This document shows, piece by piece, positions 1 through 64,000 of a DNA stretch of 64,000 bases. The notes beneath the pieces were generated by a model. That model was not told the DNA's origin. It saw nothing but the letters and a program-made list of their open reading frames with translations, and ran no database searches. A program made the position numbers and the translations under genes. How positions within the stretch are numbered: position 1 is the first letter of the stretch; each line of letters begins with the position of its first letter. The DNA is from Micrococcales bacterium (GTDB lineage Bacteria > Actinomycetota > Actinomycetes > Actinomycetales > Dermatophilaceae), in contig JAJTBD010000004.1 of NCBI GenBank assembly GCA_021287075.1, forward strand, positions 62,001-126,000. The letters are read 5' to 3'.

Positions 1-83
1 CGAGGATGCATGCCGACCACGAAGAAGGCATGCCCCCGACGGAGAAGCCGCAGAAGGAAGGGTGTTTGGACACCGCCGGGGTC

Positions 84-480
84 TTATGGCTCGCAGTCCG
101 CCTCATGGATCTGCTGGAGCATCGCCCAGATGGTCCGCTCGTGGTCGATCCCACTGTCGACGTCCTCGTCGGAGAAGGTCGCCACAACGGGCGGCGAACC
201 GCCGCCCGTTGCGGTAGTCGAGCGTGTGGACGAGCGCACCCGCAAAGGTCTCCGAACGGGGCCAGTCCGGATCGGCAGGCCCGGCAGCGATGAGTGCCGC
301 CGGGTCGTATGCACTCGCAGCCGGTCATGGTGCCCGCGCCAGGCGGATGCGACGCTGTCGGCCCTGTCGGCCACGATCGCGTGGACCCCCGCGGGCACGC
401 ACCGCAGCGGCGATGGCCAGGCCGCCTGGCCCGGCGCCGATGACGGGCGTGCTGAGGCCTGTGCGCCGCCGCGGCGGACT
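84..480 (-). pseudogene. Remnant of a flavin-containing monooxygenase
   Basis: The reverse strand encodes an FAD-binding Rossmann start, with VIGAGPGGLAIAAAVRARG in one frame. After a frameshift in a run of five C around 369 the next frame continues as VHAIVADRADSVASAWRGHH and then DRLRVHTTRRHSSLPG. This is the typical N-terminal block of YUCCA-like or other FAD monooxygenases. The centre of the protein is missing: a third frame then shows FAGALVHTLDYRNGRRFAA, which in intact relatives lies over 60 residues further on. The final stretch, ending HEADCEP and a stop at 84-86, is not recognised. A perfect 11-bp hairpin (186-210) lies in the wreck. No ATG-led start is visible. Bases 1-83 hold nothing I can name. 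Confidence 0.6.
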
Positions 481-501
481 CTACCGAGTGTTAAGCAGCG
501 G

Positions 502-1197
502 TCACCGATAGGTGATGAGCATCGGGTCGACCGCGGCCTCGAGGTGGGCCTGTTCGCCAAAGCTGATCATGCTCAGGCCGCGCTCCCCCGCCGTGATCCG
601 GGTCAGCGCGGTGTTGGCGCACGTGCTGTTGAGCCGGTCCCAGGTGAAGGCCGACCCGCCGAGCAGCGACGTCGCCGCCCACGCGATCGGCCCACCGGAG
701 GTGACGACCAGCGCCGTCTGCCCCTCCTCCAGCCGCCCCGACAGCGCCGCCAGCCCCGCGTCGACCCGGTCGGTGAAGGTCGGGAAGGACTCCTTGTAGT
801 CCTCGTCGTGCTCGCCGTCGACCCACCTGCTCAGCGCCTTCTCGAACATGCTCGCGAAGTTCTGGCGAGGGTGCAGGCTGCGCACGAGATCGGCCTTCAT
901 CACCACCTGCCGGCGATAGGCCGGTTTGAACGCCCCGATGATGTCCTGGTGGTCGTATTCGTCCCACGCCGGGTCGACCGTGGGCTCGATGTCCCAGCCG
1001 GCCGCCCGGGACGCCGCCTCGAGCGTCATCTGGTGGCGCTTCATCGAGCCGCTGAGGACGCACGCCGGCCGGATGCCCCGTGCCATCAGCGCCCGCCCCA
1101 GGATCTCGCTCTGCCGGATGCCCAGGTCCGACAGGTGGTCATAGTCGCGGGCGCCGAAGCGTGCCTGCCCGTGCCGCACGAGCAGGATTGTGCTCAT
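502..1197 (-). CDS. Histidine phosphatase family protein
   Basis: A 231-residue protein of the phosphoglycerate-mutase-like histidine phosphatase superfamily. The phosphate-accepting RHG triad is at residues 8-10, and the SGSMKRHQMT block downstream supplies the second arginine. The position usually held by a late histidine (VxxHGG in most members) reads VVTSGGPI, a variant that may lower or alter phosphatase activity. The gene is last in a three-gene reverse-strand operon. Its ATG overlaps the TGA of the phosphotransferase gene (1194-1197), so translational coupling is likely. The substrate cannot be told from sequence; the acyl-CoA-like neighbours are only suggestive. Confidence 0.85.
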   Translation of the reverse strand: MSTILLVRHGQARFGARDYDHLSDLGIRQSEILGRALMARGIRPACVLSGSMKRHQMTLEAASRAAGWDIEPTVDPAWDEYDHQDIIGAFKPAYRRQVVMKADLVRSLHPRQNFASMFEKALSRWVDGEHDEDYKESFPTFTDRVDAGLAALSGRLEEGQTALVVTSGGPIAWAATSLLGGSAFTWDRLNSTCANTALTRITAGERGLSMISFGEQAHLEAAVDPMLITYR

Positions 1198-2558
1198 CGG
1201 CCGCCCTCTTCATCCGGTATGCCGCCCCGCCACGGCCCCGTCTCGCCGGTCGCCTCCGCGGACGCCTCCCTCTCGGCAGCGGCGGCGAGGTCGCGCAGTT
1301 CGCGCCTCATATGCCGGTCGTGGGCGATGATCAGGCGCCGGCACCGGTAGTCGAGGTAGAGCACCATCGAGTGGAAGTTGCGGTAGGCCCTGTTGGTCGT
1401 CTGCTTGTGGAAGTAGCGGTAGTAGATCTGCTGGGCTATCACGGCCAGCCGGAAGAGCCCGAAGACCTCATAGAAGGTCCACTGCTTGGGGTCGATCTCG
1501 ATGCCCGACTGCTCGGCATAGGCCTGAACGACCTCGGCGCGGGTCATCATGCCGGGCGTGTGGGTGGGTTGCCGCCGGAACTTGCGGAAGATGAAATCGT
1601 CCTTGGCCTCGACCCAATAGGCAAGCGCCCCACCGAGATCCATCAGCGGGTCGCCAAGAGTGGCCATCTCCCAGTCGAGGACGCCGATGACCTTGGTCGG
1701 GTCATCCTTGTCGAAGACGAGGTTGTCGAGACGGAAGTCGTTGTGGATCAGGCAGGTCCGCACGTCCTTGGGCTGGTGGTCGGCCAACCACTGCATCGTC
1801 GACTCGAAGTTGCCGACATTGCGGGTGCGCGCCTTGCGGAATCGCTCGGACCAGCCACGCACCTGCCGCTCGACATAGCCGTCGCCCTTGCCGAGGCGGG
1901 TGAGCCCGGCAGCCTCGACGTCGACGGAGTGGAGCTGGGCGAGGACGTCAACAGCGTTGCGGCACAAGGCGGCCACGTGATCACGGTCGCCCTGCATCTC
2001 GGGCGGCAGGTCGGTGCGCGGGATGATCCCGTCGATGCGGTCCATGACATAGAAGTCGCCACCCATCACCGACTCGTCCTGGCAGAACGCGACCATCGCC
2101 GGCACGAGCGGGAAGGCGTCGGTGAGGGCCGACTGGATGCGGTACTCGCGCCCCATGTCGTGCGCGCCCTTGGCCTTGGTCCCCACCGGCGGCCGGCGCA
2201 GGATCAGGTCGCGCTCGGGATATCGCAGCAGATAGGTGAGGTTGGAGGCTCCACCGGTGAACTGACGAACCCGGGGCACACCGTCGAGTCCCGTTGCGTC
2301 AGAGGCGTTCTCACGCAGCCATTGGGCCATCCGCTCAACGTCGAAGGCGTCCTCACCCCGGACCTCGCTGGCGCCGGGCACCCCATCGTGTTCCGGGTGG
2401 TTGCCGTCGGGGCGCTCACCCGCAGCCTGCTCCTCATCGCGCTTGGCCTCGTCCTCGGCGAGCTTGCTCTTGTCGGCGACGGTGGGCGGCGGGCCCTCGT
2501 GCTGCGCACCGTCGCTCGTGGGCTCGACCATCTCGTCGGGGGTGTGCTCGTCGCTCAT
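1194..2558 (-). CDS. Phosphotransferase family protein (APH/ACAD10-11 kinase-like)
   Basis: A 454-residue protein of the aminoglycoside-phosphotransferase (APH) fold. The catalytic loop HNDFRLDNLVFD lies near residue 271 and the metal-binding LDWEMATLGDP near residue 296. These motifs match the subgroup related to the kinase domain of ACAD10/ACAD11, which acts on 4-hydroxyacyl-CoA or related substrates. The first 70 residues are acidic and disordered-looking and precede the usual family start, so a shorter start is possible. I keep the long form because its ATG overlaps the SDR stop (2555-2558). A GTATGCCGC motif at 1217 forces a rare ATA isoleucine codon near the C-terminus. Confidence 0.85.
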   Translation of the reverse strand: MSDEHTPDEMVEPTSDGAQHEGPPPTVADKSKLAEDEAKRDEEQAAGERPDGNHPEHDGVPGASEVRGEDAFDVERMAQWLRENASDATGLDGVPRVRQFTGGASNLTYLLRYPERDLILRRPPVGTKAKGAHDMGREYRIQSALTDAFPLVPAMVAFCQDESVMGGDFYVMDRIDGIIPRTDLPPEMQGDRDHVAALCRNAVDVLAQLHSVDVEAAGLTRLGKGDGYVERQVRGWSERFRKARTRNVGNFESTMQWLADHQPKDVRTCLIHNDFRLDNLVFDKDDPTKVIGVLDWEMATLGDPLMDLGGALAYWVEAKDDFIFRKFRRQPTHTPGMMTRAEVVQAYAEQSGIEIDPKQWTFYEVFGLFRLAVIAQQIYYRYFHKQTTNRAYRNFHSMVLYLDYRCRRLIIAHDRHMRRELRDLAAAAEREASAEATGETGPWRGGIPDEEGGR

Positions 2559-3427
2559 CGCGCCACCTCCCGTCCTGCCGCAGGCGTCTCGACGAGGAGC
2601 TCGCGCTCACGCTTCTCCGCTCGGGCAGCCGCGAGATCGAGGGCCCTGTGATAGACGGGCCGGGCAAGCCGCTTGGCCAGCCAGCCCACCCGAGCCTCGG
2701 CGTCGGTGAGGATGATCGGCCGACGCCGCTCGATCCCGCGCATCACCCGCGATGCGATGAGCTCGGCGGACCGCGGCGAGCCCTCGATCATCCCTCGGGC
2801 CTGGAGCTTGGCGCCCTCGTCGCGGCTGTCGAGCGAGTCGGCGAGGTTGCTGCGGAAGAACGACGGGCAGATCGCCGAAACGGTGATCCCATAGGGCGCC
2901 AGCTCGTGGCTGAGGGTCTCCGAGAGCGCGACCACGCCGGCCTTGACGGTGTTGTAGGAGCCCATCTGCGGCGGGTGGACGAGCCCGGCCGCCGACGCGG
3001 TGTTGACGATGTGCCCGCGCCGCTGCGCCTTCATCATGGGCGTGAAGGCCAGACACCCGCGCACGACGCCCTTGAGGTTGACGTCGATGACGCGGTCCCA
3101 CTCCTCCATCGTCGTCAGGTCGAAGTGGCCGCCCGTGGCGATGCCCGCGTTGTTGACGATGACGTCGAGCCCGCCCCACTGCTCCTCGACCCACTCGCGC
3201 GCCGCGGCCCAGTCCTCGTCGCGTGTCACGTCGAGCCTGCGGTATGCCGCCCTGCCGGGCAGCGTGCCAGCCGGGACCGCCTCGTGGCGGTCGGTGGCCA
3301 GGACGGTCTCACCGGCATTGACGAACTCCCGGGTCAGCGCAAGGCCGAGACCGGACGCCGCGCCGGTGACCAGGACGCGTCGAGGGCCGGCGCTCCGCGC
3401 CGGGATCGCATCGAGCGAGGGGGACAT
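2555..3427 (-). CDS. SDR family oxidoreductase
   Basis: Short-chain dehydrogenase/reductase of 290 residues. It shows the cofactor loop TGAASGLGLAL, the NNAG motif, and the catalytic S-Y-K set in TASAAG and SYNTVKAG. The ATG at 3427 is preceded by AGGAGG at 4-base spacing, which settles the start against a longer ATG 84 bases upstream. It is the first gene of a coupled operon with the kinase-like and phosphatase-like genes. A C-terminal extension rich in Arg and Glu is typical of a lipid- or acyl-acting subgroup. The substrate is unknown. Confidence 0.88.
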   Translation of the reverse strand: MSPSLDAIPARSAGPRRVLVTGAASGLGLALTREFVNAGETVLATDRHEAVPAGTLPGRAAYRRLDVTRDEDWAAAREWVEEQWGGLDVIVNNAGIATGGHFDLTTMEEWDRVIDVNLKGVVRGCLAFTPMMKAQRRGHIVNTASAAGLVHPPQMGSYNTVKAGVVALSETLSHELAPYGITVSAICPSFFRSNLADSLDSRDEGAKLQARGMIEGSPRSAELIASRVMRGIERRRPIILTDAEARVGWLAKRLARPVYHRALDLAAARAEKRERELLVETPAAGREVAR

Positions 3428-3605
3428 GGGACCTCCTGTGGGGGACTCGCTCTCATCCCACCACGTACGGCTCACCGCGGCCACCGCCCCTGGGGCGTTC
3501 CCACCGGGCAATATCGACTCTCACCGCAGGCACCACGCGGGGCCGGGCATGCTCGACAGCGCCGGCTGCGCGGCATACCTGATAGTCGTTATTGCCGCCC
3601 CGGTG

Positions 3606-3950
3606 TCAGTCGGCCTCGTGCATCGGCTGGCCGACGACCTGGACCAGCGAGCCGAGGGTGGCCAGGGCGATGCCGGCGCCACGCGAGCCGGTGAGCGCCA
3701 GTCCCGCGCCGGCCGCGGCGGTGAGCGCGACGATCACGCCCACGCGGGGCCAGAGCGGGAGGCGCGCCTCGGAGCGCGGCGCGATCCAGCGACCCCAGGC
3801 GGTGATGACCAGCACCACCGCGAGCGCGGCAAGCGCCCACCCGGCCACGCCGCCGCCCGCCAGCCGATAGCCGATGACACCGACCGCCGCCCACAGCCAG
3901 ATCTCCTGGGTGAAGACGAGGGCCCCGACCAGCAGCTGCGCAGCGCTCAC
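3606..3950 (-). CDS. DUF2568 (YrdB-like) small membrane protein
   Basis: A 114-residue protein with about four hydrophobic helices, ending in a conserved-looking hydrophilic HEAD tail. It starts with [20 protein letters not shown], typical of the DUF2568/YrdB family, whose role is unknown. I chose the GTG at 3950 because it gives the normal family length and has a weak AAGGATGG upstream; the ATG at 3998 would add 16 non-hydrophobic residues. It points away from the LOG/MFS pair. The spacer from 3428 to 3605 holds one reverse GTATGCCGC motif and no gene. Confidence 0.7.
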
Positions 3951-4206
3951 ACCACCATCCTTGCCGAACCCCCCTTCGGCGACCAGCGCCCCGCACAAGG
4001 ACGACCACGGTTGCCCGGCGGACAGCCCTGCTGGTGCGCGCCGAGCACAGGGCCGGGCCCCCGGGGCGTGACCATGGTCGTCGTTGTGCGGGCGAGGGTG
4101 CGGGGGTATGCCGTGCAGCCGGCGCGGAACTCGCCAATTGGTTTAATGGTGGGTGGGGGCGCGGGGGGGGCGGGCGACTGGGGCACGCGGCATACGGCCA
4201 GCCCAA

Positions 4207-4212
4207 TAGTGT
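4207..4212 (+). promoter_or_regulatory. Probable -10 box of a leaderless transcript (LOG gene)
   Basis: TAGTGT ends 7 bases before the ATG at 4220, and no Shine-Dalgarno sequence is present. Transcription would start at or next to the start codon. The upstream spacer also holds a poly-G run (about 4161-4170) and two GTATGCCG-type motifs. Confidence 0.5.
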
Positions 4213-4219
4213 GAGTCGC

Positions 4220-4795
4220 ATGGACAGTGTGTGCGTCTTCTGCGGCTCCAGCCCGGGCAATGACCCCGCATACCTGGAGGCGGCGAGCGCCCTGGGGCGC
4301 GAGATCGCCTCCCGCGGCATCAGGCTGGTCTATGGCGGGGCGAGCGTGGGGCTGATGGGCGCGGTCGCCGATGCCGCCATGGCCGCCGGCGGCGAGGTCG
4401 TCGGGGTCATCCCCTCCCACCTGTGGGACGCCGAGGTGGGCCACGCCGGCCTGACCGATCTGCACGTCACCGCCTCGATGCACGAGCGCAAGGCGCTGAT
4501 GGCCGAGCTGTCCGAAGGGTTCCTCGCGATGCCCGGCGGCTTCGGCACGCTCGAGGAGGTCGTCGAGATCCTCACCTGGGGCCAGCTTGGGCTGCACCAC
4601 AAGCCGATCGGCTTCCTCGACACGGCCGGCTTCTATGAGCCCCTGATGCGTTTCGTGGACCACGCGGTCGGCGCGGGCTTCATCCGCGCGCAGCACCTGA
4701 GCCTCTTCCACCGCGGCGCCGACCCGGCCGCGCTGCTGGACGACATGGCCACCTGGGAGCCCACGACCGTCCCCAAGTGGGTCGAGCGCACATGA
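4220..4795 (+). CDS. LOG family protein (cytokinin riboside 5'-monophosphate phosphoribohydrolase-like)
   Basis: A 191-residue TIGR00730/LOG protein. It opens with [13 protein letters not shown], carries the nucleotide-binding GGASVGLMG, and has the family signature PGGFGTLEE near residue 106. Members cleave nucleoside 5'-monophosphates to base and ribose-5-phosphate. The ATG at 4220 follows a TAGTGT -10 box by 7 bases; a GTG at 4213 is in frame but less likely by family alignment. Its TGA overlaps the ATG of the MFS gene, so the two are probably co-translated. Confidence 0.88.
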
Positions 4796-5973
4796 CCGAT
4801 CGGGTGGCTCCCTGGCTGCGCGTGGCGCTGGCCATGTTTGGGGTCGGCTGGGGCGCAAACCAGTTCGCGCCGATGGTCCTGGCCTATCGCCAGCAGGACG
4901 GGCTCAGCGAGTCCTCGGTCACCCTGATGTTTGCCATGTATGCCGCGGGCCTGATCCCAGCGCTCCTGGTCTCCGCCCGTGTCTCGACGATCATCGGGCA
5001 CCGCTCCGTGCTGCGCCCGATGATGGTGCTGTCGGTCCTCGCGTCGCTGATGCTCATCGCCGGCAAGGACCACGAATGGGCCCTGTTCGCAGGGCGGTTC
5101 ATGGCCGGCGTCGCCTCGGGCGCCGTCTTCGCCCCCGGCACGGCGTGGGTCCGCGAGCTGTCGGCGGGCGCCCCCGCGGGCACCGGCGCGCGACGCGCGG
5201 CGATCGCCCTGTCGTCGGGTTTTGGCGGCGGGCCGCTGGTCGCCGGCATGCTCGCCCAGTGGGGACCGCACCCGCAGGTCCTCCCCTATCTCGCCCACCT
5301 GCTCGTGATGGTGATCGTCACGCCCCTGGTCTGGCGCGCACCCGAGACCGCCGACGAGCACCACCTCACGCTCGCGCCGCACGGCGCCCTCCACACCATC
5401 TTCAGCGCGCCGTATGCCGCGGTGCTCGCCCCCGTCGGACCGTGGGTCTTCGGGTCGGCGGCCCTGGGTTTCGTCACGGTCCCCTCCCTCGTCGCCGACA
5501 AGACGGTGGGGATCGCCATCGCGCTCAGCGGTTTTTCCGCGGCCCTCGGGCTGGGCACCGGCGTCGCGATCCAGCCCCGGGTGCGGCGGATGGAGGCCCA
5601 CCGTCCGGGCAGCGCCCTGCCGCTGGGAATGCTGCTGTCCACGGCCGGCCTGCTCACCGGGGCCACCACGGCAGCCACCCACCAGGTCGCACTGGTGGCG
5701 CCGGCAGCGGCACTGCTCGGCACGGCATACGGCATGGTCCTCACCGGTGGGCTGATGCAGGTGGAGCGGCTCGCCCATTCCGACACCCAGGCCCTGCTCA
5801 ACGCCGTCTTCTATGCGGTGACCTATGTGGGCTTCATCTTCCCCTTCGTCGCCGCGGTGCTCACGCGGCGTTTCGGCCCGGTCGAGGTGATGCTCGGCGG
5901 CGCCGTGGTCACCGTGCTCACCGCGCTGTGGGCAGCCGGGATGGAGCGGCGCTATCTGCGCCACAGCCACTGA
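4792..5973 (+). CDS. MFS transporter
   Basis: A 393-residue membrane protein with about 12 hydrophobic segments and a major-facilitator pattern. Helix 2/3 carries the arginine-rich [15 protein letters not shown] loop, which corresponds to the MFS motif A region, and [16 protein letters not shown] resembles the motif in helices 4-5. No substrate can be assigned. Translation is coupled to the LOG gene by an ATGA overlap (4792-4795), so the pair may handle a purine or nucleoside compound, which is inference only. Three GTATGCCG motifs lie inside, all read as Tyr-Ala or Ala-Tyr. Confidence 0.85.
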
Positions 5974-6024
5974 CCCCGCCCACGCTGGGGGGCAAAGTTC
6001 TCGTGCCCGAGGTTGCACAACGGC

Positions 6025-6040
6025 ATACCCCCTGGGGTAT
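6025..6040. promoter_or_regulatory. CstR/CsoR-type operator upstream of the persulfide gene
   Basis: ATACCCCCTGGGGTAT is an inverted repeat of ATACCCC around a 2-base centre, the form bound by the CsoR/CstR repressor family. It lies 46 bases before the start codon and overlaps the likely promoter (TTGCAC at 6013, TATGTT at 6038). A nearly identical palindrome precedes the CoA-disulfide reductase gene at 43512. The downstream gene's sulfur chemistry favours the persulfide sensor CstR over the copper sensor CsoR. Confidence 0.85.
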
Positions 6041-6086
6041 GTTGGAACTGGCCTGCGACATCCGACGCGCAACCGAGAGGACCACG

Positions 6087-7442
6087 ATGACCGTCACGAT
6101 CGTCCCCATTGAGACCCCCACCCTGGGCGACCGCAGCTATCTCGCCCACGACGGCCAGGTCGCCCTCGTCGTCGACCCCCAGCGTGACATCGACCGGGTC
6201 CTCGAGCTCGCCGAGCGCGAGGGCGTGCGCATCACGCACATCGTCGAGACCCACATCCACAACGACTACCTGAGCGGCGGCCTGGCCCTGGCCGAGAAGA
6301 CCGGCGCCGGCTACTACGTCAACGCCGCCGACCCGGTGGCCTATGAGCGCATCGGCATCAGCGACGGCGATGTCATCGAGGTCAGCGACGCCATGCGGGT
6401 GCGCGTCATCGCGACGCCCGGCCACACCTTCACCCACCTGTCCTATGCCCTCGAGGGCGAGACCCAGGCCGTTTTCACCGGCGGCTCCCTGCTCTTTGGC
6501 TCGACCGGGCGCCCCGACCTGCTCGGCCCCGACCACACCGACGCCCTCGCCCGCCACCAGTGGGCCAGCGCCCACCGCCTCGCCGACGAGCTCGCCGACG
6601 ACACCGCGGTCATGCCCACCCACGGCTTCGGCAGCTTCTGCTCCGCGACCCAGTCCGAGGGCACCGACTCCACGATCGGCAAGGAGAAGACGTCCAACCC
6701 CGCGCTCACCAAGAGCGAGGAGGACTATGTCGAGGAGCTGCTCGCCGGCCTCGACGCCTTCCCCGCCTACTACGCCCACATGGGCCCGGGCAACACCGCC
6801 GGCCCGTCCGACGCCGACCTCTCCGCGCCCGAGCCCGCCGACAAGGCCGAGATCAGGCGCCGCCTCGAGGCCGGCGAGTGGGTCGTCGACCTGCGCACCC
6901 GCACGGCATTCGCGGCCGGCCACGTGCCGGGGTCGTTCAACTTCGGCCTCGACGGCCAGTTCTCGACCTATCTCGGGTGGCTCATCCCGTGGGGCACCCC
7001 GCTCACCCTCCTCGGCGAGTCGCCGGAGCAGGTGGCCGAGGCCCAGCGAGAGCTCGTGCGCATCGGCATCGACCGCCCCGCCGCCTCGGCGACCGGCGAG
7101 CCGGCGGACTGGACCGACGCCGAGCTCGCGACCTTCCCCCGGGCGACCTTCGCTGACCTGGCCGACGTGCGCCACCACCGCCCGGTGACGATCCTCGACG
7201 TGCGCCGCGAGCCCGAGCACGCCGACTCCCACATCGAGGGCAGCGTCAACATCCCGATCCACGACACCCTGAAGCGTCTCGACGAGGTGCCGCAGGGCGA
7301 GCTGTGGGTGCACTGCGCGGGTGGCTACCGCGCCTCGCTCGTCGCCTCGATCCTCGCGGCCAAGGGCCACCAGGTCGTCGCCGTCGACGAGAACTACGCC
7401 GAGAACGCCCCCAAGACCAATCTGCCGCTCGTCACCGCCTGA
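6087..7442 (+). CDS. MBL-fold persulfide dioxygenase-like hydrolase fused to two rhodanese domains
   Basis: A 451-residue cytoplasmic protein. The N-terminal metallo-beta-lactamase domain has THIHNDYLSG (metal ligands) near residue 54, TPGHTFTHLSY near residue 111 and PTHGFGSFC near residue 178, as in the ETHE1/Blh group that oxidises or hydrolyses persulfides. A first rhodanese domain (about 260-350) lacks the active cysteine. A second (about 365-450) has the active loop CAGGYR. The ATG at 6087 follows GAGAGG by 6 bases. With the CstR-type operator upstream this is a sulfide/persulfide detoxification gene. A weak CCGCC/GGCGG hairpin follows the stop. Confidence 0.9.
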   Translation: MTVTIVPIETPTLGDRSYLAHDGQVALVVDPQRDIDRVLELAEREGVRITHIVETHIHNDYLSGGLALAEKTGAGYYVNAADPVAYERIGISDGDVIEVSDAMRVRVIATPGHTFTHLSYALEGETQAVFTGGSLLFGSTGRPDLLGPDHTDALARHQWASAHRLADELADDTAVMPTHGFGSFCSATQSEGTDSTIGKEKTSNPALTKSEEDYVEELLAGLDAFPAYYAHMGPGNTAGPSDADLSAPEPADKAEIRRRLEAGEWVVDLRTRTAFAAGHVPGSFNFGLDGQFSTYLGWLIPWGTPLTLLGESPEQVAEAQRELVRIGIDRPAASATGEPADWTDAELATFPRATFADLADVRHHRPVTILDVRREPEHADSHIEGSVNIPIHDTLKRLDEVPQGELWVHCAGGYRASLVASILAAKGHQVVAVDENYAENAPKTNLPLVTA

Positions 7443-7753
7443 CCGCCCGAGAGGCGGCCGGGGCGCGAGGTCGTCCCGGTGACTGAGAACTCTCGCCCGT
7501 TCACTAGGGCCTCGATCCGCGATCTCTAGTAGATTCGGCAGTAGCGCGACATGCCGTCCGGACCCCCTGCCGGACCGCAACGCTGTCGCGCAGGGCCGGC
7601 CGGCGCTCTCACCCCTGTGGCGCTCGGCCGGCCCGCTGCATTCCCCGCCCCCTCCGCGGCATTCGTGCCTTTCGTCTCACTCGGGGATCCCACCGCCTCG
7701 CCGCACCGGTGCGCACTAGGCTGTGAGCCACGCACCACCTGGAGGAGGAGACC
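7443..7753. other. Intergenic region with promoter for the FMN protein gene
   Basis: No gene is visible in these 311 bases. A weak hairpin (CCGCC/GGCGG, 7445-7459) follows the persulfide gene. Near the other end TAGGCT (7717-7722) is a plausible -10 box, and GGAGGAGG (around 7741) is a strong ribosome binding site for the gene at 7754. The middle part is GC-rich without recognisable motifs. Confidence 0.5.
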
Positions 7754-8203
7754 ATGGAGCACGACTTCGACCGCCCGACCGAAGAGGTCATCCACAACCT
7801 CTCCGAGGACGAGTGCTGGGACCTGCTCGAGAAGCACGAGTTCGGCCGGCTCGCCTTCCACCTCGCCGGCGATGTCGACATCCGCCCGATCAACTATGTC
7901 GTGCACGACCGGCAGATCCTCTTCATCACCGCCCCCGGCGACAAGCTGCTCGGCATCGTGATGAACTCCGACGTCGCGTTCGAGATCGACGAGATCCTCA
8001 AGGGCGAGCACGCCATGAGCGTCATCGTCCACGGCAACGCCCGTCACCTCGAGGGCCCCGACGCCCAGATCATCGAGCAGCTGCCGCTGCGCCCCTGGGT
8101 GCCGACCGCCAAATACGACGTCGTCTCGATCACCCCGTCCTTCGTCACCGGCAAGCGCTTCGATCTCTCGCGCCCCTGGTCGCACATGCGGCCGATGCGC
8201 TGA
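7754..8203 (+). CDS. Pyridoxamine 5'-phosphate oxidase family protein
   Basis: A 149-residue split-barrel flavin or F420-binding protein. It has the pattern CWDLLEKHEFGRLAFHLAGD followed by IRPINYVVHDRQILFITAPG, typical of PNPOx-like small proteins of actinobacteria. It ends in a basic tail after SITPSFVTGKRFDLSRPW. A strong GGAGGAGG site 5 bases upstream fixes the start. The reaction is unknown; relatives use FMN or F420 to reduce small molecules. It faces the amidohydrolase gene tail to tail across a GTATGCCGC hairpin. Confidence 0.85.
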   Translation: MEHDFDRPTEEVIHNLSEDECWDLLEKHEFGRLAFHLAGDVDIRPINYVVHDRQILFITAPGDKLLGIVMNSDVAFEIDEILKGEHAMSVIVHGNARHLEGPDAQIIEQLPLRPWVPTAKYDVVSITPSFVTGKRFDLSRPWSHMRPMR

Positions 8204-8221
8204 CCCCACCACGACGACAGC

Positions 8222-8262
8222 GGTATGCCGCGTGTGCAGCTGCGCACGCGGCATACCTTTTT
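8222..8262. terminator. Bidirectional terminator built from two GTATGCCGC motifs
   Basis: GGTATGCCGCGTG is mirrored by CACGCGGCATACC around a GCAGCTGC centre. There is one T-G wobble in 18-base arms, followed by TTTTTG on the + strand. It lies between two convergent genes (stops at 8203 and 8282). It is the first of three such hairpins in the window. Confidence 0.8.
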
Positions 8263-8281
8263 GTGTGAGCAGCCTCGGGGC

Positions 8282-9265
8282 TCAGGCGCCCTCGAAATAG
8301 CGGCGCGGGTTGTCCACCAGCATCTGGTCGATCTGCTCCTGGGTGACGCCGGCCTCGAGCAGGGCGGGCAGGATGTCGGCGACGATGTGGCCGTAGTGCC
8401 AGTCGGGCACCGCCGGCATGATCTCCGGCGCGACCCAGTCGATGTGGCAGGACGCGTCGTGGGCCAGCACCATCCGGTCGGCGAAGCCCCGCTTGGCCAG
8501 CTCGACGACGACTCCCACGCGCTGCTCGGTGGAGGCCTCGAGCGTGATGCCGAAGCGGTCCATGCCCAGCCAGAAGCCGGCCTCGGCGAGCTCGCTGAGG
8601 TGGTCGGCGTCGGCGGTGTCACCGCTGTGGCCCAGGACGATCCGGCCCGGCTCGACGCCGAGGTCGTCGACAAGGACCTGCTTGACGAGCAGGCCCGTCC
8701 TGGAGTCGGGGTGGGTGTGCACGGTGATGGGCGTGCCGGTCTCGAGGTGGGCGGCGCCGACCGCCCGCATGATCCGCTCTACACCGGGTGTCATGCCGGG
8801 GGCGTCGATGGCGCACTTGAGCAGACCGGCCTTGACCCCCGTGCCGGCGATGCCGTCGCGGATGTCGCCGACGAACATCTCCACCATCGGCTCGGGCACC
8901 TCGGCGCCGACCATCGCGTTGAGCGCCGGCCCGCGGTAGTCGAAGAAGTGCGGCGCGGAGTCATAGGTGTACATGCCCGTCGCGACGACGATGTTGAGGT
9001 CCGGCACGCGCTCGGCCACCTGCTGCACCAGCGGGATGTCGCGGCCGAGGCCGACGACGGTGGGGTCGACGATCGTGCGGATGCCGTCGTCGACCAGCTG
9101 CTGGAGCTTGGTCGCCGCGTCGGCGATGCGCTCCTCCTCGGGGGCATAGAACTGCGGGTAGTTGGCCTTGATGTCGGCGCTGGTGACGAAGACATGCTCG
9201 TGCATATAGGTCTTGCCGAGGTCGGCGGTGTCGACCTGGCCTCGGATGGTCTCGATCTGCGCCAT
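8282..9265 (-). CDS. Phosphotriesterase family metal-dependent hydrolase
   Basis: A 327-residue TIM-barrel amidohydrolase of the phosphotriesterase/lactonase (PLL) type. It shows the first metal ligands in YMHEHVF (residues 21-27), the carboxylated lysine in GLLKCAID (about 150), then TVHTHP, LGHSGDT and LAHDASCH for the remaining ligands. Length and motif order match the family. Natural substrates are probably lactones or related esters, and organophosphate activity is promiscuous in this family. The start at 9265 has ATGGCGCAG with GAGCGCGCC upstream and no strong ribosome site. Confidence 0.85.
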   Translation of the reverse strand: MAQIETIRGQVDTADLGKTYMHEHVFVTSADIKANYPQFYAPEEERIADAATKLQQLVDDGIRTIVDPTVVGLGRDIPLVQQVAERVPDLNIVVATGMYTYDSAPHFFDYRGPALNAMVGAEVPEPMVEMFVGDIRDGIAGTGVKAGLLKCAIDAPGMTPGVERIMRAVGAAHLETGTPITVHTHPDSRTGLLVKQVLVDDLGVEPGRIVLGHSGDTADADHLSELAEAGFWLGMDRFGITLEASTEQRVGVVVELAKRGFADRMVLAHDASCHIDWVAPEIMPAVPDWHYGHIVADILPALLEAGVTQEQIDQMLVDNPRRYFEGA

Positions 9266-9371
9266 GGCGCGCTCCTTGGGTCTGAGGGCTGGGCTGCCGC
9301 CCGCGACGGGGCGGGCCGGGCCCTGCGCACGCTAGTGGCGCGGGTCACCGCCGCGCCAGAGGCTGTCCGCC

Positions 9372-9377
9372 TAGACT
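9372..9377 (+). promoter_or_regulatory. Probable -10 box of a leaderless transcript (lipase gene)
   Basis: TAGACT ends 6 bases before the GTG start at 9384. No ribosome binding site lies between. This matches at least nine other genes in the window. Confidence 0.6.
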
Positions 9378-9383
9378 CCCCGG

Positions 9384-10850
9384 GTGCCCCAGCCCTCCCG
9401 CCGCACGTGGTGGTATGCCGCGTCCGCCGCCCTCGTCACCGCCCTCACCGGCCTGACGTGGGGCTGTGCCGCGCGCGACGACGCTCCCACCGGCAGCTCG
9501 GCGAGCTCGACCGCCAGCTCGACGCCGAGGTCGACGGCGGGGTCGGCGCCCGGCGCGGCCGCCGCCAGCGGGGCCGCGACGGCGAGCACGGCCGATCCCG
9601 GAGTGAGCGGCAAGGTGGGCCCGGCGACCGGGCCGACGGGCAACGCGACCGGGCCCTCGCCCGCAGCGTCCGCCTCGACCCCGGGCGCGTCTCCGTCGGG
9701 CGACCCCGGTGACGCCACGGCCCCGACGGACGACTCCTTCTATACGCCGCCCGCAAAGCTGCTGGCCGGCCCGCACGGCTCGGTCATCTGGTCGCGGCGG
9801 ACGGCCGGGCCCAAGAGCGGCACGACCTGGCTGGTGCTCTATCGGTCGGTGGACCTGCACGGCAGACCGATCGCGGTCTCCGGGACGGTCTCGCTCCCCA
9901 ACGGCGCTGCGCCGCAAGGGGGCTGGCCCGTGCTGTCGTGGGCACACGGCACCACCGGTATCGCCGACCAGTGCGCCCCGACCCGCCTTGCGGGCGGCCT
10001 GCTCGGCGCCTATCAGGGCACGGTGCTGGCCTCCCTCGACCGGTGGCTCGATGCCGGGTATGCCGTGGCCGCCACCGACTACCAGGGCCTGGGCACGCCG
10101 GGCCCACACCCCTATCTGATCGGGCCCGCCGCGGCACGGTCGGTCACCGACGCCGCACTGGCGGCACGCGAGTTCTCGCCGAGTGTGTCCACGCAGTGGT
10201 TTGCGGCCGGGCACTCGCAGGGCGGGCACGCGGCGATGTGGACCGCGGGCGTCGGGCCAGCCTGGGCGCCGTCGATGCGGCTGCGCGGGGTCGTCGCGTT
10301 CGCGCCGCCGTCGGGCCTCGGTGGCGCGGTCGCGACGCTGCGCGGCCAGCCGCTCTCGGGCGGCGGCTTCATCCCGCTGCTGCTGCGGGGCGCCCAGACC
10401 GTCGAGTCATTGCCCGACGCCAAGCTGCTCACCCCGACGATGGCCAAGGCGATGCCCGAGGCCGACGCCTCCTGCATCGACCGCCTGATGTCGCCCACGG
10501 GCTGGGGCGGGCTCAAGACCAATGAGGTCTTCGTCCCCGACGCCGACCTCGCCCGCTTTGCCGCGGTGCTCGGCGCCAACGACCCGGTCAAGGCCAAACC
10601 GTCGGTGCCGGTCTATGTCGCCCAGGGTGGCCGCGACACGGTCGTCATGTCGGAGCTGACCGGCGAGCTGGTCGCCGCGCTCAAGGCGTCCGGCGCCAAG
10701 GTCACCTATCAGACCTATCCCGCCGCCGACCACCTCACCGTCCTGCCCCTGGCCGAGGCCGACGCCGCGACGTGGATGAACACCACCTGGGCCTCCGCCG
10801 CCAAGTCCACGCCAGCCAAGGCCACACCGCCCACCGCCACCTCTCGTTGA
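9384..10850 (+). CDS. Secreted lipase family protein (LIP-type alpha/beta hydrolase)
   Basis: A 488-residue exported protein. Residues 1-30 form a signal sequence (RRTWWYAASAALVTALTG) ending near a cysteine (LTWGCA) that resembles an imperfect lipobox. About 75 residues of Ser/Ala/Thr/Pro/Gly linker follow, then an alpha/beta hydrolase of the secretory lipase (LIP) family. The oxyanion region is SWAHGTTGIADQC, the nucleophile serine is in AGHSQGGHA (about 274), and the late histidine is in AADHLTVL. The C-terminus is again Ala/Thr/Pro rich. The stop codon TGA lies inside the left arm of the downstream 64-base hairpin. Confidence 0.85.
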   Translation: MPQPSRRTWWYAASAALVTALTGLTWGCAARDDAPTGSSASSTASSTPRSTAGSAPGAAAASGAATASTADPGVSGKVGPATGPTGNATGPSPAASASTPGASPSGDPGDATAPTDDSFYTPPAKLLAGPHGSVIWSRRTAGPKSGTTWLVLYRSVDLHGRPIAVSGTVSLPNGAAPQGGWPVLSWAHGTTGIADQCAPTRLAGGLLGAYQGTVLASLDRWLDAGYAVAATDYQGLGTPGPHPYLIGPAAARSVTDAALAAREFSPSVSTQWFAAGHSQGGHAAMWTAGVGPAWAPSMRLRGVVAFAPPSGLGGAVATLRGQPLSGGGFIPLLLRGAQTVESLPDAKLLTPTMAKAMPEADASCIDRLMSPTGWGGLKTNEVFVPDADLARFAAVLGANDPVKAKPSVPVYVAQGGRDTVVMSELTGELVAALKASGAKVTYQTYPAADHLTVLPLAEADAATWMNTTWASAAKSTPAKATPPTATSR

Positions 10851-10908
10851 CTTGTAGCAACTCACGCCTAAGAACCCCGTTTTAGGCGTGAGTTGCTACA
10901 AGTCAACG
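10845..10908. terminator. 64-base hairpin of the 27-10-27 family (copy 1)
   Basis: Two perfect 27-base arms enclose a 10-base loop. The arm starts CGTTGA and ends CTAA, and the loop is GAACCCCGTT. Each arm holds an inner imperfect palindrome (ACTTGTAGCAACT). The element lies between convergent genes and overlaps the lipase stop codon. Copy 2 at 18184 has the same sizes, ends and loop pattern but a different inner sequence. It is probably a bidirectional terminator, but the conserved shape suggests more. Confidence 0.8.
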
Positions 10909-10946
10909 GATCGGGAGGGGCCGACGGAGGGGTGGCGGGTGGCCGG

Positions 10947-12473
10947 TCAGCCGAGGCCGGCCCGGCGGATCTTGCCGTTGGCGGTGCGCGGCAGCCGGTC
11001 GGTGAAGACGATCTCGCGAGGGCGCTTGTAGGCCGCGAGGTGCTCCGCGGCATACCCCAGCAGTGCGGCGGCATCGACGCCGTCCGGCTCGTCGGGGTCG
11101 GCCGGCACGACGTATGCCGCGATGATGCTCACCCCTGGCCGCACCTCCAGCTCGCCGACCGCGACCTCGGCGACCGCGGGGTGCGCGGCGAGCACGTGCT
11201 CGACCTCGAGCGGCGAGACGCGGTAGCCGCCGGCGTTCATGATGTCGTCGTTGCGGCCGTGGTAGTGGACATAGCCGTCCTCGTCGAGATGCACCAGGTC
11301 GCTGGTCACGAACCACTCGCCGCGGGTGACCGCCGCCGTGTCCTCCGGCCGCTGCCAGTAGCCGAGCATGAGCCCCGGGTCGCTGCGGTGCACGGCGAGC
11401 AGGCCGGACTCCCCTGTCGCACAGGCCTCCTCGCCACCGTCGACCGGGAGCACCGCGACCCGCCGCCCCTCCTGGGCCCGACCCGGGCTGCCCGGCCTGA
11501 TCGGGACGCTCGGGCTCGTCGAGACGAAGGTCGAGATCTCGCTCATGCCGAGCGACTCATAGAGCTCCAGCCCGGTCGCCTCCCGCCACTCCTCGAGCAG
11601 CGCGGGGCTCAGGGCCTCGCCGGCCGTCAGGCCGTGGCGGAGCGAGGACAGGTCGTGGGCGCCCACGTCGCCATAGTGGAGCAGCTGGCGATAGACGCCC
11701 GGGACGGCGGCAAAGATCGTGGCGCCGTATCGCTCGATGAGCAGCGGCCAGATCGTGCGGTCGTGGGGACCGTTGTAGATCAACGCTGTTGCGCCGTTGG
11801 CCCACGGGTCGGTCAGGCCCACGCCGAGGGTGTAGGTCCAGTTGAAGGCACCCGCGTGCAGCATCGTGTCGTCGGGGCCGATGGCCTCCCACCCGGCATA
11901 CATCGGCCGGCGCCCCCACGCTGCCCGGTGCGCGTGCAGGACGCCCTTGGGCCGTCCGGTCGTGCCGGAGGTATAGACGAGGTATGCCGCGTCGTCCGCG
12001 GGCGTGTCCGCATAGTCGGCGCGCTCGCCGCCCTCCCGCCATCCGGCCAGATCGGCCGGCGTGACCTCGTGGACTCCGTCGGGCAGTGACACCCGCAGCT
12101 CCTCGCTCTGGACCAGCACCTCCGCACCCGAGTCAGCGAGGAGATAGTGGGCCTCCTCCTCGGTCAGCTGGGCCGAGCTCGGCAGCGAGACCAGGCCGGC
12201 CGCCATCGCGCCGAAATAGACGAGGGGATAGTCGCTGACATTGCCCAGGCGGACCATCACGCGCGAGCCCGGCTCCAGGCCGAGGCGCCCGAGCCCCGCG
12301 GCGACGGCCCGGACCGCGTCATCGAGCTGGGCATAGGTCCACCGCTCGGCCTGCCCGGCCGGGGCGTGGGCGTCGGACACGACGATGAGTGCCGTGTGGT
12401 CGGGGCGCTCGGCCGCGGGTCGCCCCACACAGTGCCGGGCCATCGAGAACCGCTCGGGCACAGGCTCGCTCAT
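10947..12473 (-). CDS. AMP-dependent acyl-CoA synthetase/ligase
   Basis: A 508-residue ANL-superfamily adenylating enzyme. It has the phosphate loop YTSGTTGRPKGV (about 168), the A5-like YESLGMSE, the hinge GRNDDIMNAGGYRVSP and the catalytic lysine in RTANGKIRR near the end. The sequence is closest in style to medium-chain or aryl-acid CoA ligases. The ATG at 12473 (MSEPVPERF) gives the normal length; a longer frame upstream overlaps the lrgA promoter and is unlikely. It is divergent from lrgAB. The acyl substrate is unknown. Confidence 0.85.
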   Translation of the reverse strand: MSEPVPERFSMARHCVGRPAAERPDHTALIVVSDAHAPAGQAERWTYAQLDDAVRAVAAGLGRLGLEPGSRVMVRLGNVSDYPLVYFGAMAAGLVSLPSSAQLTEEEAHYLLADSGAEVLVQSEELRVSLPDGVHEVTPADLAGWREGGERADYADTPADDAAYLVYTSGTTGRPKGVLHAHRAAWGRRPMYAGWEAIGPDDTMLHAGAFNWTYTLGVGLTDPWANGATALIYNGPHDRTIWPLLIERYGATIFAAVPGVYRQLLHYGDVGAHDLSSLRHGLTAGEALSPALLEEWREATGLELYESLGMSEISTFVSTSPSVPIRPGSPGRAQEGRRVAVLPVDGGEEACATGESGLLAVHRSDPGLMLGYWQRPEDTAAVTRGEWFVTSDLVHLDEDGYVHYHGRNDDIMNAGGYRVSPLEVEHVLAAHPAVAEVAVGELEVRPGVSIIAAYVVPADPDEPDGVDAAALLGYAAEHLAAYKRPREIVFTDRLPRTANGKIRRAGLG

Positions 12474-12566
12474 GCCCCCACTCTGCCAGCCGCGCGGCAT
12501 ACCCGCCGTGGGCCCGGACACCCCGAGGGGTACGGGCCTGTCGGGCCCGGTGGGAGAATGGCGGTC

Positions 12567-13070
12567 ATGCTCTCCGGACTCATCGCGCTCCTGGCGTGCC
12601 AGCTGGCCGGGGAGTTCCTCGTGCGGGCGCTGTCGTTGCGCGTGCCCGGCCCCGTCGTCGGGATGCTCCTGCTCCTCGCCTTCCTCACGATCCGCGACTG
12701 GCGGCGGCACGCCGCGCCGCCGCCGGAGGAGTCCAGCCGGGTGGAGCGGGCGGCCGACGCCTTCCTCACGCATCTGCCCGTGCTCTTCATCCCCGCCGCC
12801 GTCGGGGTCATGCAGTATTTCGACGTCATCGCCGAGCACTGGGGGCCCGTCCTCGGCGGCAATGTCATCGCCTGGCTGGCCACCCTGGTGATCACGGCCG
12901 GGGCCGCACAGCTCATGCTCACGCTGCTGCCCGACTCGCTCACTGGCGACCCCGAGGAGGCCGAGGCGCGCGCCATGGTCCGCGAGGCCGACCGCATCGA
13001 GGGCCTCGAGGCCGACGACGCCGAGGGGCCCGGCCGGCGCGGTCCGGAGAGTGAGGGAGAGCGCCGATGA
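12567..13070 (+). CDS. lrgA: LrgA/CidA family membrane protein
   Basis: A 167-residue holin-like protein with four membrane helices. It shows the family order: CQLAGEFLVRALSLRVPGPVVGMLLLL, then ADAFLTHLPVLFIPAAVGVMQ. A charged, acidic C-terminal tail of about 40 residues (GDPEEAEARAMVREADR) is longer than usual. I chose the ATG at 12567 because a GAGAAT -10 box ends 7 bases before it; an in-frame ATG at 12558 would fall too close. LrgA works with LrgB to modulate murein hydrolase export or pyruvate transport. The TGA overlaps the lrgB ATG. Confidence 0.85.
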   Translation: MLSGLIALLACQLAGEFLVRALSLRVPGPVVGMLLLLAFLTIRDWRRHAAPPPEESSRVERAADAFLTHLPVLFIPAAVGVMQYFDVIAEHWGPVLGGNVIAWLATLVITAGAAQLMLTLLPDSLTGDPEEAEARAMVREADRIEGLEADDAEGPGRRGPESEGERR

Positions 13071-13780
13071 ACCTCGACGGTGCCTTCGAGGCGATCACCC
13101 ACTCACCGCTCTTCGCGCTGCTGCTGACGCTCGCGGCATACCAGGCCAGCGTCTGGCTGTGGCGCAAGGCGGGGCGCACCCCGCTGCTCACGCCGGTCTT
13201 CATCGCGATCATCACCGTCGTGCTGGTGCTGCTCGCGATGGGAGTGGACTATGCGACCTACATGGAGGGCGGGCAATATCTCAGCTTCCTCCTCGGGCCC
13301 GCCGTCGTCGCGCTCGCCGTGCCGCTGCACCGGGCCTCGGCCTCCATCCGCTCGCTCGCGATCCCCGTGGTGGTCGGGGTGGTCGTCGGCGCCGCGGGAG
13401 CGATCGTCGCGTCGGTGCTGACCGTGCGGCTGCTCGGTGGCAGCGAGGAGCTCGCGATGACGATGGCCCCGAAGTCGGCCACCACCCCCATCGCGATCGC
13501 GCTCGCCCCGAGCATCGGCGGAGTCGCCTCTCTCGCAGCGGTGTTCACGATGATCACGGGCGTGCTGTGCGCGATCGTCGGCCCGGCCGTGCTCAACCTG
13601 CTGCGGGTGCGCGACACCCGCGTGCGCGGCCTCGCCCTCGGCGTCTCGGGGCATGGCGTCGGGACCTCCCGCGCCCTCCAGGCCGGGCCGGTGCAGGGTG
13701 CCTTCGCCGCGCTGGCCATGGCGATGACCGGCGTGGCCACGAGTCTGTTCCTCCCGCTGGTCATCGCCCTCCTCGGCTGA
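13067..13780 (+). CDS. lrgB: LrgB family membrane protein
   Basis: A 237-residue protein with seven or more membrane segments and both LrgB hallmarks: MAPKSATTPIAIALAPSIGG (about 142) and GVSGHGVGTSRALQ (about 201). It starts with an ATGA overlap on lrgA, so the pair is coupled. LrgA/LrgB are linked to autolysis control and to pyruvate uptake in other bacteria. No LytTR-type regulator is next to the pair here, so control is unknown. Confidence 0.9.
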   Translation: MNLDGAFEAITHSPLFALLLTLAAYQASVWLWRKAGRTPLLTPVFIAIITVVLVLLAMGVDYATYMEGGQYLSFLLGPAVVALAVPLHRASASIRSLAIPVVVGVVVGAAGAIVASVLTVRLLGGSEELAMTMAPKSATTPIAIALAPSIGGVASLAAVFTMITGVLCAIVGPAVLNLLRVRDTRVRGLALGVSGHGVGTSRALQAGPVQGAFAALAMAMTGVATSLFLPLVIALLG

Positions 13781-13787
13781 CCTCGGG

Positions 13788-13825
13788 GATAGACGATCTA
13801 CCCTTGTCGGCGGTAGATTTCTACC
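13788..13825. promoter_or_regulatory. VapBC autoregulatory operator and leaderless promoter
   Basis: Two related inverted repeats, GATAGACGATCTACC (13788-13802) and GGTAGATTTCTACC (13812-13825), share GGTAGA/TCTACC half-sites with 24 bases between starts. The second one contains the -10 box TAGATT and abuts the vapB ATG at 13826 directly. No ribosome site fits between. VapB binding would therefore block both RNA polymerase and the transcript start. Confidence 0.7.
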
Positions 13826-14095
13826 ATGGGCCTGAACATCAAGAACGAGCGCGTGCACGAGCTCGCCCGCCGCGCCGCCGCCGTGACGGGCAAGAGCCAG
13901 ACGGGGGCGATCGAGGAGGCGCTCGAGCGGCTCCTCGCCGAGCACGGGCACGACCCGGTGGCCGCCCAGGCCCAGGCCAGGGTCGACCGGGCCCAGCAGA
14001 TCGTGGCCGACTACGCCGCCCTGCCCGCACAGCGCCGGCGTCAGATCCGGCGCGCCGAGGACCTCTACGACGACGCGACCGGGATGCCCCGGTGA
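13826..14095 (+). CDS. vapB: Type II antitoxin, VapB/Rv0623-like
   Basis: An 89-residue antitoxin of the PSK/Rv0623-like VapB family. The N-terminal ribbon-helix-helix begins GLNIKNERVHELARRAAAVTGKSQT. A charged helical C-terminus (residues 50-85) would wrap the toxin. The two GGTAGA palindromes upstream fit autorepression. Its TGA overlaps the GTG of the toxin gene, so toxin translation depends on that of the antitoxin. The pair is isolated between lrgAB and the MMPL gene. Confidence 0.88.
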   Translation: MGLNIKNERVHELARRAAAVTGKSQTGAIEEALERLLAEHGHDPVAAQAQARVDRAQQIVADYAALPAQRRRQIRRAEDLYDDATGMPR

Positions 14096-14481
14096 TCGTC
14101 GACACCTCCGCCCTCATCGCGATCATCGAGGGCGAGCCCGGCAGCGAGGAGCTGCTGCGCCTGGCCGCCACCTCGACCTGTCGGATGTCGGTGGCCAGCC
14201 AGCTGGAGGCGGGCATCGTCGCCGATGCCCGGTCCACCTCACACGGCGCGCGCCTCGACGAGCTCATCGAGGCGCTCGAGATCGAGCTGGTGCCCGTGAG
14301 CGTGCGCGATGCGGCGGTGGCCCGCCACGCCTATCGACGGTTCGGCCGCGGGTCCGGCTCGGCCGCCGCGCTCAACTACGGCGACTGCTTCGCCTATGCG
14401 CTGTCGGTCACGAGCGGCGAGCCGCTGCTCTTTGTCGGCGACGACTTCACCCACACCGACGTCGCCAGCGCGCGCCCCTGA
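14092..14481 (+). CDS. vapC: PIN-domain ribonuclease toxin VapC
   Basis: A 129-residue PIN-domain endoribonuclease. The first acidic residue is in IVDTSALIAII (residues 2-12), a conserved glutamate is in SQLEAGIV, and the later acids are in NYGDCFAYAL and FVGDDFTHTD. The motif GSAAALNYGDCFAYALS is typical of the VapC group paired with Rv0623-like antitoxins. Translation starts at GTG 14092 within vapB's stop. The target RNA is unknown. Confidence 0.88.
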   Translation: MIVDTSALIAIIEGEPGSEELLRLAATSTCRMSVASQLEAGIVADARSTSHGARLDELIEALEIELVPVSVRDAAVARHAYRRFGRGSGSAAALNYGDCFAYALSVTSGEPLLFVGDDFTHTDVASARP

Positions 14482-14495
14482 GCGACAGACCAGGA

Positions 14496-14530
14496 GAGGT
14501 ATGCCGCGGGGCGACCCCGCGGCATACCTC
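14496..14530. terminator. GTATGCCGC hairpin between convergent genes (copy 2)
   Basis: Perfect 16-base arms (GAGGTATGCCGCGGGG and its complement) surround a 3-base CGA loop. It lies between vapC (stop 14481) and the MMPL gene (stop 14564). There is no T-tract on either side, so it may rely on stem strength alone or act otherwise. Confidence 0.7.
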
Positions 14531-14563
14531 CAGGTCGGCGGCCGGCACCGAGACGGCGCGGCC

Positions 14564-16702
14564 TCAGTCGCCGTGCTTGGCCCTGCGCAGGCGGCTGGGC
14601 CACCAGATGCGGTCGCCGAGGTCGACGGCCAGGGCCGGCACGAGCAGCGAGCGCACGACGATGGTGTCGAGCAGCACGCCGAAGGCCACGATGAAGGCGA
14701 TCTGCACCATGAACAGCAGCGGCAGGACCGTCAGCGCCGAGAAGGTCGCGGCCAGCACGATGCCGGCGCTGGTGATCACGCCGCCGGTGACGGCCAGACC
14801 GATGAGCGTGCCCTCGCGGGTGCCGCGCCGCATCGACTCCTCGCGCACCCGGGTCATCAGGAAGATCGAGTAGTCGATGCCGAGCGCGACGAGGAAGACG
14901 AAGCCATAGAGCGGGGTGGCCGGGTCGGAGCCGGGGAAGTCCCACACGTGGTTGAACAGCAGCGCGGCGACGCCGAGGGTGGCGGCAAACGAGATCACGT
15001 TGGCCACGATCAGGATGACCGGCGCCACGATCGAGCGCAGCAGCAGGCACAGCACGAGGAAGACCACGGCCAGGATCGCCGGGATGATCACCTTGAGGTC
15101 GCGCTGGCTGGCGGTGCGGGTGTCGAGGTTGGCCGCGGTGGTCCCGCCGACCAGGACGTCCTCGGAGACGCTGTCGAGGTCGGCGCGGAGGCGGCTGATC
15201 ACCTCGTCGGCCTCGACGCTGTCGGCCGACTTCTCCAGGGTCGCGGTGACGACCTGGAGCCCGTCCACCGGCTGGCTCGGCTGCCCCGGACTCAGGCCGA
15301 TCAGGGGGTTGCTGATGTCGGCCTCGTCCTTGAGGCGGGCGACCACCGCGTCGGCCTTGTCGGCCGGGGTGATGATCTGCACCGGGCTGCCGGAGCCGGC
15401 GTCGAAGTGCTTCGCCAGCGCCTCCTGCCCGGTGACCGACTCGGGGGTGTTGAGGAAGGTGTCGCCCTCCGTGATGCCCGCGTCCTTGAAGGTCGGCAGG
15501 AATGCCGCGGCCGCGAGCAGGGCGGCCAGCGTGATCACCCAGGTGCGGCGCGGGTGCTCGCCCACCATGCGGGCCACGCGACCCCAGACGCTGCGGGTGC
15601 CGAGGGCGTCCTCGCGGTGGACGTGGTCGACGCGCGGGATGGCCGGCCAGAAGATCGCCCGGCCAAAGAGCAGGAGCACGGCGGGCAGGAAGGTGAGCGC
15701 CGCCAGCAGCGCACCGGCGATGCCGAGCGCCCCGACCGGGCCCAGGCCGGAGGTGCTGCCGAGGTCGGAGAGCAGCAGGCAGAGCAGGCCCAGGATGACG
15801 GTGGCGCCGCTGGCGATGATGGGCTCGACCGAGGCCTTCCAGGCGGTCTTCATCGCCTCCCAGGTCGACTCGGTGTCGTGCAGCTCCTCGCGGTATCGGC
15901 TGACGAGCAGCAGCGCATAGTCGGTGGCGGCGCCGACGACGAGGATCGAGAGGATGCCCTGCGACTGGCCGGACAGGCCGATGTGGCCGCCCTTGGCGAG
16001 CGGATAGACCACGAGCGCGGCGACGGCCAGACCGAAGACGGCCGTGATGAGCACGGCGATGGGCAGGATCGGGCTGCGATAGACGATGAGCAGGATGACG
16101 AAGACGACCGCGAGCGCGGTGAGCAGCAGGATCCCGTCGATGCCCGCGAACGCGTTGACGAGGTCGGCGACGATGCCGCCGGGGCCGGTCACCTGGCTCT
16201 CGATGCCGTTGGGCTTGAGGCTGTCGTCGAGCTCGCGCAGCGCATCGACGCTCGCCTGGAGGGGAGTGCCCTCGCCGACGGTCTCGCTCGCCCGGCCGGC
16301 GTCGAGGTTGACGATCATCAGGGCGGCGGTGCCGTCCTTGCTCGGGATGGCCGCGGGGGTGCCGACGAGGTAGTCGCCGATCGTGCGGCTCTGGCCGTCG
16401 CCGAGGTCGATGGCGGTCTGGGGCACCTTGGCCGCCAGCGCCTGGACCGCCGCGAGGTCGGCCCGCTCCAGCTTGGCCGACTTCTCCATCACGACCATGA
16501 CGGGCAGGGCCTCGGTGTCGGTGAAGTCACCGAGCCGCTCGCTCACCTTGGTCGACTCGGCCGTCGCCGGCAGGAATGCCGCGTTGCCGTTCTCCTGGAC
16601 CTCGCTGAGCTTGCCGACGGTCGGGCCGCCGAGCCCGCCGATCGCCAGCCAGGCGAGGACGGCGAGCAGGGCCAGCAGTCGGACGGTCCATCGAGAGCGC
16701 AT
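14564..16702 (-). CDS. MMPL family RND transporter
   Basis: A 712-residue membrane transporter. It has two MMPL modules, each with an external domain followed by a bundle of membrane helices, about 11-12 in total. The first bundle includes ILSILVVGAATDYALLLVSR and the second GFVFLVALGIDYSIFLMTRV; both carry the Asp-Tyr pair used in proton relay. Members export lipids or hydrophobic compounds. The ATG at 16702 starts a normal signal-anchor (RSRWTVRLLALLAVLAWL). It is divergent from the TetR gene, with palindromic operators between. Confidence 0.9.
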   Translation of the reverse strand: MRSRWTVRLLALLAVLAWLAIGGLGGPTVGKLSEVQENGNAAFLPATAESTKVSERLGDFTDTEALPVMVVMEKSAKLERADLAAVQALAAKVPQTAIDLGDGQSRTIGDYLVGTPAAIPSKDGTAALMIVNLDAGRASETVGEGTPLQASVDALRELDDSLKPNGIESQVTGPGGIVADLVNAFAGIDGILLLTALAVVFVILLIVYRSPILPIAVLITAVFGLAVAALVVYPLAKGGHIGLSGQSQGILSILVVGAATDYALLLVSRYREELHDTESTWEAMKTAWKASVEPIIASGATVILGLLCLLLSDLGSTSGLGPVGALGIAGALLAALTFLPAVLLLFGRAIFWPAIPRVDHVHREDALGTRSVWGRVARMVGEHPRRTWVITLAALLAAAAFLPTFKDAGITEGDTFLNTPESVTGQEALAKHFDAGSGSPVQIITPADKADAVVARLKDEADISNPLIGLSPGQPSQPVDGLQVVTATLEKSADSVEADEVISRLRADLDSVSEDVLVGGTTAANLDTRTASQRDLKVIIPAILAVVFLVLCLLLRSIVAPVILIVANVISFAATLGVAALLFNHVWDFPGSDPATPLYGFVFLVALGIDYSIFLMTRVREESMRRGTREGTLIGLAVTGGVITSAGIVLAATFSALTVLPLLFMVQIAFIVAFGVLLDTIVVRSLLVPALAVDLGDRIWWPSRLRRAKHGD

Positions 16703-16743
16703 GTCTGAGTCTTCCCCATCGCGGCCGGGGATCCGCCCAGCCA

Positions 16744-16797
16744 TTGCGAACATTGTTTGCAATATCGACCGTACGCCTTCGGGTACAGTGTTCGCAA
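16744..16797. promoter_or_regulatory. TetR-type operator in the MMPL/TetR divergent promoter
   Basis: TTGCGAACATTGTTTGCAA (16744-16762) is a near-perfect inverted repeat of TTGC(G/A)AACA. The half-site TGTTCGCAA recurs at 16789-16797. Placement between the divergent MMPL exporter and its TetR neighbour fits joint repression released by the exported ligand. Confidence 0.7.
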
Positions 16798-16834
16798 ATG
16801 GGCGACCCGGTGGGTCTGGCGAGGGAGGACAGCG

Positions 16835-17497
16835 GTGAGCGGCGCCGTCAGCGAGAGCATCTGGCTGCGTCCGAGCACCTCGGGTGTAGGCCGGCCCGCC
16901 TCCCACAGCCGGGACGAGATCACGGCGGCCGCCATCGCACTGGCCGACCGCGACGGCCTCGCGGCTGTGACGATGCGCGCGGTCGCCGCCGAGCTGGGGG
17001 CCGGGGCGGCCTCGCTCTATCGCCACATCGGCAACCGCGACGACCTGCTCGACCTCATGGTCGACGCCACCTCGGCCGACATCGACCCCACCACCCCGCC
17101 CGGCAGGGCCGGCCTGATCACCCTCGGTGAGCGGCTGCTGACCGTCATGCAGCGTCACACGTGGCTGCCCGAGCTCGTGATAACCCGCAGCGCCTTCGGC
17201 CCGCACGGCACCGAGGTCCTCGAGCGCTGGCTCGGGCTCCTTGCCGAGCACCCCGCTCCTGCGGCCGACAAGCTCGAGGCCTATGCCCTCGTCACCGCGT
17301 TCGCGGCGACCTTCGCGCAGGCCAACCTGTCCAGCGGGGGCGCGCACACGGCATACCTCATGTATGCCGCACGCGATGGCGAGCACCCCCACCTCGCCGC
17401 GGCCGTCGCCGACATGGGTGGCGGGGTCGACGACGTGCACCGCTTTGACGTGACGCTGGGCAAGCTGCTCGACGGCCTCCTCGGTGTCGAGCGATGA
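16835..17497 (+). CDS. TetR/AcrR family regulator (C-terminal TetR_C type)
   Basis: A 220-residue repressor. The helix-turn-helix is at about 28-70: AAAIALADRDGLAAVTMRAVA then LGAGAASLYRHIGNRDDLLDLM. The rest is the helical ligand domain. The GTG at 16835 has GGAGGA 5 bases upstream. The stop overlaps the next gene's ATG, coupling it to a methyltransferase. It likely represses itself and the divergent MMPL exporter through the TTGC(G/A)AACA palindromes. Confidence 0.85.
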   Translation: MSGAVSESIWLRPSTSGVGRPASHSRDEITAAAIALADRDGLAAVTMRAVAAELGAGAASLYRHIGNRDDLLDLMVDATSADIDPTTPPGRAGLITLGERLLTVMQRHTWLPELVITRSAFGPHGTEVLERWLGLLAEHPAPAADKLEAYALVTAFAATFAQANLSSGGAHTAYLMYAARDGEHPHLAAAVADMGGGVDDVHRFDVTLGKLLDGLLGVER

Positions 17498-18147
17498 CCC
17501 CGATCGACCCGACGCTGCTCCAGAAAGCCCTGGCCGCAAAGGGATTCATGCCCGAGGACGAGGGCATGCTCCTCTATGAGGAGGCCGTGCGACGACTGCC
17601 CCACGGGCCCGGGCTCGAGGTCGGCACGTGGTGCGGCAAGTCGGCTGTCTATCTCGGCGCTGCCGCCCGAGCCTGCGGCACAACGGTTTTCACCGTCGAC
17701 CACCACCGGGGCTCCGAGGAGAACCAGCCCGGCTGGGACTATCACGACGCCACGCTCGTCGACCCGTCCTGCGGGCGCATCGACACCCTGCCCTTCTTCC
17801 GACGCACGATCACCGACGCTGGCCTCGAGGAGGAGGTCGTCGCGATCGTGGGTCAAGCACCGACCGTCGCACGGCACTGGCGCACCCCGCTCTCGCTGCT
17901 CTTCATCGACGGCGGCCACACCGACGAGCACGTCACCAACGACTACGAGGGCTTCGGCCGCTGGGTGATGGCCGGCGGCTCGATGGTCATCCACGACGTC
18001 TTCGAGCGCCCCGAGGACGGCGGCCAGCCGCCCTGGCGCTGCTATCGGCGCTCGCTCGCCTCCGGCGACTGGCAGGAGATCGAGGCACTCGGCTCGATGC
18101 GCATCCTGCGTCGGACCGGCGGCGATGCCGGCGACCCCGTCCACTGA
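17494..18147 (+). CDS. Class I SAM-dependent methyltransferase-like protein
   Basis: A 217-residue Rossmann-type methyltransferase. The SAM-binding region is LEVGTWCGKSAVYLG (about 41-55), motif II acids are in TVFTVDHHRGSEEN, and LLFIDGGHTDEHVTNDYEGF is like the methyltransf_24 group. It starts within the TetR stop codon. It runs towards the terpenoid-toroid/methyltransferase/glycosyltransferase cluster on the other strand and probably belongs to the same pathway. The substrate is unknown. Confidence 0.8.
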   Translation: MTPIDPTLLQKALAAKGFMPEDEGMLLYEEAVRRLPHGPGLEVGTWCGKSAVYLGAAARACGTTVFTVDHHRGSEENQPGWDYHDATLVDPSCGRIDTLPFFRRTITDAGLEEEVVAIVGQAPTVARHWRTPLSLLFIDGGHTDEHVTNDYEGFGRWVMAGGSMVIHDVFERPEDGGQPPWRCYRRSLASGDWQEIEALGSMRILRRTGGDAGDPVH

Positions 18148-18183
18148 CCGCCCGCGTCACGTCCTCCGGGGCTCCCGACATCG

Positions 18184-18247
18184 CGTTGAAAACATTGGTT
18201 TCAACGCTAAAGCCCAGTTCTTAGCGTTGAAACCAATGTTTTCAACG
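18184..18247. terminator. 64-base hairpin of the 27-10-27 family (copy 2)
   Basis: Perfect 27-base arms, with arm start CGTTGA and arm end CTAA as in copy 1 at 10845. The 10-base loop is AGCCCAGTTC, comparable with GAACCCCGTT. The arm's core GTTGAAAACATTGGTTTCAAC is itself an imperfect palindrome. The element is AT-richer than its surroundings and lies between convergent stops at 18147 and 18256. Confidence 0.8.
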
Positions 18248-18255
18248 ACACCGGG

Positions 18256-19281
18256 TCAGGGGCGGAAGACCTCGGCGCCGGGGGTGAGGTCGAGCAGCGC
18301 ATCGCAGGCGAGGATGACGGCGGCGCCGGTCCAGGTCGACCGCTCGATCGGCCAGCGCTTGCCATCGGCATAGACATAGCCGGTGTGATAGCTGCCGTCG
18401 GGGTCGCGCAGGTGCTGCATGTCGAGCACCAGCCGCTCCGCTCGCGCCCGGTCTCCCATCCCCTCCAGCGCCAGCGCCAGCTCACACGTCTCGGCACCGG
18501 TCACCCAGGGCGCGTCGTCGACGCAGAGGATGCCGAGACCCGGGACGACGAAGTCCTCCCAGCGGCCCTCGATGCGGGCGTATGCCGCGTCGCCGGTGAG
18601 TGCCCCGCCGAGCGCCGGGTAGTACCAGTCCATCGAGAAGCGGCGCTTGGGCTCGAACTCCTCCTCACGGCGCTGGAGTGCGACGGCGACCCGCTCGCGC
18701 GCCCCCCGCCATGCGGAGGCGTCCTCGCCGAGCAGGTCGGCGAGCCGCTCACCGCACTGGAGAGCGTGGTGGATGCTCGAGCTGCCGGTGACGAGCGCCG
18801 TTGTCGCAGGCCCGAATTCGCCGAAGGCCCACGAGAACCCGCCGAACGGCAGCTGCATCGTGACGGCGAAGTCGAGGGCGGCCCGCACGGTCGGCCACAT
18901 CGACTCGACGAAGGCCCGGTCACGCCGCACGAGCCAGTGGTGCCAGACCCCGACCGCCACATAGGTGCACTGGTTGGTGTCGGCCCCCGACTCCTCGATC
19001 ACCCCGTCCTGGAGCTTGGTCGGCCAGGTGCCGTCCGCCCGCTGGGTGGCGCGCAGCCAGGCGAAGGCGGCGTCAGCGGCGGCATACTCCCCTGTCACGC
19101 CCAGCGCCATCGCGCACTCGACGTGGTCCCAGACATCGGTGTGCGAGCCGCTCTCCCAAGGGATCTCGCCATCTGCCCGCTGCACCGACGCGATGTATGC
19201 CGCGGTCTCGCGCAGCATCGCGGGCGTGGGCAGGCTGGCGGCCGGCTCCGGCTGGGGGAGGTCGGCAGGGAGCGGGATCAC
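18256..19281 (-). CDS. Terpenoid-cyclase-like (alpha/alpha toroid) protein, often annotated prenyltransferase
   Basis: A 341-residue soluble protein rich in repeated helical units with QxxDG-type turns (SVQRADGEIPWESGSHTDVWDHVE and ATQRADGTWP), like squalene-cyclase or prenyltransferase toroids. It shares a reverse-strand operon with a methyltransferase and a glycosyltransferase; the stop of the upstream methyltransferase lies 10 bases before the GTG. The ends of the repeats carry many acidic and Trp residues suited to a sugar or lipid pocket. Glycoside-processing (six-hairpin) activity is an alternative to terpenoid chemistry. Confidence 0.65.
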   Translation of the reverse strand: MIPLPADLPQPEPAASLPTPAMLRETAAYIASVQRADGEIPWESGSHTDVWDHVECAMALGVTGEYAAADAAFAWLRATQRADGTWPTKLQDGVIEESGADTNQCTYVAVGVWHHWLVRRDRAFVESMWPTVRAALDFAVTMQLPFGGFSWAFGEFGPATTALVTGSSSIHHALQCGERLADLLGEDASAWRGARERVAVALQRREEEFEPKRRFSMDWYYPALGGALTGDAAYARIEGRWEDFVVPGLGILCVDDAPWVTGAETCELALALEGMGDRARAERLVLDMQHLRDPDGSYHTGYVYADGKRWPIERSTWTGAAVILACDALLDLTPGAEVFRP

Positions 19282-19291
19282 GGGGACGGGC

Positions 19292-20005
19292 TCAGGCCGG
19301 CTTGCGGAAGTAGAGGACGACCGACTTGCCGAGGACCGGGTTGAGCACCCGCTCGGCGGTCCGGGTCAGGCGCGGGGCCTTCATGATGTCCCAGACGAGG
19401 AGGCGGTGATAGGCCTTCACGAGCGGGTTGTCGTCGTTGTCGACGCCGACGGCGCACTTGAGCCACCAGTATGGCGCATGCAGCGCGTGGGCGTGGCCGC
19501 GGCCCTCGGGCTCCAGGCCGGCCTGGCTGATCTTGCCGACCAGCTCGTCGGCGTTGTAGATGCGCACGTGGCCGCCCTCGACCTCGTGGTACTCATCGGA
19601 CAGCGCCCAGCAGATGCGCTCGGGGAATGCCGCGGGGACGGTGACCGCGAGGGTGCCACCGGGTCGCAGCACCCGGACGAGCTCGGCGATCGCGGTGCGG
19701 TCGTCGGGGATGTGCTCGAGGATCTCGGCGGCGACGACCCGGTCGAACTCACCGTCGGCGAAGGGCATGTGCAGCGCGTCGCCCTCGACGGTGACGGCCT
19801 TGGCGCCCTCGGGCACCTGGCCCTCGAGCTCCATGGCGCCAAACATGGTGGCGACGCCCTCGAGCTCCGTCGCGTCCTGGTCGAAGGCCACGACATCGGC
19901 GCCGCGGCGATACATCTCGAAGGCGTGGCGCCCGGCGCCCGCGCCCATGTCGAGGACGCGCTCGCCGGGCTCGAGGCCCAGCCGGTCGAAGTCGACGGTC
20001 AGCAT
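19292..20005 (-). CDS. Class I SAM-dependent methyltransferase (UbiE-like)
   Basis: A 237-residue methyltransferase with motif I VLDMGAGAGRHAFEM (about 18-32), motif II VVAFDQDATEL, motif III VTVEGDALHMPFADGEFD and motif IV VLRPGGTLAVTVP. The ATG at 20005 begins 8 bases after the glycosyltransferase stop. A longer frame would read the upstream tandem repeat and is rejected. It probably modifies a glycolipid or polyprenyl intermediate made by the neighbours, which is inference from the operon. Confidence 0.85.
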   Translation of the reverse strand: MLTVDFDRLGLEPGERVLDMGAGAGRHAFEMYRRGADVVAFDQDATELEGVATMFGAMELEGQVPEGAKAVTVEGDALHMPFADGEFDRVVAAEILEHIPDDRTAIAELVRVLRPGGTLAVTVPAAFPERICWALSDEYHEVEGGHVRIYNADELVGKISQAGLEPEGRGHAHALHAPYWWLKCAVGVDNDDNPLVKAYHRLLVWDIMKAPRLTRTAERVLNPVLGKSVVLYFRKPA

Positions 20006-20012
20006 GTGTGGG

Positions 20013-21377
20013 TCATCCTGTCGGGTCGGTCGGGTGGTCCAGGTCGGTCGGGTGGTCCAGGTCGGTCGGGTGGTCCAGGTCGGTCGGGCTCGCGGGTGAG
20101 GCTGCGGCTGCGGCTGCGGGGCCGGTCCCGCGCTCCCGCGCATGCTCGGCGATCGCCCGCTCATAGACGGCGGTGGTGGCCTCGGCGACCGTGCGCCAGC
20201 TGAAGCCGGTCAGCGCCCGCGTGCGGGCAGCGGCCCCCATGCGCGCGCGGCGGTCGGGGTCGTCGTGCAGCGCCCGGAGCGCGTCGAGCAGGGCCTCGGC
20301 GTCGCCGGCGGGGACCAGGTCGGCGCACACGCCTGGCTCGCCCACGACCTCGGGGATGGCCCCCGCGTCACTGACGACGAGCGGCGTGCCGCACGACATG
20401 GCCTCGAGCGTCGGCAGGGAGAAGCCCTCGTAGAGCGATGGGACACAGGCGATCTCGGCCGACCCCATCGTCTCGGCGAGCTCCTCGACGGACAGCCCGT
20501 GGCGGAACTCGACGGCGTCCTCGAGCCCGAGCCTCGAGACGAGGCGCTCGGTGCGCCCGCCGGGCGTGGGCTTGGAGACGAGCACCAGGTGGGCGCTCGG
20601 CCGCTCGACGCGGAGCTTGGCGACGGCCTCGAGCAGGGTGCCGATGCCCTTGAGCGGGGTGTCGGCGCTCGCCATGGCGACGATGCGGCCGGGCACCCGG
20701 GCGCGCTCGGGCTCGGCGAAGACCTCGGGCTGCACCCCCAGCGGCACGACCTCGATGCGGGTCGGGTCGACCGAGAAGTCGCGGGCGATGTCGAGGGCCG
20801 AGGACTGCGAGACGGTCACGATGTGGCGCAGCCGCCGCGCGACCGCGCCCTGCATGCGCAGGAAGCCATACCACCGGCGCAGGGTGATCGCCTTGCGCCA
20901 CGAGCGGTTGGCCTCGAGGTCGACCCGCCGGTCCATCGTGATCGGGTGGTGGATCGTGGTCACCAGCGGCATCCGCCGCTGGATGTCGAGCAGCCCCCAG
21001 CCCAGGCACTGGTTGTCGTGCACGATGTCGAAGTCCGCCAGCCGCCCGCGCAGCTCACGGGCCGCGCGCAGCGAGAAGGTCATCGGCTCGGGGAAGCCGG
21101 CGGTCCACATGGTCGCCACCTCGAGCACGTCGATCGCGTCGCGGTACTCCCCCGGCCGCGGCGTGCGGAAGGGGTCGGGCTCGCGATAGAGGTCCAGGCT
21201 TGGGACCTGCTCCAGGCGCACGCCCTCGTCGAGCTCGGGATAGGGCTGCCCGGAGAAGACCGTGACCTCGTGCCCGAGGTCGGCCAGCGCCCGCGAGAGG
21301 TGGCGCACATAGATCCCCTGGCCGCCGCTGTGCGGCTTGGAGCGATAGGAGAGCAGGGCGATGCGGAGCGGGCGCAC
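20013..21377 (-). CDS. Glycosyltransferase family 4
   Basis: A 454-residue GT-B enzyme. N-terminal SKPHSGGQGIYVRHLSRAL binds the acceptor side. The C-terminal nucleotide-sugar site shows PSLYEGFSLPTLEAMSCGTP with the E-x7-E motif near residue 320. The start is a GTG at 21377 with AGGAGG 6 bases upstream; the spacer between them is exactly the motif TATGCC. The last 23 residues are TDLDHP repeats from an 18-base tandem repeat that is absent from the enzyme fold. It heads the GT/MT/toroid operon and is divergent from lysX. Confidence 0.9.
   Translation of the reverse strand: MRPLRIALLSYRSKPHSGGQGIYVRHLSRALADLGHEVTVFSGQPYPELDEGVRLEQVPSLDLYREPDPFRTPRPGEYRDAIDVLEVATMWTAGFPEPMTFSLRAARELRGRLADFDIVHDNQCLGWGLLDIQRRMPLVTTIHHPITMDRRVDLEANRSWRKAITLRRWYGFLRMQGAVARRLRHIVTVSQSSALDIARDFSVDPTRIEVVPLGVQPEVFAEPERARVPGRIVAMASADTPLKGIGTLLEAVAKLRVERPSAHLVLVSKPTPGGRTERLVSRLGLEDAVEFRHGLSVEELAETMGSAEIACVPSLYEGFSLPTLEAMSCGTPLVVSDAGAIPEVVGEPGVCADLVPAGDAEALLDALRALHDDPDRRARMGAAARTRALTGFSWRTVAEATTAVYERAIAEHARERGTGPAAAAAASPASPTDLDHPTDLDHPTDLDHPTDPTG
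20024..20088. repeat. 18-base tandem repeat (3.6 copies)
   Basis: The unit GGTCGGTCGGGTGGTCCA repeats perfectly at 20024, 20042 and 20060, with a partial copy from 20078. On the reverse strand it encodes (TDLDHP)n at the C-terminus of the glycosyltransferase. Copy number probably varies between strains, which would keep the frame because 18 is a multiple of 3. Confidence 0.95.
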
Positions 21378-21540
21378 GGCATACCTCCTGCTCGTCGGCG
21401 CTGGCGAAGCGGTCGCCTCACTCTACTTAACCGACGGGTAACCGAGCGCTCCGCCCACGTCCCGGTCGTGTGCAGCGCGCTCCCAGCCCACGCTGATAGA
21501 CCGGTCCCCGCCAGGATCGGGTTGAGAGGAGGGCCGCCGG

Positions 21541-24500
21541 GTGTCCGAGCGGACAGTGCAGAGGCAGGACGCGGCGGCGCGGATCCTCACGGCGGTGTAT
21601 GCCGCGGGCGCGCTGACGGCGCTCGCCCTGTGGGTGCTGGTGCGCTCGGCGCATCACCGCGCGGGCCTCGTCGAGACAGTCTTCGGCCTGCTCAACGTGC
21701 CGGTCGGCCGGTCGCTGCTGTCGGTGGTCACCCTGGTGCTGACGACGCGGGCACTGTTGGGGCGCAAGCGGATCGGACTGTGGGCGGTCGCCGCTTTCCA
21801 GCTCTTTGGCGTCTATCTGGGCATCGTGGCGATCACCCATCTCACCGACGTGCCCGACCCGCCGTCCTGGCAGTCCCGCTCCACCTTCGGCGCGACTCTC
21901 GACACCGTCTCGCTCGTGCTGGCCGTCGCAATCCTGGTGTGGCTGTGGCGCATCCGCGGGGCCTTCCCCGCGCGGCTCCAGCCCGGCTCACGGACCGGCG
22001 CGCTGCTCACCCTGGCGGCCGGCGCCCTGACGGCCACCGGGCTGACGGTCGCGACCCTCTTCGCCTATGACGTGGAGCTGCCCCAGCTGGCCACCCGCAC
22101 CGTGCAGGTGCTGGCCGCGAGCTCGGGCGACAGCGACGTCGCCCCGAGGGGGCGGGTCGGCCCGGAGTGGCTGCTGGAGGTCAACGGGCTCGTGCTCGCG
22201 CTCGCCCTCGTCGCGGCCGTCGTCGTCTTCCTCCGGTCCGCCCGCCCGCTCTCCGGGTGGTCGGGTGAGCGCGAGCTGGCCCTGCGCGGCCTCCTCGCCC
22301 GGCACGGCGAGCGGGACTCCCTCGGCTACTTCGCGACTCGGCGCGACAAGTCCTCCGTCTTCGCGCCGGACGGACGCGCCGCCGTCGCCTATCGGGTGCT
22401 CGCGGGCGTCTCCCTGGCCTCCGGAGACCCGGTTGGCGACCCTGCCTCGTGGGGCGCCGCGATCGAGCGCTGGCAGCGGGAGGCACGCGAGTTCGGCTGG
22501 CTGCCGGCGGTCATCTCGGCGAGCGAGGACGGCGCCAAGGCGTATGCCGCGCACGGCCTGCGCGTGATCATCCTCGGTGACGAGGCGATCCTCGACCCGG
22601 CCCGCTTCAGCCTGCGCAGCACGTCGATGGCCGATGTGCGGCACGCCGTGGCCCACGCGCAGCGTGCCGGCCTGAGCACCCACGCGCGGCGGGCCGCCGA
22701 GATCCCGGCCGACGAGCTGGCCGCCATCACCGCGGCCGCGGACCAGTGGCGCGCCGGCGCCGACCGCGGCTTCTCGATGGCCCTCAACCGGGAGGCGGAC
22801 CCCGCAGACGGCCGCGCCGTCGTCGTGACGGCGCACGACGCGGACGGCACCCTCGCGGGGGTCCTGTCCTTTGTGCCCTGGGGCTGGCAGGGGCTCTCGC
22901 TCGATGTGATGCGCCGCTCGCCGCAGGCCCCGAGCGGGGTCACCGAGCTGATGGTCAGCGCCCTGATGGCGGCGGCCGAGGAGCTCGGCGTGCGCCGGGT
23001 CTCGCTCAACTTCATCATGTTCCGCAGCGTGTATGCCGATGCCGCCCGGGTGGGCGCGGGCGCGGTCACCCGGTTCGGCTACTCCGTCCTCGGCGTCCTC
23101 GACCGCTTCTGGCAGCTCGAGCGGCTCTACCGGTCCAATGCCAAGTACGAGCCCACGTGGGTGCCGCGGTTCCTCTGCTACGACGACCGGGTCTCCCTGC
23201 CGCAGGTCGCGATCGCCGCGGGCGCGGCGGAGGGCTTCCTGCCCGACCCGACCACACGGCATACCTCTGGCCGGCAGCTGAGTGCCGACGAGCTGACGCA
23301 GGTGCGGGCGCTCGCCCAGCCACCGCAGATCTCGGCGGCGGGGCTGGAGCCCAGGCGCAGCGACCAGACCCGCGCGCGGCTGGCCCGGCTGGAGCGGGTG
23401 CGGGCGAGCGCGCGCGACCCCTATCCCGTGGGTGCGGCGGAGCCGGTGGCCGAGATCACCGGGCGGGTCACCGCGATCCGCGACCACGGCGGCGTCGTCT
23501 TCGTGGACCTAAGCGACGCGGGCGCCACCCGACAGGTGGTCTTCGACGCGGCACGGCTGGGGCGGCCGGCGCTCCGGGAGCTGACCGGCCTGGTCGGCAC
23601 CGGCGATCTGGTGGCCGTGGCAGGCGACACCGGCGCCTCCCACACCGGGACCCCGAGCCTGCTGGCGACCTCGTGGCGGATGCTCGCGGTGAGCCTGCAC
23701 CCGATCCCGTTCGGCGGGCTCACCGATGCCGGGGCCCGCGCGCGCAACCGGGTGGCCGACCTGATCGTGCACCCGGTCGATGCCCAGCACCTGCACGACC
23801 GGGCCAGGGTGATCGGGGCGGTGCGCGCCCTGCTCGGCCAGGAGCGATACACCGAGGTCGAGACCCCCGTGCTCCAGACGGTCCACGGCGGCGCCTCGGC
23901 GCGTCCCTTCCGCACCACGATCAACGCCTATGGCATGGACCTGACGATGCGGATCGCCCCCGAGCTCAGCCTCAAGCGGCTGCTGGTGGCCGGCCTCGGC
24001 CCGGTCTATGAGCTGGGGCGCAACTTCCGCAACGAGGGCGCGGACGCCACCCACAATCCCGAGTTCACCTCGCTGGAGGTCTATCGCCCCGGCGGCGACT
24101 ACACCACGATGCGCCTGCTGACCGAGCGCCTCGTGCGGGCCGCGGCCCGGGCGGTCCACGGCAGTGAGACCCTGCGCGTGACCGGGCCCGACGGAGAGCT
24201 CGCCGACCTGGACGTGAGCGGGCCCTGGGGGGTGGTCCCCGTCCTCGAGGCGGTCAGCCGCGCCGTGGGCCGGCCGGTCGACCTCGAGACCGACATGGAC
24301 GTGCTCACGGGACTGGCCCGCGAGCACCAGGTGCCCCTGCGCGACGACATGGGGCCGGGCGCGGTGATCGAGCAGCTCTATGGCGAGCTGGTGGAGCCGG
24401 CCACCCTCGAGCCGACCTTCTATGTCGACTTCCCCCAGGAGACCTCGCCGCTCACCCGGCCGCACCGCAGCGTCCCCGGGCTGGTCGAGCGCTGGGACCT

Positions 24501-24768
24501 GGTCGTCGGCGGGATGGAGCTCGGCACGGCATACAGCGAGCTCACCGACCCGCTCGACCAGCGTCGCCGGCTGGTCGAGCAGTCGCTGAAGGCCGCCGCC
24601 GGCGACCCGGAGGCGATGCAGGTCGACGAGACCTTCCTGGGCGATCTCGAGCTCGGTATGCCGCCGACAGGCGGCCTGGGCATCGGCATCGACCGCCTCG
24701 TGATGCTGGTGACGGGCACCTCGATCCGCGAGGTGCTGTCCTTCCCCTTTGTGCGGCCGCAGCGCTGA
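21541..24768 (+). CDS. lysX: Bifunctional lysylphosphatidylglycerol synthetase/lysyl-tRNA synthetase
   Basis: A 1075-residue fusion. Residues 1-235 hold about six membrane helices. Residues 240-560 are the DUF2156 aminoacyl-phosphatidylglycerol synthase domain (LSFVPWGWQGLSLDVMRR). Residues 600-700 form an OB fold, and the rest is a class II lysyl-tRNA synthetase with motif 2 FRNEGADATHNPEFTSLE and motif 3 GGLGIGIDRLVML. It charges tRNA and transfers lysine to phosphatidylglycerol, giving resistance to cationic peptides. The GTG start has GAGAGGAGG upstream. The linker before the OB fold contains a GTATGCCGC motif read as Arg-His-Thr with rare codons. Confidence 0.95.
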   Translation: MSERTVQRQDAAARILTAVYAAGALTALALWVLVRSAHHRAGLVETVFGLLNVPVGRSLLSVVTLVLTTRALLGRKRIGLWAVAAFQLFGVYLGIVAITHLTDVPDPPSWQSRSTFGATLDTVSLVLAVAILVWLWRIRGAFPARLQPGSRTGALLTLAAGALTATGLTVATLFAYDVELPQLATRTVQVLAASSGDSDVAPRGRVGPEWLLEVNGLVLALALVAAVVVFLRSARPLSGWSGERELALRGLLARHGERDSLGYFATRRDKSSVFAPDGRAAVAYRVLAGVSLASGDPVGDPASWGAAIERWQREAREFGWLPAVISASEDGAKAYAAHGLRVIILGDEAILDPARFSLRSTSMADVRHAVAHAQRAGLSTHARRAAEIPADELAAITAAADQWRAGADRGFSMALNREADPADGRAVVVTAHDADGTLAGVLSFVPWGWQGLSLDVMRRSPQAPSGVTELMVSALMAAAEELGVRRVSLNFIMFRSVYADAARVGAGAVTRFGYSVLGVLDRFWQLERLYRSNAKYEPTWVPRFLCYDDRVSLPQVAIAAGAAEGFLPDPTTRHTSGRQLSADELTQVRALAQPPQISAAGLEPRRSDQTRARLARLERVRASARDPYPVGAAEPVAEITGRVTAIRDHGGVVFVDLSDAGATRQVVFDAARLGRPALRELTGLVGTGDLVAVAGDTGASHTGTPSLLATSWRMLAVSLHPIPFGGLTDAGARARNRVADLIVHPVDAQHLHDRARVIGAVRALLGQERYTEVETPVLQTVHGGASARPFRTTINAYGMDLTMRIAPELSLKRLLVAGLGPVYELGRNFRNEGADATHNPEFTSLEVYRPGGDYTTMRLLTERLVRAAARAVHGSETLRVTGPDGELADLDVSGPWGVVPVLEAVSRAVGRPVDLETDMDVLTGLAREHQVPLRDDMGPGAVIEQLYGELVEPATLEPTFYVDFPQETSPLTRPHRSVPGLVERWDLVVGGMELGTAYSELTDPLDQRRRLVEQSLKAAAGDPEAMQVDETFLGDLELGMPPTGGLGIGIDRLVMLVTGTSIREVLSFPFVRPQR

Positions 24769-24779
24769 CGGGTGGTTTT

Positions 24780-25592
24780 TCAGTCGCCGAGAGCAGGGAG
24801 CACCAGCGCGGCCAGGGCGTGGTGCCCGGCGGCGTTGGGATGGTCACCGTGGGCCTGGAGCAGGGCGGTGGTGTCCCTGCCCGGGCCGTGGAAGGCCGGC
24901 CCGACCGCGACGAAGTCGACGCCCGCACGAGTCGCCTCGGCGCGCAGTGCATCCGAGACCGCTCGGGTGGCCGCGGCAGCGCCCGAGGCATAGCCCGGCG
25001 ACTCCGCGTCGGCGGCGGCGCCGTCCTTGAAGACACTCCAGTAGTCGGTGACGACGACGTGCGCGCCCCGTGGCACGAGGCGCGTGATCGAGGCGAGGAT
25101 GCGCCCGGTGTTGCCGCGCAGCTGGGTCACCTCGTCTGCGGCACAGCGCTTGTCGTCACCGACGACGCACTCCTGGTTGCCCACCAGACCCTCGTCGAGG
25201 TCGTTGGCACCGATCGTCAGGACCACCGCGTCGGCCTGCCGGAGGGCATCCTGCACGTCGATGTCGGCCAGCTGGGCGAGGACATCGTCGGTCGTGTATC
25301 CGTCGCCGGCCAGGTTGTCCAGGGCGACCGGGCGGTGCAGCTGCGCGGCCCGCTGGGTGATCGCCTCGTCGGCGAACGGCGTGCAGGCACAGCCGAATCC
25401 GGACGGCACCGAGTCGCCGAGGACGACCCCGCGGTATGCCGCTGCCGGCGGCTCTGCGTCGCCGGCGCGCCACAGCGCCAGGCCGATCAGGGCCAGGACG
25501 AGGGCACCGACGAGGAGGACCCGCCGCGGGTGGATCGGGCGATGGGTGTGGTGTGGGCGTGCACTCGCGCCTCGGCGGGGTGGACGGGTCAT
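24780..25592 (-). CDS. SGNH/GDSL hydrolase, membrane-anchored or secreted
   Basis: A 270-residue protein. After a basic N-terminus, one membrane helix (residues 26-42, VLLVGALVLALIGLALW) precedes an SGNH hydrolase domain. Block I is VVLGDSVPSGFGC, block III IGANDLDEG and block V GDHPNAAGH. The ATG overlaps the esterase stop (25589-25592). It probably acts outside the membrane as an esterase or lipase. It is last in a short operon with the small membrane protein and the esterase. Confidence 0.85.
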   Translation of the reverse strand: MTRPPRRGASARPHHTHRPIHPRRVLLVGALVLALIGLALWRAGDAEPPAAAYRGVVLGDSVPSGFGCACTPFADEAITQRAAQLHRPVALDNLAGDGYTTDDVLAQLADIDVQDALRQADAVVLTIGANDLDEGLVGNQECVVGDDKRCAADEVTQLRGNTGRILASITRLVPRGAHVVVTDYWSVFKDGAAADAESPGYASGAAAATRAVSDALRAEATRAGVDFVAVGPAFHGPGRDTTALLQAHGDHPNAAGHHALAALVLPALGD

Positions 25593-26470
25593 CGGGGGGC
25601 GAACCCCGGGAGGGTGCGGCCCAGCCAGGCCAGGGCCGTCGGGAGCGCTGCCCGCCACACCGAGACGCGGTGCCCGAGACCGGGTGGCAGCACCGACACC
25701 GCCGACGTGGGCGGCCGCACCTGGTCGAGGAAGGCCCGGGTGGACCGCCATGACAGGGAGTCGCCGTCACTGGAGTGCACCCACATGGCGACCGGCACCG
25801 GTGCCGCCTTCTCTCGTCGGACCAGGTCATAGGCGCCCGCCAGGGGGGAGCCGGCGGCCGGTGGCCGGTCGTGCACCCCGAAGAGCGGCGTGAAATAGCC
25901 GCCGAGCACGAGCGCCCCGCCATAGCTGCCCGGATGCCTCAGCGCCGCCATGGCCGCACAGTAGCCGCCCTCGGAGTAGCCCAGGGCGGCCCAGCTGCCC
26001 CGGTCCGCGGCGACTGCGAGGTGCTGGGCGGCCCAGCCGGGCACGTCCCGGGTCAGCCAGGTCTCGGTGGCCACGCCCGTCGGGCCGCCGTCGACGCACT
26101 CGGTGTCCGCCTCCGGCGGGTTGTTGACCTCGGGGATCACGACGATCACGTCGCCCAGCTCGTGCCGCCGGCCGAGGGTGTCCAACCCCTGCACCAGCCG
26201 CAGATAGCCGGTCCAGGTGTCGGGGCTGCCGGGATAGCCGTGGAAGGCCTCGATGACCGGATAGCGGCGGGTGGGAGCGCCATGGGCGGGATAGGAGCGG
26301 CGCAGGACGACAAGGATCTGGCCGGTGACCTGGCTCGCGGGACCGGTGACGACGACGCGCTCGAGCCGGTGGCCCGGCTGCGGCAGCGCGGGCAGCCCGG
26401 CCAGTGGCGCCACCGACACCCGGCCGGAGGCGGCCGCAAGCGCCACGCCGGGCGAGGTGCCGACGGTCAC
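25589..26470 (-). CDS. Esterase-family alpha/beta hydrolase (antigen-85-like fold)
   Basis: A 293-residue hydrolase with YPVIEAFHGYPGSPDTWTG (oxyanion region), the nucleophile in ALGYSEGGYCAA, and a late PPGLGHRVSVWRAAL histidine. It begins at a GTG with no ribosome site. The small membrane gene ends at an in-frame TGA only two codons before it. In relatives the membrane segment and esterase are one polypeptide, so this may be the second half of a gene split by a nonsense codon. Confidence 0.8.
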   Translation of the reverse strand: MTVGTSPGVALAAASGRVSVAPLAGLPALPQPGHRLERVVVTGPASQVTGQILVVLRRSYPAHGAPTRRYPVIEAFHGYPGSPDTWTGYLRLVQGLDTLGRRHELGDVIVVIPEVNNPPEADTECVDGGPTGVATETWLTRDVPGWAAQHLAVAADRGSWAALGYSEGGYCAAMAALRHPGSYGGALVLGGYFTPLFGVHDRPPAAGSPLAGAYDLVRREKAAPVPVAMWVHSSDGDSLSWRSTRAFLDQVRPPTSAVSVLPPGLGHRVSVWRAALPTALAWLGRTLPGFAPR

Positions 26471-26473
26471 CGC

Positions 26474-26698
26474 TCACGCGGGCGCCGGCGGGCCGAGCAG
26501 ATCGGACCAGCTGGTGTAGAGGCCGTACTGCCGGTTGACGACCAGCCCGGCCACGAGCAGCACCGCGACATTGAGGGCGACCAGCAGACTCGCCCGGGCG
26601 AGCACCCACCGGATGCGCGCGAGCGCCAGGCAGAGGGCAAAGAGACACAGGGCCGCGGCCGCAGTGAGGGCCAGCAGGGGTGCACCGGTGAGTGACAT
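26474..26698 (-). CDS. Small membrane protein, N-terminal part of a split membrane-anchored esterase
   Basis: A 74-residue protein with two hydrophobic helices (PLLALTAAAALCLFALCLAL and ASLLVALNVAVLLVAGLVV). It ends YGLYTSWSDLLGPPAPA, a block that in streptomycete esterases sits just before the catalytic domain of the same chain. The stop is TGA, in frame with the following esterase. It could be a separate anchor subunit, or the product of a truncated fusion gene. The ATG at 26698 has GAAAGGAC upstream. Confidence 0.7.
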   Translation of the reverse strand: MSLTGAPLLALTAAAALCLFALCLALARIRWVLARASLLVALNVAVLLVAGLVVNRQYGLYTSWSDLLGPPAPA

Positions 26699-26775
26699 GG
26701 CGGTCCTTTCGCCGCCAGCCACGCTCCCACCGCCGCCTGCGTATCGGCTGGGAGCGGGCGGCATACCCGGTGGGA

Positions 26776-27929
26776 TCAGGTGGTGAGGCTCTCGCGGACC
26801 ACCGCCACCAGGAAGGCGACGCCGTCGGCGAGGACGTCGTCGTTGAACTCGTAGTCGCTGCTGTGCAGCGGGGTGCCGCCCCGGCCGGGCTCGGTGCCGG
26901 TGCCGGTGCCGAGGAAGGCAAAGCACGCCGGGAGGTGGCGCGCGAAGACCCGAAGTCCTCGCTCGGCATGATGGGCGCGCAGTCGTCGACGACGCGCTCT
27001 GCCCCGAGGACGGCCCGGCCCGCGCGCACCGCGAGGGCCGCGCACCCGGGCTCGTTGACGGTGGGGGCGAACTCGTGGGTGTAGGTGACCGTGGCGGTCG
27101 CGGAGTGCGCGAAGGCGATCCCCTCGGCGAGCTCCCTGATGCGACGCTCCAGGAGCTCCTGGGTCTCGTCATCGAAGCTGCGGGTGTCCCCGGTGATCCG
27201 CACCTGAGTGGGGATGGCATTGCGGGCGCCGTCGGTGTGGATCTCGGTGCAGGACAGCACTGCCGGCGACACCGGGTCGACCGAGCGGCCCACCACGCTC
27301 TGCAACGCGAGGATGATCTCGGCGGCCACGACGAGCGGGTCCACGACCGCCTGTGGTCGGGCCGCGTGGCCACCGCGTCCCGTCACCTCGATGGTGAAGT
27401 TGTCCTCGCTGGCCATGATCGGCCCCGGTCGGGTGTGGATCTCGCCGGCGGGGATGCCGGGCAGGTTGTGCAGGCCATAGAGCTGGTCCATCGGGAACCG
27501 CTCGAGCAGGCCGTCGTCGAGCATCGCCTGGGCACCTCTGCCCGGCTCCTCGGCCGGCTGGAAGACCACCCGCACCGTCCCGTCGAAGCCGCCCTCCTCG
27601 GCCAGCGCTGCCGCAGCGCCGAGGACCATCGTCATGTGCCCGTCGTGCCCGCAGGCGTGCATCACCCCGGCCGACCGGGATGCCCCGGCACGGTCGGCCT
27701 CCTGGATGGGCAGCGCGTCCATGTCGGCTCGCAGCCCCACCGAGCGCGGCGACGCCCCACGGGTGAGGGTGCCGACCACGCCGGTCCCGCCGACCCCGGT
27801 GGCCACCTCGTAGCCGAGGTCGCGCAGGGCGGCGGCGATGTAGTCAGCGGTGCCGTGCTCGGCAAAGGCCACCTCTGGGTGCTCGTGCAGATGCCGTCGC
27901 CACGTCCTCAGGCGCACATCGTCGGTCAT
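26776..27929 (-). pseudogene. M20 family amidohydrolase with a frameshift
   Basis: A zinc-dependent amidohydrolase (IAA-amino-acid/N-acyl-amino-acid type). Residues 1-325 are intact in one frame, with MHACGHDGHMTMV zinc ligands, RGGHAARPQ and IMPSEDFG. One base is then missing near 26950, and the protein continues in another frame from FARHLPACFAFLG to DGVAFLVAVVRESLTT. With the base restored the length is about 384 residues, normal for the family. The break removes the final histidine/phenylalanine region needed for activity. The ATG overlaps the next gene's stop (27926-27929). An assembly error cannot be excluded. Confidence 0.8.
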
Positions 27930-28560
27930 CGCGTCTCCTCCGGTCCTGACTGGTTGGCAAGTGCGACAACGGCATTCGCGAGGACATCGATCCCGTCCCC
28001 GCATGCCTCGGGCGTCGAATACTCGCGCGGCGTATGGCTGATGCCGCCGTGCTCCCCGCGCACGAAGACCATCGCGGTCGGGCAGATCGCCGAGAGCTCC
28101 TGGGCGTCGTGGCCGGCGCCGCTCATCGTCCGCACATAGCCCAGCCCCAGCCCCTCGGCCGTGCGGGCCAGCAGGTCCTGCACGCCGGCGTCGAAGGGGA
28201 CCATGTCGGTCTTGGCCATCCGCTCCCACTCCACGCTCACCCCGTGGGCGGCGGCAAGGTCGGCGGCGTATGCCGCGAGGTCGGCCTCCGCGCGCGTCAT
28301 CGCCTCGTCGTCGGGGTTGCGCAGGTCGACGGTGATCACGGCCTGGTGGGGGATGACATTGGTCTGGCCCGCGCCGATGTCAAAGCTGCGGCCTCGAGCA
28401 TCCACTCGACACACCTGCGGCGGCCCTCGGCGTCGGCATCGGTCAACGCCAGCCGACACACGCCATCGAGCCCGGTGGCCTCATCGTGATAGGCGCCGAT
28501 CTGCTTGAGCTCCATCAGCGTCGACCACAGGCGGTCACGGTCGACCCGCAGCCCGCTCAT
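27926..28560 (-). pseudogene. Zn-dependent N-carbamoyl-amino-acid hydrolase remnant, middle deleted
   Basis: The first about 58 residues (LRVDRDRLWSTLMELKQIG onwards) and the last about 160 residues (FDIGAGQTNVIPHQAVITVD to the C-terminus, including TMSGAGHDAQELS and EHGGISHTPRE) belong to the AllC/hydantoinase-carbamoylase M20 family of about 410 residues. Roughly 190 central residues with most metal ligands are missing, and the two parts meet near 28385 in different frames. This is a true deletion, not a base-calling slip. It sits between the PLP lyase and the M20 gene with ATGA overlaps at both ends. Confidence 0.8.
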
Positions 28561-29600
28561 GCCCGTGCCCCCGCATCGTCCGCGCGGCCCTCCGTGCTGA
28601 GCAAGACGACGACGGCCTCGGCGGGCAGCCCCAGGGGAGCCCGCCGCGCCGGGTCGGCCAGCACGGCCCGCACCCCGGCGAGGGTCGCGGCACCGCACGC
28701 CCCGGACGAGACCCCGAGCCGTGCCAGGTCCTCCGACGCGGTCAGCGCAGCCGCGTCGGTCACGGCGACGGCGGCATCGCAGCCTCCCGCCAGGACCGGC
28801 CATGCCAGCGAGGAGACGGTGCCGCAGTTGAGCCCGGCCATGACGGTGTCCTCGGTGGGCACACTCAGCGGGGCCCCGGCAGTCAGGCTCTCGAGCACGC
28901 ACGCAGCCGTGTCGGGCTCGACGACCAGGACGCTCGGGGCCCCGGAGCCGGAGCGCCGATAGTGCGCCACGACCGCCTGGGCGAGGGAGCCGACCCCCGC
29001 CGGCACGGCGACCAGATCGGGTGCCCCGCCGAGCTCCTCATCGATCTCGGCGAGCAGGGTGTCATAGCCGTCCACGATCCAGCCGGGGACCTCCTCGTAG
29101 CCCTCCCAGGCCGTGTCCTGGACGAGCGCCCGTGAGGCGTCCGCGGCGGCATACCTCGCGGCGGCACGCACGGTCTCGTCGTAGTCGCCGTCCACCCAGA
29201 CGACCCCGGCACCCTCGTCGGCGATGCGCTCGGCAGCCGCGGGGAGCATCACCTGGGGGACGAAGACCGTTGCCCCCGTGTGGAAGTGGCGGGCCATGCG
29301 GGCGACCGCGCGGCCGTGGTTGCCGTCGGTCGCGGTGACGAGATGGGCCCCGGGCAGCCGGTCGAGCACATGCCGGCAGGCCCACGAGGCGCCGAGCACC
29401 TTGAAGGCCGAGAGCCCCAGACGGGCCGACTCGTCCTTGACCGTCACCCGGCCGACACCGAGCTCGGCGGCCAGGTCGGGCAGGTCCACGAGCGGCGTCG
29501 GCGCATAGCCGGGCAGGGTGGCATGGAAGGCGCGCACCGAGGGACCGCCGTCGGGGGCGGTCCACTCGCGCGCCTCGGGGCGGGAGTACCAGGTCGTCAT
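28557..29600 (-). CDS. PLP-dependent lyase, diaminopropionate ammonia-lyase-like
   Basis: A 347-residue fold-type II PLP enzyme. The Schiff-base lysine is in GLSAFKVLGASWA (about 66), the phosphate-binding and asparagine region is TATDGNHGRAVARMA, and PAGVGSLAQAVVAHY follows. Order and length match DpaL (2,3-diaminopropionate ammonia-lyase) or related threonine dehydratase-like enzymes. It heads the operon with two damaged M20-type hydrolases, which suggests a pathway for a carbamoylated or acylated amino acid that is being lost. It is divergent from LysR. Confidence 0.8.
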   Translation of the reverse strand: MTTWYSRPEAREWTAPDGGPSVRAFHATLPGYAPTPLVDLPDLAAELGVGRVTVKDESARLGLSAFKVLGASWACRHVLDRLPGAHLVTATDGNHGRAVARMARHFHTGATVFVPQVMLPAAAERIADEGAGVVWVDGDYDETVRAAARYAAADASRALVQDTAWEGYEEVPGWIVDGYDTLLAEIDEELGGAPDLVAVPAGVGSLAQAVVAHYRRSGSGAPSVLVVEPDTAACVLESLTAGAPLSVPTEDTVMAGLNCGTVSSLAWPVLAGGCDAAVAVTDAAALTASEDLARLGVSSGACGAATLAGVRAVLADPARRAPLGLPAEAVVVLLSTEGRADDAGARA

Positions 29601-29688
29601 GCCAGCAGTTTCCAGCGACTCAAAGCAACACGTCCAGCGCATAGACTTGCGCCTGACCATGAAGCACAGCTGACGAATGGAAGCCACC

Positions 29689-30567
29689 ATGCTCGACGTG
29701 CGTCGCCTGCGTCTGCTGGTGGAGCTCTCCCGCCGCGGGACGATCGCGGCGGTGGCCGAGGCCCTCTCCTTCAGCCCGTCGGCGGTCTCGCAGCAGCTCG
29801 GGGTCCTCGAGCGCGAGGCAGGCACGGTCCTGCTGGAGCCCGTCGGCCGGCGGGTGCGCCTGACACCCCAGGGCGAGCTGCTCGTCGCCCATGCCGAGGA
29901 GGTGCTGGCCGGGCTGGAGCGGGCCGAGACGAGCCTGGCCGCCTCGCGCGGCGAGGTGACCGGGCGGGTGCGCCTCGCGGCATTCCAGAGCGCGGTTTTG
30001 GCCCTCGTCCCCGAAGCGCTCACCCGGCTCGCCGAGCAGCACCCGACGCTGCGCGTGGAGGTGACCGAGCGCGAGCCCGAGCAGTCCCTGCCGGATCTCG
30101 CGGCCGGGGACTTCGACCTCGTGCTGGGCGAGGAGTATCCGGGCCACCCTCGTCCGCGCCTGCGGGGCCTCGACCGCGAGGACCTGCTCACCGACCAGCT
30201 CCACCTCGCCGTCCCGGCCGCGTGGGGTGTCCGGGCCCTCGGACGCCTGCGCGACCGACCCTTTGCCGTGGAGCCCGAGGGCACCACCTCGCGCGAGTGG
30301 GCCTTGGGCGTATGCCGCACGGCCGGCCTGGAGCCCGACGTCCGCCACGTCTCGACCGACCTCCAGATCCATCTCCGCCTGGTCGAGACCGGCCTAGCGG
30401 CGGCGTTCGTCCCGGATCTCGCCGGCGCCCGCGGACGGCCGGGCGTCCGGCTGATCGCGCTGCCCGGCCGACCGGTCCGCACGGTCTTCACCGCGGTCCG
30501 GGTCGGGGCACGCGCCAGACCGGCCATCGGCGCGGTCATCGACGCCCTGCGGCCCGCCGGGGGCTGA
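29689..30567 (+). CDS. LysR family transcriptional regulator
   Basis: A 292-residue LysR regulator. The N-terminal winged helix (LRLLVELSRRGTIAAVAEAL then SPSAVSQQLGVLERE) is followed by a substrate-binding domain. The ATG at 29689 has GGAAG 5 bases upstream; an ATG 12 bases earlier is less well placed. It is divergent from the PLP-lyase operon across an 88-base spacer and probably controls it. A GTATGCCGC motif at 30309 is read as Val-Cys-Arg, using the rare GTA codon. Confidence 0.88.
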   Translation: MLDVRRLRLLVELSRRGTIAAVAEALSFSPSAVSQQLGVLEREAGTVLLEPVGRRVRLTPQGELLVAHAEEVLAGLERAETSLAASRGEVTGRVRLAAFQSAVLALVPEALTRLAEQHPTLRVEVTEREPEQSLPDLAAGDFDLVLGEEYPGHPRPRLRGLDREDLLTDQLHLAVPAAWGVRALGRLRDRPFAVEPEGTTSREWALGVCRTAGLEPDVRHVSTDLQIHLRLVETGLAAAFVPDLAGARGRPGVRLIALPGRPVRTVFTAVRVGARARPAIGAVIDALRPAGG

Positions 30568-30623
30568 CCGGCCCTGTTGGCCGGTCTTGCCGGACGCTAG
30601 GGAGACCGCGGGGGCGACCCGCC

Positions 30624-30629
30624 TAGTCT
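30624..30629 (+). promoter_or_regulatory. Probable -10 box of a leaderless transcript (DUF4921 gene)
   Basis: TAGTCT ends 6 bases before the GTG at 30636, the same geometry as the lipase promoter. No Shine-Dalgarno sequence is present. Confidence 0.6.
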
Positions 30630-30635
30630 GGTGGG

Positions 30636-31922
30636 GTGGAAGACGTCGTCCAGGCCGATCTCGCGCCCCTCGTCCGGCTTGCCGACGGCACCGTCAAGCA
30701 GGTCAACCCGTTCTCCGGCACCCAGGTCTGGACCGTCCCCGGCCGCGCCGACCGGCCGATCGCCCAGCCGGTGGCCGACCCGCAGCCGCTGCGCGCCGAG
30801 GACCATGGGCGCTGGTGCGCCTTCTGCGAGCGGCGCTATCTCGAGACCACGCCCGAGCGCTCCCGCGTCGTGCGCGTCGGCGAGCACTGGGACACCGTGG
30901 CCGGCCTGACGGCCGACCGGGTCTTCGACAGCGTGGCCGACTTCCGGCTCATCCCCAATCTCTTCGAGATCGTCACCTACAACTACTGGGTCGACAACCA
31001 CGGCTATCGGCCGACGGACGCGGCGCGGGCCAGGCTCGCGGCATACCGCTCCAGTCGCGCCGGGCGTGAGCACCTGCTCAGGCTCAAGGCGATCAAACTC
31101 GCGGCAACCGGCCTGTCCGACAAGGAGATCGCCGCGATCCCGGAGTCGGAGCGCCTCGACCGGTCGATCTCCTTCTTCGCCGGATCGCATGACGTGGTCG
31201 TCGCCCGCCGGCACTTCGTCGACGGGGCGCCGGACACGAGCGGGCTGGCCTCGGCGGGCACCCTGACACCCGACGAGCACGAGCAGTATCTGCGCCTGAT
31301 GGTCGCCTCGATGCGGGGGCTCTATGAGGCGAACCCGCACGCGGCCTACGTCCAGGCCTTCCAGAACTGGCTGCGCCCCGCGGGTGCGTCCTTCGACCAC
31401 CTGCACAAGCAGCTCGTCGCGATCGACGAGCTCGGCCAGGGGATGGTGCAGCAGCTCTCTCGTCTCGACGCCGACCCGGGGCTCTTTCAGCGGTGGGGTC
31501 CGGGGTATGCCGCGGAGGAGGGCCTGGTGATCGCGCGGACCCCCAGCGCGGTCGCGTATGCCGGTGTGGGACACCGCTTCCCGAGTGTGGAGGTGTGGTG
31601 CACCGGCTTCGGCCGACCGTGGGAGCTGGGGGCCACGCAGCTGCGGGACCTCTCGGATCTGGTGCACGCCATGCATGCCGCGACCGGCCCCGACGTGCCG
31701 TGCAACGAGGAGTGGCACCACCAGCCGCCGGGCGTCTCACAGCCGATCCCCACGCGGGCCGTCATCAAGTGGCGGGTCTCGACGCCGGCCGGCTTCGAGG
31801 GCGGCACCAAGATCTATGTCAACACGATCGACCCGTGGACGATCCGCGAGCGCACCGTGCGCCGGCTGCGCGAGCTCCAGCGCGAGGGCCGGGTCGCGCC
31901 CGGGGTGAGCATCGCCCGCTGA
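30636..31922 (+). CDS. DUF4921 family protein (GalT/HIT-like)
   Basis: A 428-residue protein of the DUF4921 family, related to galactose-1-phosphate uridylyltransferase. A zinc-type CxxC (RWCAFCERRY) is at about 61-64. An LFEIVTYNYWVDNHGYRP block follows, and near residue 254 the HIT-like SFDHLHKQLVAI. The natural reaction is unknown, but the fold implies nucleotidyl transfer or phosphorolysis on a sugar or nucleotide. It starts with GTG on a leaderless promoter and ends just before the DisA_N gene's stop on the opposite strand, with a GTATGCCGC motif between. Confidence 0.8.
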   Translation: MEDVVQADLAPLVRLADGTVKQVNPFSGTQVWTVPGRADRPIAQPVADPQPLRAEDHGRWCAFCERRYLETTPERSRVVRVGEHWDTVAGLTADRVFDSVADFRLIPNLFEIVTYNYWVDNHGYRPTDAARARLAAYRSSRAGREHLLRLKAIKLAATGLSDKEIAAIPESERLDRSISFFAGSHDVVVARRHFVDGAPDTSGLASAGTLTPDEHEQYLRLMVASMRGLYEANPHAAYVQAFQNWLRPAGASFDHLHKQLVAIDELGQGMVQQLSRLDADPGLFQRWGPGYAAEEGLVIARTPSAVAYAGVGHRFPSVEVWCTGFGRPWELGATQLRDLSDLVHAMHAATGPDVPCNEEWHHQPPGVSQPIPTRAVIKWRVSTPAGFEGGTKIYVNTIDPWTIRERTVRRLRELQREGRVAPGVSIAR

Positions 31923-31960
31923 CCGCCGCTCCGCGGCATACCCCGCCCTCGTGCCGCTCG

Positions 31961-33739
31961 TCAGGCGTCGGCGGGCTCGATGAAATAGCTGTCGTCCATC
32001 GCGGGGTGGGGGCGGATCGGGACGACCTGCATGCGCACGCGCTCCTCGGTCCAGCGGCGCTGCTCGACCTGCTCGCGGGCCTCGTTGACCAGGTCGCACT
32101 GGTCCTGGCTGAAGTAGAACTCGAGGCGTCCGGCGACGGCGTCGAGCCGGGCGAACTTCTCGTAGTCCTCCTCGTCCTCGGCCGCGTTGACCAGCCGGTT
32201 GACGGCCTTGTCGATCGTGCCGCGGCGCACCCGGCGCATCAGCTTGGGCAGCAGGTCGATGCGGCCGTCCTCGCTGACGATGATGACCATCGACCCCTTG
32301 CCCGCGCCCGCGAGATAGCGGATGGCGGAGTTGTATCGGGCACCGCGGGAGCCGTCGCCGGTGCCGGTGGCGGCGCCGTCGAGGATCACGCCGACGGCGT
32401 GGCACAGCCCCTCGGGCGAGACGAGCGCCGCCCCGTCGATGGCCGTCAGCGCCGTGAAGGCCTTGGGGCTCAGGCGGGTCGGCTCGATCGCGTGGGCCTG
32501 GGGGGCGAGCCGCTCGGCCTCGTCGTCGGCGTCGGGGTGGACGACGAGCATGGTGCCGTGGGACTGGCGGGCGCAGGCCTGGGCCATGTCCCAGAGCACC
32601 TGGGCGTCGGCGGGCGAGGCCTTGGGGAAGACCCGCTTGACCGTGTCGGAGAAGGTCTCGGGGTCCATCAGCTCCTGGAAGAGCGCGGGCTGGCCGTGGT
32701 CGACGCGCAGATAGGGCGTCTCGCCGTGCCACAGCTCCCACGCGCCGTTGCCGACGACCTTGGCGACGAAGCACTCCTCGGTGGCCGGCACGTAGGTCTC
32801 GTCGATGTATCCGAGGCCATAGACCTCGCGGCCGTCACAGAGCAGGTGCAGACCGGGCCCGCTCATCTCCAGCACCTTGCGGAAGAGCCGGGTGACGCCG
32901 ATGGCGGTGGGGTGGTCGAAGGAGACCTCGACCGACACGGACGGGTGCTCGCGCCGGGCGAGCACGACCGAGCCGGTGCTGGCCCGGCCCTCATAGGTCT
33001 GGGCCGACACCGCGTCGAGCGCGTCGCGGGCGCCCTGGGCGAACTCCTGGCCGGTGCGCTGGACGACGCCGTTGACGAACTCGTCGGCAGCCGAGCGCAG
33101 GATCGCGCCCGCGTCGATGCCGAGCATCGAGCTGGGCTTGCGCCGGTCGAGCTCGCGGGAGGCGGCCCGCAGCACGTCGTTGACGACGGCCTGCGGGAAG
33201 GAGTCGTCGACCGGCAGCCCGCCGACAGCGGTGCTGGAGAGCATGGCGCGGGACTCCCACGTCTCGGTGGCGACCGCGAGGACGGGGAAGACCCGATAGG
33301 TCCCGACGACCACGCTGATGCCCACGCAGACCGTGCGGTCCTCGAAGCGGGCCGCCTCGGTGAGGGCGTCCGCCACGACCTGACGGCGGCAGCCCTCGAG
33401 CAGGGCCGCGAGATAGTGCTCGCGCGGCTCCTCCTCGTCGGGGGCAAGCGCCTGGTCCTCGTGCTGGGCGAAGAGCTCCTCGGCCCGCTCCATCGCGCCC
33501 TCGAGCGGCGACATCTCGAACTGCCGTCGCGAGGGCTCGATGCGGATGGGCTCCTCGCCCGGCTCCAGCGGGAAGCCGATGATGAACCCGCGCGGGTCGA
33601 GCTCGAGGCCCGCCCGGTCGAGTGCCTCGTCGGCGAGCCGCTCCATCGACCATCGCAGGTCACCCAGACCGCGCCACACCACGTCGTCACTCGTTTCGCT
33701 CGTTGCCGTGCCGTCCGTCACGGCAGCACATCTTCGCAT
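31961..33739 (-). CDS. Large protein with a C-terminal DisA_N (diadenylate cyclase-like) domain
   Basis: About 592 residues. The last 180 carry a DAC-like core: AIDGAALVSPEGLCHAVGVI (the DGA motif) and SRGARYNSAIRYL in the place of the RHR motif, here reading RYN. The first 400 residues have no domain I recognise; one segment resembles a sensor (GLHLLCDGREVYGLGYI). Members of this class may make c-di-AMP or another nucleotide, but the altered motif leaves activity open. The start is uncertain: ATG 33739, ATG 33754 or a GTG further in. Its promoter shares an interval with the padR gene. Confidence 0.7.
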   Translation of the reverse strand: MRRCAAVTDGTATSETSDDVVWRGLGDLRWSMERLADEALDRAGLELDPRGFIIGFPLEPGEEPIRIEPSRRQFEMSPLEGAMERAEELFAQHEDQALAPDEEEPREHYLAALLEGCRRQVVADALTEAARFEDRTVCVGISVVVGTYRVFPVLAVATETWESRAMLSSTAVGGLPVDDSFPQAVVNDVLRAASRELDRRKPSSMLGIDAGAILRSAADEFVNGVVQRTGQEFAQGARDALDAVSAQTYEGRASTGSVVLARREHPSVSVEVSFDHPTAIGVTRLFRKVLEMSGPGLHLLCDGREVYGLGYIDETYVPATEECFVAKVVGNGAWELWHGETPYLRVDHGQPALFQELMDPETFSDTVKRVFPKASPADAQVLWDMAQACARQSHGTMLVVHPDADDEAERLAPQAHAIEPTRLSPKAFTALTAIDGAALVSPEGLCHAVGVILDGAATGTGDGSRGARYNSAIRYLAGAGKGSMVIIVSEDGRIDLLPKLMRRVRRGTIDKAVNRLVNAAEDEEDYEKFARLDAVAGRLEFYFSQDQCDLVNEAREQVEQRRWTEERVRMQVVPIRPHPAMDDSYFIEPADA

Positions 33740-33782
33740 GTCACGGACGCCCATAGGCCCTTGCGGCCAGACCGGACTCATA

Positions 33783-33796
33783 TGCAACTGGTTGCA
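33783..33796. promoter_or_regulatory. Palindrome in the padR promoter, likely PadR operator
   Basis: TGCAACTGGTTGCA is a perfect 14-base palindrome. A further GTTGC half-site is at 33806. It lies 19 bases upstream of the TAGCGT -10 box (33815-33820), which ends 7 bases before the padR ATG. Autorepression by PadR is the simplest reading; it may also affect the divergent DisA_N gene. Confidence 0.6.
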
Positions 33797-33827
33797 CTGC
33801 ATCGAGTTGCCTAGTAGCGTCCGCCCC

Positions 33828-36580
<2,753 letters not shown>

Positions 36581-36613
36581 GCCAATATCCCTCTGTCCCA
36601 AGGAGATCCAGCC

Positions 36614-37030
36614 ATGAGCATCGCCCAGCAGTTCGAGGACGCCGTCAAGGCGCGTGACATCGACGCCGCCATGACGCTCTTTGCCGACGACGTCGTCTTC
36701 CTCTCCCCCGCCGCCCACACGCCGTATGCCGGCGCCGACAAGGTGCGCGGCATCCTTACCGTCCTGCTCGAGACCGTCTTCAGCGACTTCCGCTATGTGT
36801 CCAAGGCGACCGGCCGCGGCCGCTGGGACGACGAGTCGCCCGAGTGCGACATCGAGATCCTCAACTTCTTGACCACGGTCGGCGGCAGGCAGGCCGACGG
36901 CGCCGACTGGTTCTATGTCCGCGACGGCAAGATCGTCGCCTTCAAGGTCATGGTCCGTCCGCTCTCGGCCCTTGGCGCGCTCGCCGAGGCGATGGGCGCC
37001 CAGGTCGCGAGCGGCACGCTCGCCCTCTGA
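36614..37030 (+). CDS. SnoaL-like/NTF2-fold protein
   Basis: A 138-residue alpha+beta barrel protein of the nuclear-transport-factor-2/SnoaL type. It begins IAQQFEDAVKARDIDAAMTLFADDVVFLSP and has DWFYVRDGKIVAFKVMVRPL near the end, both typical. AAGGAG 8 bases upstream supports the ATG. It follows the dienoyl-CoA reductase by 33 bases and is probably in its operon. It may act on the same substrate as an isomerase or hydratase, which is inference. Confidence 0.8.
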   Translation: MSIAQQFEDAVKARDIDAAMTLFADDVVFLSPAAHTPYAGADKVRGILTVLLETVFSDFRYVSKATGRGRWDDESPECDIEILNFLTTVGGRQADGADWFYVRDGKIVAFKVMVRPLSALGALAEAMGAQVASGTLAL

Positions 37031-37043
37031 CGGCTCGCGGGCG

Positions 37044-37099
37044 CTTTGGCCCAGTTGGGCACGATCGCCCCGGGGCGGTTGTGCCCAACTGGGCCAAAG
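37044..37099. terminator. Long inverted repeat between convergent genes
   Basis: Perfect 19-base arms (CTTTGGCCCAGTTGGGCAC and its complement) with an 18-base spacer that itself pairs (CGCCCC/GGGGCG). The arm contains an inner palindrome, TTGGCCCAGTTGGGC-like. It lies between the SnoaL-like gene and an uncharacterised reverse-strand gene. It is similar in position to the 27-10-27 hairpins but differs in sizes and ends. Confidence 0.75.
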
Positions 37100-37111
37100 G
37101 GCAGCGGTGGG

Positions 37112-38431
37112 TCAGCGCAGGCCCAGCCGGGTCGCCAGCACCTCTGAGGTATGCCGCGTGGGCGGCTGAAAGACCCACGTCACCTCGGCGCCCAGCCGGG
37201 GGTCGGCCAGCGCGCCCTCGACGCGGGCCGGCACGTCGGCGCCGAGCACCTCGCTGAGTCGCTGGGCGGGGATCGCCCGGCCCGCCACGAGGTGGCGCAG
37301 CCGGGCCAGGACGCGGGCGAGACGGTCGCGCTCGGTGGTGCGGCTGAGCGCGAGCACGGGCACCCGCCCACCGGCGACGACCCGCTCGAGCCGGTCGAGC
37401 AGGTCATCGTCCTCCGGCCCCTGCGGGGCGAAGGCGGTGACCGGGTTGACGAGGAAGAGCACCCGCACGGGGGCGTCCTCACCGTCGAGCTGGCCACCGA
37501 GGACGTCCAGCTCACGCGCGACGTCGTCACGTGTGTGCACGCTCGCCACGACCGACGCGACACCCTCGGGGCCGAGGGCGTGCAGGAAGCCCGCGGCCGC
37601 ACCCCGGCCACCGGCGTCGACGACCGTGACCTGGAGCCCGCCGGGCGGCAGCAGCGCGAGCAGGCGGGCGAGCAGTGACTCCACGACGGCGGGGGCATTG
37701 GTGACCAGGCCGCCGCGGTCCCGCAGATCGAGGGTGAGCGGCACGAGCGGGGCGTCTGGCACCGGCAGCTCGTGCCGCGTCGCGCCGTCGCCGTCCTCGG
37801 CGGTCAGCGCGACCAGCCCGACGCGGGCCCCACCCACGCCGAGGGTGAGGGGGCCGGTCCCGCGCACGATCGGCACGGGGGCGTCGTCCTCGGCGAGCGG
37901 GTCGATGCCGGCCAGCTGCCCCGGCACGACCGACGTCGCCGCCTCAGCGAGCGAGGCGGGCAGCGCGCTCCGGGCCTCCACGGCCCGCTCCCGCGCCGAC
38001 CGGCGCAGCCAGGACGTCAGGGCCTCCCGCTCCGCCAGCAGGTCCGCGACGGCCGCGGCGAGGGCAGGCGGCGCGCCGCGACGTCCGACGAGCAGCTGCC
38101 TGCGCGTGAGGATCTGGGTTGTCTCCTCCACCGAGGCGAGCCAGCGCTCGACGCGCTCGGAGACGGTGCGGCCGGGGGTGGTGGCCCCGGCCCCGGTGGC
38201 CGGGGGCGGGGAGCCGAAGCGCGCGGCATACGCCTGCTCGAGCCGCTCGGCGGCCTGGCGCACCCGCTCGATGTCGGGGGCCGGGTCGGCCCAGGCGGCC
38301 TCCACCCGGGCGAGCCCGCGCGCGAGGGCTCCGCGCGTGATCACCAGACCGGCACGCCGGCTGGGCGCCTCGGCGGCCAGCCGGGACGCGGCGCGGGCGA
38401 GCGTGCCGGCACCGGCCGCCGGCTGGGTCAT
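37112..38431 (-). CDS. Uncharacterised protein, distantly FtsK/SpoIIIE-domain-like
   Basis: A 439-residue Ala/Arg/Leu-rich protein with no membrane segment. The N-terminal half is helical and probably coiled. From about 230 it has beta-rich blocks: APLVPLTLDLRDRGGLVTN, LLALLPPGGLQVTVVDAGGRG, VRVLFLVNPVTAF. This layout recalls the degenerate ATP-binding modules of actinobacterial FtsK/SpoIIIE-domain proteins, but there is no Walker A motif. The ATG overlaps the stop of the exported-protein gene upstream. Its end contains a GTATGCCGC motif read as RHT. I do not assign a function. Confidence 0.55.
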   Translation of the reverse strand: MTQPAAGAGTLARAASRLAAEAPSRRAGLVITRGALARGLARVEAAWADPAPDIERVRQAAERLEQAYAARFGSPPPATGAGATTPGRTVSERVERWLASVEETTQILTRRQLLVGRRGAPPALAAAVADLLAEREALTSWLRRSARERAVEARSALPASLAEAATSVVPGQLAGIDPLAEDDAPVPIVRGTGPLTLGVGGARVGLVALTAEDGDGATRHELPVPDAPLVPLTLDLRDRGGLVTNAPAVVESLLARLLALLPPGGLQVTVVDAGGRGAAAGFLHALGPEGVASVVASVHTRDDVARELDVLGGQLDGEDAPVRVLFLVNPVTAFAPQGPEDDDLLDRLERVVAGGRVPVLALSRTTERDRLARVLARLRHLVAGRAIPAQRLSEVLGADVPARVEGALADPRLGAEVTWVFQPPTRHTSEVLATRLGLR

Positions 38432-39015
38432 GCCGGCCGGACGAGATAGACGACGGCGGCATTGCCGCCCTTGCACACCGTGACCGCACCGTTGGTGCAG
38501 CTCATCGTGTAGGTCTTGTGGGTCACCGGGCTCGCCGCGCGCACGCTGAAGCGGTCGGCACCGGCCCCGAAGCGCTTGGCGGCAGCGGCCGCGCCGACGC
38601 GGCCGGCGAAGGAGCACGAGGTGCGGCCGGCGGTGCCGACCGTGGCCGAGCACCGCTTCGCCGACCCCGGGAGCGCGGTGGCCCGGGGGCTCGGGGTGGT
38701 CGTCTTGGCCGCCGGCGTGCGGCTCGCCGCGGACCGGCTGGCGGGGGCGGCCGACGTGGGGGCCGCGGGGGGCGCCGAGGTCGCAGCGGTCTGGGTGACG
38801 GTCGCGGTGACCGGCGCGGCTGCGGTCTGCTCGCCACCGCCGAGCGCGGCGATGGCACCGGCCGTCAGCGCCGCCGAGGCGAGCGCGACGCCGGCGATCG
38901 TGCCCACGGTGCGGCGGCGGGCGGCGGACTGCCACTCCCGCGCGGCGGAGAGCCGGGGGTCGCTGTAGGCGGGTTCGACGGGCGTGCTGCCGGTCGGGTC
39001 GTGGTCGGGCTGCAC
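38428..39015 (-). CDS. Membrane-anchored small exported protein with a four-cysteine C-terminal domain
   Basis: A 195-residue protein. A 35-residue cytoplasmic start (SAAREWQSAARRR) is followed by one membrane helix (TIAGVALASAALTAGAIAAL). A Thr/Ala/Ser/Pro linker (about 60-115) then leads to a compact extracytoplasmic domain with four cysteines (KRCSATVG, TSCSFAG, YTMSCTNG, TVCKGG) that could form two disulfides. I do not recognise the domain. It is coupled by ATGA to the uncharacterised cytoplasmic protein, so the two may work as an outside sensor with an inside partner. Confidence 0.7.
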   Translation of the reverse strand: MQPDHDPTGSTPVEPAYSDPRLSAAREWQSAARRRTVGTIAGVALASAALTAGAIAALGGGEQTAAAPVTATVTQTAATSAPPAAPTSAAPASRSAASRTPAAKTTTPSPRATALPGSAKRCSATVGTAGRTSCSFAGRVGAAAAAKRFGAGADRFSVRAASPVTHKTYTMSCTNGAVTVCKGGNAAVVYLVRPA

Positions 39016-39188
39016 GGTGAGCTCCTTGCCGAAGGGACGTCCTCGCCGCGGAGGGCTGTCCGGCCCGGGCCGGGTGGTCGCGGCGCAGGCCGGGCTGGGA
39101 GCCCGACCCGGTCAAGCACCATAGCCCCGCCGCGTGCCGGCCCACGAATCGAGCGCACCCTCGAGGAGGGGTATGCCGCGTGCGCGCC

Positions 39189-39863
39189 TCAGCGCTGGAG
39201 GTCGCGCAGGGTGGTGGCGCCGAGCTCCTCGGCCTGGGCGAGATAGAGCTCCGCGCAGGCCAGGGCGTCGGTGAGGGCCTCGTGTGCGCGATAGCGGGGC
39301 AGGCCATAGCGGGCGCGGGCATTCCACAGCCGCAGCTGGGATCCCTTGAGCTCGTCCCAGCCGTGGCCGAGGACCCGCCGCTGGAGCTGGAGGGTGTCGA
39401 CGGCGCAGGCGGGGGCGGGCGCGCCGTGGAGTCGCTCGCACGCGGCGGAGAGGAAGCCCTCCTCGATGTCGGAGTAGTGCGCCAGCAGCACCCTGCCCCG
39501 CAGCGCGGTGAGCAGCTCATCGACCGCGTCGACGAGCTGCTCCCCCTCGGCCAGCCGGTCGTCGGTCAGGCCGTGCACCGTCGCGCTCTGCCCGACCGCA
39601 CCGTCGACGCGGATGAGCAGCTGGCGAGCCCCGCCGAGCACGATGCTGCGCCCCTCCAGCGGCACGAAGCCGATGGACAGCAGCCTGTCCTGCCCCGGTC
39701 GCAGCCCCGTGGTCTCGAAGTCCACCGCCAGCAGCGGGAGCTCGTCCACCGGCGTGGCCGGGTCTGGCGGTGGGGTCGTCAGGAAGGAGCGCAGCGGGCC
39801 GTCGGGCAGTCGCATGGCATAGCGCTTCCGGCGCCCCTCGGCGCCGAAGCGGCCCATGATCAC
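39189..39863 (-). CDS. 3'-5' exonuclease (DnaQ/DEDD family)
   Basis: A 224-residue DEDD exonuclease. Motif I is LAVDFETTGL (residues 46-55), motif II VLLAHYSDIEEGFL, and motif III YRAHEALTDALACAEL with the His-x4-Asp of the DEDDh class. The stand-alone epsilon-like protein follows the DUF294 gene with an ATGA overlap. In other bacteria DnaQ-like and DUF294 genes also form pairs. The spacer from 39016 to 39188 contains one GTATGCCGC motif and no gene. Confidence 0.85.
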   Translation of the reverse strand: MIMGRFGAEGRRKRYAMRLPDGPLRSFLTTPPPDPATPVDELPLLAVDFETTGLRPGQDRLLSIGFVPLEGRSIVLGGARQLLIRVDGAVGQSATVHGLTDDRLAEGEQLVDAVDELLTALRGRVLLAHYSDIEEGFLSAACERLHGAPAPACAVDTLQLQRRVLGHGWDELKGSQLRLWNARARYGLPRYRAHEALTDALACAELYLAQAEELGATTLRDLQR

Positions 39864-41767
39864 AGCGCGGACCCGCTGACGGCCCCGAGGGTCGACTGGG
39901 CCGAGCGCACGACCTGGAAGGCGTCGCGCAGGTGGCGCCGCTCGAAGTCGCTGAGCTCGGTCGGCGCGACGAAGTTGTCGGGCTGCTGGCCTGCGGAGAC
40001 CTGGCGGGCCTGGTGGCGCAGCCGCACATAGGAGATGAACTCGAAGGCATCGCGCAGGTCGGCAGCCCGGTCGCGCGACATGACGCCGGCGTCGGCGACC
40101 GCCTCGATCCGGGCCTGGGTGTTGACCGGGGCCAGCCCGTGGGCGAGGGCGTGCACCCGGGCCAGCTCGACGACCGCGCCGACGCCGCCGATCTTGAGGT
40201 CGAGGGTGTCCTTGTGCTCGCCCTCCTTCTGGAGGACGAAGCCGCGGAAGAAGCCAAGCGGGGGCTCGTGGTCGACGGCCGACCTGACCATGTGGGCGAG
40301 GAAGGCCTTGCTGTGCGGGGTCTGGGCGAGCACCCAGCGGTGCAGGTCCTGCTCGAGGGAGGCGTCTCCGTGGACGGGGCGCATGTCAAAGAAGATCGTC
40401 GCGTTGAGGATCGCGTCGGGCTCGGGCTGGCGCAGCCAGGTGCCGAACTCGCGCCGCCACTGCGAGATCGGCTGCCGCCAGCGCGGATTGGTCGCCATGA
40501 TGTCGCCGGGGCAGCGCGCATAGCCGCACCGCTCCAGCGCGTCGACGACCCACTCGGCCAGCCGCGCGAACCACTCCTCGTGCTCCGGCTGCATCTCGTC
40601 GGAGATGAGCAGGGCGTTGTCCTGGTCGCTCGACAGGCCCTGCTCGAGCCGGCCCCGCGAGCCGAAGACGACCCAGCAATAGGGCACCGGGGGTGCGCCC
40701 AGCTCGGCCTCGGCGAGCTCGAGCAGGCGGCGCTCGACGGCGTCCCCGACGGCGGTGACGACCCGCCCGATGTCGTCGGCGGTCGCGTCCTGGGAGACCA
40801 GCTGCTCGACCAGCCGGGGCAGGCGTCTGCCGAGCTCGGCCAGCCCGGCGACGCTCGTCTGCTTGCGGATGTCGGAGACGAGATAGACGGGGCTGGCGTG
40901 CTCGAGCCGGATGAGGTCGGTGCCGGTGACGAGGCCGAGCGGCCGCCCGTCGGGTCGCACGACGGGCATGTGGTGGATGCTCTTGGCGACCATCTCCATG
41001 AGGACCTCGAAGGCCATCGTGTCGGGGCCCACCGTCACCGGGTCGCTGGTCATCACCTCGGCGACGGGGTCGCCGGGGTCGCGGCCGACGGCGAGCACCC
41101 GGGAGCGCAGGTCCTTGTCGGTGAGGATGCCGATGGCGCCCTCGCCGCCCTGCCCCACCGCACCCGCACCCGCACCCGCCTTGTCGAGGCCGGTGACGAG
41201 CAGCGACGAGACCCGCTCGGCCGCCATGAGCTCGGCCGCCTCACGGATGGTCGCGGTCACCGCGATCGTGATGGGCTCGCGCGAGATGAGCTCTCCCACA
41301 CGGGTTTTGAGGATGGCACCGCCCTGGTCCGTGCGCTGCTGGGACTGGACGGCGGCGCGAAGTCGACTGGCGAGCAGCTCGACAAAGAAGCGGTGCAGGT
41401 CGGGGTGCTCGCGGACCAGCTCCCGGAAGTCGTCACCCGACATCGCGAGCGCGAGGGTGTCCTCGATCGCGCGCACATCGTGCTGGCTGCGTCCGCCACG
41501 CAGGATGTTGGAGGTGCCGACGGTGGTGCCCTCCGCGGAGCGCTCGACGAGCACCCCGCTGGCGTCGGTGATGTCGACGGCGCCGGAGCGCAGCACATAG
41601 ACGGTGTCATTGGCCTCGCCCACCGAGATCAGCGTGCTGCCCCGGCGGAAATAGCGCATCGTCAGCTGGGCCGGCAGCCGGTCGAGCGCGCGGCCCGGCA
41701 GCCCCTCGAAGGGCGCGTGCGCGGCCAGGAAGTCGCGCACCTCCCGCAGCTCGGTCTCCATCTGCAC
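39860..41767 (-). CDS. DUF294 nucleotidyltransferase-like protein with cNMP-binding and CBS domains
   Basis: A 635-residue multidomain protein. It has a cyclic-nucleotide-binding domain (1-140; LTMRYFRRGSTLISVGEAND), two CBS repeats (150-300; MTSDPVTVGPDTMAFEVLMEM), then a DUF294 nucleotidyltransferase core with VFGSRGRLEQGLSSDQDNAL (about 375), and a C-terminal DUF294_C helical region. This is the GlnD-like design that senses nucleotides and may nucleotidylate a protein. A Gly/Ala tract between the CBS units (AGAGAGAVGQGG) comes from a CACCCG repeat. It is operonic with the exonuclease. Confidence 0.88.
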   Translation of the reverse strand: MQMETELREVRDFLAAHAPFEGLPGRALDRLPAQLTMRYFRRGSTLISVGEANDTVYVLRSGAVDITDASGVLVERSAEGTTVGTSNILRGGRSQHDVRAIEDTLALAMSGDDFRELVREHPDLHRFFVELLASRLRAAVQSQQRTDQGGAILKTRVGELISREPITIAVTATIREAAELMAAERVSSLLVTGLDKAGAGAGAVGQGGEGAIGILTDKDLRSRVLAVGRDPGDPVAEVMTSDPVTVGPDTMAFEVLMEMVAKSIHHMPVVRPDGRPLGLVTGTDLIRLEHASPVYLVSDIRKQTSVAGLAELGRRLPRLVEQLVSQDATADDIGRVVTAVGDAVERRLLELAEAELGAPPVPYCWVVFGSRGRLEQGLSSDQDNALLISDEMQPEHEEWFARLAEWVVDALERCGYARCPGDIMATNPRWRQPISQWRREFGTWLRQPEPDAILNATIFFDMRPVHGDASLEQDLHRWVLAQTPHSKAFLAHMVRSAVDHEPPLGFFRGFVLQKEGEHKDTLDLKIGGVGAVVELARVHALAHGLAPVNTQARIEAVADAGVMSRDRAADLRDAFEFISYVRLRHQARQVSAGQQPDNFVAPTELSDFERRHLRDAFQVVRSAQSTLGAVSGSAL

Positions 41768-41861
41768 ATCGCACCAGACGACCAGCGGGTATGCCGCGTG
41801 CCCACCCCCGCGTGTCGGTCACCGGCCGCTGTCGCGCGCCCAAAGGCGTGGGGGCTCGCCG

Positions 41862-43373
41862 TCAGCCCCTGGTCCAGGCGCGTGGCCCCTTGGCCGAGGC
41901 CCGGCGGAGCGCGTCGATGCCCTCGCGCTCGGCCTGGTGGGCGGCGATCAGGTCGTGGGCGGCGAGGGCGCCATAGGTGAAGCCGGACTCGCCAGCGGCC
42001 TCGGCGGCAGCGCAGAGCTCACGGAGCCGGGCAAGGGCGACGGCGCCGTCCTGCACCTGGCCGAGGCCGTCGGTCACGCCCTCCCAGAGCCGAGCGAGCT
42101 CCGCGGCGGGCTCGCCGAAGGCATCGGCGAGCGCCTCGCTGGCATAGCGGGCGGCCTTGGCCTTCTTGCGGGTCTCGTGGAGCAGCCGGTGCCGCTCCTC
42201 CCCCTCGGCCTGCCGCGCCGCCTGCCAGGCCCTGTCGACGCGACGGTCGGCGGCGGCCACCAGCGCGGGGAGCACCTTGGCCGCCTTGCGCTCGGCCTTG
42301 GGGCGGACGGGTGGCGCGATGACCAGGCGCACGAGCGCATCGCACAGCGCGGCATACCGCTCGCCGTCCATCTCGCGCAGCAGCTCGGAGCGGGCCCGGT
42401 CGTGGGTGGCGTCGAGCTCGGTGGCGACACGCTTGGCGACGGGCCCGACGACCAGCTCGGGAGGCAGCGCCTGGACCCGCTCGGTGAGGCGCTCCTTGAG
42501 CACCTCGGCGTCGCGCGGGCCACCCAGGATCTCGCCGAGCCAGCGCAGCTCGTCGCGCAGGGGATCGGTGACCGACCGGTCGAGGATCGGCCGGAAGGTC
42601 CGCAGCGCGCTGCGGAGCCGCCGCGCCGCGACCCTCGACTTGTGCACGGCGTCGGAGGCGTCGGCGCGCACGTCATGCTCGAGCGCCTGGATCACGCCGA
42701 CCTGGGTGCCCACATAGTCCCAGAGCACCTCTGCCGCAGACGTTTTGGGCGTATGCCGCGCGCCCTTGTCGGCGCGCCACTGCGCCTTGGCAGGGCGGTC
42801 GCCGAGGGCCCGGGAGAGCTTGGAGGGGAAGGCGGCGATGTCGATGCCCGCAGTGGCGAAGCGCTCGGTGATGCGGTCGAGGAGGGCCGCGTCGCCGCTG
42901 CCGACCAGCTCGATCTCCAGCTCGCGCCAGCTCTCCTCGGAGGGGTGGACGGTGACGGTGTCGTCACAGAGCTGTGCGACGACCTGACCCCCGGCGTCGA
43001 GGAGGTCGGTCTCGAGCCGCACCGTCTCGAGCACGGCGGCCGGCACCAGCGGAGCGCGCCCGACGATCACGGCGACGCCGGCGCGGTGGCCGCCCGGGAC
43101 CCGGGCGGGGGTGACGCCCTCGGTCAGCGGCGCGTGCACCTCGAGGCGGGTGCCGTCCTCGCGGGGGAGTTTGAGGTGCCAGCCCGCGTCGGCGCCGCCC
43201 ACGCGCCGGCGCAGCGTGACCTTCGCGCGGATGAGGGCGAGGTCGACGGTGTCGAGATAGGTCGCGCTGAGCTGATGGCGACGCTGCTCACCGAGGGTGA
43301 CGATCTCGCCGAGATCGGGCAGCTCCTGCCCCGTGTCGACCGCGAACTTCCGCTCGTGCTCAACCTGTTCCAC
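41862..43373 (-). CDS. CYTH and CHAD domain-containing protein
   Basis: A 503-residue protein. Residues 1-200 are a CYTH triphosphate-tunnel domain (EHERKFAVD gives the ExExK motif; YLDTVDLALIRAKVTLRRR). Residues 225-500 are a CHAD helical bundle rich in conserved histidines and arginines (DAVHKSRVAARRLRSALRTF). CHAD proteins bind polyphosphate and CYTH domains bind triphosphates, so a polyphosphate role is likely. The GTG at 43373 has AAGGAGGG 8 bases upstream. The linker between the domains is the GTATGCCGC motif read as ARHTPKT. Confidence 0.88.
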   Translation of the reverse strand: MEQVEHERKFAVDTGQELPDLGEIVTLGEQRRHQLSATYLDTVDLALIRAKVTLRRRVGGADAGWHLKLPREDGTRLEVHAPLTEGVTPARVPGGHRAGVAVIVGRAPLVPAAVLETVRLETDLLDAGGQVVAQLCDDTVTVHPSEESWRELEIELVGSGDAALLDRITERFATAGIDIAAFPSKLSRALGDRPAKAQWRADKGARHTPKTSAAEVLWDYVGTQVGVIQALEHDVRADASDAVHKSRVAARRLRSALRTFRPILDRSVTDPLRDELRWLGEILGGPRDAEVLKERLTERVQALPPELVVGPVAKRVATELDATHDRARSELLREMDGERYAALCDALVRLVIAPPVRPKAERKAAKVLPALVAAADRRVDRAWQAARQAEGEERHRLLHETRKKAKAARYASEALADAFGEPAAELARLWEGVTDGLGQVQDGAVALARLRELCAAAEAAGESGFTYGALAAHDLIAAHQAEREGIDALRRASAKGPRAWTRG

Positions 43374-43511
43374 CGCGACTGCCCTCCTTGGGCGGCGCGC
43401 CGTCGGGGCGCCGCCGTGGCGCCCGGCGCGACGTGGCGCACGTCCCATCGATTCTTCCGGACGCGGCGAGGCGGCGGGGCGATAGTGGAAGCGGGCCCCG
43501 TCACAGAGGTC

Positions 43512-43530
43512 ATACCCCCGGGGGTATAGT
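43512..43530 (+). promoter_or_regulatory. Second CstR/CsoR-type operator overlapping the -10 box
   Basis: ATACCCCCGGGGGTAT (43512-43527) is a perfect palindrome nearly identical to the operator at 6025. Its right end runs into the -10 box TATAGT (43525-43530), which ends 6 bases before the ATG at 43537. Repressor binding would cover the promoter directly. Confidence 0.88.
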
Positions 43531-43536
43531 GGAGTC

Positions 43537-45174
43537 ATGGAGAATCGCATGCGGATCGTCATTGTCGGCGGAGTTGCAGGGGGCATGTCGGCGGCGACCC
43601 GGCTGCGGCGGCTGTCGGAGGACGCCGAGATCGTCGTCCTGGAGCGCAGCGGCCATGTCTCCTTCGCCAACTGCGGGCTGCCCTATCACGTCGGCGGCGT
43701 CATCGAGCAGCGTGGGGCTCTGCTCCTTCAGACCCCCGCGAGCCTCGGCGCCCGCTTCGGCCTCGACGTGCGGGTGCGTCACGAGGTCACCGCGATCGAC
43801 CCCGCCGCCAGGACCCTGACCGTCCGCGACCTCGACGCCGGCACCGACGAGCAGCTCGGCTATGACGCGCTGGTCCTCTCCCCCGGCGCCCGGCCCGTCC
43901 GCCCGCCGATCCCGGGCATCGAGCGGGCCCTGAGCCTGCGCGACATCGAGGACACCGACGCCCTGGTCGCCGCCGCCGGCGGATCGGGCACGGCGGTCGT
44001 CGTGGGCGGCGGCTTCATCGGGGTCGAGATGGCCGAGAACCTCGCCCACCGCGGGATCTCGACGACCATCGTCGAGGCCATGCCCCAGGTGATGACGCCC
44101 ATCGACCCCGAGATGGCGGCCCCTGTGCACGACCGCATCCGCACCGCGGGCATCGGCCTCGAGCTGGGCGCGACCGTCACCGCCATCGGCGAGCGCGATG
44201 TCACGCTGGCCGACGGCCGCACCCTGCCCGCCGACCTCGTCGTCGCGGCGATCGGCGTGCGCCCCGACACCACCCTCGTCGACGCGGCCGGGCTCGAGCG
44301 CGGGCCGCTCGGCGGCATACTCGTCGACGCCTCGATGCGCACCTCCGACGCCGACATCTATGCGGTCGGCGACGCCGTCGAGAAGGTCGACGCCCTCACC
44401 GGCGACAGCGTCCTGGTGCCGCTGGCCAACACCGCCAACCGGCAGGGTCGCATGGTCGCCGACGTCATCATGGGGCGCGACGCCGCAGACCGCCCGGTGC
44501 TGGGCACCGCCATCGTCGGGGTCTGTGGGATGGCCGTCGCGTCGACCGGCTGGAGCGAGAAGCGGCTCAAGGCCGCCGGCCGCGCCTATCGCGCGATCCA
44601 CACCCACCCCGCCTCCCATGCCGGCTACTACCCCGGCGCCGAGGGGATGTCTCTCAAGCTGCTCGTCGACCCCGAGACCGATGCCATCCTCGGCGCCCAG
44701 GCCGTCGGCGGCGAGGGTGTCGACAAGCGCATCGATGTGATCGCGACGGCGATCACCGGCGGGATCACGGCCAGCCGGCTCGCCGACCTCGAGCTGGCCT
44801 ATGCGCCACAGTTCAGCTCGGCCAAGGACCCGGTCAACATGCTCGGCTATATCGCCCGCAACCTGCGCGAGGGACTGGTCGAGACGATCCAGTGGGACGA
44901 GCTGGCGGACGCGGTGGCCGACGGCGCGACGGTGCTGGACGTGCGCACCCCCAAGGAGTTCGCCGCGGGCGCCATCCCGGGGGCGGTCAACATCCCCGTC
45001 GACGAGCTGCGCGACCGGCTCGACGAGGTGCCCGAGGGCGGGCTCGTCGTGCACTGCGCCGTCGGCCTGCGCGGATACATCGCCTGCCGGATCCTCGAGC
45101 AGCACGGCCAGCACGCCCGCAATCTCGACGGCGGCATCCGCACCTGGCAGGCGGGCCTCTCGGCGAGCGCCTGA
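43537..45174 (+). CDS. CoA-disulfide/persulfide reductase with C-terminal rhodanese domain
   Basis: A 545-residue flavoprotein. The FAD-binding start is IVIVGGVAGGMSAATRLRRL, and the single redox cysteine is in SFANCGLPYH (about 47) as in CoA-disulfide reductases. An NAD(P)H domain (VVGGGFIGVEMAENLA) and dimerisation domain follow, then a rhodanese domain (about 460-545) with active loop CAVGLRGY. It reduces CoA persulfide or polysulfide. Start at 43537 fits a leaderless transcript; an ATG at 43549 with GGAG 6 bases upstream is the alternative. With the gene at 6087 it forms a CstR-type regulon. Confidence 0.9.
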   Translation: MENRMRIVIVGGVAGGMSAATRLRRLSEDAEIVVLERSGHVSFANCGLPYHVGGVIEQRGALLLQTPASLGARFGLDVRVRHEVTAIDPAARTLTVRDLDAGTDEQLGYDALVLSPGARPVRPPIPGIERALSLRDIEDTDALVAAAGGSGTAVVVGGGFIGVEMAENLAHRGISTTIVEAMPQVMTPIDPEMAAPVHDRIRTAGIGLELGATVTAIGERDVTLADGRTLPADLVVAAIGVRPDTTLVDAAGLERGPLGGILVDASMRTSDADIYAVGDAVEKVDALTGDSVLVPLANTANRQGRMVADVIMGRDAADRPVLGTAIVGVCGMAVASTGWSEKRLKAAGRAYRAIHTHPASHAGYYPGAEGMSLKLLVDPETDAILGAQAVGGEGVDKRIDVIATAITGGITASRLADLELAYAPQFSSAKDPVNMLGYIARNLREGLVETIQWDELADAVADGATVLDVRTPKEFAAGAIPGAVNIPVDELRDRLDEVPEGGLVVHCAVGLRGYIACRILEQHGQHARNLDGGIRTWQAGLSASA

Positions 45175-45207
45175 CCCGACCCCGCGCGCCGGACCGCCAG
45201 CGCGCGA

Positions 45208-45225
45208 GTTCACCCTCCGTTCACC
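45208..45225 (+). promoter_or_regulatory. PHO box (PhoP-binding direct repeat)
   Basis: GTTCACCCTCCGTTCACC contains two exact GTTCACC units 11 bases apart, the consensus of the actinobacterial PhoP box. TACCGT at 45232 is a possible -10 box. The downstream gene should be controlled by phosphate starvation. Confidence 0.8.
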
Positions 45226-45265
45226 TTCGGCTACCGTAGTTCCACGTGCCTGAGGGGATCCGACC

Positions 45266-45999
45266 ATGAACATCGTCGACCGACTGCTCATCCGTACCCC
45301 GACGCGGTGGCTTGTGGCGCTGGCAGCAGCGGCGGTCGCCATCCTGGTCGTGTGCGGGGTCACCTGGCAGGTCCTCCAGGACGGTGCGCTCTGGATCGGT
45401 CTCGACACCGAGTCGAGGCTGCGCCCCTCGCCGAGCATCAACCTCCCAGCCCTGACCTCCGGTCTGGTGCTGATCGGCGCCGGTTTCTCCTGGCTGTCGG
45501 TGGCGCCCCACATCGTCGCCCACCGTGTCCGCCGCCAGCTCACCCGGCTGCTCGGCGGCTTCCTCATCTTCATGGGCCTCGACGAGGTTTTCGGCATCCA
45601 CGAGGACCTCGGCGGCCTGTTCAACACCGACTGGCAGATCGTCTATCTGCCGATCATCGCCGTCGGCGGGGTCGGCGCTCTCGGCGCGCTGTCCTATCTG
45701 TGGAGTGAGCGCTGGCGGGCGCCGCTGGGTCGCTCCTCTATGGCGGCTTCTCCTGGGCCTACTCCCAGCTGGTCGAGAAGCTCAGCTGGGACTATGACGC
45801 GTCCGGTCACAAGACGCCGTCCGAGCATCTGACCGCGCTGACCTTCGTCGAGGAGACCGGCGAGATCATCGGCTCCGCCTGCTTCTTCCTCGCCGCAGCC
45901 CTGACGATCAAGGCCATCGTGCGCCACCACCGCGACGCTGCCCTCGACGCCGCCCTGCGCGAGGAGGCCGCGGTCGGACGGGCCCGTAGCCACCGCTGA
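45266..45999 (+). pseudogene. PHO-box-controlled membrane protein, frameshifted
   Basis: The first 155 residues (four membrane helices; VALAAAAVAILVVCGVTWQ, SGLVLIGAGFSWLSVAP, GGFLIFMGLDEVFGIHEDLG) are in one frame. Around 45710-45730 the frame is lost. Another frame continues with SLLYGGFSWAYSQLVEKLSWDY and ends EIIGSACFFLAAALTIKAIV to a TGA at 45997. The two parts together would give about 243 residues with five or six helices. DEVFGIHE resembles a metal- or ligand-binding turn in a membrane family I cannot name. One missing base, or two added, would explain it. Confidence 0.65.
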
Positions 46000-46005
46000 C
46001 CTCAG

Positions 46006-47301
46006 TCAGGCAGTATGCCGCGGAGGCGCGAAGGCCATGCCGGCACCGACATCGGCGGTGCGCATCATGACCAGGTCGCGGGCGTAGTTCTGGTGCATCT
46101 GCCAGGGCGCCCTGGTGCCCTGCTTGGGGAAGGCCCCCTCCGCGCGGTGGACATAGCCGGCATCCAGCGGCAGCAGCGGCCGCTCCTCCATCCGACCGCT
46201 GGGGGTCGGCACCGCGACGGCATACCCGTGCCTGTCCATATAGGCGAGCAGTCGGCAGACATAGCGGGAGGCGAGGTCGGCGCGCAGCGTCCACGAGGCG
46301 TTGGTGTATCCGACGCACATCGCGGCGTTGGGCACGCCCGAGAGCATCATCCCGCGATAGACGAAGGAGTGGGCGAGGTCGACCGGCTGCCCGTCGACGC
46401 TCACGTCGACCCCGCCGAGCGCGAGCATCTCCAGACCGGTGGCCGTGACCACGATGTCGGCCTCGATGATCTGACCGGATGAGGTGCGGATGCCTTCTGG
46501 CACAAAGCGATCGATGGTGTCGGTGACCACCTGGGCGCGCCCGCTGGTGATGGCCTCATAGAGGTCGCCGCCGGGGATGAGGCACAGCCGCTGGTCCCAC
46601 GGGTTGTAGCGCGGGGTGAAGTGCTCGTCGACAAGTCGCTCGTCGCCGAGCCCCTCGACATTGCCGGCCCGCAGTATCCGCTTGACCAGTCCCGGCCGGC
46701 GCCGGCTCAGCTGATAGAGCGTGGAGTTCATCGCGACCGACTTCGCCCGCGCGAGGCGAGAGGCGGCCATGGCCGGGAGTCGGCGCTGGAGCTCGCGCAC
46801 CACGACATCCTCGGCCGGCTGGGAGACCACATAGGTCGGGGTATGCCGCGCGCTCTCCCCCTCCGCGTCGGTCACCTCGGTCGCCAGAGTCCACCGCTGG
46901 ACGGTCGAGTCCCATTGCGCCGCAACGACCTTGGTGCCGAACTCGATGCGACGGTCGATGCCGTGCTCATGGGCGGTGTCGCGGATGTAGTCGCGGATCT
47001 CGGGCCCGCTGGCGATCGCGGTGGGGGTGCGCCACGGCCGGAAGGGATAGCCGAGGGTGAACATGTCGGAGTCGGAGCGCACGCCCGGATAGCGGAAGAG
47101 GTCCCACGTGCCGCCGATGGCCTGCCGCCCCTCGAGGATGGTGTAGCTGCGCTGCGGGTGGCTCTCCTGGAGGCGATAGGCCGCACCGATGCCGGACAGG
47201 CCGGCGCCGACGATGACGACGTCGTGGTGGCTGGTGTCCGGGGCCGTCGTGGGCGCGCCGTGGTCCGCGGGGCCAGGCGAGTGCGCTGTGGGTGCCGACA
47301 T
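46006..47301 (-). CDS. EthA-like Baeyer-Villiger monooxygenase with its NADPH domain core deleted
   Basis: A 431-residue protein closely similar to EthA (about 490). The FAD motif VIVGAGLSGIGAAYRL and WDLFRYPGVRSDSDMFTLGY are present, as are PHYNPWDQRLC-like RYNPWDQRLCLIPGGD, VTATGLE and MMLSGVPNAAMCVGYTNASW. About 74 residues are missing between positions 147 and 152, removing the FxGxxxHxxxWP fingerprint and the second GxGxxG that binds NADPH. The frame is kept, and the junction reads SARHTPTYVVS with ARHTP encoded by a GTATGCCGCGC motif. It is probably inactive as a monooxygenase. The gene ends with another GTATGCCGC motif (RHTA). Confidence 0.8.
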   Translation of the reverse strand: MSAPTAHSPGPADHGAPTTAPDTSHHDVVIVGAGLSGIGAAYRLQESHPQRSYTILEGRQAIGGTWDLFRYPGVRSDSDMFTLGYPFRPWRTPTAIASGPEIRDYIRDTAHEHGIDRRIEFGTKVVAAQWDSTVQRWTLATEVTDAEGESARHTPTYVVSQPAEDVVVRELQRRLPAMAASRLARAKSVAMNSTLYQLSRRRPGLVKRILRAGNVEGLGDERLVDEHFTPRYNPWDQRLCLIPGGDLYEAITSGRAQVVTDTIDRFVPEGIRTSSGQIIEADIVVTATGLEMLALGGVDVSVDGQPVDLAHSFVYRGMMLSGVPNAAMCVGYTNASWTLRADLASRYVCRLLAYMDRHGYAVAVPTPSGRMEERPLLPLDAGYVHRAEGAFPKQGTRAPWQMHQNYARDLVMMRTADVGAGMAFAPPRHTA

Positions 47302-47389
47302 GACCCAAACCTACCCGCGGTAGAGCCGCCGCGGACAGGGCCGGCACACCGATGGGCCGATGCTGGGCTGCGGCACCGCCGCCCGCGCG

Positions 47390-48586
47390 TCAGTCGATGA
47401 CGCGCAGGCGGATGGTCTCGGGCAGCGCGGCGATCGCCTCGAGGGCCGCGGTGTCGACCGACGAGCCGCCGTCGGTGACGACATAGCCGAGCTCACCGTG
47501 AGTGCCGAGCAGCTGTCCGTCGATGTTGACGTTGTGCTCGGCGAGGATGTTGTTGACCTTGGCCATCACGCCGGGAAGGTTCTGGTGGAAGTGGAGCACC
47601 CGGTGCTCCCCCGGGGCGTGGGCGAGGGTGACCGACGGCGCGTTGACCGACAGCGCGGTGGTGCCGAGGCGCACGAAGTCGGACAGCTTGCCGGCGACGA
47701 AGCGGCCGATGTCCTCCTGGGCCTCCTCCGTCGAGCCGCCCACGTGGGGCGTCAGCACGACATTGGGCAGGTTCTGGAGCGGCGAGGAGAAGGCGTCACC
47801 GCGCTTCTTGGGCTCGTCGGGGAAGACGTCGACGGCGGCGCCGGCGATGTGACCGGACTCCACGCTCTCGGCGAGCGAGTCGTAGTCGACGACGAAGCCG
47901 CGCGAGAGGTTGAGGAAGAGCGAGCGCGGGCGCATCTTGGCGAACTGGGCCTTGCCGAAGAAGCCGGCGTTGCCGGGGCGGCCGTCGACGTGGAGGGTGA
48001 CGGTCTCGGCGACGGCCAGCAGCTCGTCGAGCGAGCCGCACCGCCGGGCGTTGCCCAGGGCGAGCTTGTCGGCGGTGTCATAGAAATAGACCTCCATGCC
48101 GAGCAGCTCGGCGAGCACCGACAGCTGGGAGCCGATATTGCCGTAGCCGACGATGCCGAGCGTGCGGCCGCGGATCTCGTGGGAGCCGACGGCGTTCTTG
48201 TCCCACACGCCGTTGTGGAGGTTGCGGTCCTTCTCGGTGAGGCGGCGCGCCATGACGATGATCTCGGCGATGGCGAGCTCGACCACGGAGCGGGTGTTGG
48301 AGAAGGGCGCGTTGAACACCGGCACGCCCCGGCGGGCGGCGGCGGCCAGGTCGATCTGGTTGGTGCCGATGCAGAAGGCGCCGATCGTCAGCAGGTCGGG
48401 GCGCGCCTCGAGCACTCGCTCGGTGACGTGGGTGGTGGAGCGGATGCCGAGCACGTCGACGCCCTCGAGGGCCTCGATGAGCTCGTCCTCGGCGAGCGCG
48501 CCGGGCCGGTGGTCGACCTCGAGGCCGGCCTCGGTGAGCGCCTCGGCGGCGAGGGGGTGGATGTTCTCGAGCAGCAGTGCCTTCAC
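47390..48586 (-). CDS. serA: D-3-phosphoglycerate dehydrogenase with ACT domain
   Basis: A 398-residue SerA of the short, E. coli-like type: substrate domain, NAD domain with GIVGYGNIGSQL (about 144), catalytic arginine in LNLSRGFVVD, glutamate in VFPDEPKKRGD and the histidine in LTPHVGGSTEEA, and a C-terminal ACT domain for serine feedback. It catalyses the first step of serine synthesis. A GACAAT -10 box ends 6 bases before the GTG, so the mRNA is probably leaderless. Most actinobacteria carry a longer form with an intervening domain. Confidence 0.93.
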   Translation of the reverse strand: MKALLLENIHPLAAEALTEAGLEVDHRPGALAEDELIEALEGVDVLGIRSTTHVTERVLEARPDLLTIGAFCIGTNQIDLAAAARRGVPVFNAPFSNTRSVVELAIAEIIVMARRLTEKDRNLHNGVWDKNAVGSHEIRGRTLGIVGYGNIGSQLSVLAELLGMEVYFYDTADKLALGNARRCGSLDELLAVAETVTLHVDGRPGNAGFFGKAQFAKMRPRSLFLNLSRGFVVDYDSLAESVESGHIAGAAVDVFPDEPKKRGDAFSSPLQNLPNVVLTPHVGGSTEEAQEDIGRFVAGKLSDFVRLGTTALSVNAPSVTLAHAPGEHRVLHFHQNLPGVMAKVNNILAEHNVNIDGQLLGTHGELGYVVTDGGSSVDTAALEAIAALPETIRLRVID

Positions 48587-48663
48587 GACGCCATTGTCCC
48601 CGAGCCCCAGCGGGCCCCGTCACCGGTGGTCGACATGTGGGCCGCCGGATCGGCGCCGGCGGG

Positions 48664-50337
48664 TCAGTGCCGGCGGTGGAGCAGCTCGGAGACCTCGCGG
48701 CGCAGCACCTTGCCCATCGGGTTGGTGGGCAGCTCACCGACATGCTCGAAGCGCCTCGGCACCTTGTATGCCGCGAGCGCGTGGCGGCAGTGGTCCCGCA
48801 GGCTCTCGTGGTCGGGCGCCTCGGGCGCCTCCGACGCCGGGACGATCGCCGCCGTCACCTGCTCGCTGCCGTCGTCCTGGCGCACGCCGACGATGGCCAC
48901 GTCGCCGACGTGCGGGTGGGCCCGCAGCACCCCCTCGACCTCGGAGGGATAGACATTGAAGCCACCGGTGATGATGACCTCTTTGATGCGGTCGACCACG
49001 GTGAGGAAGCCCTCCTCGTCCTCGGTCACGACATCGCCGGTGCGGAACCAGCCGTCGTGGAAGGCCTCCGCGGTCTCCTCGGGCAGGTCGCGGTAGCCGC
49101 CGCAGACCTGGGGTCCGCGCACGAGCAGCTCACCGGGCTGCCCGCGGTCGACGACCCGCGAGGGGTCCTCGGGGTCGACGACGCGGATCTGCGTGTCGGG
49201 GAAGGGCACCCCGATCGAGCCGGGCTTGCGGTCGGCGCTCATCGGGTTGCCGACGACGACGGGCGAGGTCTCGGTCAGGCCATAGCCCTCGACGAGATAG
49301 CCGGAGGTCGCCGACTCCCAGCGCTCCACGAGCTCGGGCGGCAGCGCCATCGCACCGCTCAGCGCGGCCCGGATCCCCTCCAGGGGTATGCCGCGCGCCT
49401 CGGCCTGGTCGAGGATGCGCGCGTAGAGCGGTGGGACAGCGGGCAGGAAGGTCGGGACGCGGCGTTTGATCGCGGCCATGACCAGGTCGTTCTCCGGGGC
49501 GGGCAGCAGCACCAGCCGGGCGGCCATGCTGATACCGGCGAGCACCGAGATGGTGATGCCGTAGGCGTGGAACATCGGCAGGACGACCAGCACGGTCTCC
49601 TCGCCCTCCACCAGGCCGGGCACCCACGCCCGGCCCTGAAGGACATTGGCCACGAGATTGCGGTGGGTCAGCGGCACGCCCTTGGGCCGGCCGGAGGTGC
49701 CCGAGGTGTAGAGCAGGAGTGCGGTGTCGCTGGCCGTCGGGTGCGGGTGGTCGGCCGGCAGCGGGTCGGCCTTGAGCAGCCGCGCCCACGGGATCGCCTC
49801 TGGCGCAGGCGCGCTCAGCTTGGCCCGGCTCCTGCGGGCCGCGGGCAGCGGCAGGCGCAGCGCGATCCTCTTGGCCAGCGGGAGGGAGCGGGTGATGTCG
49901 ACGGCGATGACGTGCTCGAGCGCGGAGTCGGCAAGCAGGTCGGTGACCGTGGGGACCGCCTTGTCCCACACGATGGCCACGCTCGCGCCGTGGTCGTGGA
50001 AGGGCGCGCGCAGCTCGTCGGCGGTGTAGAGCGGGTTGTGCTCCACCGCGACCGCGCCGAGCCGCAGCACCGCCTCGAAGGCGATGACGTGCTGCGGGCA
50101 GTTGGGCATGAGCAGGGCGACCCGGTCACCGGGGCCGATGCCCAGCTCGGCGAGCGCGGAGGCGACGCGGAGCACGGCGTCGCCGGCCGCGGCATACGTC
50201 GTCGTGGCGCCGAGGAAGTCGAAGGCGACGGACCGGGGGTGGCTCGCCACCACGCGCTCGAACTGGTCGACGAGAGTGGAGTCGTCGAGATCGACATGGG
50301 CGGGGGCCCCGGAGGGACGGGGCGGATTCGTGGTCAT
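48664..50337 (-). CDS. fadD: Long-chain fatty-acid-CoA ligase
   Basis: A 557-residue ANL enzyme. The phosphate loop is LYTSGTSGRPKGVPLTHRN (about 210), then MFHAYG, GYGLTETSP, the hinge DRIKEVIITGGFNVYPSEVE and the catalytic lysine in NPMGKVLRRE. This is the order and length of FadD. The ATG at 50337 has GGGAGGATGG about 9 bases upstream; longer starts place the ribosome site inside the gene. It lies directly downstream of the enoyl-CoA hydratase gene (35 bases), so both probably serve beta-oxidation. Confidence 0.88.
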   Translation of the reverse strand: MTTNPPRPSGAPAHVDLDDSTLVDQFERVVASHPRSVAFDFLGATTTYAAAGDAVLRVASALAELGIGPGDRVALLMPNCPQHVIAFEAVLRLGAVAVEHNPLYTADELRAPFHDHGASVAIVWDKAVPTVTDLLADSALEHVIAVDITRSLPLAKRIALRLPLPAARRSRAKLSAPAPEAIPWARLLKADPLPADHPHPTASDTALLLYTSGTSGRPKGVPLTHRNLVANVLQGRAWVPGLVEGEETVLVVLPMFHAYGITISVLAGISMAARLVLLPAPENDLVMAAIKRRVPTFLPAVPPLYARILDQAEARGIPLEGIRAALSGAMALPPELVERWESATSGYLVEGYGLTETSPVVVGNPMSADRKPGSIGVPFPDTQIRVVDPEDPSRVVDRGQPGELLVRGPQVCGGYRDLPEETAEAFHDGWFRTGDVVTEDEEGFLTVVDRIKEVIITGGFNVYPSEVEGVLRAHPHVGDVAIVGVRQDDGSEQVTAAIVPASEAPEAPDHESLRDHCRHALAAYKVPRRFEHVGELPTNPMGKVLRREVSELLHRRH

Positions 50338-50372
50338 CGCCCGCCATCCTCCCACCGAGGACGGCCCGCGCG

Positions 50373-51188
50373 TCAGGGCAGGATGCGCGGACGGTAGCCG
50401 GGGGCCTGGACGAGCTTGTCCTTGGCGCTCGCGGCGACCTTGCGGGCAATCTTGGTGTTGGCGGCGCCGAGCAGCAGCATCTGCTCGAGCCGCTCGCGGG
50501 CGAAGGTGCGCCGGGCACCCTTGCCCCAGGTCGACTGGAAGAGCCGCTTGGCACCGGCCACCGCGTCCGGCGAGCGCATGGCGATCGTCTGGGCCAGCGC
50601 CGTGGCCGCCTGCACCGGGTCGTCGGCGAGCTCGGAGGCGAGCCCGAGCTCGACGGCCCGCTCACCGCTGAGCACCTCGCCGGTCATCGTCAGACGCTTG
50701 GCGATGTCGAGGCCGACCTGCTCCGAGAGCGACTGCACGCCGCTCATGTCGGGGATCAGGCCCCACTTGGTCTCCATCACCGACCACTGCGCGTCGGGCG
50801 TGGTGTATCGGTAGTCGGCGCCGAGCGCGATCTGCAGCCCGCCGCCGTAGCAGTGGCCCTTGACCGCGGCGATGACGGGCACGGGCAGCCGGCGCCACAC
50901 CCAGCAGGCCTCCTGGAAGGTGTTGGTCCCCCGCCACGGCCGCGGCACGAAGCTGCGGGCGATCCCGGCGGGGCTGAGGTTGACCGAGCCGAAGTCGAGA
51001 CCCGCGCAGAAGGACCGGCCCTCACCGGAGATCACGACCGCGCGCAGGGTGCGGTCGGCGCGCAGCCGGTGCGCGGTCGCGATGAGGTCCTCGAGCATCT
51101 CGAGGGTCAGTCCGTTGAGCTTGTCCGGGCGGTCGAGGCGCACCTGCGCGATGCCGTCCTGGACCTGGCAGGTCACGTGGCTTCCCAT
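50373..51188 (-). CDS. Enoyl-CoA hydratase/isomerase family protein
   Basis: A 271-residue crotonase-fold enzyme. The oxyanion-hole residues are in GEGRSFCAGLDFGS and AVKGHCYGGGLQIALGADYR (about 107-126), and WGLIPDMSG holds the second catalytic region with Asp in place of one glutamate, as in dienoyl-CoA isomerases. The ATG at 51188 follows a TACGCT -10 box by 7 bases and is probably leaderless. It forms an operon with fadD. Confidence 0.88.
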   Translation of the reverse strand: MGSHVTCQVQDGIAQVRLDRPDKLNGLTLEMLEDLIATAHRLRADRTLRAVVISGEGRSFCAGLDFGSVNLSPAGIARSFVPRPWRGTNTFQEACWVWRRLPVPVIAAVKGHCYGGGLQIALGADYRYTTPDAQWSVMETKWGLIPDMSGVQSLSEQVGLDIAKRLTMTGEVLSGERAVELGLASELADDPVQAATALAQTIAMRSPDAVAGAKRLFQSTWGKGARRTFARERLEQMLLLGAANTKIARKVAASAKDKLVQAPGYRPRILP

Positions 51189-51312
51189 GCCGGCCAGCGT
51201 AGGTGTCCGGACGTAGAGCCGACACGTGACGGTCGGCACACGGTCAGCGGACCGTCAGGAAATGGTAAAGATTCCCCCACAGGGGCCCACGATTTTGACA
51301 GGAGGGGTGGAT

Positions 51313-51351
51313 ATGTCAGGCGCCACATGGGTAACGTCCGGCCCAACCTGA
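51313..51351 (+). CDS. Possible 12-residue leader peptide with a strong ribosome site
   Basis: AGGAGG ends about 7 bases before an ATG that opens MSGATWVTSGPT and a TGA. The ribosome site is stronger than that of the next gene at 51439. A GGCGTC/GACGCC hairpin (about 51391-51408) lies between. A TTGACA sits just upstream at 51295. It could be an attenuator-type leader or simply a chance ORF. Confidence 0.35.
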   Translation: MSGATWVTSGPT

Positions 51352-51438
51352 GCGCGACAGCCAGTCCCGCCCTCGTCCGCACCCGGCATCGCCGGCGTCT
51401 CCCCAGGACGCCGGACCGCCCCGAACGAAGGTCCACCC

Positions 51439-51732
51439 ATGTCCGCCCTCATCGATCACCGCCCGCTCCGGCTGCTGCCGGCCGGGGACCCGCGTCCGCT
51501 CCCCCTGCCCCGGCGGGGCAAGCCGCTCGGCTACCTGTTTGCCGGCCTCGTCATCCTCACCGGCGGGCTCGCCATCTCCTGGGAGATGACGGGCCACTGG
51601 GTCGAGATCCCCTCGCCGCTGGAGACCATCAGCCTGCTCTGGCTGACCGCCCTGCACCTCCTGGCCTTCGCCTGCGCGCTCGGCGAGGGCTTCGGCCCGC
51701 TCGGCCAGCTCGGCCAGCTCGGCCAGCGCTGA
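51439..51732 (+). CDS. Small membrane protein
   Basis: A 97-residue protein with two hydrophobic helices (GYLFAGLVILTGGLAISWEM and LLWLTALHLLAFACALG). It starts with a Pro/Leu/Arg-rich segment and ends in LGQLGQLGQR, from a 9-base tandem repeat. GAAGG lies 8 bases upstream of the ATG. No family is recognised. The upstream 250-base spacer is AT-richer than average and holds the possible leader peptide and inverted repeat TGACGGTC/GACCGTCA (about 51226-51256). Confidence 0.6.
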   Translation: MSALIDHRPLRLLPAGDPRPLPLPRRGKPLGYLFAGLVILTGGLAISWEMTGHWVEIPSPLETISLLWLTALHLLAFACALGEGFGPLGQLGQLGQR

Positions 51733-51832
51733 CCGCCTGCTCAGCGGTGGCTGTGCGCTCAGCCACTGGACATGAAGCGAGATTCAACTAGGGTCGGAGC
51801 GATCCCGAGCACCCACCCTTGAAGGACACATG

Positions 51833-52801
51833 ATGCGCGCAGTCCAGGTTGTCTCCCTCGACGGCCCCGAGGCCCTCCAGGTCAACGAGATCGACGAGCC
51901 CGGCGGTGCGGGCCAGGTCGTCATCGACGTCAAGGCCGCCGGTGTGTGCTTCCCCGATGTGCTCATCACCCGCGGCCAGTACCAGGTGCAGCCGCCGACC
52001 CCCTTCGTGCTCGGCTCGGAGGTCGCCGGCGTGGTGCGCTCCGCCCCCGAGGGCGCGCAGGTCAAGGCCGGTGACCGGGTGGCGGCATTCCCCGGCTTCG
52101 GCGCCTTCGCCGAGGTCGTCGCGACCGACCCGCGCATGGTCTTCCCGATCCCCGACTCGCTCGGATTCGCCGAGGCCGCGGCGATCCCGATGAACTACCT
52201 CACCTGCCACTTCGCGCTCGCCCGCCGCGGCCAGCTCAAGGGCGGGGAGTCCGTGCTGGTCCACGGCGCCGCCGGCGGCATCGGCACCGCGGCGATCCAG
52301 GTCGCCAAGGCCATGGGTGGCCACGTCATCGCCGTCACCTCTACCCCGGAGAAGGGCGAGGTCGCCCGCGCGGCCGGCGCCGACGAGGTCGTGCTCGCCG
52401 AGGGCTTCAAGGACGCGGTCAAGGAGTCGACCGGTGGCAAGGGCGTCGACGTCGTCGTCGACCCGGTGGGCGGCGACCGCTTCACCGACTCGCTGCGCTC
52501 GCTCTCGCGCGAGGGCCGCCTGCTCGTCATCGGCTTCACCGAGGGCTCGATCCCCGAGGTCAAGGTCAACCGTCTGCTGCTCAACAACGTCGACGTGCGC
52601 GGCGTAGGCTGGGGCGCCTTCTGGATGACCGACCCGGGCTATCTCCAGGAGCAGTGGGCCGAGGTCCTGCCGATGATCGAGGCCGGGCACATCGCCCCGC
52701 CCATCGGCGGCCGCTTCGCCCTCGACGATGTCACCAAGGCGCTCGCCGAGATCGACGAGCGCCGCGCCACCGGCAAGGTCGTCCTCGACATCGCCGGCTG
52801 A
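51833..52801 (+). CDS. Zinc-independent quinone oxidoreductase (MDR superfamily)
   Basis: A 322-residue medium-chain reductase of the NADPH:quinone oxidoreductase group. It lacks the zinc cysteines. The NADPH loop is VLVHGAAGGIGTAAIQVAKAMG (about 143-164), followed by DVVVDPVGGDRF and the terminal GKVVLDIAG. Two ATG codons are adjacent; the second (51833) has better spacing from AAGGA. A TAGGGT -10-like box lies about 35 bases upstream. It is convergent with the paiB gene across a GTATGCCGC hairpin. Confidence 0.88.
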   Translation: MRAVQVVSLDGPEALQVNEIDEPGGAGQVVIDVKAAGVCFPDVLITRGQYQVQPPTPFVLGSEVAGVVRSAPEGAQVKAGDRVAAFPGFGAFAEVVATDPRMVFPIPDSLGFAEAAAIPMNYLTCHFALARRGQLKGGESVLVHGAAGGIGTAAIQVAKAMGGHVIAVTSTPEKGEVARAAGADEVVLAEGFKDAVKESTGGKGVDVVVDPVGGDRFTDSLRSLSREGRLLVIGFTEGSIPEVKVNRLLLNNVDVRGVGWGAFWMTDPGYLQEQWAEVLPMIEAGHIAPPIGGRFALDDVTKALAEIDERRATGKVVLDIAG

Positions 52802-52820
52802 CCCAATGCCTCAGACCGCA

Positions 52821-52858
52821 AGGGGTATGCCGCGGGCTCGGGCCCGCGGCATACCCCT
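52821..52858. terminator. GTATGCCGC hairpin between convergent genes (copy 3)
   Basis: Perfect 17-base arms (AGGGGTATGCCGCGGGC and its complement) around a 4-base loop. It is placed between the quinone oxidoreductase (stop 52801) and paiB (stop 52879). Like copy 2 it lacks a T-tract. Confidence 0.75.
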
Positions 52859-52878
52859 CGTCTGTGGGTGCTCGCCGG

Positions 52879-53505
52879 TCAGGAGGAGGCCAGGCGCAGC
52901 ATCGCCTCGCGCACTCCGGCGCTCCCCGGATCTGCCTCTCCTCCAAGGCCTTCCAGCACGCGCCCACGGTCCTCGGGGAGCCGGTTCTGGGAGAGTTTGG
53001 CCTTGCCGTGGACCTCGGTGACGGCGATCTCGATGCCGACGATGCCGCGGAGCATGCCCTCGAGATAGCGCTCGGGGGCGTCGGAGACCGCCCAGGGCAG
53101 CTGCCGGTGGCCCTCGTGGCGCTCGGTGAGCCGGGTGACGGCCTCGAGGAGCCAGTCGCGCTCCCGGACGACGCGGACCCGGCCCCGCAGCTGCACCTGG
53201 GTGTAGTTCCACGTCGGAACGACCCGGCCGTGGCGCTCCTTCTCGACATACCAGGACGGCGAGACATAGGCGTCCGGGCCCGGGATCACCAGCAGCGCAG
53301 GCGAGTCGGGTGTGAGGCGCTCCCACTGCGGGTTGCCGCGGGCCATGTGGCCGACGACCAGGTCGCCCTCCCACAGGATCGGCAGGAGGGTCGAGTCGGG
53401 CTCCCCGTCGGGGCCCACGGTGACCAGGTGCGCGGTGGCCACCGCCTCGACCATGGCACGGACCTCGGCGTCGTCCTCGACGCGGTTGGAGGCGGGCACA
53501 TACAT
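52879..53505 (-). CDS. FMN-binding negative transcriptional regulator (PaiB-like)
   Basis: A 208-residue split-barrel FMN-binding protein of the PaiB family. It starts MYVPASNRVED and has the conserved HMARGNPQW, AYVSPSWYVEK and VPTWNYTQVQLRG blocks. PaiB in Bacillus influences sporulation and protease genes; the actinobacterial role is unknown. The ATG at 53505 gives the family length. It points away from the type-VII-like gene pair. Confidence 0.88.
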   Translation of the reverse strand: MYVPASNRVEDDAEVRAMVEAVATAHLVTVGPDGEPDSTLLPILWEGDLVVGHMARGNPQWERLTPDSPALLVIPGPDAYVSPSWYVEKERHGRVVPTWNYTQVQLRGRVRVVRERDWLLEAVTRLTERHEGHRQLPWAVSDAPERYLEGMLRGIVGIEIAVTEVHGKAKLSQNRLPEDRGRVLEGLGGEADPGSAGVREAMLRLASS

Positions 53506-53603
53506 GCGACCAGCCTGCCACTGCCGGCCGGGGCCGGGGAGCGCTCCCCATTGCCGGGGTCGTCGGGTGGCGCGAGGATCGGCCCACGGGGAGAGGGGGC
53601 GGG

Positions 53604-53888
53604 ATGTCGGTCGAGGCCCATCTGCAGGACCTGCGTGACTCCGGGCGAGCCGCCCGAGAGGCCGGCGATGCCGTCGGCCGCACCACCCCCGGCGAGTCGC
53701 TGCGTGCTGCCGCGGCCGCGATCCCCGGCGCGGGCGCGGAGGCATCGATATCCGCCGTCTCGGCCCGGTGGCCCGAGACGCTGAAGGGCTGGGCCGACGG
53801 CGCCCGCCGCTATGGCGACGCGCTCCAGTCCTGCGCCGACACCTATGCCGCACACGATGAGGCGGCCCGACGGGCCTTCGAGCGATGA
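53604..53888 (+). CDS. WXG100/ESX-like small helical protein
   Basis: A 94-residue helical protein with no cysteine or membrane segment: SVEAHLQDLRDSGRAAREAGDA, then SARWPETLKGWADGARRYGDA and a final ADTYAAHDEAARRAFER. Size and pattern resemble type VII secretion WXG100-like partners, although the central Trp-x-Gly is not exact. GGGGCGGG is the only ribosome-site-like run upstream. Its stop overlaps the ATG of the following gene, as partner/effector pairs do. Confidence 0.6.
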   Translation: MSVEAHLQDLRDSGRAAREAGDAVGRTTPGESLRAAAAAIPGAGAEASISAVSARWPETLKGWADGARRYGDALQSCADTYAAHDEAARRAFER

Positions 53889-54365
53889 CGACCTGGGGCG
53901 AGCTCACGAGGTGGTCGGCGGCGCCGTTCGCCACCGCGGAGCAGGGCCTGACGAGCGCCCGGGATGATCGCGCCCGGCAGGCCGATGCCCTGGTCACCAT
54001 GGCCACGCCCGACGTGTGGTCCGGTACCGCAGCCGACGCCGCGCGGGCCGAGCGGGCCCGGCTGAGCGACGCCCTCGAGCACATCCTCGCCGAGGTGTCC
54101 GCCGCCCGACGGGCCGTCATCGAGGCCGGCGACGCCGTCACCGGGGTGGAGCGTGCGGTCGACGCTGCGGCGGAGTATGCCGCCGGGCAGGGTCCGACGA
54201 TCAGCGCCGTCGGCGTGGTGACCGATGTGCGCGGCGACCCGGCGGTCCTTCCCGACCCAGCACGATGCCGACCTCGCCACGGCGGAGCGCGATCGGATCG
54301 TCCGTGAGTGCGTCGGCCGTGTTGAGCAGGCGCTGCGCAAGGGCGCCGATGTCGACGCCGACCTG
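53885..54365 (+). pseudogene. Type-VII-like effector N-terminus, frameshifted and truncated
   Basis: The gene opens MTTWGELTRWSAAPFATAEQ and continues as a helical domain to about 54240 (DVWSGTAADAARAERARLSD, AAEYAAGQGPTISAVGVVTD). The frame then changes and reads DADLATAERDRIVRECVGR to DADLTGRL. Such helical leaders normally precede a hydrolase or toxin domain. None follows; instead the sequence joins a DUF222/HNH fragment. So the gene is both frameshifted and cut by a fusion. Confidence 0.55.
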
Positions 54366-55180
54366 ACGGGCCGGCTGACGGTCGCGGAGGCGACGGCGTG
54401 CCTGTCGGAGCTGGAGAGGATGCTCGACCGGCTCCAGCCCGCGGCCGTGCCCGACGTCCAAGCCGGTCTGATCGACATCTGCCAGGCCGAGGGGGTGGCG
54501 AGATGCGTCGCCTGCGTCCGGCCCTGATCGCCGAGTGCGGCGCGCCCGGCGAGCTCGACGACCTGGCCGCCGCGCAGGCTGGTTGCCGGGCGCTGGGCCC
54601 GGCGTGGGTGGACGCCGAGGGGATGGCCACCTACCTGCTGGTCCTCGACCCCGAGGGCCGAGCGGTCCTCGAGGCCGCCCTCGGGCCACTGTCCGCGCCC
54701 CGTCCCGACCAGCACGGCCCCGACCCGCGGCCCACCGAGCGCCGACGCGCCGACGCGCTGGTCGAGATCGCCCGCCGCGGTGCGGCCTTCACCGACCAGG
54801 TCGCGGGGAGGAAGACCGCCACCAAGACCCAGCTCGTGCTGACCATGACCCTGACCGACCTCATCGCCGGCCTGGGCGCCGGCACGACCCTGGCCACCCA
54901 GACGGACGGGACCCTGCTGGCACCCCAGACGGTCCGGCGCCTGGCCTGCGAGGCCGGCATCACCCCGGCCGTCCTCGGCACCAGGGGCCAGGTGCTCGAC
55001 CTCGGTCTGACCGCCAGGCTTTTCACGCCCGACCAGGTCAAAGCGCTCTGGCTGCGAGACCGCGCCTGCGCCTACCCCGGCTGTGACGGGCCCGCCGCCT
55101 GGTGCGATGCCCACCACCTGCTCCACTGGCCACCGGCGGTCCCACCGACCGACCAACGCCGCCGAGCAACCAACGGCGCC
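54366..55180 (+). pseudogene. DUF222/HNH endonuclease (13E12-repeat family) fragment
   Basis: Residues are typical of the DUF222-HNH family: DVQAGLIDICQAEGVA, then after a frameshift near 54500 MRRLRPALIAECG, YLLVLDPEGRAVLEAALGPL, KTATKTQLVLTMTLTDLIAG, and the HNH entry LWLRDRACAYPGCDGPAAWC followed by DAHHLLHW. The sequence is lost right after HHLLHW, so the last HNH histidine is absent. The N-terminal third is also missing. Members of this family are multi-copy, recombination-prone genes in actinobacteria. Confidence 0.75.
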
Positions 55181-55258
55181 GTGGGTGGGCCTCGACAGCA
55201 GCCGCTCCGAGATGATCGGCTGGGTGCGACACAGCACCGACGCTCCCCGGAGGGACCC

Positions 55259-55816
55259 ATGGGACTGCTGACCTTCAACATCAACGTGACGGTGGACGGG
55301 TGCGTCGACCACCGTGAGGGGATAGCCGACGATGAGACGCATGCTTACTTCACCGGCCTGCTCGAGGACAGCGGTGCGCTGCTGTTCGGGCGAGTGACCT
55401 ATGAATTGATGGAGGACTACTGGCCGGCCGTTGCCAGAGGAGAGGTGCAGGCTCCCCCCGCCCTGCAGGCCTGGGCCGACGCCCTCGAGACGCATCCCAA
55501 ATACATAGCGTCGTCAAAGCGCACCGACTACCCGTGGACCAACAGCCACCACCTCGCCGGCGACCTTCGCGAGCAGGTGCAGGAGCTCAAGGACAGCACT
55601 CCCGACGGGGTGCTGGTCGGCAGCGGATCGCTGGCCACCGCGCTCGACCGGCTCGACCTGATCGATGACTACCGGCTCTTGATCCACCCGGTGATCGCCG
55701 GGCACGGTCCGACCCTGCACGGCGCCGGGCTGCCGGCCACGCGCCGGCTGGACTTGGTCTCCTCGTCGCCCATGAGCAACGGCGTGATGTCGATGCACTA
55801 CCGACGCGCGCGTTGA
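55259..55816 (+). CDS. Dihydrofolate reductase family protein (RibD C-terminal-like)
   Basis: A 185-residue protein of the DHFR/RibD_C superfamily. It opens GLLTFNINVTVDGCVDHREG and has the NADPH-binding GVLVGSGSLATALDRLDLID and a final RRLDLVSSSPMSNGVMSMHY. GGAGGG lies just upstream of the ATG. Its natural substrate is unknown. Several AT-richer codons (CATGCTTAC, TTGATCC) differ from neighbours, which would fit later acquisition together with the HNH fragment next to it. Confidence 0.85.
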   Translation: MGLLTFNINVTVDGCVDHREGIADDETHAYFTGLLEDSGALLFGRVTYELMEDYWPAVARGEVQAPPALQAWADALETHPKYIASSKRTDYPWTNSHHLAGDLREQVQELKDSTPDGVLVGSGSLATALDRLDLIDDYRLLIHPVIAGHGPTLHGAGLPATRRLDLVSSSPMSNGVMSMHYRRAR

Positions 55817-55850
55817 CGCGACCGATCCGTGAGGTCGCCGGGTCCGCCGA

Positions 55851-56376
55851 TCAACTGTGCGGACGCCAGGTCTGGCGCGGACTGAAGCCGTTGCGATGAA
55901 GCCAGTGCTCGGTGTACAGGATCCGACTCGGCGTGATGACCGTCAGCGGGTCTGCAGGCGGTTCGTCCAGGGACCTGCCGCGCTCGACATGGTCGGACTG
56001 CCAGCGCACCGCAGTAGGGATCGGCCGCCGGGTCCCCGCGCTCGAGTGTGCGCGCCGTCCCAAACAGCTGGGCTCCCCCACTGCTCGCCTGTCCGACGAG
56101 CGGGGCCACGATCCCCGTGGAGACTCGCGGATCGCGCCGCAGATTGCGTGACTTCACCGAGGCGTTCCAGCTCGTGTAGAAGATCTCGAAACCCAGGCTG
56201 GAATAGCGCACCGGAGTCGCTGCGGGGCTGCCGTCGCGATTCACCGTGGCGATGACGGCCAGGTTGTTGGACGACAGCAGGTTGAGGATGCGGTCCTCGA
56301 GTTGATCCCGAGGAAGCTCCCGGTCGGGGCTGGACCCGGCGAGCCAGGGGTTCGTGAGCGGCATACCCACGGCCAT
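55851..56376 (-). pseudogene. PPOX-class (F420/FMN-dependent) enzyme, frameshifted
   Basis: The N-terminal part is intact: MPLTNPWLAGSSPDRELP, LSSNNLAVIATVNRDGSP, YTSWNASVKSRNLRRDPRVS, GAQLFGTARTLERGDP. A few bases are then missing near 56020, and the last 50 residues (VRWQSDHVERGRSLDEPPAD, VITPSRILYTEHWL) are in another frame ending at 55851. The ATG used may be 56376 or 56364; the latter is created by a GTATGCCGC motif (GGT ATG CCG). Two TGACCGGTCA palindromes lie just upstream. Confidence 0.75.
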
Positions 56377-56377
56377 G

Positions 56378-56408
56378 TGACCGGTCATCTCCACCCGATG
56401 ACCGGTCA
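56378..56408. promoter_or_regulatory. Pair of TGACCGGTCA palindromes
   Basis: The perfect 10-base palindrome TGACCGGTCA occurs at 56378-56387 and again at 56399-56408, 21 bases (two helical turns) apart. It sits immediately upstream of the broken PPOX gene. Such spacing is typical of cooperative binding by a dimeric repressor; the regulator is not identified. Confidence 0.65.
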
Positions 56409-56435
56409 TCTGTACCTGGTCACCCGCGCCCGCCC

Positions 56436-58499
56436 CTAGATCGACAGCTCCGGCTTGACGCGCGCTGCCGTCCACACACCTGCACGCTTGGCGGCAAAGG
56501 TCGAGAGGGCGTATGCCGCCAGGACATAGCCTGCGAGCACGAGCAGGTCCACCCAGATGTGGCCGAGGGACCCGCCATACATCAGCCTGCGGACACCGTC
56601 GACGGCATAGGTCATCGGCAGCGCGTGGTGCAGCGGGTGCAGCGGCGTCGGCAGGGTCTGCCAGGGGAAGGTGCCCCCTGCGCTGACGAGCTGGACGACC
56701 ATCAGCACCAGACCAAGGAACTTGCCGACCGCGCCGAGGCGCGAGGCGAGCGCATGCAGGATCATCACGAAGCACGCCGACACCGCCGCGAGGAAGAGGA
56801 CCAGCCGCAGCGGGTGGGTCGCGCTCACCCCGACCAGCAGCAGGGTGACCCCGAGCGCTGCCACGACCTGCACCACGCCAAGAATCGCCGGCGCGAGCCA
56901 GCCGCCGAGGGAGGTCCGCCAGGCGGGCTGGCCCGCCGCCAGGGCACGCGGGCTGAGCGGCGAGATCACCAGGAAGAGCACATAGGCCCCGATCCAGGTC
57001 GCCAGGCTGAGGAAGAAGGGGGCCAGGCCGGCACCATAGTCTGCGGCGGAAGCAAGACTGACGCCCTTGACGCCGACGGGGTTGCCGAGCGTCTGCGCGA
57101 CGGCCTCACGGGTCTTCTTGTCGGGGTTGGGGATCTGCTTGACCCCGTCCGCCAGGCCCTTGCTCAGCTCCTTGGCACCCGACTCCAGCTGGTCCATGCT
57201 GCGGTCGAGGGTGGCAGACCCGTCAGCGAGCTTCTTGGCGCCGTCGGCGGCCTTCTGCTGGTTGGTCGTGAGCGTCTGTGCCCCCGTCGCGAGCTTGGCA
57301 TTGCCGGCGGCGAGGTCACTGGCACCCGACGACAGTGACTGCGCGCCGGTCGCGGCCGAGGCGATGCCGGACTGGAGCGTGGAGGAGGCATCGGCCAGCT
57401 TGCCGGCCCCCGCCGCCACCTGGTCCGCGCCGGTGGAGAGCTGGTTGAGCTGGCCCGAGGCCGTCTGCACCTGACTGTTGGCGGTCGTGACGGGCGTGGC
57501 GAGCCGAGTCATCTCCGACTCCACGATCGCGATCTGCTCGGGCGTCGCACCCGCCGCCTGGAGACGACGCACCACATTCGCATTGGTCTCGTTGATGCGG
57601 GTGATCACGTTGCCGGAGGCCGTGGCCGCCTGCTTGCCGGCTGCCGCGACCTGCCTGTTGCCGTCGGCGACCTGGCGCGCCCCGTCAGCCAGGGCGCGCG
57701 TCTGCGCCGGCAGCTGGGCGGTCTTGGAGTTCATCTCGCTCAGACCGGCCGAGAGCTGGGAGGCACCGGAGGAGAGCCGCTGGGCGCCTGACGACGCCGT
57801 CTGGGCACCCGCGGCGAGCTGCGCCGACCCGGCCGCGAGCTGCTGGGTGCCGTCGGACAGCGTGGCGGCGCCGGTCGCCAGCTCGTGGGACCCGGCGTTG
57901 GCCTTGGTCGCACCGTCGGCCAGTTTTGCCGCGCCGTCGGCGGCCTTCTTGATATTGGCGTGGATGGTCGAGAAGCCCTCGAGCATCTGGCTCGCCGCGG
58001 TCTCGCTGACCTGGGAGGCCACCGACTTGGTCACCTGGGCCGTGAGCTGGTTGGCGATGGTCCGCGAGAGATAGTTGTTGGCGTCGTTGGTCTCGATCTC
58101 CATCTCGGCCTGCACCGGCTTGTAGCGGGTCGAGGAGGTCAGATCGGAGGAGAAGGACGCCGGGAGGATGAGCGCGAAGTTGTAGGTGCCGTCGGAGACG
58201 CCCGCCGCGGCCTGGGCACGGGTGACCTGACGCCAGCCGAAGCTGCGCGACTTCAGCAGCTCGTCGGCGACCTTGTCGCCGAACTGCACCTCCTCGCCGT
58301 TGGCGAGGGTCGCGCCCTTGTCCTCGACCACGACGGCCGCGGGGACCTGGTCCATGTTGCCGTAGGGGTCCTTGTTGGCATACAGATACAGCCCGGCGTA
58401 CAGGCTGGGCACGAGCAGAAGGGCGACCACGGCCAGGCGCGGCAGCTTGCCGGAGAGCAGCCGCATCAGCTCGGTGACGGCTAGGCGGACGGCGGTCAT
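56436..58499 (-). CDS. YhgE/Pip domain ABC-2-type membrane protein
   Basis: A 687-residue membrane protein. One helix at 25-40 is followed by a large extracytoplasmic domain containing many Leu-x-x-Gly-Ala-x-x-Leu repeats (about 190-450; for example GAATLSDGTQQLAAGSAQLA), then six helices from about 500. The design matches YhgE/Pip proteins, which are linked to phage reception and type VII secretion. The ATG overlaps the stop of the ATPase-like gene (58496-58499), and TetR is divergent. It is probably an export pair. Confidence 0.9.
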   Translation of the reverse strand: MTAVRLAVTELMRLLSGKLPRLAVVALLLVPSLYAGLYLYANKDPYGNMDQVPAAVVVEDKGATLANGEEVQFGDKVADELLKSRSFGWRQVTRAQAAAGVSDGTYNFALILPASFSSDLTSSTRYKPVQAEMEIETNDANNYLSRTIANQLTAQVTKSVASQVSETAASQMLEGFSTIHANIKKAADGAAKLADGATKANAGSHELATGAATLSDGTQQLAAGSAQLAAGAQTASSGAQRLSSGASQLSAGLSEMNSKTAQLPAQTRALADGARQVADGNRQVAAAGKQAATASGNVITRINETNANVVRRLQAAGATPEQIAIVESEMTRLATPVTTANSQVQTASGQLNQLSTGADQVAAGAGKLADASSTLQSGIASAATGAQSLSSGASDLAAGNAKLATGAQTLTTNQQKAADGAKKLADGSATLDRSMDQLESGAKELSKGLADGVKQIPNPDKKTREAVAQTLGNPVGVKGVSLASAADYGAGLAPFFLSLATWIGAYVLFLVISPLSPRALAAGQPAWRTSLGGWLAPAILGVVQVVAALGVTLLLVGVSATHPLRLVLFLAAVSACFVMILHALASRLGAVGKFLGLVLMVVQLVSAGGTFPWQTLPTPLHPLHHALPMTYAVDGVRRLMYGGSLGHIWVDLLVLAGYVLAAYALSTFAAKRAGVWTAARVKPELSI

Positions 58500-59116
58500 G
58501 CGATCTCCCCAAGGCGATAGCGGACGGGCTGGTCGAGCTGGCTGGCGGTGCCGGACGCGCACAGGACGACCACGGTCAGCCCCTCCTGCGCGAGCTCCTC
58601 CGCCCGAGCCCACCAGATCGACGGGTCGCCGCCGAACCGGTCGGGCTCGCCGAGGACCAGCACGCGCGTCGCGGTGCGCTGGGCGGCGGCGTCCATGAGC
58701 AGGACCGCCCGGTCTGGGCCCTCTACGGACTCAAAACGCTGGGCGCTCAGGTGCTCCAGCCCTCGCTCGGCGAGGAGCTGGTGTGTGGGCGCTCGACCAG
58801 AGGGGCGTCCGGCGAGCGCGAGCTGCTCGGAGGCGGCGAACGCGACGGGCACCTCGTCGAGCGGCGCGGACACGTCGGTGACGTCCACGAGCTGCACGTG
58901 GCGCCGAAGGCGGCGCGCGTCGGCCTCGCCGTCCAGCAGCACCGCGCCGGCCGCGAGCCTGATCCGACCGCCGAGCGCGAGCGCGAGGGTCGTCAGACCA
59001 GTGCCGGGCGGCCCGGTCACCATGGTGACCCGCCGCGGGGGCGCGACGAGCGAGGTGGGCGGAAGGAGGGGGACGTGCGGTCCGGCGACGGTCGCGCGGT
59101 CAGCGATGAGCTCCAC
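58496..59116 (-). CDS. Degenerate ABC ATPase-like protein
   Basis: A 206-residue protein in the ABC ATPase position. The phosphate loop reads GPPGTGLTTLALALGG (about 35-50), where the Walker lysine is leucine. No LSGGQ signature is seen. A Walker B-like VLVLGEPDR is retained. The fold is ATPase-like, but ATP hydrolysis is unlikely without the lysine. It is coupled to the YhgE/Pip gene, so it may act as a regulatory or structural partner. The true start may differ, but ATGGAGCTC at 59116 fits. Confidence 0.75.
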   Translation of the reverse strand: MELIADRATVAGPHVPLLPPTSLVAPPRRVTMVTGPPGTGLTTLALALGGRIRLAAGAVLLDGEADARRLRRHVQLVDVTDVSAPLDEVPVAFAASEQLALAGRPSGRAPTHQLLAERGLEHLSAQRFESVEGPDRAVLLMDAAAQRTATRVLVLGEPDRFGGDPSIWWARAEELAQEGLTVVVLCASGTASQLDQPVRYRLGEIA

Positions 59117-59166
59117 GGATGGTCCTCTGCTGTGGGTGGGGAGTGGTGCGCGACATTGCGCCTAAC

Positions 59167-59198
59167 TTGAGTCTACTCAAAATTGAGTGAATGTCACT
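59167..59198. promoter_or_regulatory. TetR operator between the YhgE operon and tetR
   Basis: TTGAGTCTACTCAA (59167-59180) is a perfect palindrome with a 2-base centre. AGTGAATGTCACT (59186-59198) is a second palindrome, preceded by a further TTGAGT. The region is AT-rich and lies between divergent genes, as expected for TetR control of both. Confidence 0.7.
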
Positions 59199-59216
59199 TT
59201 TTAGGTGAGAGCGACG

Positions 59217-59222
59217 TAGCAT
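59217..59222 (+). promoter_or_regulatory. Probable -10 box of a leaderless transcript (tetR)
   Basis: TAGCAT ends 7 bases before the GTG at 59230 with no ribosome site between. The palindrome pair just upstream would cover the -35 region. Confidence 0.55.
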
Positions 59223-59229
59223 TGATCCC

Positions 59230-59841
59230 GTGCCCACCACTATGAGCCGCCGAGAGCGCAATAAGGCCGAGAAGCGCGAGCGCATTCTCGGCGCCGCCTC
59301 CGACCTGTTCAGTGAGCAAGGGTATGCCGCGACGACGACCCAGGCGGTCGCGGCCCGCGCCGATGTCGCGGTGGGCACCGTCTTCCAGTACGCCGCCACC
59401 AAGCCCGAGCTGTTGATGATGGTGATGAACACCCGCCTCGCGGAGGGTCTGGGCTCGGGCCGCAGCGGCGTCGCGCGGATCCGCTCACCCCACAAGGCCG
59501 TGCTGGCGCTCGCCGAGCCACTCCTCGAGCTGGTCGCCCAGGAGCCGGAGAACCTCACGGCATACGTCAGGGAGCTGATCTTTGGCGAGCCGGGGCCGCA
59601 TCACGACACGAGCCTCGGGATCGTCTCCGGTCTGGAGCGGGCCATCGGCGAGACGCTGACACGCACCTCCCAAGGGCGCCTGCGCGGAGGGATCGATGAG
59701 ATCACCGCCGGCCGGGCCGTGCTGTCGTCGCTGCTGCTCGAGCTCAACAGCACCCGCATGGGCCGAGACCCGCGCGAGAGCCTCGAGGAGCGCCTGCGCA
59801 CCCAGGTCGAGCTCAGCCTGCACGGTGTGCTCCAGGCCTGA
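59230..59841 (+). CDS. TetR/AcrR family transcriptional regulator
   Basis: A 203-residue TetR protein. The helix-turn-helix is at about 17-60: RILGAASDLFSEQGYAATTT then ADVAVGTVFQYAATKPELLM. The GTG start is preceded by a -10 box at 7 bases. It is divergent from the degenerate-ATPase/YhgE operon and probably represses it through the TTGAGT palindromes. A GTATGCCGC motif falls inside the recognition domain as Tyr-Ala-Ala. Confidence 0.88.
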   Translation: MPTTMSRRERNKAEKRERILGAASDLFSEQGYAATTTQAVAARADVAVGTVFQYAATKPELLMMVMNTRLAEGLGSGRSGVARIRSPHKAVLALAEPLLELVAQEPENLTAYVRELIFGEPGPHHDTSLGIVSGLERAIGETLTRTSQGRLRGGIDEITAGRAVLSSLLLELNSTRMGRDPRESLEERLRTQVELSLHGVLQA

Positions 59842-59875
59842 CGGCGGCATACCCCGTCGTGGGCATGCTGCAGCG

Positions 59876-60322
59876 TCAGGCGACGGTGAAGAGGGGGTCG
59901 CCAGGAGCGACGTCGGTGCCCGGCTCGGGCTGGAGCACCGAGCCCGGCTCGGACTCCATGTGCACCACGAGCACGAGGGTGCTGTAGCCCGCGTCGTCTG
60001 CCGCGGTCGGGTCCCACTCGATGACGGGCGTGCCCGCGGTGACGGTCGACTTCTCCTCGGCCAGGACGGTGAAGCCCTCGCCCTTGAGACGCACCGTGTC
60101 GATGCCGAGGTGCACCAGGATGCCCACCTTGCCGCCCATGATCACGAAGGCGTGCGGGTGGATCTTGAGCAGTCTGCCGTCGATGGGTGCGAGCACCTGC
60201 TGGGGCACCGAGCCGGGGTCGATGGCCACGCCCGCGCCGATCCGCTCCTCGGCGAAGAGCTGGTCGGGCGCCTCGCTCATCGCCACCGTCGTCCCCGCGA
60301 GGGGGCTGAGGACCTCGGTCAC
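59876..60322 (-). CDS. PTS glucose-type IIA component
   Basis: A 148-residue IIA-Glc domain. The start block is VLSPLAGTTVAMSEAPDQLFA and the phosphorylated histidine is in VGILVHLGIDTVRLKG (about 85-90); GDPLFTVA closes the fold. It accepts phosphate from HPr and gives it to IIB. The GTG overlaps the IIB stop (60319-60322). It is last in a three-gene operon with IIB and the SIS protein, and should act with IIC encoded divergently. Confidence 0.9.
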   Translation of the reverse strand: MTEVLSPLAGTTVAMSEAPDQLFAEERIGAGVAIDPGSVPQQVLAPIDGRLLKIHPHAFVIMGGKVGILVHLGIDTVRLKGEGFTVLAEEKSTVTAGTPVIEWDPTAADDAGYSTLVLVVHMESEPGSVLQPEPGTDVAPGDPLFTVA

Positions 60323-60549
60323 ATCAGGTCCTCGATGTCCTCGGCCAGCGTGTCGGCCTCGGGCCCCACGATGACCTGCACGATGGTGCCGCTCGCCATC
60401 ACGCCGTGGGCACCGGCCCGCTTGAGGGCGGCCTCGTCGACAAGGCTGGCGTCCTCGACCTCGGTGCGCAGCCGGGTGATGCACGGCTCCATCTCGACGA
60501 TGTTGTCGGCGCCGCCGAGGGCCGCCAGGATGTCCGCTGCCTTGCTCAT
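60319..60549 (-). CDS. PTS glucose/amino-sugar IIB component
   Basis: A 76-residue IIB domain with the phosphorylated cysteine in EMEPCITRLRTEVED (about 19-33). Length and motif are those of single-domain IIB proteins of the glucose superfamily. It is coupled at both ends by 4-base overlaps. In relatives it is often fused to IIC; here IIA, IIB and IIC are separate genes, as in Streptomyces N-acetylglucosamine systems. Confidence 0.92.
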   Translation of the reverse strand: MSKAADILAALGGADNIVEMEPCITRLRTEVEDASLVDEAALKRAGAHGVMASGTIVQVIVGPEADTLAEDIEDLM

Positions 60550-61649
60550 GGGTTCTCCTTGCTGTCGCGCGACCCCGCGGTCGCGTCGTCCGAGTGTGGG
60601 TCGGTCTGGGTGACTTTGGCCAGCCCCCTGGGTGCATCCGGGTCCAGACCGAGACCCAGCGCGAGCCCGTGGATGGCGATCTGGGCGGGCACGATGGCCG
60701 CGATCGGCGCCACCTGCTCGGGCAGGTCAGGCCCCGGCAGGGTGCGCTCACAGGCCTGGGCGAATGCCGCCGTGCCCCCGATCCCCAGGACGCGGGCCCC
60801 GCGGCGGCGCAGGTCGAGGGCCAGGCCGACCATCGCGTCGTCGAGCGGGCCGTCCTGCGCCGCGACGAGGACCGCGAGCATGTCGGAGTCGACCACCGAG
60901 ATCGGCCCGTGGCGAAGGTCGGCGTAGGAGCTGGACCGCACCGGCGAGAGGCAGGTCTCCTCGAGCTTGAGCGCGACCTCCATCGCCGTGCCGAGCAGGA
61001 GGCCGCGACCCGAGACGATCGTATGGTCGCGCGCCCCGGCAAGCATCAGCACCGCTGCAGCGAGCTCGCCGCTGTCGCGCAGCGCGCCCACCAGCCGCTC
61101 GACCTCGTCGGGCACCCGCGCCAGGTCGCGTTGCAGCCCGGTCGGATCGGCCATCAGTCCGGAGGCCAGGACGGCGAGGGCAGCGAGCTGGGTCGTGTAG
61201 GACTTCGTCGCCGGGACGGCCAGCTCCGGACCCGCCTCTGTGACGAGCGCGAGGTCGGCGTCGTCGGCCAGCGGTGAGCCCGCGGCATTCGTCACGGCTG
61301 CGGTCGCCGCCCCGCACTCGCGGGCCCACTGCTGGGTCGCGACGATCTCCTCGGTCCTGCCCGACTGGGAGATGCTCACCACGAGCGTGTCGGAGAGGTC
61401 GACGCGCGCCCCATAGTGGGTGGCCACGCTGGGGGCGGCCATCGCGGCCTGGATCCCGGCGCGCGACTCAACGAGATAGCGCGCATACAGGGCGGCGTTG
61501 TCGCTGGAGCCGCGGGCCACGAAGAGCACATGGCGACGACCGGCGGCCAGGCGGGAGACCTCGGCCTCGACACCCTCGAGCCGCGCCAGCGTCGCCCGCA
61601 GCGCTCGCGGCTGGTCCTCGATCTCCGTGAGCATCTGCTGGCCCACCAT
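60546..61649 (-). CDS. SIS domain sugar isomerase/deaminase-like protein
   Basis: A 367-residue protein with two SIS domains like the isomerase half of GlmS. It has FVARGSSDNAALYARYLVES (about 43-62), VSISQSGRTEEIV, and SGRGLLLGTAMEVALKLEE in the second domain. A GlmS-type glutaminase domain is absent. With the PTS and NagA genes it likely deaminates or isomerises glucosamine-6-phosphate to fructose-6-phosphate. The ATG at 61649 has AAGGAG 5 bases upstream. It is divergent from the GntR gene. Confidence 0.88.
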   Translation of the reverse strand: MVGQQMLTEIEDQPRALRATLARLEGVEAEVSRLAAGRRHVLFVARGSSDNAALYARYLVESRAGIQAAMAAPSVATHYGARVDLSDTLVVSISQSGRTEEIVATQQWARECGAATAAVTNAAGSPLADDADLALVTEAGPELAVPATKSYTTQLAALAVLASGLMADPTGLQRDLARVPDEVERLVGALRDSGELAAAVLMLAGARDHTIVSGRGLLLGTAMEVALKLEETCLSPVRSSSYADLRHGPISVVDSDMLAVLVAAQDGPLDDAMVGLALDLRRRGARVLGIGGTAAFAQACERTLPGPDLPEQVAPIAAIVPAQIAIHGLALGLGLDPDAPRGLAKVTQTDPHSDDATAGSRDSKENP

Positions 61650-61765
61650 GGCGACTCCTTCATCGGCCGGTCGGGGAGGGACTGATCCGACCGACCCGAT
61701 TGTCACAGCCCGGCCACGGCAGCGGCCCGGTCCTTGACAGCCTCATCGGCGGGGATCATCCTCTG

Positions 61766-61791
61766 ACTGGTACGGACCAGAACGTACCAGT
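61766..61791. promoter_or_regulatory. DasR/NagR-like GntR operator
   Basis: ACTGGTAC (61766-61773) and GTACCAGT (61784-61791) form an inverted repeat. The inner ACTGGTacgGACCAG also resembles the DasR element of Streptomyces (ACTGGTCTAGACCAGT). It lies between the divergent SIS/PTS operon and the GntR/IIC/NagA operon, so one site could control both. Confidence 0.75.
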
Positions 61792-61819
61792 AATGACGAC
61801 CCGGCGGAAGATGGCGACG

Positions 61820-62590
61820 ATGCCCGCGAAGCGCACCCTCGACGGCGTGGTGCCCAAGCACCAGCAACTGCGCGACGCCCTGGCCCGCCTGGCCCGCGAG
61901 GAGCTCGCCCCCGGCGACACCATCCCCTCCGAGCGCGAGCTGATGGTGACCTATGCCGTCTCGCGCGACACCGTGCGCAAGGCCATCGCGGCACTGGTCA
62001 CCGACGGCCTGCTCGTGCGCGCCCACGGCAAGGGCACCTTTGTCGCCCTCCCCCGCATCGAGTCTCACCTCCACCTCGCGTCCTTCACCAAGGACATGCG
62101 CCGCAGGGGGCTGGAGCCCACCACCCTTGTGCTCGGCGCCCGGCTCGCGCCGGCGCCCCTGCCGGTCCTGGACTTCTTGGGGGGTGCCCCGCGGGACGAG
62201 CACTGGCGTCTGGAGCGCATGCGGCTGGCGGACGGGCAGCCCATGGCACACGAGCTGAGCTGGTGCTCGGCCACGGCACTGCCCGATCTGGGGCGTCACG
62301 ACCTCACCGGCTCCGTCTATGCCGTGCTGGCCGAGCACTACGGCTATGCGATCGACCAGGCCGAGCAGACGACCTGGGCCGAGGTGCCCGACGAGCCGAT
62401 GTCCCGCCTGCTCGACCTGCCCGAGCACACCGCGGTGCTGCTGTTCCACCGCCAGTCCACCGCCGCCGGCACCCCGCTCGAGTCGGTCTTGAGCACCTAT
62501 CGGGGCGACCGCTACTCGCTCCACATGTCGCTGGACAGCTCCATGCCCAGCGATGCACCACACCCACCCAACCGAAAGGCAGCGCGATGA
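61820..62590 (+). CDS. GntR family regulator with UTRA domain (DasR/NagR-like)
   Basis: About 256 residues. The winged helix is VPKHQQLRDALARLAREELA then IPSERELMVTYAVSRDTVRK. A UTRA effector domain follows (ASFTKDMRRRGLEPTTLVLG; WRLERMRLADGQPMAHELSW), as in regulators that sense amino-sugar phosphates. The start is uncertain: ATG 61820 has GGAAG 9 bases upstream, while ATG 61793 directly abuts the operator and ATG 61811 has no spacing. It is coupled to IIC by ATGA and probably autoregulated. Confidence 0.85.
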   Translation: MPAKRTLDGVVPKHQQLRDALARLAREELAPGDTIPSERELMVTYAVSRDTVRKAIAALVTDGLLVRAHGKGTFVALPRIESHLHLASFTKDMRRRGLEPTTLVLGARLAPAPLPVLDFLGGAPRDEHWRLERMRLADGQPMAHELSWCSATALPDLGRHDLTGSVYAVLAEHYGYAIDQAEQTTWAEVPDEPMSRLLDLPEHTAVLLFHRQSTAAGTPLESVLSTYRGDRYSLHMSLDSSMPSDAPHPPNRKAAR

Positions 62591-63852
62591 GCACTGTTGA
62601 CACCACCGCCGGCAGCCCGCCGGCCAAGTCTGGGAAGTCCCGCCTGGCGGGGATCCAGAAGTTCGGGCGCAGTCTCATGCTGCCCATCGCGAGCCTCCCG
62701 GCCGCCGCCCTCCTCCTGCGCCTCGGCCAGCCCGACCTGCTCGGCGCCGACGGCCTCGGCTGGACCAAGGTCGCGCCCGTCATCGCGGCTGCAGGTGGGG
62801 CGCTGTTCGACAACCTGCCGCTCCTCTTCGCTGTCGGCATCGCGATCGGCATGGCCAAGAAGTCCGACGGCTCGACCGCGATGGCCGCCCTCATCGGCTA
62901 TCTCGTCTTCAAGGGCGTCAACGAGGCGATGTCCCCCGCGATCCTCGGGGAGCCCGCCAAGGGGGAGGACCAGGAGCTCATCAAATTCGGCGTGCTCGGC
63001 GGCATCCTCATGGGCCTGGTCTCGGCGTGGCTGTGGCAGCGGTACTACCGCACCAAGCTGCCCGACTTCCTCGGCTTCTTCGGCGGACGTCGCTTCGTGC
63101 CGCTCCTGACCGCTCTGGCCGGCCTCCTCCTCGGCGTGCTGACCTCCTTCATCTATCCCGCCTTCGACGCCGTGCTGACCAACCTCGGCGAGTGGGTCGC
63201 GGCCAACGCGATCGTGGGTGGTTTCGTCTATGGCACGCTCAACCGCCTGCTCATCCCGACCGGCGTGCACCACATCCTCAACTCGGTGCCGTGGTTCGTC
63301 CTCGGCGAATACACCAACCCCACCACCGGCGCCGTCGTGCACGGCGAGATCCCACGTTTCCTGGCCGGCGACAAGACGGCCGGCGCCTTCACAACCGGCT
63401 TCTTCCCGATCATGATGTTCGCCCTGCCCGCCGCCGCCATCGCGATCTGGCAGGAGGCTAGGCCGGCCCAGAAGAAGGTCACCGGCGGCATCATGCTCTC
63501 GGCTGCCCTGACGGCATTCCTCACCGGCATCACCGAGCCGCTCGAGTTCGCCTTCATGTTCGTCGCGTGGCCGCTCTATGTCCTGCACGCCGTGCTCACC
63601 GGCACCTCGCTGGCGATCGTCAACGCGCTGGGCATCAAGAGTGGTTTCGGTTTCAGCGCAGGCATGTTCGACCTGCTTCTCAACTGGAACATCTCGACCA
63701 AGCCGGTCCTGCTCGTGCTCATCGGCCTGATCTACGCGGCCATCTACTACGTGCTCTTCCGCTTCGTGATCCGCAAGTGGAACCTGCGCACGCCCGGCCG
63801 CGAGGAGGAAGGCGACATCGCCCTCTCCGACGACACCGTCTCGGGCAGCTGA
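62587..63852 (+). CDS. PTS IIC component, glucose/N-acetylglucosamine family
   Basis: A 421-residue membrane permease with about ten helices. It starts with a hydrophilic segment and KFGRSLMLPIASLPAAALLL. The substrate-site motifs GVHHILNSVPWF and GITEPLEFAFMFVAW (glutamate that binds sugar) match the PtsG/NagE family. No IIB or IIA domain is fused. NagA, SIS and DasR-like control make N-acetylglucosamine the best substrate guess. It is coupled to GntR by overlap and leads into nagA 4 bases downstream. Confidence 0.9.
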   Translation: MSTVDTTAGSPPAKSGKSRLAGIQKFGRSLMLPIASLPAAALLLRLGQPDLLGADGLGWTKVAPVIAAAGGALFDNLPLLFAVGIAIGMAKKSDGSTAMAALIGYLVFKGVNEAMSPAILGEPAKGEDQELIKFGVLGGILMGLVSAWLWQRYYRTKLPDFLGFFGGRRFVPLLTALAGLLLGVLTSFIYPAFDAVLTNLGEWVAANAIVGGFVYGTLNRLLIPTGVHHILNSVPWFVLGEYTNPTTGAVVHGEIPRFLAGDKTAGAFTTGFFPIMMFALPAAAIAIWQEARPAQKKVTGGIMLSAALTAFLTGITEPLEFAFMFVAWPLYVLHAVLTGTSLAIVNALGIKSGFGFSAGMFDLLLNWNISTKPVLLVLIGLIYAAIYYVLFRFVIRKWNLRTPGREEEGDIALSDDTVSGS

Positions 63853-63856
63853 GCAG

Positions 63857-64000
63857 ATGATCCTCACCGCCGCGACCGTCATCACCGCCGACGCCGTCCA
63901 CTCCCCCGGGCATGTGCTCGTGGAGGAGGGGCTGGTCGTCGGGGTCGGTGGCGGCCGCGGCGGGGTGGACAGCCTCGACCTCGGCGACGCGGTCCTCACG
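63857..64000 (+). CDS. nagA: N-acetylglucosamine-6-phosphate deacetylase, N-terminal part only
   Basis: Only 48 codons lie in the window. They read MILTAATVITADAVHSPGHV and then a beta-rich start with VGVGGGRGG, which fits the small N-terminal beta-sandwich of NagA-type amidohydrolases. The gene runs off the end. Its place after the PTS IIC gene and beside a SIS deaminase gene supports the call more than the sequence itself does. Confidence 0.6.
   Translation, partial: MILTAATVITADAVHSPGHVLVEEGLVVGVGGGRGGVDSLDLGDAVLT

Follow-up and report, generated by a model that had tools for sequence, protein, structure and literature searches.

Palindromic elements of about 64 nucleotides, a probable phylum-wide family of bidirectional 3'-end hairpins with lineage-specific stems in Actinobacteria

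The window analysed here, a stretch of 64,000 nucleotides from the genome of a Micrococcales bacterium (hereafter the host), contains two hairpins whose coordinates, together with those of the neighbouring genes, are collected in the table below. The plan described in a first-pass annotation of this DNA is present in both, with 27-nt arms that are 100% complementary, 10-nt loops, a common CGTTGA start and a common CTAA/TTAG foot of the loop, and gene calls and Pfam matches agree with its placement of both hairpins between converging genes. The CCC..GTT pattern noted in the two loops does not hold as a feature of the family, in which only the loop length and an R..Y bias recur, and the internal palindrome attributed to each arm is clear in element 2 (CGTTGAAA-N7-TTTCAACG), where each arm is itself a 23-bp palindrome CGTTGA-N11-TCAACG, but imperfect in element 1. 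The latter supplies, with its CGTTGA end, the TGA stop codon (bases 10848-10850) of the ORF 9384-10850. In the window, the pattern CGTTGA-N10..30-CTAA-N3..15-TTAG matches at these two sites only (four matches, both strands) and at none in 100 dinucleotide shuffles, and the RNA folding energies are -50.5 kcal/mol (z -13.9) for element 1 and -40.9 kcal/mol (z -11.8) for element 2; chance is thus excluded for both hairpins by the shuffles of the pattern and of the folding energy.

Table. Coordinates of the two hairpins and of the genes around them.
Feature	Position	Strand	Basis
Gene ending within element 1, secretory-lipase family PF03583	9384..10850	+	heuristic gene call, Pfam
Element 1, class A, 27-10-27 hairpin with perfect stem	10845..10908	.	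arm comparison, folding
Element 1 left arm, CGTTGACTTGTAGCAACTCACGCCTAA	10845..10871	+	arm comparison
Element 1 loop, 10 nt, GAACCCCGTT, middle of the 18-nt linker CTAA-N10-TTAG	10872..10881	.	
Element 1 right arm, exact reverse complement of the left arm	10882..10908	-	
Convergent partner at element 1, AMP-binding enzyme PF00501	10947..12473	-	gene call, Pfam
Methyltransferase gene PF13578, upstream of element 2	17494..18147	+	gene call, Pfam
Element 2, class B, 27-10-27 hairpin with perfect stem	18184..18247	.	arm comparison, folding
Element 2 left arm, CGTTGAAAACATTGGTTTCAACGCTAA	18184..18210	+	arm comparison
Element 2 loop, 10 nt, AGCCCAGTTC	18211..18220	.	
Element 2 right arm, exact reverse complement of the left arm	18221..18247	-	
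Convergent partner at element 2, without Pfam match	18256..19281	-	gene call, Pfam

The annotation had also proposed a search of the genome for further copies, and these were found, with shared ends and sizes. As counted by pattern and covariance model searches, the exact pattern occurs at 6 places in the host genome and at 18 when up to two mismatches are allowed, and the addition of a covariance model (R1) brings the total to 21 loci. The loop measures 10 nt in all strict host matches, although lengths of 2-30 were permitted. Thirteen loci resemble element 1 and constitute class A, whose arms read CGTTGACTTG-(TAG, TCA, TGA, TGG)-CAACTCACGC and lack the second half-site; the arms belonging to one class A element differ less from each other than do arms shuffled between elements (25 vs 35.2 mismatches, p 0.002). 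The other 8, similar to element 2, form class B and consist of CGTTGA-N11-TCAACG units whose centres are, for instance, AAACATTGGTT or RTCCSAGCGRY. Three-unit arrays of 23-bp palindromes with a 41-bp period make up two class B loci (C13:49449-49553 and C2:40260-40364), and at a further one (C43:71286) the two units point the same way, which indicates that linker length (18 nt) and step (41 bp) stay constant also between unlike arms. No single perfect long hairpin is present at five class B loci, namely these three, C23:4751 and C23:5822. On anatomical grounds alone, the 41-bp arrays were not taken for integron attC sites or CRISPR-like arrays.

Other repeats were observed in the host. The 10-mer GGTATGCCGC is far commoner than expected, with 82 copies in 178 kb of host sequence (0.8 expected by base composition), for example at 8222-8257, 14496-14530 and 52819-52860 of the window, where 16 of its 30 copies are intergenic despite 88% coding and where some form short hairpins. 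A second palindromic repeat, found at 37041-37102 as a near-perfect 62-bp palindrome with units CTTTGGCCCAGTTGGGCAC.., is also located just upstream of C43:71286, and its core GCCCARYTGGGC, in two forms, occurs 10 times in 178 kb, both strands included. Downstream of a class A element at 9958-10021 of contig C24 (L042) lies an inverted repeat ATGCATTGCCCC...GGGGCAATGCAT.

A scan of 297 genomes of the class for the exact left half of the pattern, giving no match in the 296 other than the host, first suggested a repeat restricted to this lineage, an idea overturned by the covariance search, which retrieved the same plan with changed stems. Among 84,980 genomes, the sole other species with the exact pattern is Nocardiopsis endophytica, whose genome has further copies with the same geometry, even in a search that left the gap lengths open; a common GGMCCTGTCCGGAGT stretch, perhaps a further repeat, precedes two elements of this species (L057 and L058). 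A second model (R2), made of host and Nocardiopsis elements only, found copies in other genomes, including a genus (E 1.9e-9) that we take to be mycobacterium-like from its sequence type GAGCAGACGCAAAATCGCCC. With a third model (R3), searched in 40 genomes and with matches counted on both strands and then halved, at least 66 loci were obtained in each of three Nocardiopsis-like genomes (G281, G377 and G343), about 54 in a mycobacterium-like one (G135), and about 18 and about 22 in two genomes of the host's own family (G022 and G011). R3 matches beyond its training set in G022 (E 3.3e-15) and G012 (E 6.6e-14) are each exactly 64 nt long, as are elements lying beyond all training sets (L080, CGTCGAGATAGACCAAATCGCCCGGGAAACG..., and L082, CGTCGAGATGACACGACACGCCGACGGAACC...); weak R3 matches that are shorter GC-rich hairpins of 39-52 nt were treated as ordinary hairpins and excluded from the member counts. 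The plan of about 64 nt is constant over lineages, other genera of the host's family included, and the stem particular to each of them, with ends of the CGTTGA, CGTCGAG or CGGYGAGCAG kind and a linker often of the CTAAAAC..GTTTTAG kind. Conservation extends outward in G281 as CCTC/GAGG, so that the 64 nt represent there a core without sharp boundary. No matching family was found in Rfam 15 at gathering or relaxed thresholds, which returned only sub-threshold miRNA look-alikes, and no element was detected, at the sensitivity used, in phages and plasmids by BLAST of family members or in viral contigs by one pattern scan. It is fairly likely that the two hairpins belong to a phylum-wide family of palindromic 3'-end elements of about 64 nt.

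The elements lie a few tens of bases behind stop codons, in most cases where genes converge. According to heuristic gene calls based on codon-position composition, 14 of the 21 host loci are convergent, 6 tandem and none divergent, one being in an ORF, as compared with 9 convergent, 12 tandem and 13 divergent among all gaps between genes that span 64 bp or more in the window (p 0.0009 for the avoidance of divergent gaps and p 0.004 for the convergent excess). Elements of other lineages are distributed among 28 convergent, 32 tandem and 6 divergent positions, and the median distance from stop codon to element is about 30 nt in G281. Read toward the element, the flanks of both strands are rich in C and poor in G (C 0.51 and G 0.24 in the host, 0.51 and 0.17 in G281, against about 0.38 and 0.35 behind other stop codons), C being the more frequent of the two in 28 of 32 flanks from the host and in 54 of 64 from G281. 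Orthologous copies occupy one site in two related genomes (L064 and L065; 88% identity over 3 kb).

The stems display extensive compensatory change. In 17 diverse elements, 96% of the cells are paired, against 35-41% in slid controls, and both sides have changed at 25 of 27 pairs, in a set partly found by a structure-scoring model and so biased toward pairing; the patterns that retrieved the host elements and the first Nocardiopsis ones, however, did not require complementarity. The cleanest set, 28 distinct elements of G281 that are also the best-scoring ones and thus biased toward perfect pairing, has 755 of 756 cells paired, with 24 both-side changes, a single one-sided change (G-U) and a single broken pair, and in two of its members (L154 and L184) the inner stem is mostly replaced on both arms. 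Pair cells are not independent events since some changes are common by descent, and near-perfect pairing is not uniform over lineages, as G343, G377 and the host have more one-sided and broken pairs and the covariation signal is weaker in G343 and G377. Because selection on RNA alone should leave more one-sided G-U states, of which G281 has almost none, it is reasonable to infer that copying from arm to arm at the DNA level partly keeps the arms matched. Such copying alone would also match the arms, and compensation is therefore no proof of an RNA function.

The annotation held that plain terminators do not keep arm length, ends and loop while the stem changes. This was a fair remark in respect of ordinary rho-independent terminators, alike by chance and otherwise unrelated, an explanation that we regard as scarcely credible. 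It would fit hairpins that are intergenic and close to stop codons, as well as some of the weak R3 matches (L088, L091 and L093-L096), which are the shorter GC-rich ordinary hairpins; however, no U-tract follows the hairpin directly in the flanks inspected, the elements go unreported when positions 9000-20000 of the window are scanned for simple terminators (stems of up to 20 pairs, loops of 3-8), the 64-nt size and the ends are fixed in the 13 class A copies, and the exact left-half pattern is missing from the 296 other class genomes scanned. A sequence-conserved hairpin associated with terminators, TRIT, is nevertheless on record from M. tuberculosis. In the RNIE work of Gardner et al. in 2011, TRIT is reportedly a highly conserved hairpin enriched near the gene ends of this species, and the present family likewise consists of sequence-conserved hairpins enriched at gene 3' ends. 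By this description TRIT would be the closest named motif, the mycobacterium-like copies (GAGCAGACGCAAAATCGCCC..) lying at 3' ends and within the same covariance family; unlike TRIT, the family includes other stems (CGTTGACTTGTAG, CGTTGATCTCGGG, CGTCGAGATAG) in other Actinobacteria and the class B arrays. A TRIT model exists according to PMC3526491. A strong hairpin free of U-tract shortly after the stop codon is also the mark of the I-shaped terminators of GC-rich bacteria, reported within 50 bp of stop codons in mycobacteria (PMC12288462), and structured 3' ends lacking U are reported in Streptomyces (PMC8269248). Shape is the sole defining feature of that class, whereas length, ends and linker are conserved here and the copies are repeats, and termination of the mycobacterial RNA polymerase by U-less hairpins is disputed, with papers cited on both sides (PMC12288462).

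The mobile or maintained element of REP/BIME type proposed in the annotation stands as regards a maintained and repeated element with variable stem and with the anatomy and placement of REPs, BIMEs and REPINs, but not as regards membership among REPs. A non-autonomous element of this kind, in which a transposase acting in trans would move two inverted REP-type hairpins together and which would be found at 3' ends because insertion does little harm there, is an unlikely reading of the family. It would account for two inverted units with a short linker and fixed size, in many copies that are extragenic, lineage-specific in sequence and homogeneous within a genome, for the class B arms that are separate short palindromes in two- and three-unit arrays of fixed 41-bp period, and for a 3'-end bias, compensatory changes and an occasional ORF copy or supply of a stop codon, location and compensatory change being as in published REPINs (PMC3116915) and REPs (PMC3733652). 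The ORF copy (P0001, G000:C13:161299-161362) runs in frame through a linker of an open CydD-like ABC-transporter gene, a region of 48-84 aa in relatives and 70 aa in the host by empty-site comparison, where an insertion is plausible; that copies move is argued from this copy together with the high copy number and the lineage-specific sequence. Against this reading, neither the host genome nor any of 24 further genomes of its family, the carriers G022 and G011 among them, has a PF01797 (Y1/RAYT) match, and on this ground the RAYT hypothesis as stated was rejected; the Y1 matches existing in G343, G281 and G135 have no element within 1.5 kb. Flanking direct repeats indicative of target-site duplication do not exceed expectation in G281, G343 and G377 (the host being judged by eye only), no GTAG/GTGG or CGTC tag occurs at the hairpin foot, TTAG/CTAA in the host and variable elsewhere, and phages, plasmids and viral contigs gave no copy at the sensitivity used. 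Moreover, a hairpin formed by one arm by itself, the defining trait of a REP, is weak in class A and not general across the wider family, and the hairpin plan recurs across the class with changed stems. For the spread of the copies, REPIN-like multiplication without RAYT is the closest analogy. It is also conceivable, though unlikely, that a palindrome family widespread in Actinobacteria and free of a dedicated Y1 transposase multiplies and rewrites its stem at the DNA level by foldback copying, one arm serving as template for the other over exactly 27 bp, and has been recruited to end both transcripts where genes converge; each lineage would then carry a dialect of one fixed geometry. Binding sites of a dimeric regulator or nucleoid protein, with CGTTGA/TCAACG half-sites at helical phasing, are suggested by the 23-bp palindromic units spaced 41 bp apart (about four helical turns) and sometimes direct instead of inverted (C43:71286), but are very improbable in view of half-sites that differ between lineages with compensation, the location at 3' ends and not promoters, and class A elements devoid of the second half-site.

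What an element does at its site is a question separate from the origin of its copies. For the former, the bidirectional 3'-end hairpin is the best supported explanation owing to the placement, the flanks and the pairing of the elements. We favour, with some confidence and from sequence evidence, a phylum-wide family of such hairpins diversified by lineage, nearest to TRIT and spread in the manner of REPINs though without RAYT, the two of the window probably forming the 3' ends of the converging mRNAs. In each convergent transcript the element would adopt a highly stable hairpin fold right behind the stop codon, which would fix the mRNA 3' end and keep either transcript from entering the neighbouring gene. 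The hairpin could itself be a terminator of the U-less, I-shaped type, or it could set a boundary for trimming and protection after termination by Rho, two possibilities between which the sequence does not discriminate; the P0001 copy counts against a strong terminator, since termination inside an open transporter gene would be harmful. The missing U-tract, the five class B loci that form no single perfect long hairpin and the weaker covariation in G343 and G377 likewise speak against the favoured reading. Copies may multiply inside a genome as whole units, and their arms may stay matched partly by foldback or template switching, an arm-to-arm copying proposed on account of the near absence of G-U intermediates in the cleanest data set.

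TRIT has, to our knowledge, been reported only from M. tuberculosis gene ends. If the proposed family is real, this motif would be the dialect of one lineage within an element that is widespread in Actinobacteria and reaches tens of copies in a genome, and the genome in which the stems show almost no one-sided changes would allow arm-to-arm correction to be measured in natural palindromes. The family would also bear on how transcripts end and how convergent genes are kept separate in GC-rich bacteria with few U-tract terminators.

Follow-up and report, generated by a model that had tools for sequence, protein, structure and literature searches.

How does a monooxygenase gene come to lack part of its coding region in frame, with a short word that recurs throughout the surrounding DNA lying on the seam? 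The question is raised by positions 46006 to 47301 of the window, the 64,000-nucleotide stretch analyzed here from a Micrococcales bacterium of the family Dermatophilaceae (assembly GCA_021287075.1, contig JAJTBD010000004.1, positions 62,001 to 126,000). The original prediction for this locus described an EthA-like gene that had lost its residues either recently, by recombination at the motif, or on the way to a new role. The reading preferred here, to which a probability of roughly 60% is assigned, is that the gene carries a private, loss-of-function deletion and that the word next to it is one copy of a putative uptake tag, in what would be a third family with such a tag.

A shortened EthA-like monooxygenase gene

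An open reading frame scan and a homologue alignment place an EthA-like Baeyer-Villiger monooxygenase (BVMO) gene on the minus strand (47301 to 46006), where it runs for 431 codons from ATG to TGA with no internal stops and has lost about 74-76 codons in frame. At the gap its product, P0001, has 17 residues, compared with 87-107 in 108 of 108 other homologues, a set that left out one homologue cut by a contig end (L071) and the window's own copy. The gene is short by about 222-228 bp, a deletion that none of the other homologues examined shares. The missing part contains FxGxxxHPxxW, the BVMO fingerprint, and GSGATA, the second (NADPH) Rossmann motif; the FAD-binding GxGxxG is kept as GAGLSG. 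Among the 17 homologues shown, 16 were positive for the fingerprint by pattern and all 17 carried GSGATA, and P0001 was negative for both. The loss of some 74 residues, the absence of fingerprint and NADPH site, and the preservation of the rest of the protein, flavin site included, had all been predicted, and all were borne out.

The whole of P0001 matches EthA-like proteins (80 loci came from a scan of named genomes), and its N-terminal third matches BVMOs with solved structures. It resembles the EthA-like and phenylacetone-type BVMOs in its identity to full-length homologues (38-71% over aligned segments), in its FAD motif, and in that its best PDB matches by sequence and by fold are BVMOs, and it is unlike them in having neither the fingerprint nor the NADPH Rossmann motif. 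A match was found in 152 of 186 genomes of the same family. The genome from which the window was taken (the source genome), the one representative of its genus in the comparison set and hence one with no congener there, has a single EthA-like match, the short form.

The remainder of the protein has not accumulated extra changes: of the columns outside the gap, 91 are conserved in at least 95% of homologues, and P0001 deviates at one of them, against a mean of 1.1 among the homologues, 52 of 108 of which deviate at least as often. A decaying short gene was rejected on this basis, and the gene must be either freshly deleted or still selected. A recent loss, as predicted, is consistent with these counts, but a gene still under selection would look alike. 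An AlphaFold2 model built from 20 sequences, an approach that the original prediction had suggested, has a mean pLDDT of 78.5; the FAD fold is confidently modeled (pLDDT about 90 at residues 31-60), whereas residues 148-155, the junction, fall below 50. The best 50 PDB fold matches of the model are BVMOs, with TM scores of 0.54-0.66 by query length. Since half of the NADPH domain is gone, the 431-residue protein would not be a working BVMO: it would keep the FAD fold, without NADPH binding or Baeyer-Villiger chemistry, and the gene appears to be a recent loss-of-function allele. The shortened gene is real and the deletion private and probably inactivating; taken alone, it is ordinary.

The gene next door (window positions 45266-45999) looks frameshifted near 45,700, through either a real change or a sequencing error. 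Read in the frame that begins at 45266, its product would finish with an improbable tail, and another frame gives a plausible membrane protein up to 45999. The motif is absent near this apparent frameshift.

The junction copy of the motif and the origin of the deletion

The predicted motif on the junction was confirmed: a plus-strand copy of GTATGCCGC at 46841-46849 spans codons 151-154 of this minus-strand gene, where the gene strand reads A151-R152-H153-T154. Another plus-strand copy, missing from the original prediction, occupies codons 428-430 (46013-46021), at the gene's 3' end, and encodes R428-H429-T430 directly before the stop. The R-H-T reading is an uncommon frame, used by 16 of 241 coding copies in the source-genome sample. 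The two copies in this frame in the cross-genome test sat at very poorly conserved residues (0.06).

Did the motif cause the deletion? Slippage or recombination between two copies, with one left at the scar, would account for a copy exactly on the junction, which a random point would touch with a chance of only about 1% (at 736 eight-mers in 827 kb; a figure judged after the fact). However, the search for the motif at the two ancestral breakpoints found it at neither in any of 29 family homologues (six copies in all, elsewhere), and coding copies showed no significant association with indels (19 near an indel, 15.3 expected, z 1.13; 70 alignable copies). This is a weak test, its nearest homologue coming from outside the genus and sharing only 59% identity across the columns compared. 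Moreover, residues 146-154 can be aligned to the left flank of homologues (e.g., L082), so that one pre-existing copy joined to an unrelated right end suffices. Deletion through the motif, one of the two readings originally put forward, was rejected on the breakpoint and indel results and is considered improbable. Equally doubtful is a selected new role for the protein as a flavoprotein without NADPH. The intact reading frame, the conserved columns without excess changes and the FAD fold retained in the model would all suit such a role, but a recent deletion predicts the same conservation, the short form occurs in no other genome examined, and the residual NADPH domain is left without its first half, with a junction that is predicted at low confidence. 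Still less credence is given to an assembly or sequencing artefact. The source genome is a 43-contig draft and the neighboring gene seems frameshifted; yet clean in-frame losses of more than 200 bp are not usual among short-read errors. Rather than having caused the private deletion, the motif most likely occupies the junction because the new linker is unconstrained, a disordered new linker being somewhere a copy would be expected to be tolerated.

Abundance and sequence of the motif

The motif is in any case not a local scar, as had been proposed, but a genomic tag found family-wide. The window holds 51 copies of GTATGCCGC, spanning positions 1217-59852, where 0.43 were expected (k-mer expectations are from a second-order model), and none of 100 shuffles reached 51. 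The 3.56-Mb source genome holds 2,311 copies, compared with 35 of a reversed-word control. A tag spread across the family would explain the motif of the original prediction without a local mechanism. In 428 kb of the source genome the core GTATGCCG occurs 392 times, where 12.5 occurrences would be expected. GTATGCCGC (306) and GTATGCCGT (65) account for most of these, with G usually the base that comes next, which gives a tag core of GTATGCCG(C/T)G. The density of the 8-mer core is one per 1,124 bp (736 in 827 kb); PMC2397512 gives a spacing of about 1,150 nt for the neisserial DNA-uptake sequence (DUS).

The word is sharp. Of 27 one-mismatch 9-mers, three are clearly enriched: 9T (65 vs. 1.7 expected), 9G (18 vs. 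3.9) and 2A (30 vs. 2.2). A related side observation is that GAATGCCGC, seen 30 times against 2.2 expected in the 428 kb, differs from the core by one base at the position where the dialect described below differs; it is a possible third dialect or decay intermediate. The tag word is not a palindrome. Its strand split in the two halves of two single-contig relatives, halves that assume a record start near the origin, was 19 plus/27 minus and 51 plus/46 minus in one (G102), and 47/42 and 31/37 in the other (G164). A recombination site of the Chi type was rejected because the expected strand bias relative to replication is missing from both.

Placement in genes, hairpins and foreign DNA

Gene calls, made with a simple script of our own rather than a standard gene finder, assigned 241 of the 392 tag copies in the source-genome sample to genes and 146 to the spaces between them, where 73 were expected. 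Coding copies occupy all six frames. Together, the intergenic enrichment and the use of all frames rule out an origin of the word in codon pairs or protein repeats. An intergenic excess was modest in G164 (50 vs. 34 expected) and absent from G102 (26 vs. 32 expected), where only two intergenic head-to-head pairs were seen.

Within genes, the tag is kept at the synonymous level. GCA is a rare alanine codon (923 of 15,784, or 5.8%), yet it supplies 89 of 115 alanine codons in the context CG-GCx-TAy; G-TAT-GCC-G outnumbers G-TAC-GCC-G by 100 to 9, though TAT and TAC are about equally frequent overall. That near-parity is itself curious at 71% GC (1000 TAT vs. 1160 TAC in 312 called genes of the source genome) and is only partly explained by the tag; GTAC avoidance was rejected as the cause of TAT-rich codon use, being only mild (ratio 0.67). 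Residues at coding copies show lower conservation than do matched positions (0.407 against 0.534; rank 0.376 ± 0.036), as measured on the 70 copies that lie in aligned genes out of 146 copies in 10 loci. Sites themselves persist: among seven congeners of another genus, and at five sites only, 70 of 99 pairwise comparisons found the tag intact, whereas the fraction for random 8-mers was 0.33.

Within 45 bp of each other, 45 pairs in 827 kb are head-to-head, nine tail-to-tail and three tandem, and about 29 pairs of all kinds were expected. The 827 kb contain 44 hairpins whose stems extend past the motif. In the window, such pairs form hairpins at 14499-14527 and 52825-52854 and, at 8223-8256, a long-stem hairpin followed by a T-run, resembling a terminator. 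The first 428 kb has 20 head-to-head pairs that are intergenic: eight are flanked by convergent genes, which make up 34 of 197 gaps, and one by divergent genes, which make up 53 of 197. Judged by sequence, inverted tag pairs would be terminator-like.

Only two gaps between tags exceed 5.5 kb in the 827 kb, and both deserts, found after the fact, hold distinctive genes. The larger (16.8 kb, no copies vs. 15 expected) encodes TniQ, TniB, an rve-type transposase and Abi_C; the smaller (11.2 kb) encodes a 2,296-residue RHS-repeat protein. The 16.8-kb desert corresponds to positions 1-16763 of a locus on contig 2 of the source genome (L121), a Tn7/Tn5053-like element that also carries an HTH-ImmA/IrrE protein and two TniQ-like proteins, one confirmed by Pfam and the other recognized by eye.

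Distribution across genomes and dialects

Enrichment, defined as a count of 100 or more that also reaches three times the control (a cut-off chosen after seeing the table), was found in 110 of 186 genomes of the family, representing 32 of 53 genera; 71 genomes were at background and five fell between the cut-offs. Outside the family, none of 273 other-family genomes in the order sample (297 genomes, 24 of the same family) and none of 195 in the phylum sample (198 genomes, three of the same family) were enriched, two other-family genomes being common to both samples. Among the 80 named loci, only one, from Metallococcus carri (L064), is rich in the core, with 19 copies in 21.4 kb; the next richest has three in 11.7 kb. 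This locus includes a locus of the family set (L109 of G093) letter for letter. NCBI places Metallococcus carri in the Dermacoccaceae, a family that we take to correspond to Dermatophilaceae in GTDB.

In some tag-poor genomes the tag is replaced by GGATGCCG, with 58 copies in 60 kb of G178, 57 in 40 kb of G034 and 31 in 40 kb of G017. The corresponding word GGATGCCGKC occurs 556-990 times in seven of 186 genomes (G017, G018, G034-G037 and G178) and at most 303 times in the other 179; two of the seven, G036 and G037, are rich in both tag words. Counts of 242 and 282 in two genomes of genus g46 (G153 and G158) stand above those of most tag-poor genomes. They may reflect a fading dialect, since the tree makes G153 the sister of a genome with the GG dialect.

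A tree of LeuS+ComEC from 19 genomes puts its two GG genomes in separate clades: the sister of one is a GT genome, that of the other a tag-poor genome. The starred branches of this tree force at least five changes of GT state, and labels are no more clustered across its 19 taxa than when shuffled. The pattern is compatible with a tag of old origin that has been lost in places and switched at least twice, the tree being one that cannot separate gain from loss. Separately, tag-poor genera over-represent another word, CGAAGGGG, for which two 40-kb samples gave counts of 55 against an expected 5.0 and 43 against 5.9, at loci L202-L205 (G091 and G092) and L137-L139 (G051), and the 9-mer CGAAGGGGG was seen 19 times against 1.3 expected in 60 kb of G051. 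CGAAGGGG is possibly another tag or a terminator stem.

Competence machinery

The source genome has a leuS-comEA-comEC locus in which ComEA (with SLBB and HHH domains) and ComEC are intact, and it encodes DprA. Its Tad cluster includes T2SSE, T2SSF and a short DUF4244 pilin, presumably the actinobacterial Flp pilin; a TadE-like match in the cluster is weak, below the curated cut-off. Across the family, ComEC was found in 180 of 186 genomes and the DUF4244 pilin in 172 of 186, tag-rich or not. The presence of ComEC or Flp was rejected as a predictor of the tag, both ComEC and DUF4244 being present in tag-poor relatives as well. The type IV pilus markers PilM_2 and MshEN were not found in the source genome and occur in seven of 186 family genomes each, so that a link to type IV pili was rejected; with these markers nearly absent, a ComP-like route is unlikely. 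The machinery allows uptake and does not point to a receptor. On contig 5 of the source genome, another locus (L127) encodes proteins that look, by eye from their translations, like a type I CRISPR-Cas operon.

A putative DNA-uptake sequence

On sequence grounds, the tag is our best candidate for a third uptake-sequence system, and we infer that it serves as a DNA-uptake sequence. In the proposed mechanism, a surface component of a route formed by the Tad/Flp pilus, ComEA and ComEC would prefer tagged DNA, DprA and RecA would recombine the incoming tagged DNA, and biased uptake together with recombination would multiply and preserve the tag. As described in PMC3630211, PMC2397512, PMC5031613 and PMC12616744, DUS and the uptake signal sequences (USS) are habitually high in copy number, rarely deviate even singly, form inverted pairs at terminators, have dialects, lie at permissive core positions and are missing from recently acquired genes. 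The tag is like the DUS of Neisseriaceae in its hundreds to thousands of copies per genome at about one per kilobase, its sharp word, its inverted pairs at apparent terminators, its permissive core-genome sites, its absence from recent acquisitions, its one-base dialects and the occasional presence of two dialects within one genome. It is unlike DUS in that it occurs in another phylum with another cell envelope, in that the words share only ATGCCG, and in that its receptor, ComP, belongs to the minor pilins of type IV pili, whose markers the source genome lacks. The shared hexamer, which is present in the neisserial DUS ATGCCGTCTGAA given in PMC5031613, is probably a coincidence. With the USS of Pasteurellaceae, as outlined in PMC12616744, the tag has in common a nine-base word, restriction to a family and two dialects; it differs in that the USS word AAGTGCGGT is unrelated and its carriers are gammaproteobacteria with type IV pili. 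Closer in lineage is the actinobacterium Micrococcus luteus, which has tad genes, ComEA and ComEC (PMC4322843, PMC6370729), a gene set similar to that found here, and in which tad genes are required for transformation (PMC4322843); the excerpts of these two papers describe no uptake sequence. In a literature search of open-licence PMC papers, none of those inspected was recognized as describing this word or actinobacterial uptake sequences.

An abundant, sharp, chromosome-wide word could also be a binding site for a chromosomal protein, involved in the nucleoid, segregation, repair or recombination or acting as an orphan methylase, and unrelated to uptake. Newly arrived foreign DNA would be without such a site too, and the competence machinery does not track the tag, both of which favor this explanation; the tag, however, shows no strand polarity in two relatives, unlike Chi or segregation sites, its word is not palindromic, and head-to-head terminator pairs and one-base dialects are a published habit of uptake sequences (PMC3630211). 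A chromosomal-protein site is accordingly held to be unlikely, while deserving real weight. The hairpins, with stems reaching beyond the motif, would instead suit a tag that is mainly a transcription terminator or other RNA element spread as a repeat family. Most copies are single, however, those in genes lie in all frames and both orientations, and copies are made through synonymous codons, unlike those of a mobile repeat; such an origin is regarded as very improbable. An uptake sequence remains the preferred reading of the tag. Counting against it are the failure of ComEC and DUF4244 to predict which genomes are tag-rich, the rarity of type IV pilus markers, the scattered occurrence of the tag in the 19-taxon tree, and G102, with its lack of intergenic enrichment and its few intergenic head-to-head pairs. 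In its full form, the proposal is of a third, independently evolved uptake-sequence system, the first in Gram-positive (actinobacterial) cells, operating via Tad/Flp rather than a type IV pilus, and with two or more dialects (GTATGCCG and GGATGCCG) between which the gene exchange of a single family would be partitioned; this is rated at slightly better than even odds.

If this proposal is true, the tag would be the first uptake tag for this branch of bacteria, and a third case, in another phylum and with another pilus machinery, would mean that such mate choice evolved again. The 32 tag-rich genera, with their dialects and losses, would offer material for asking why uptake tags exist, and the tag itself would provide a handle for transforming poorly tractable actinobacteria.
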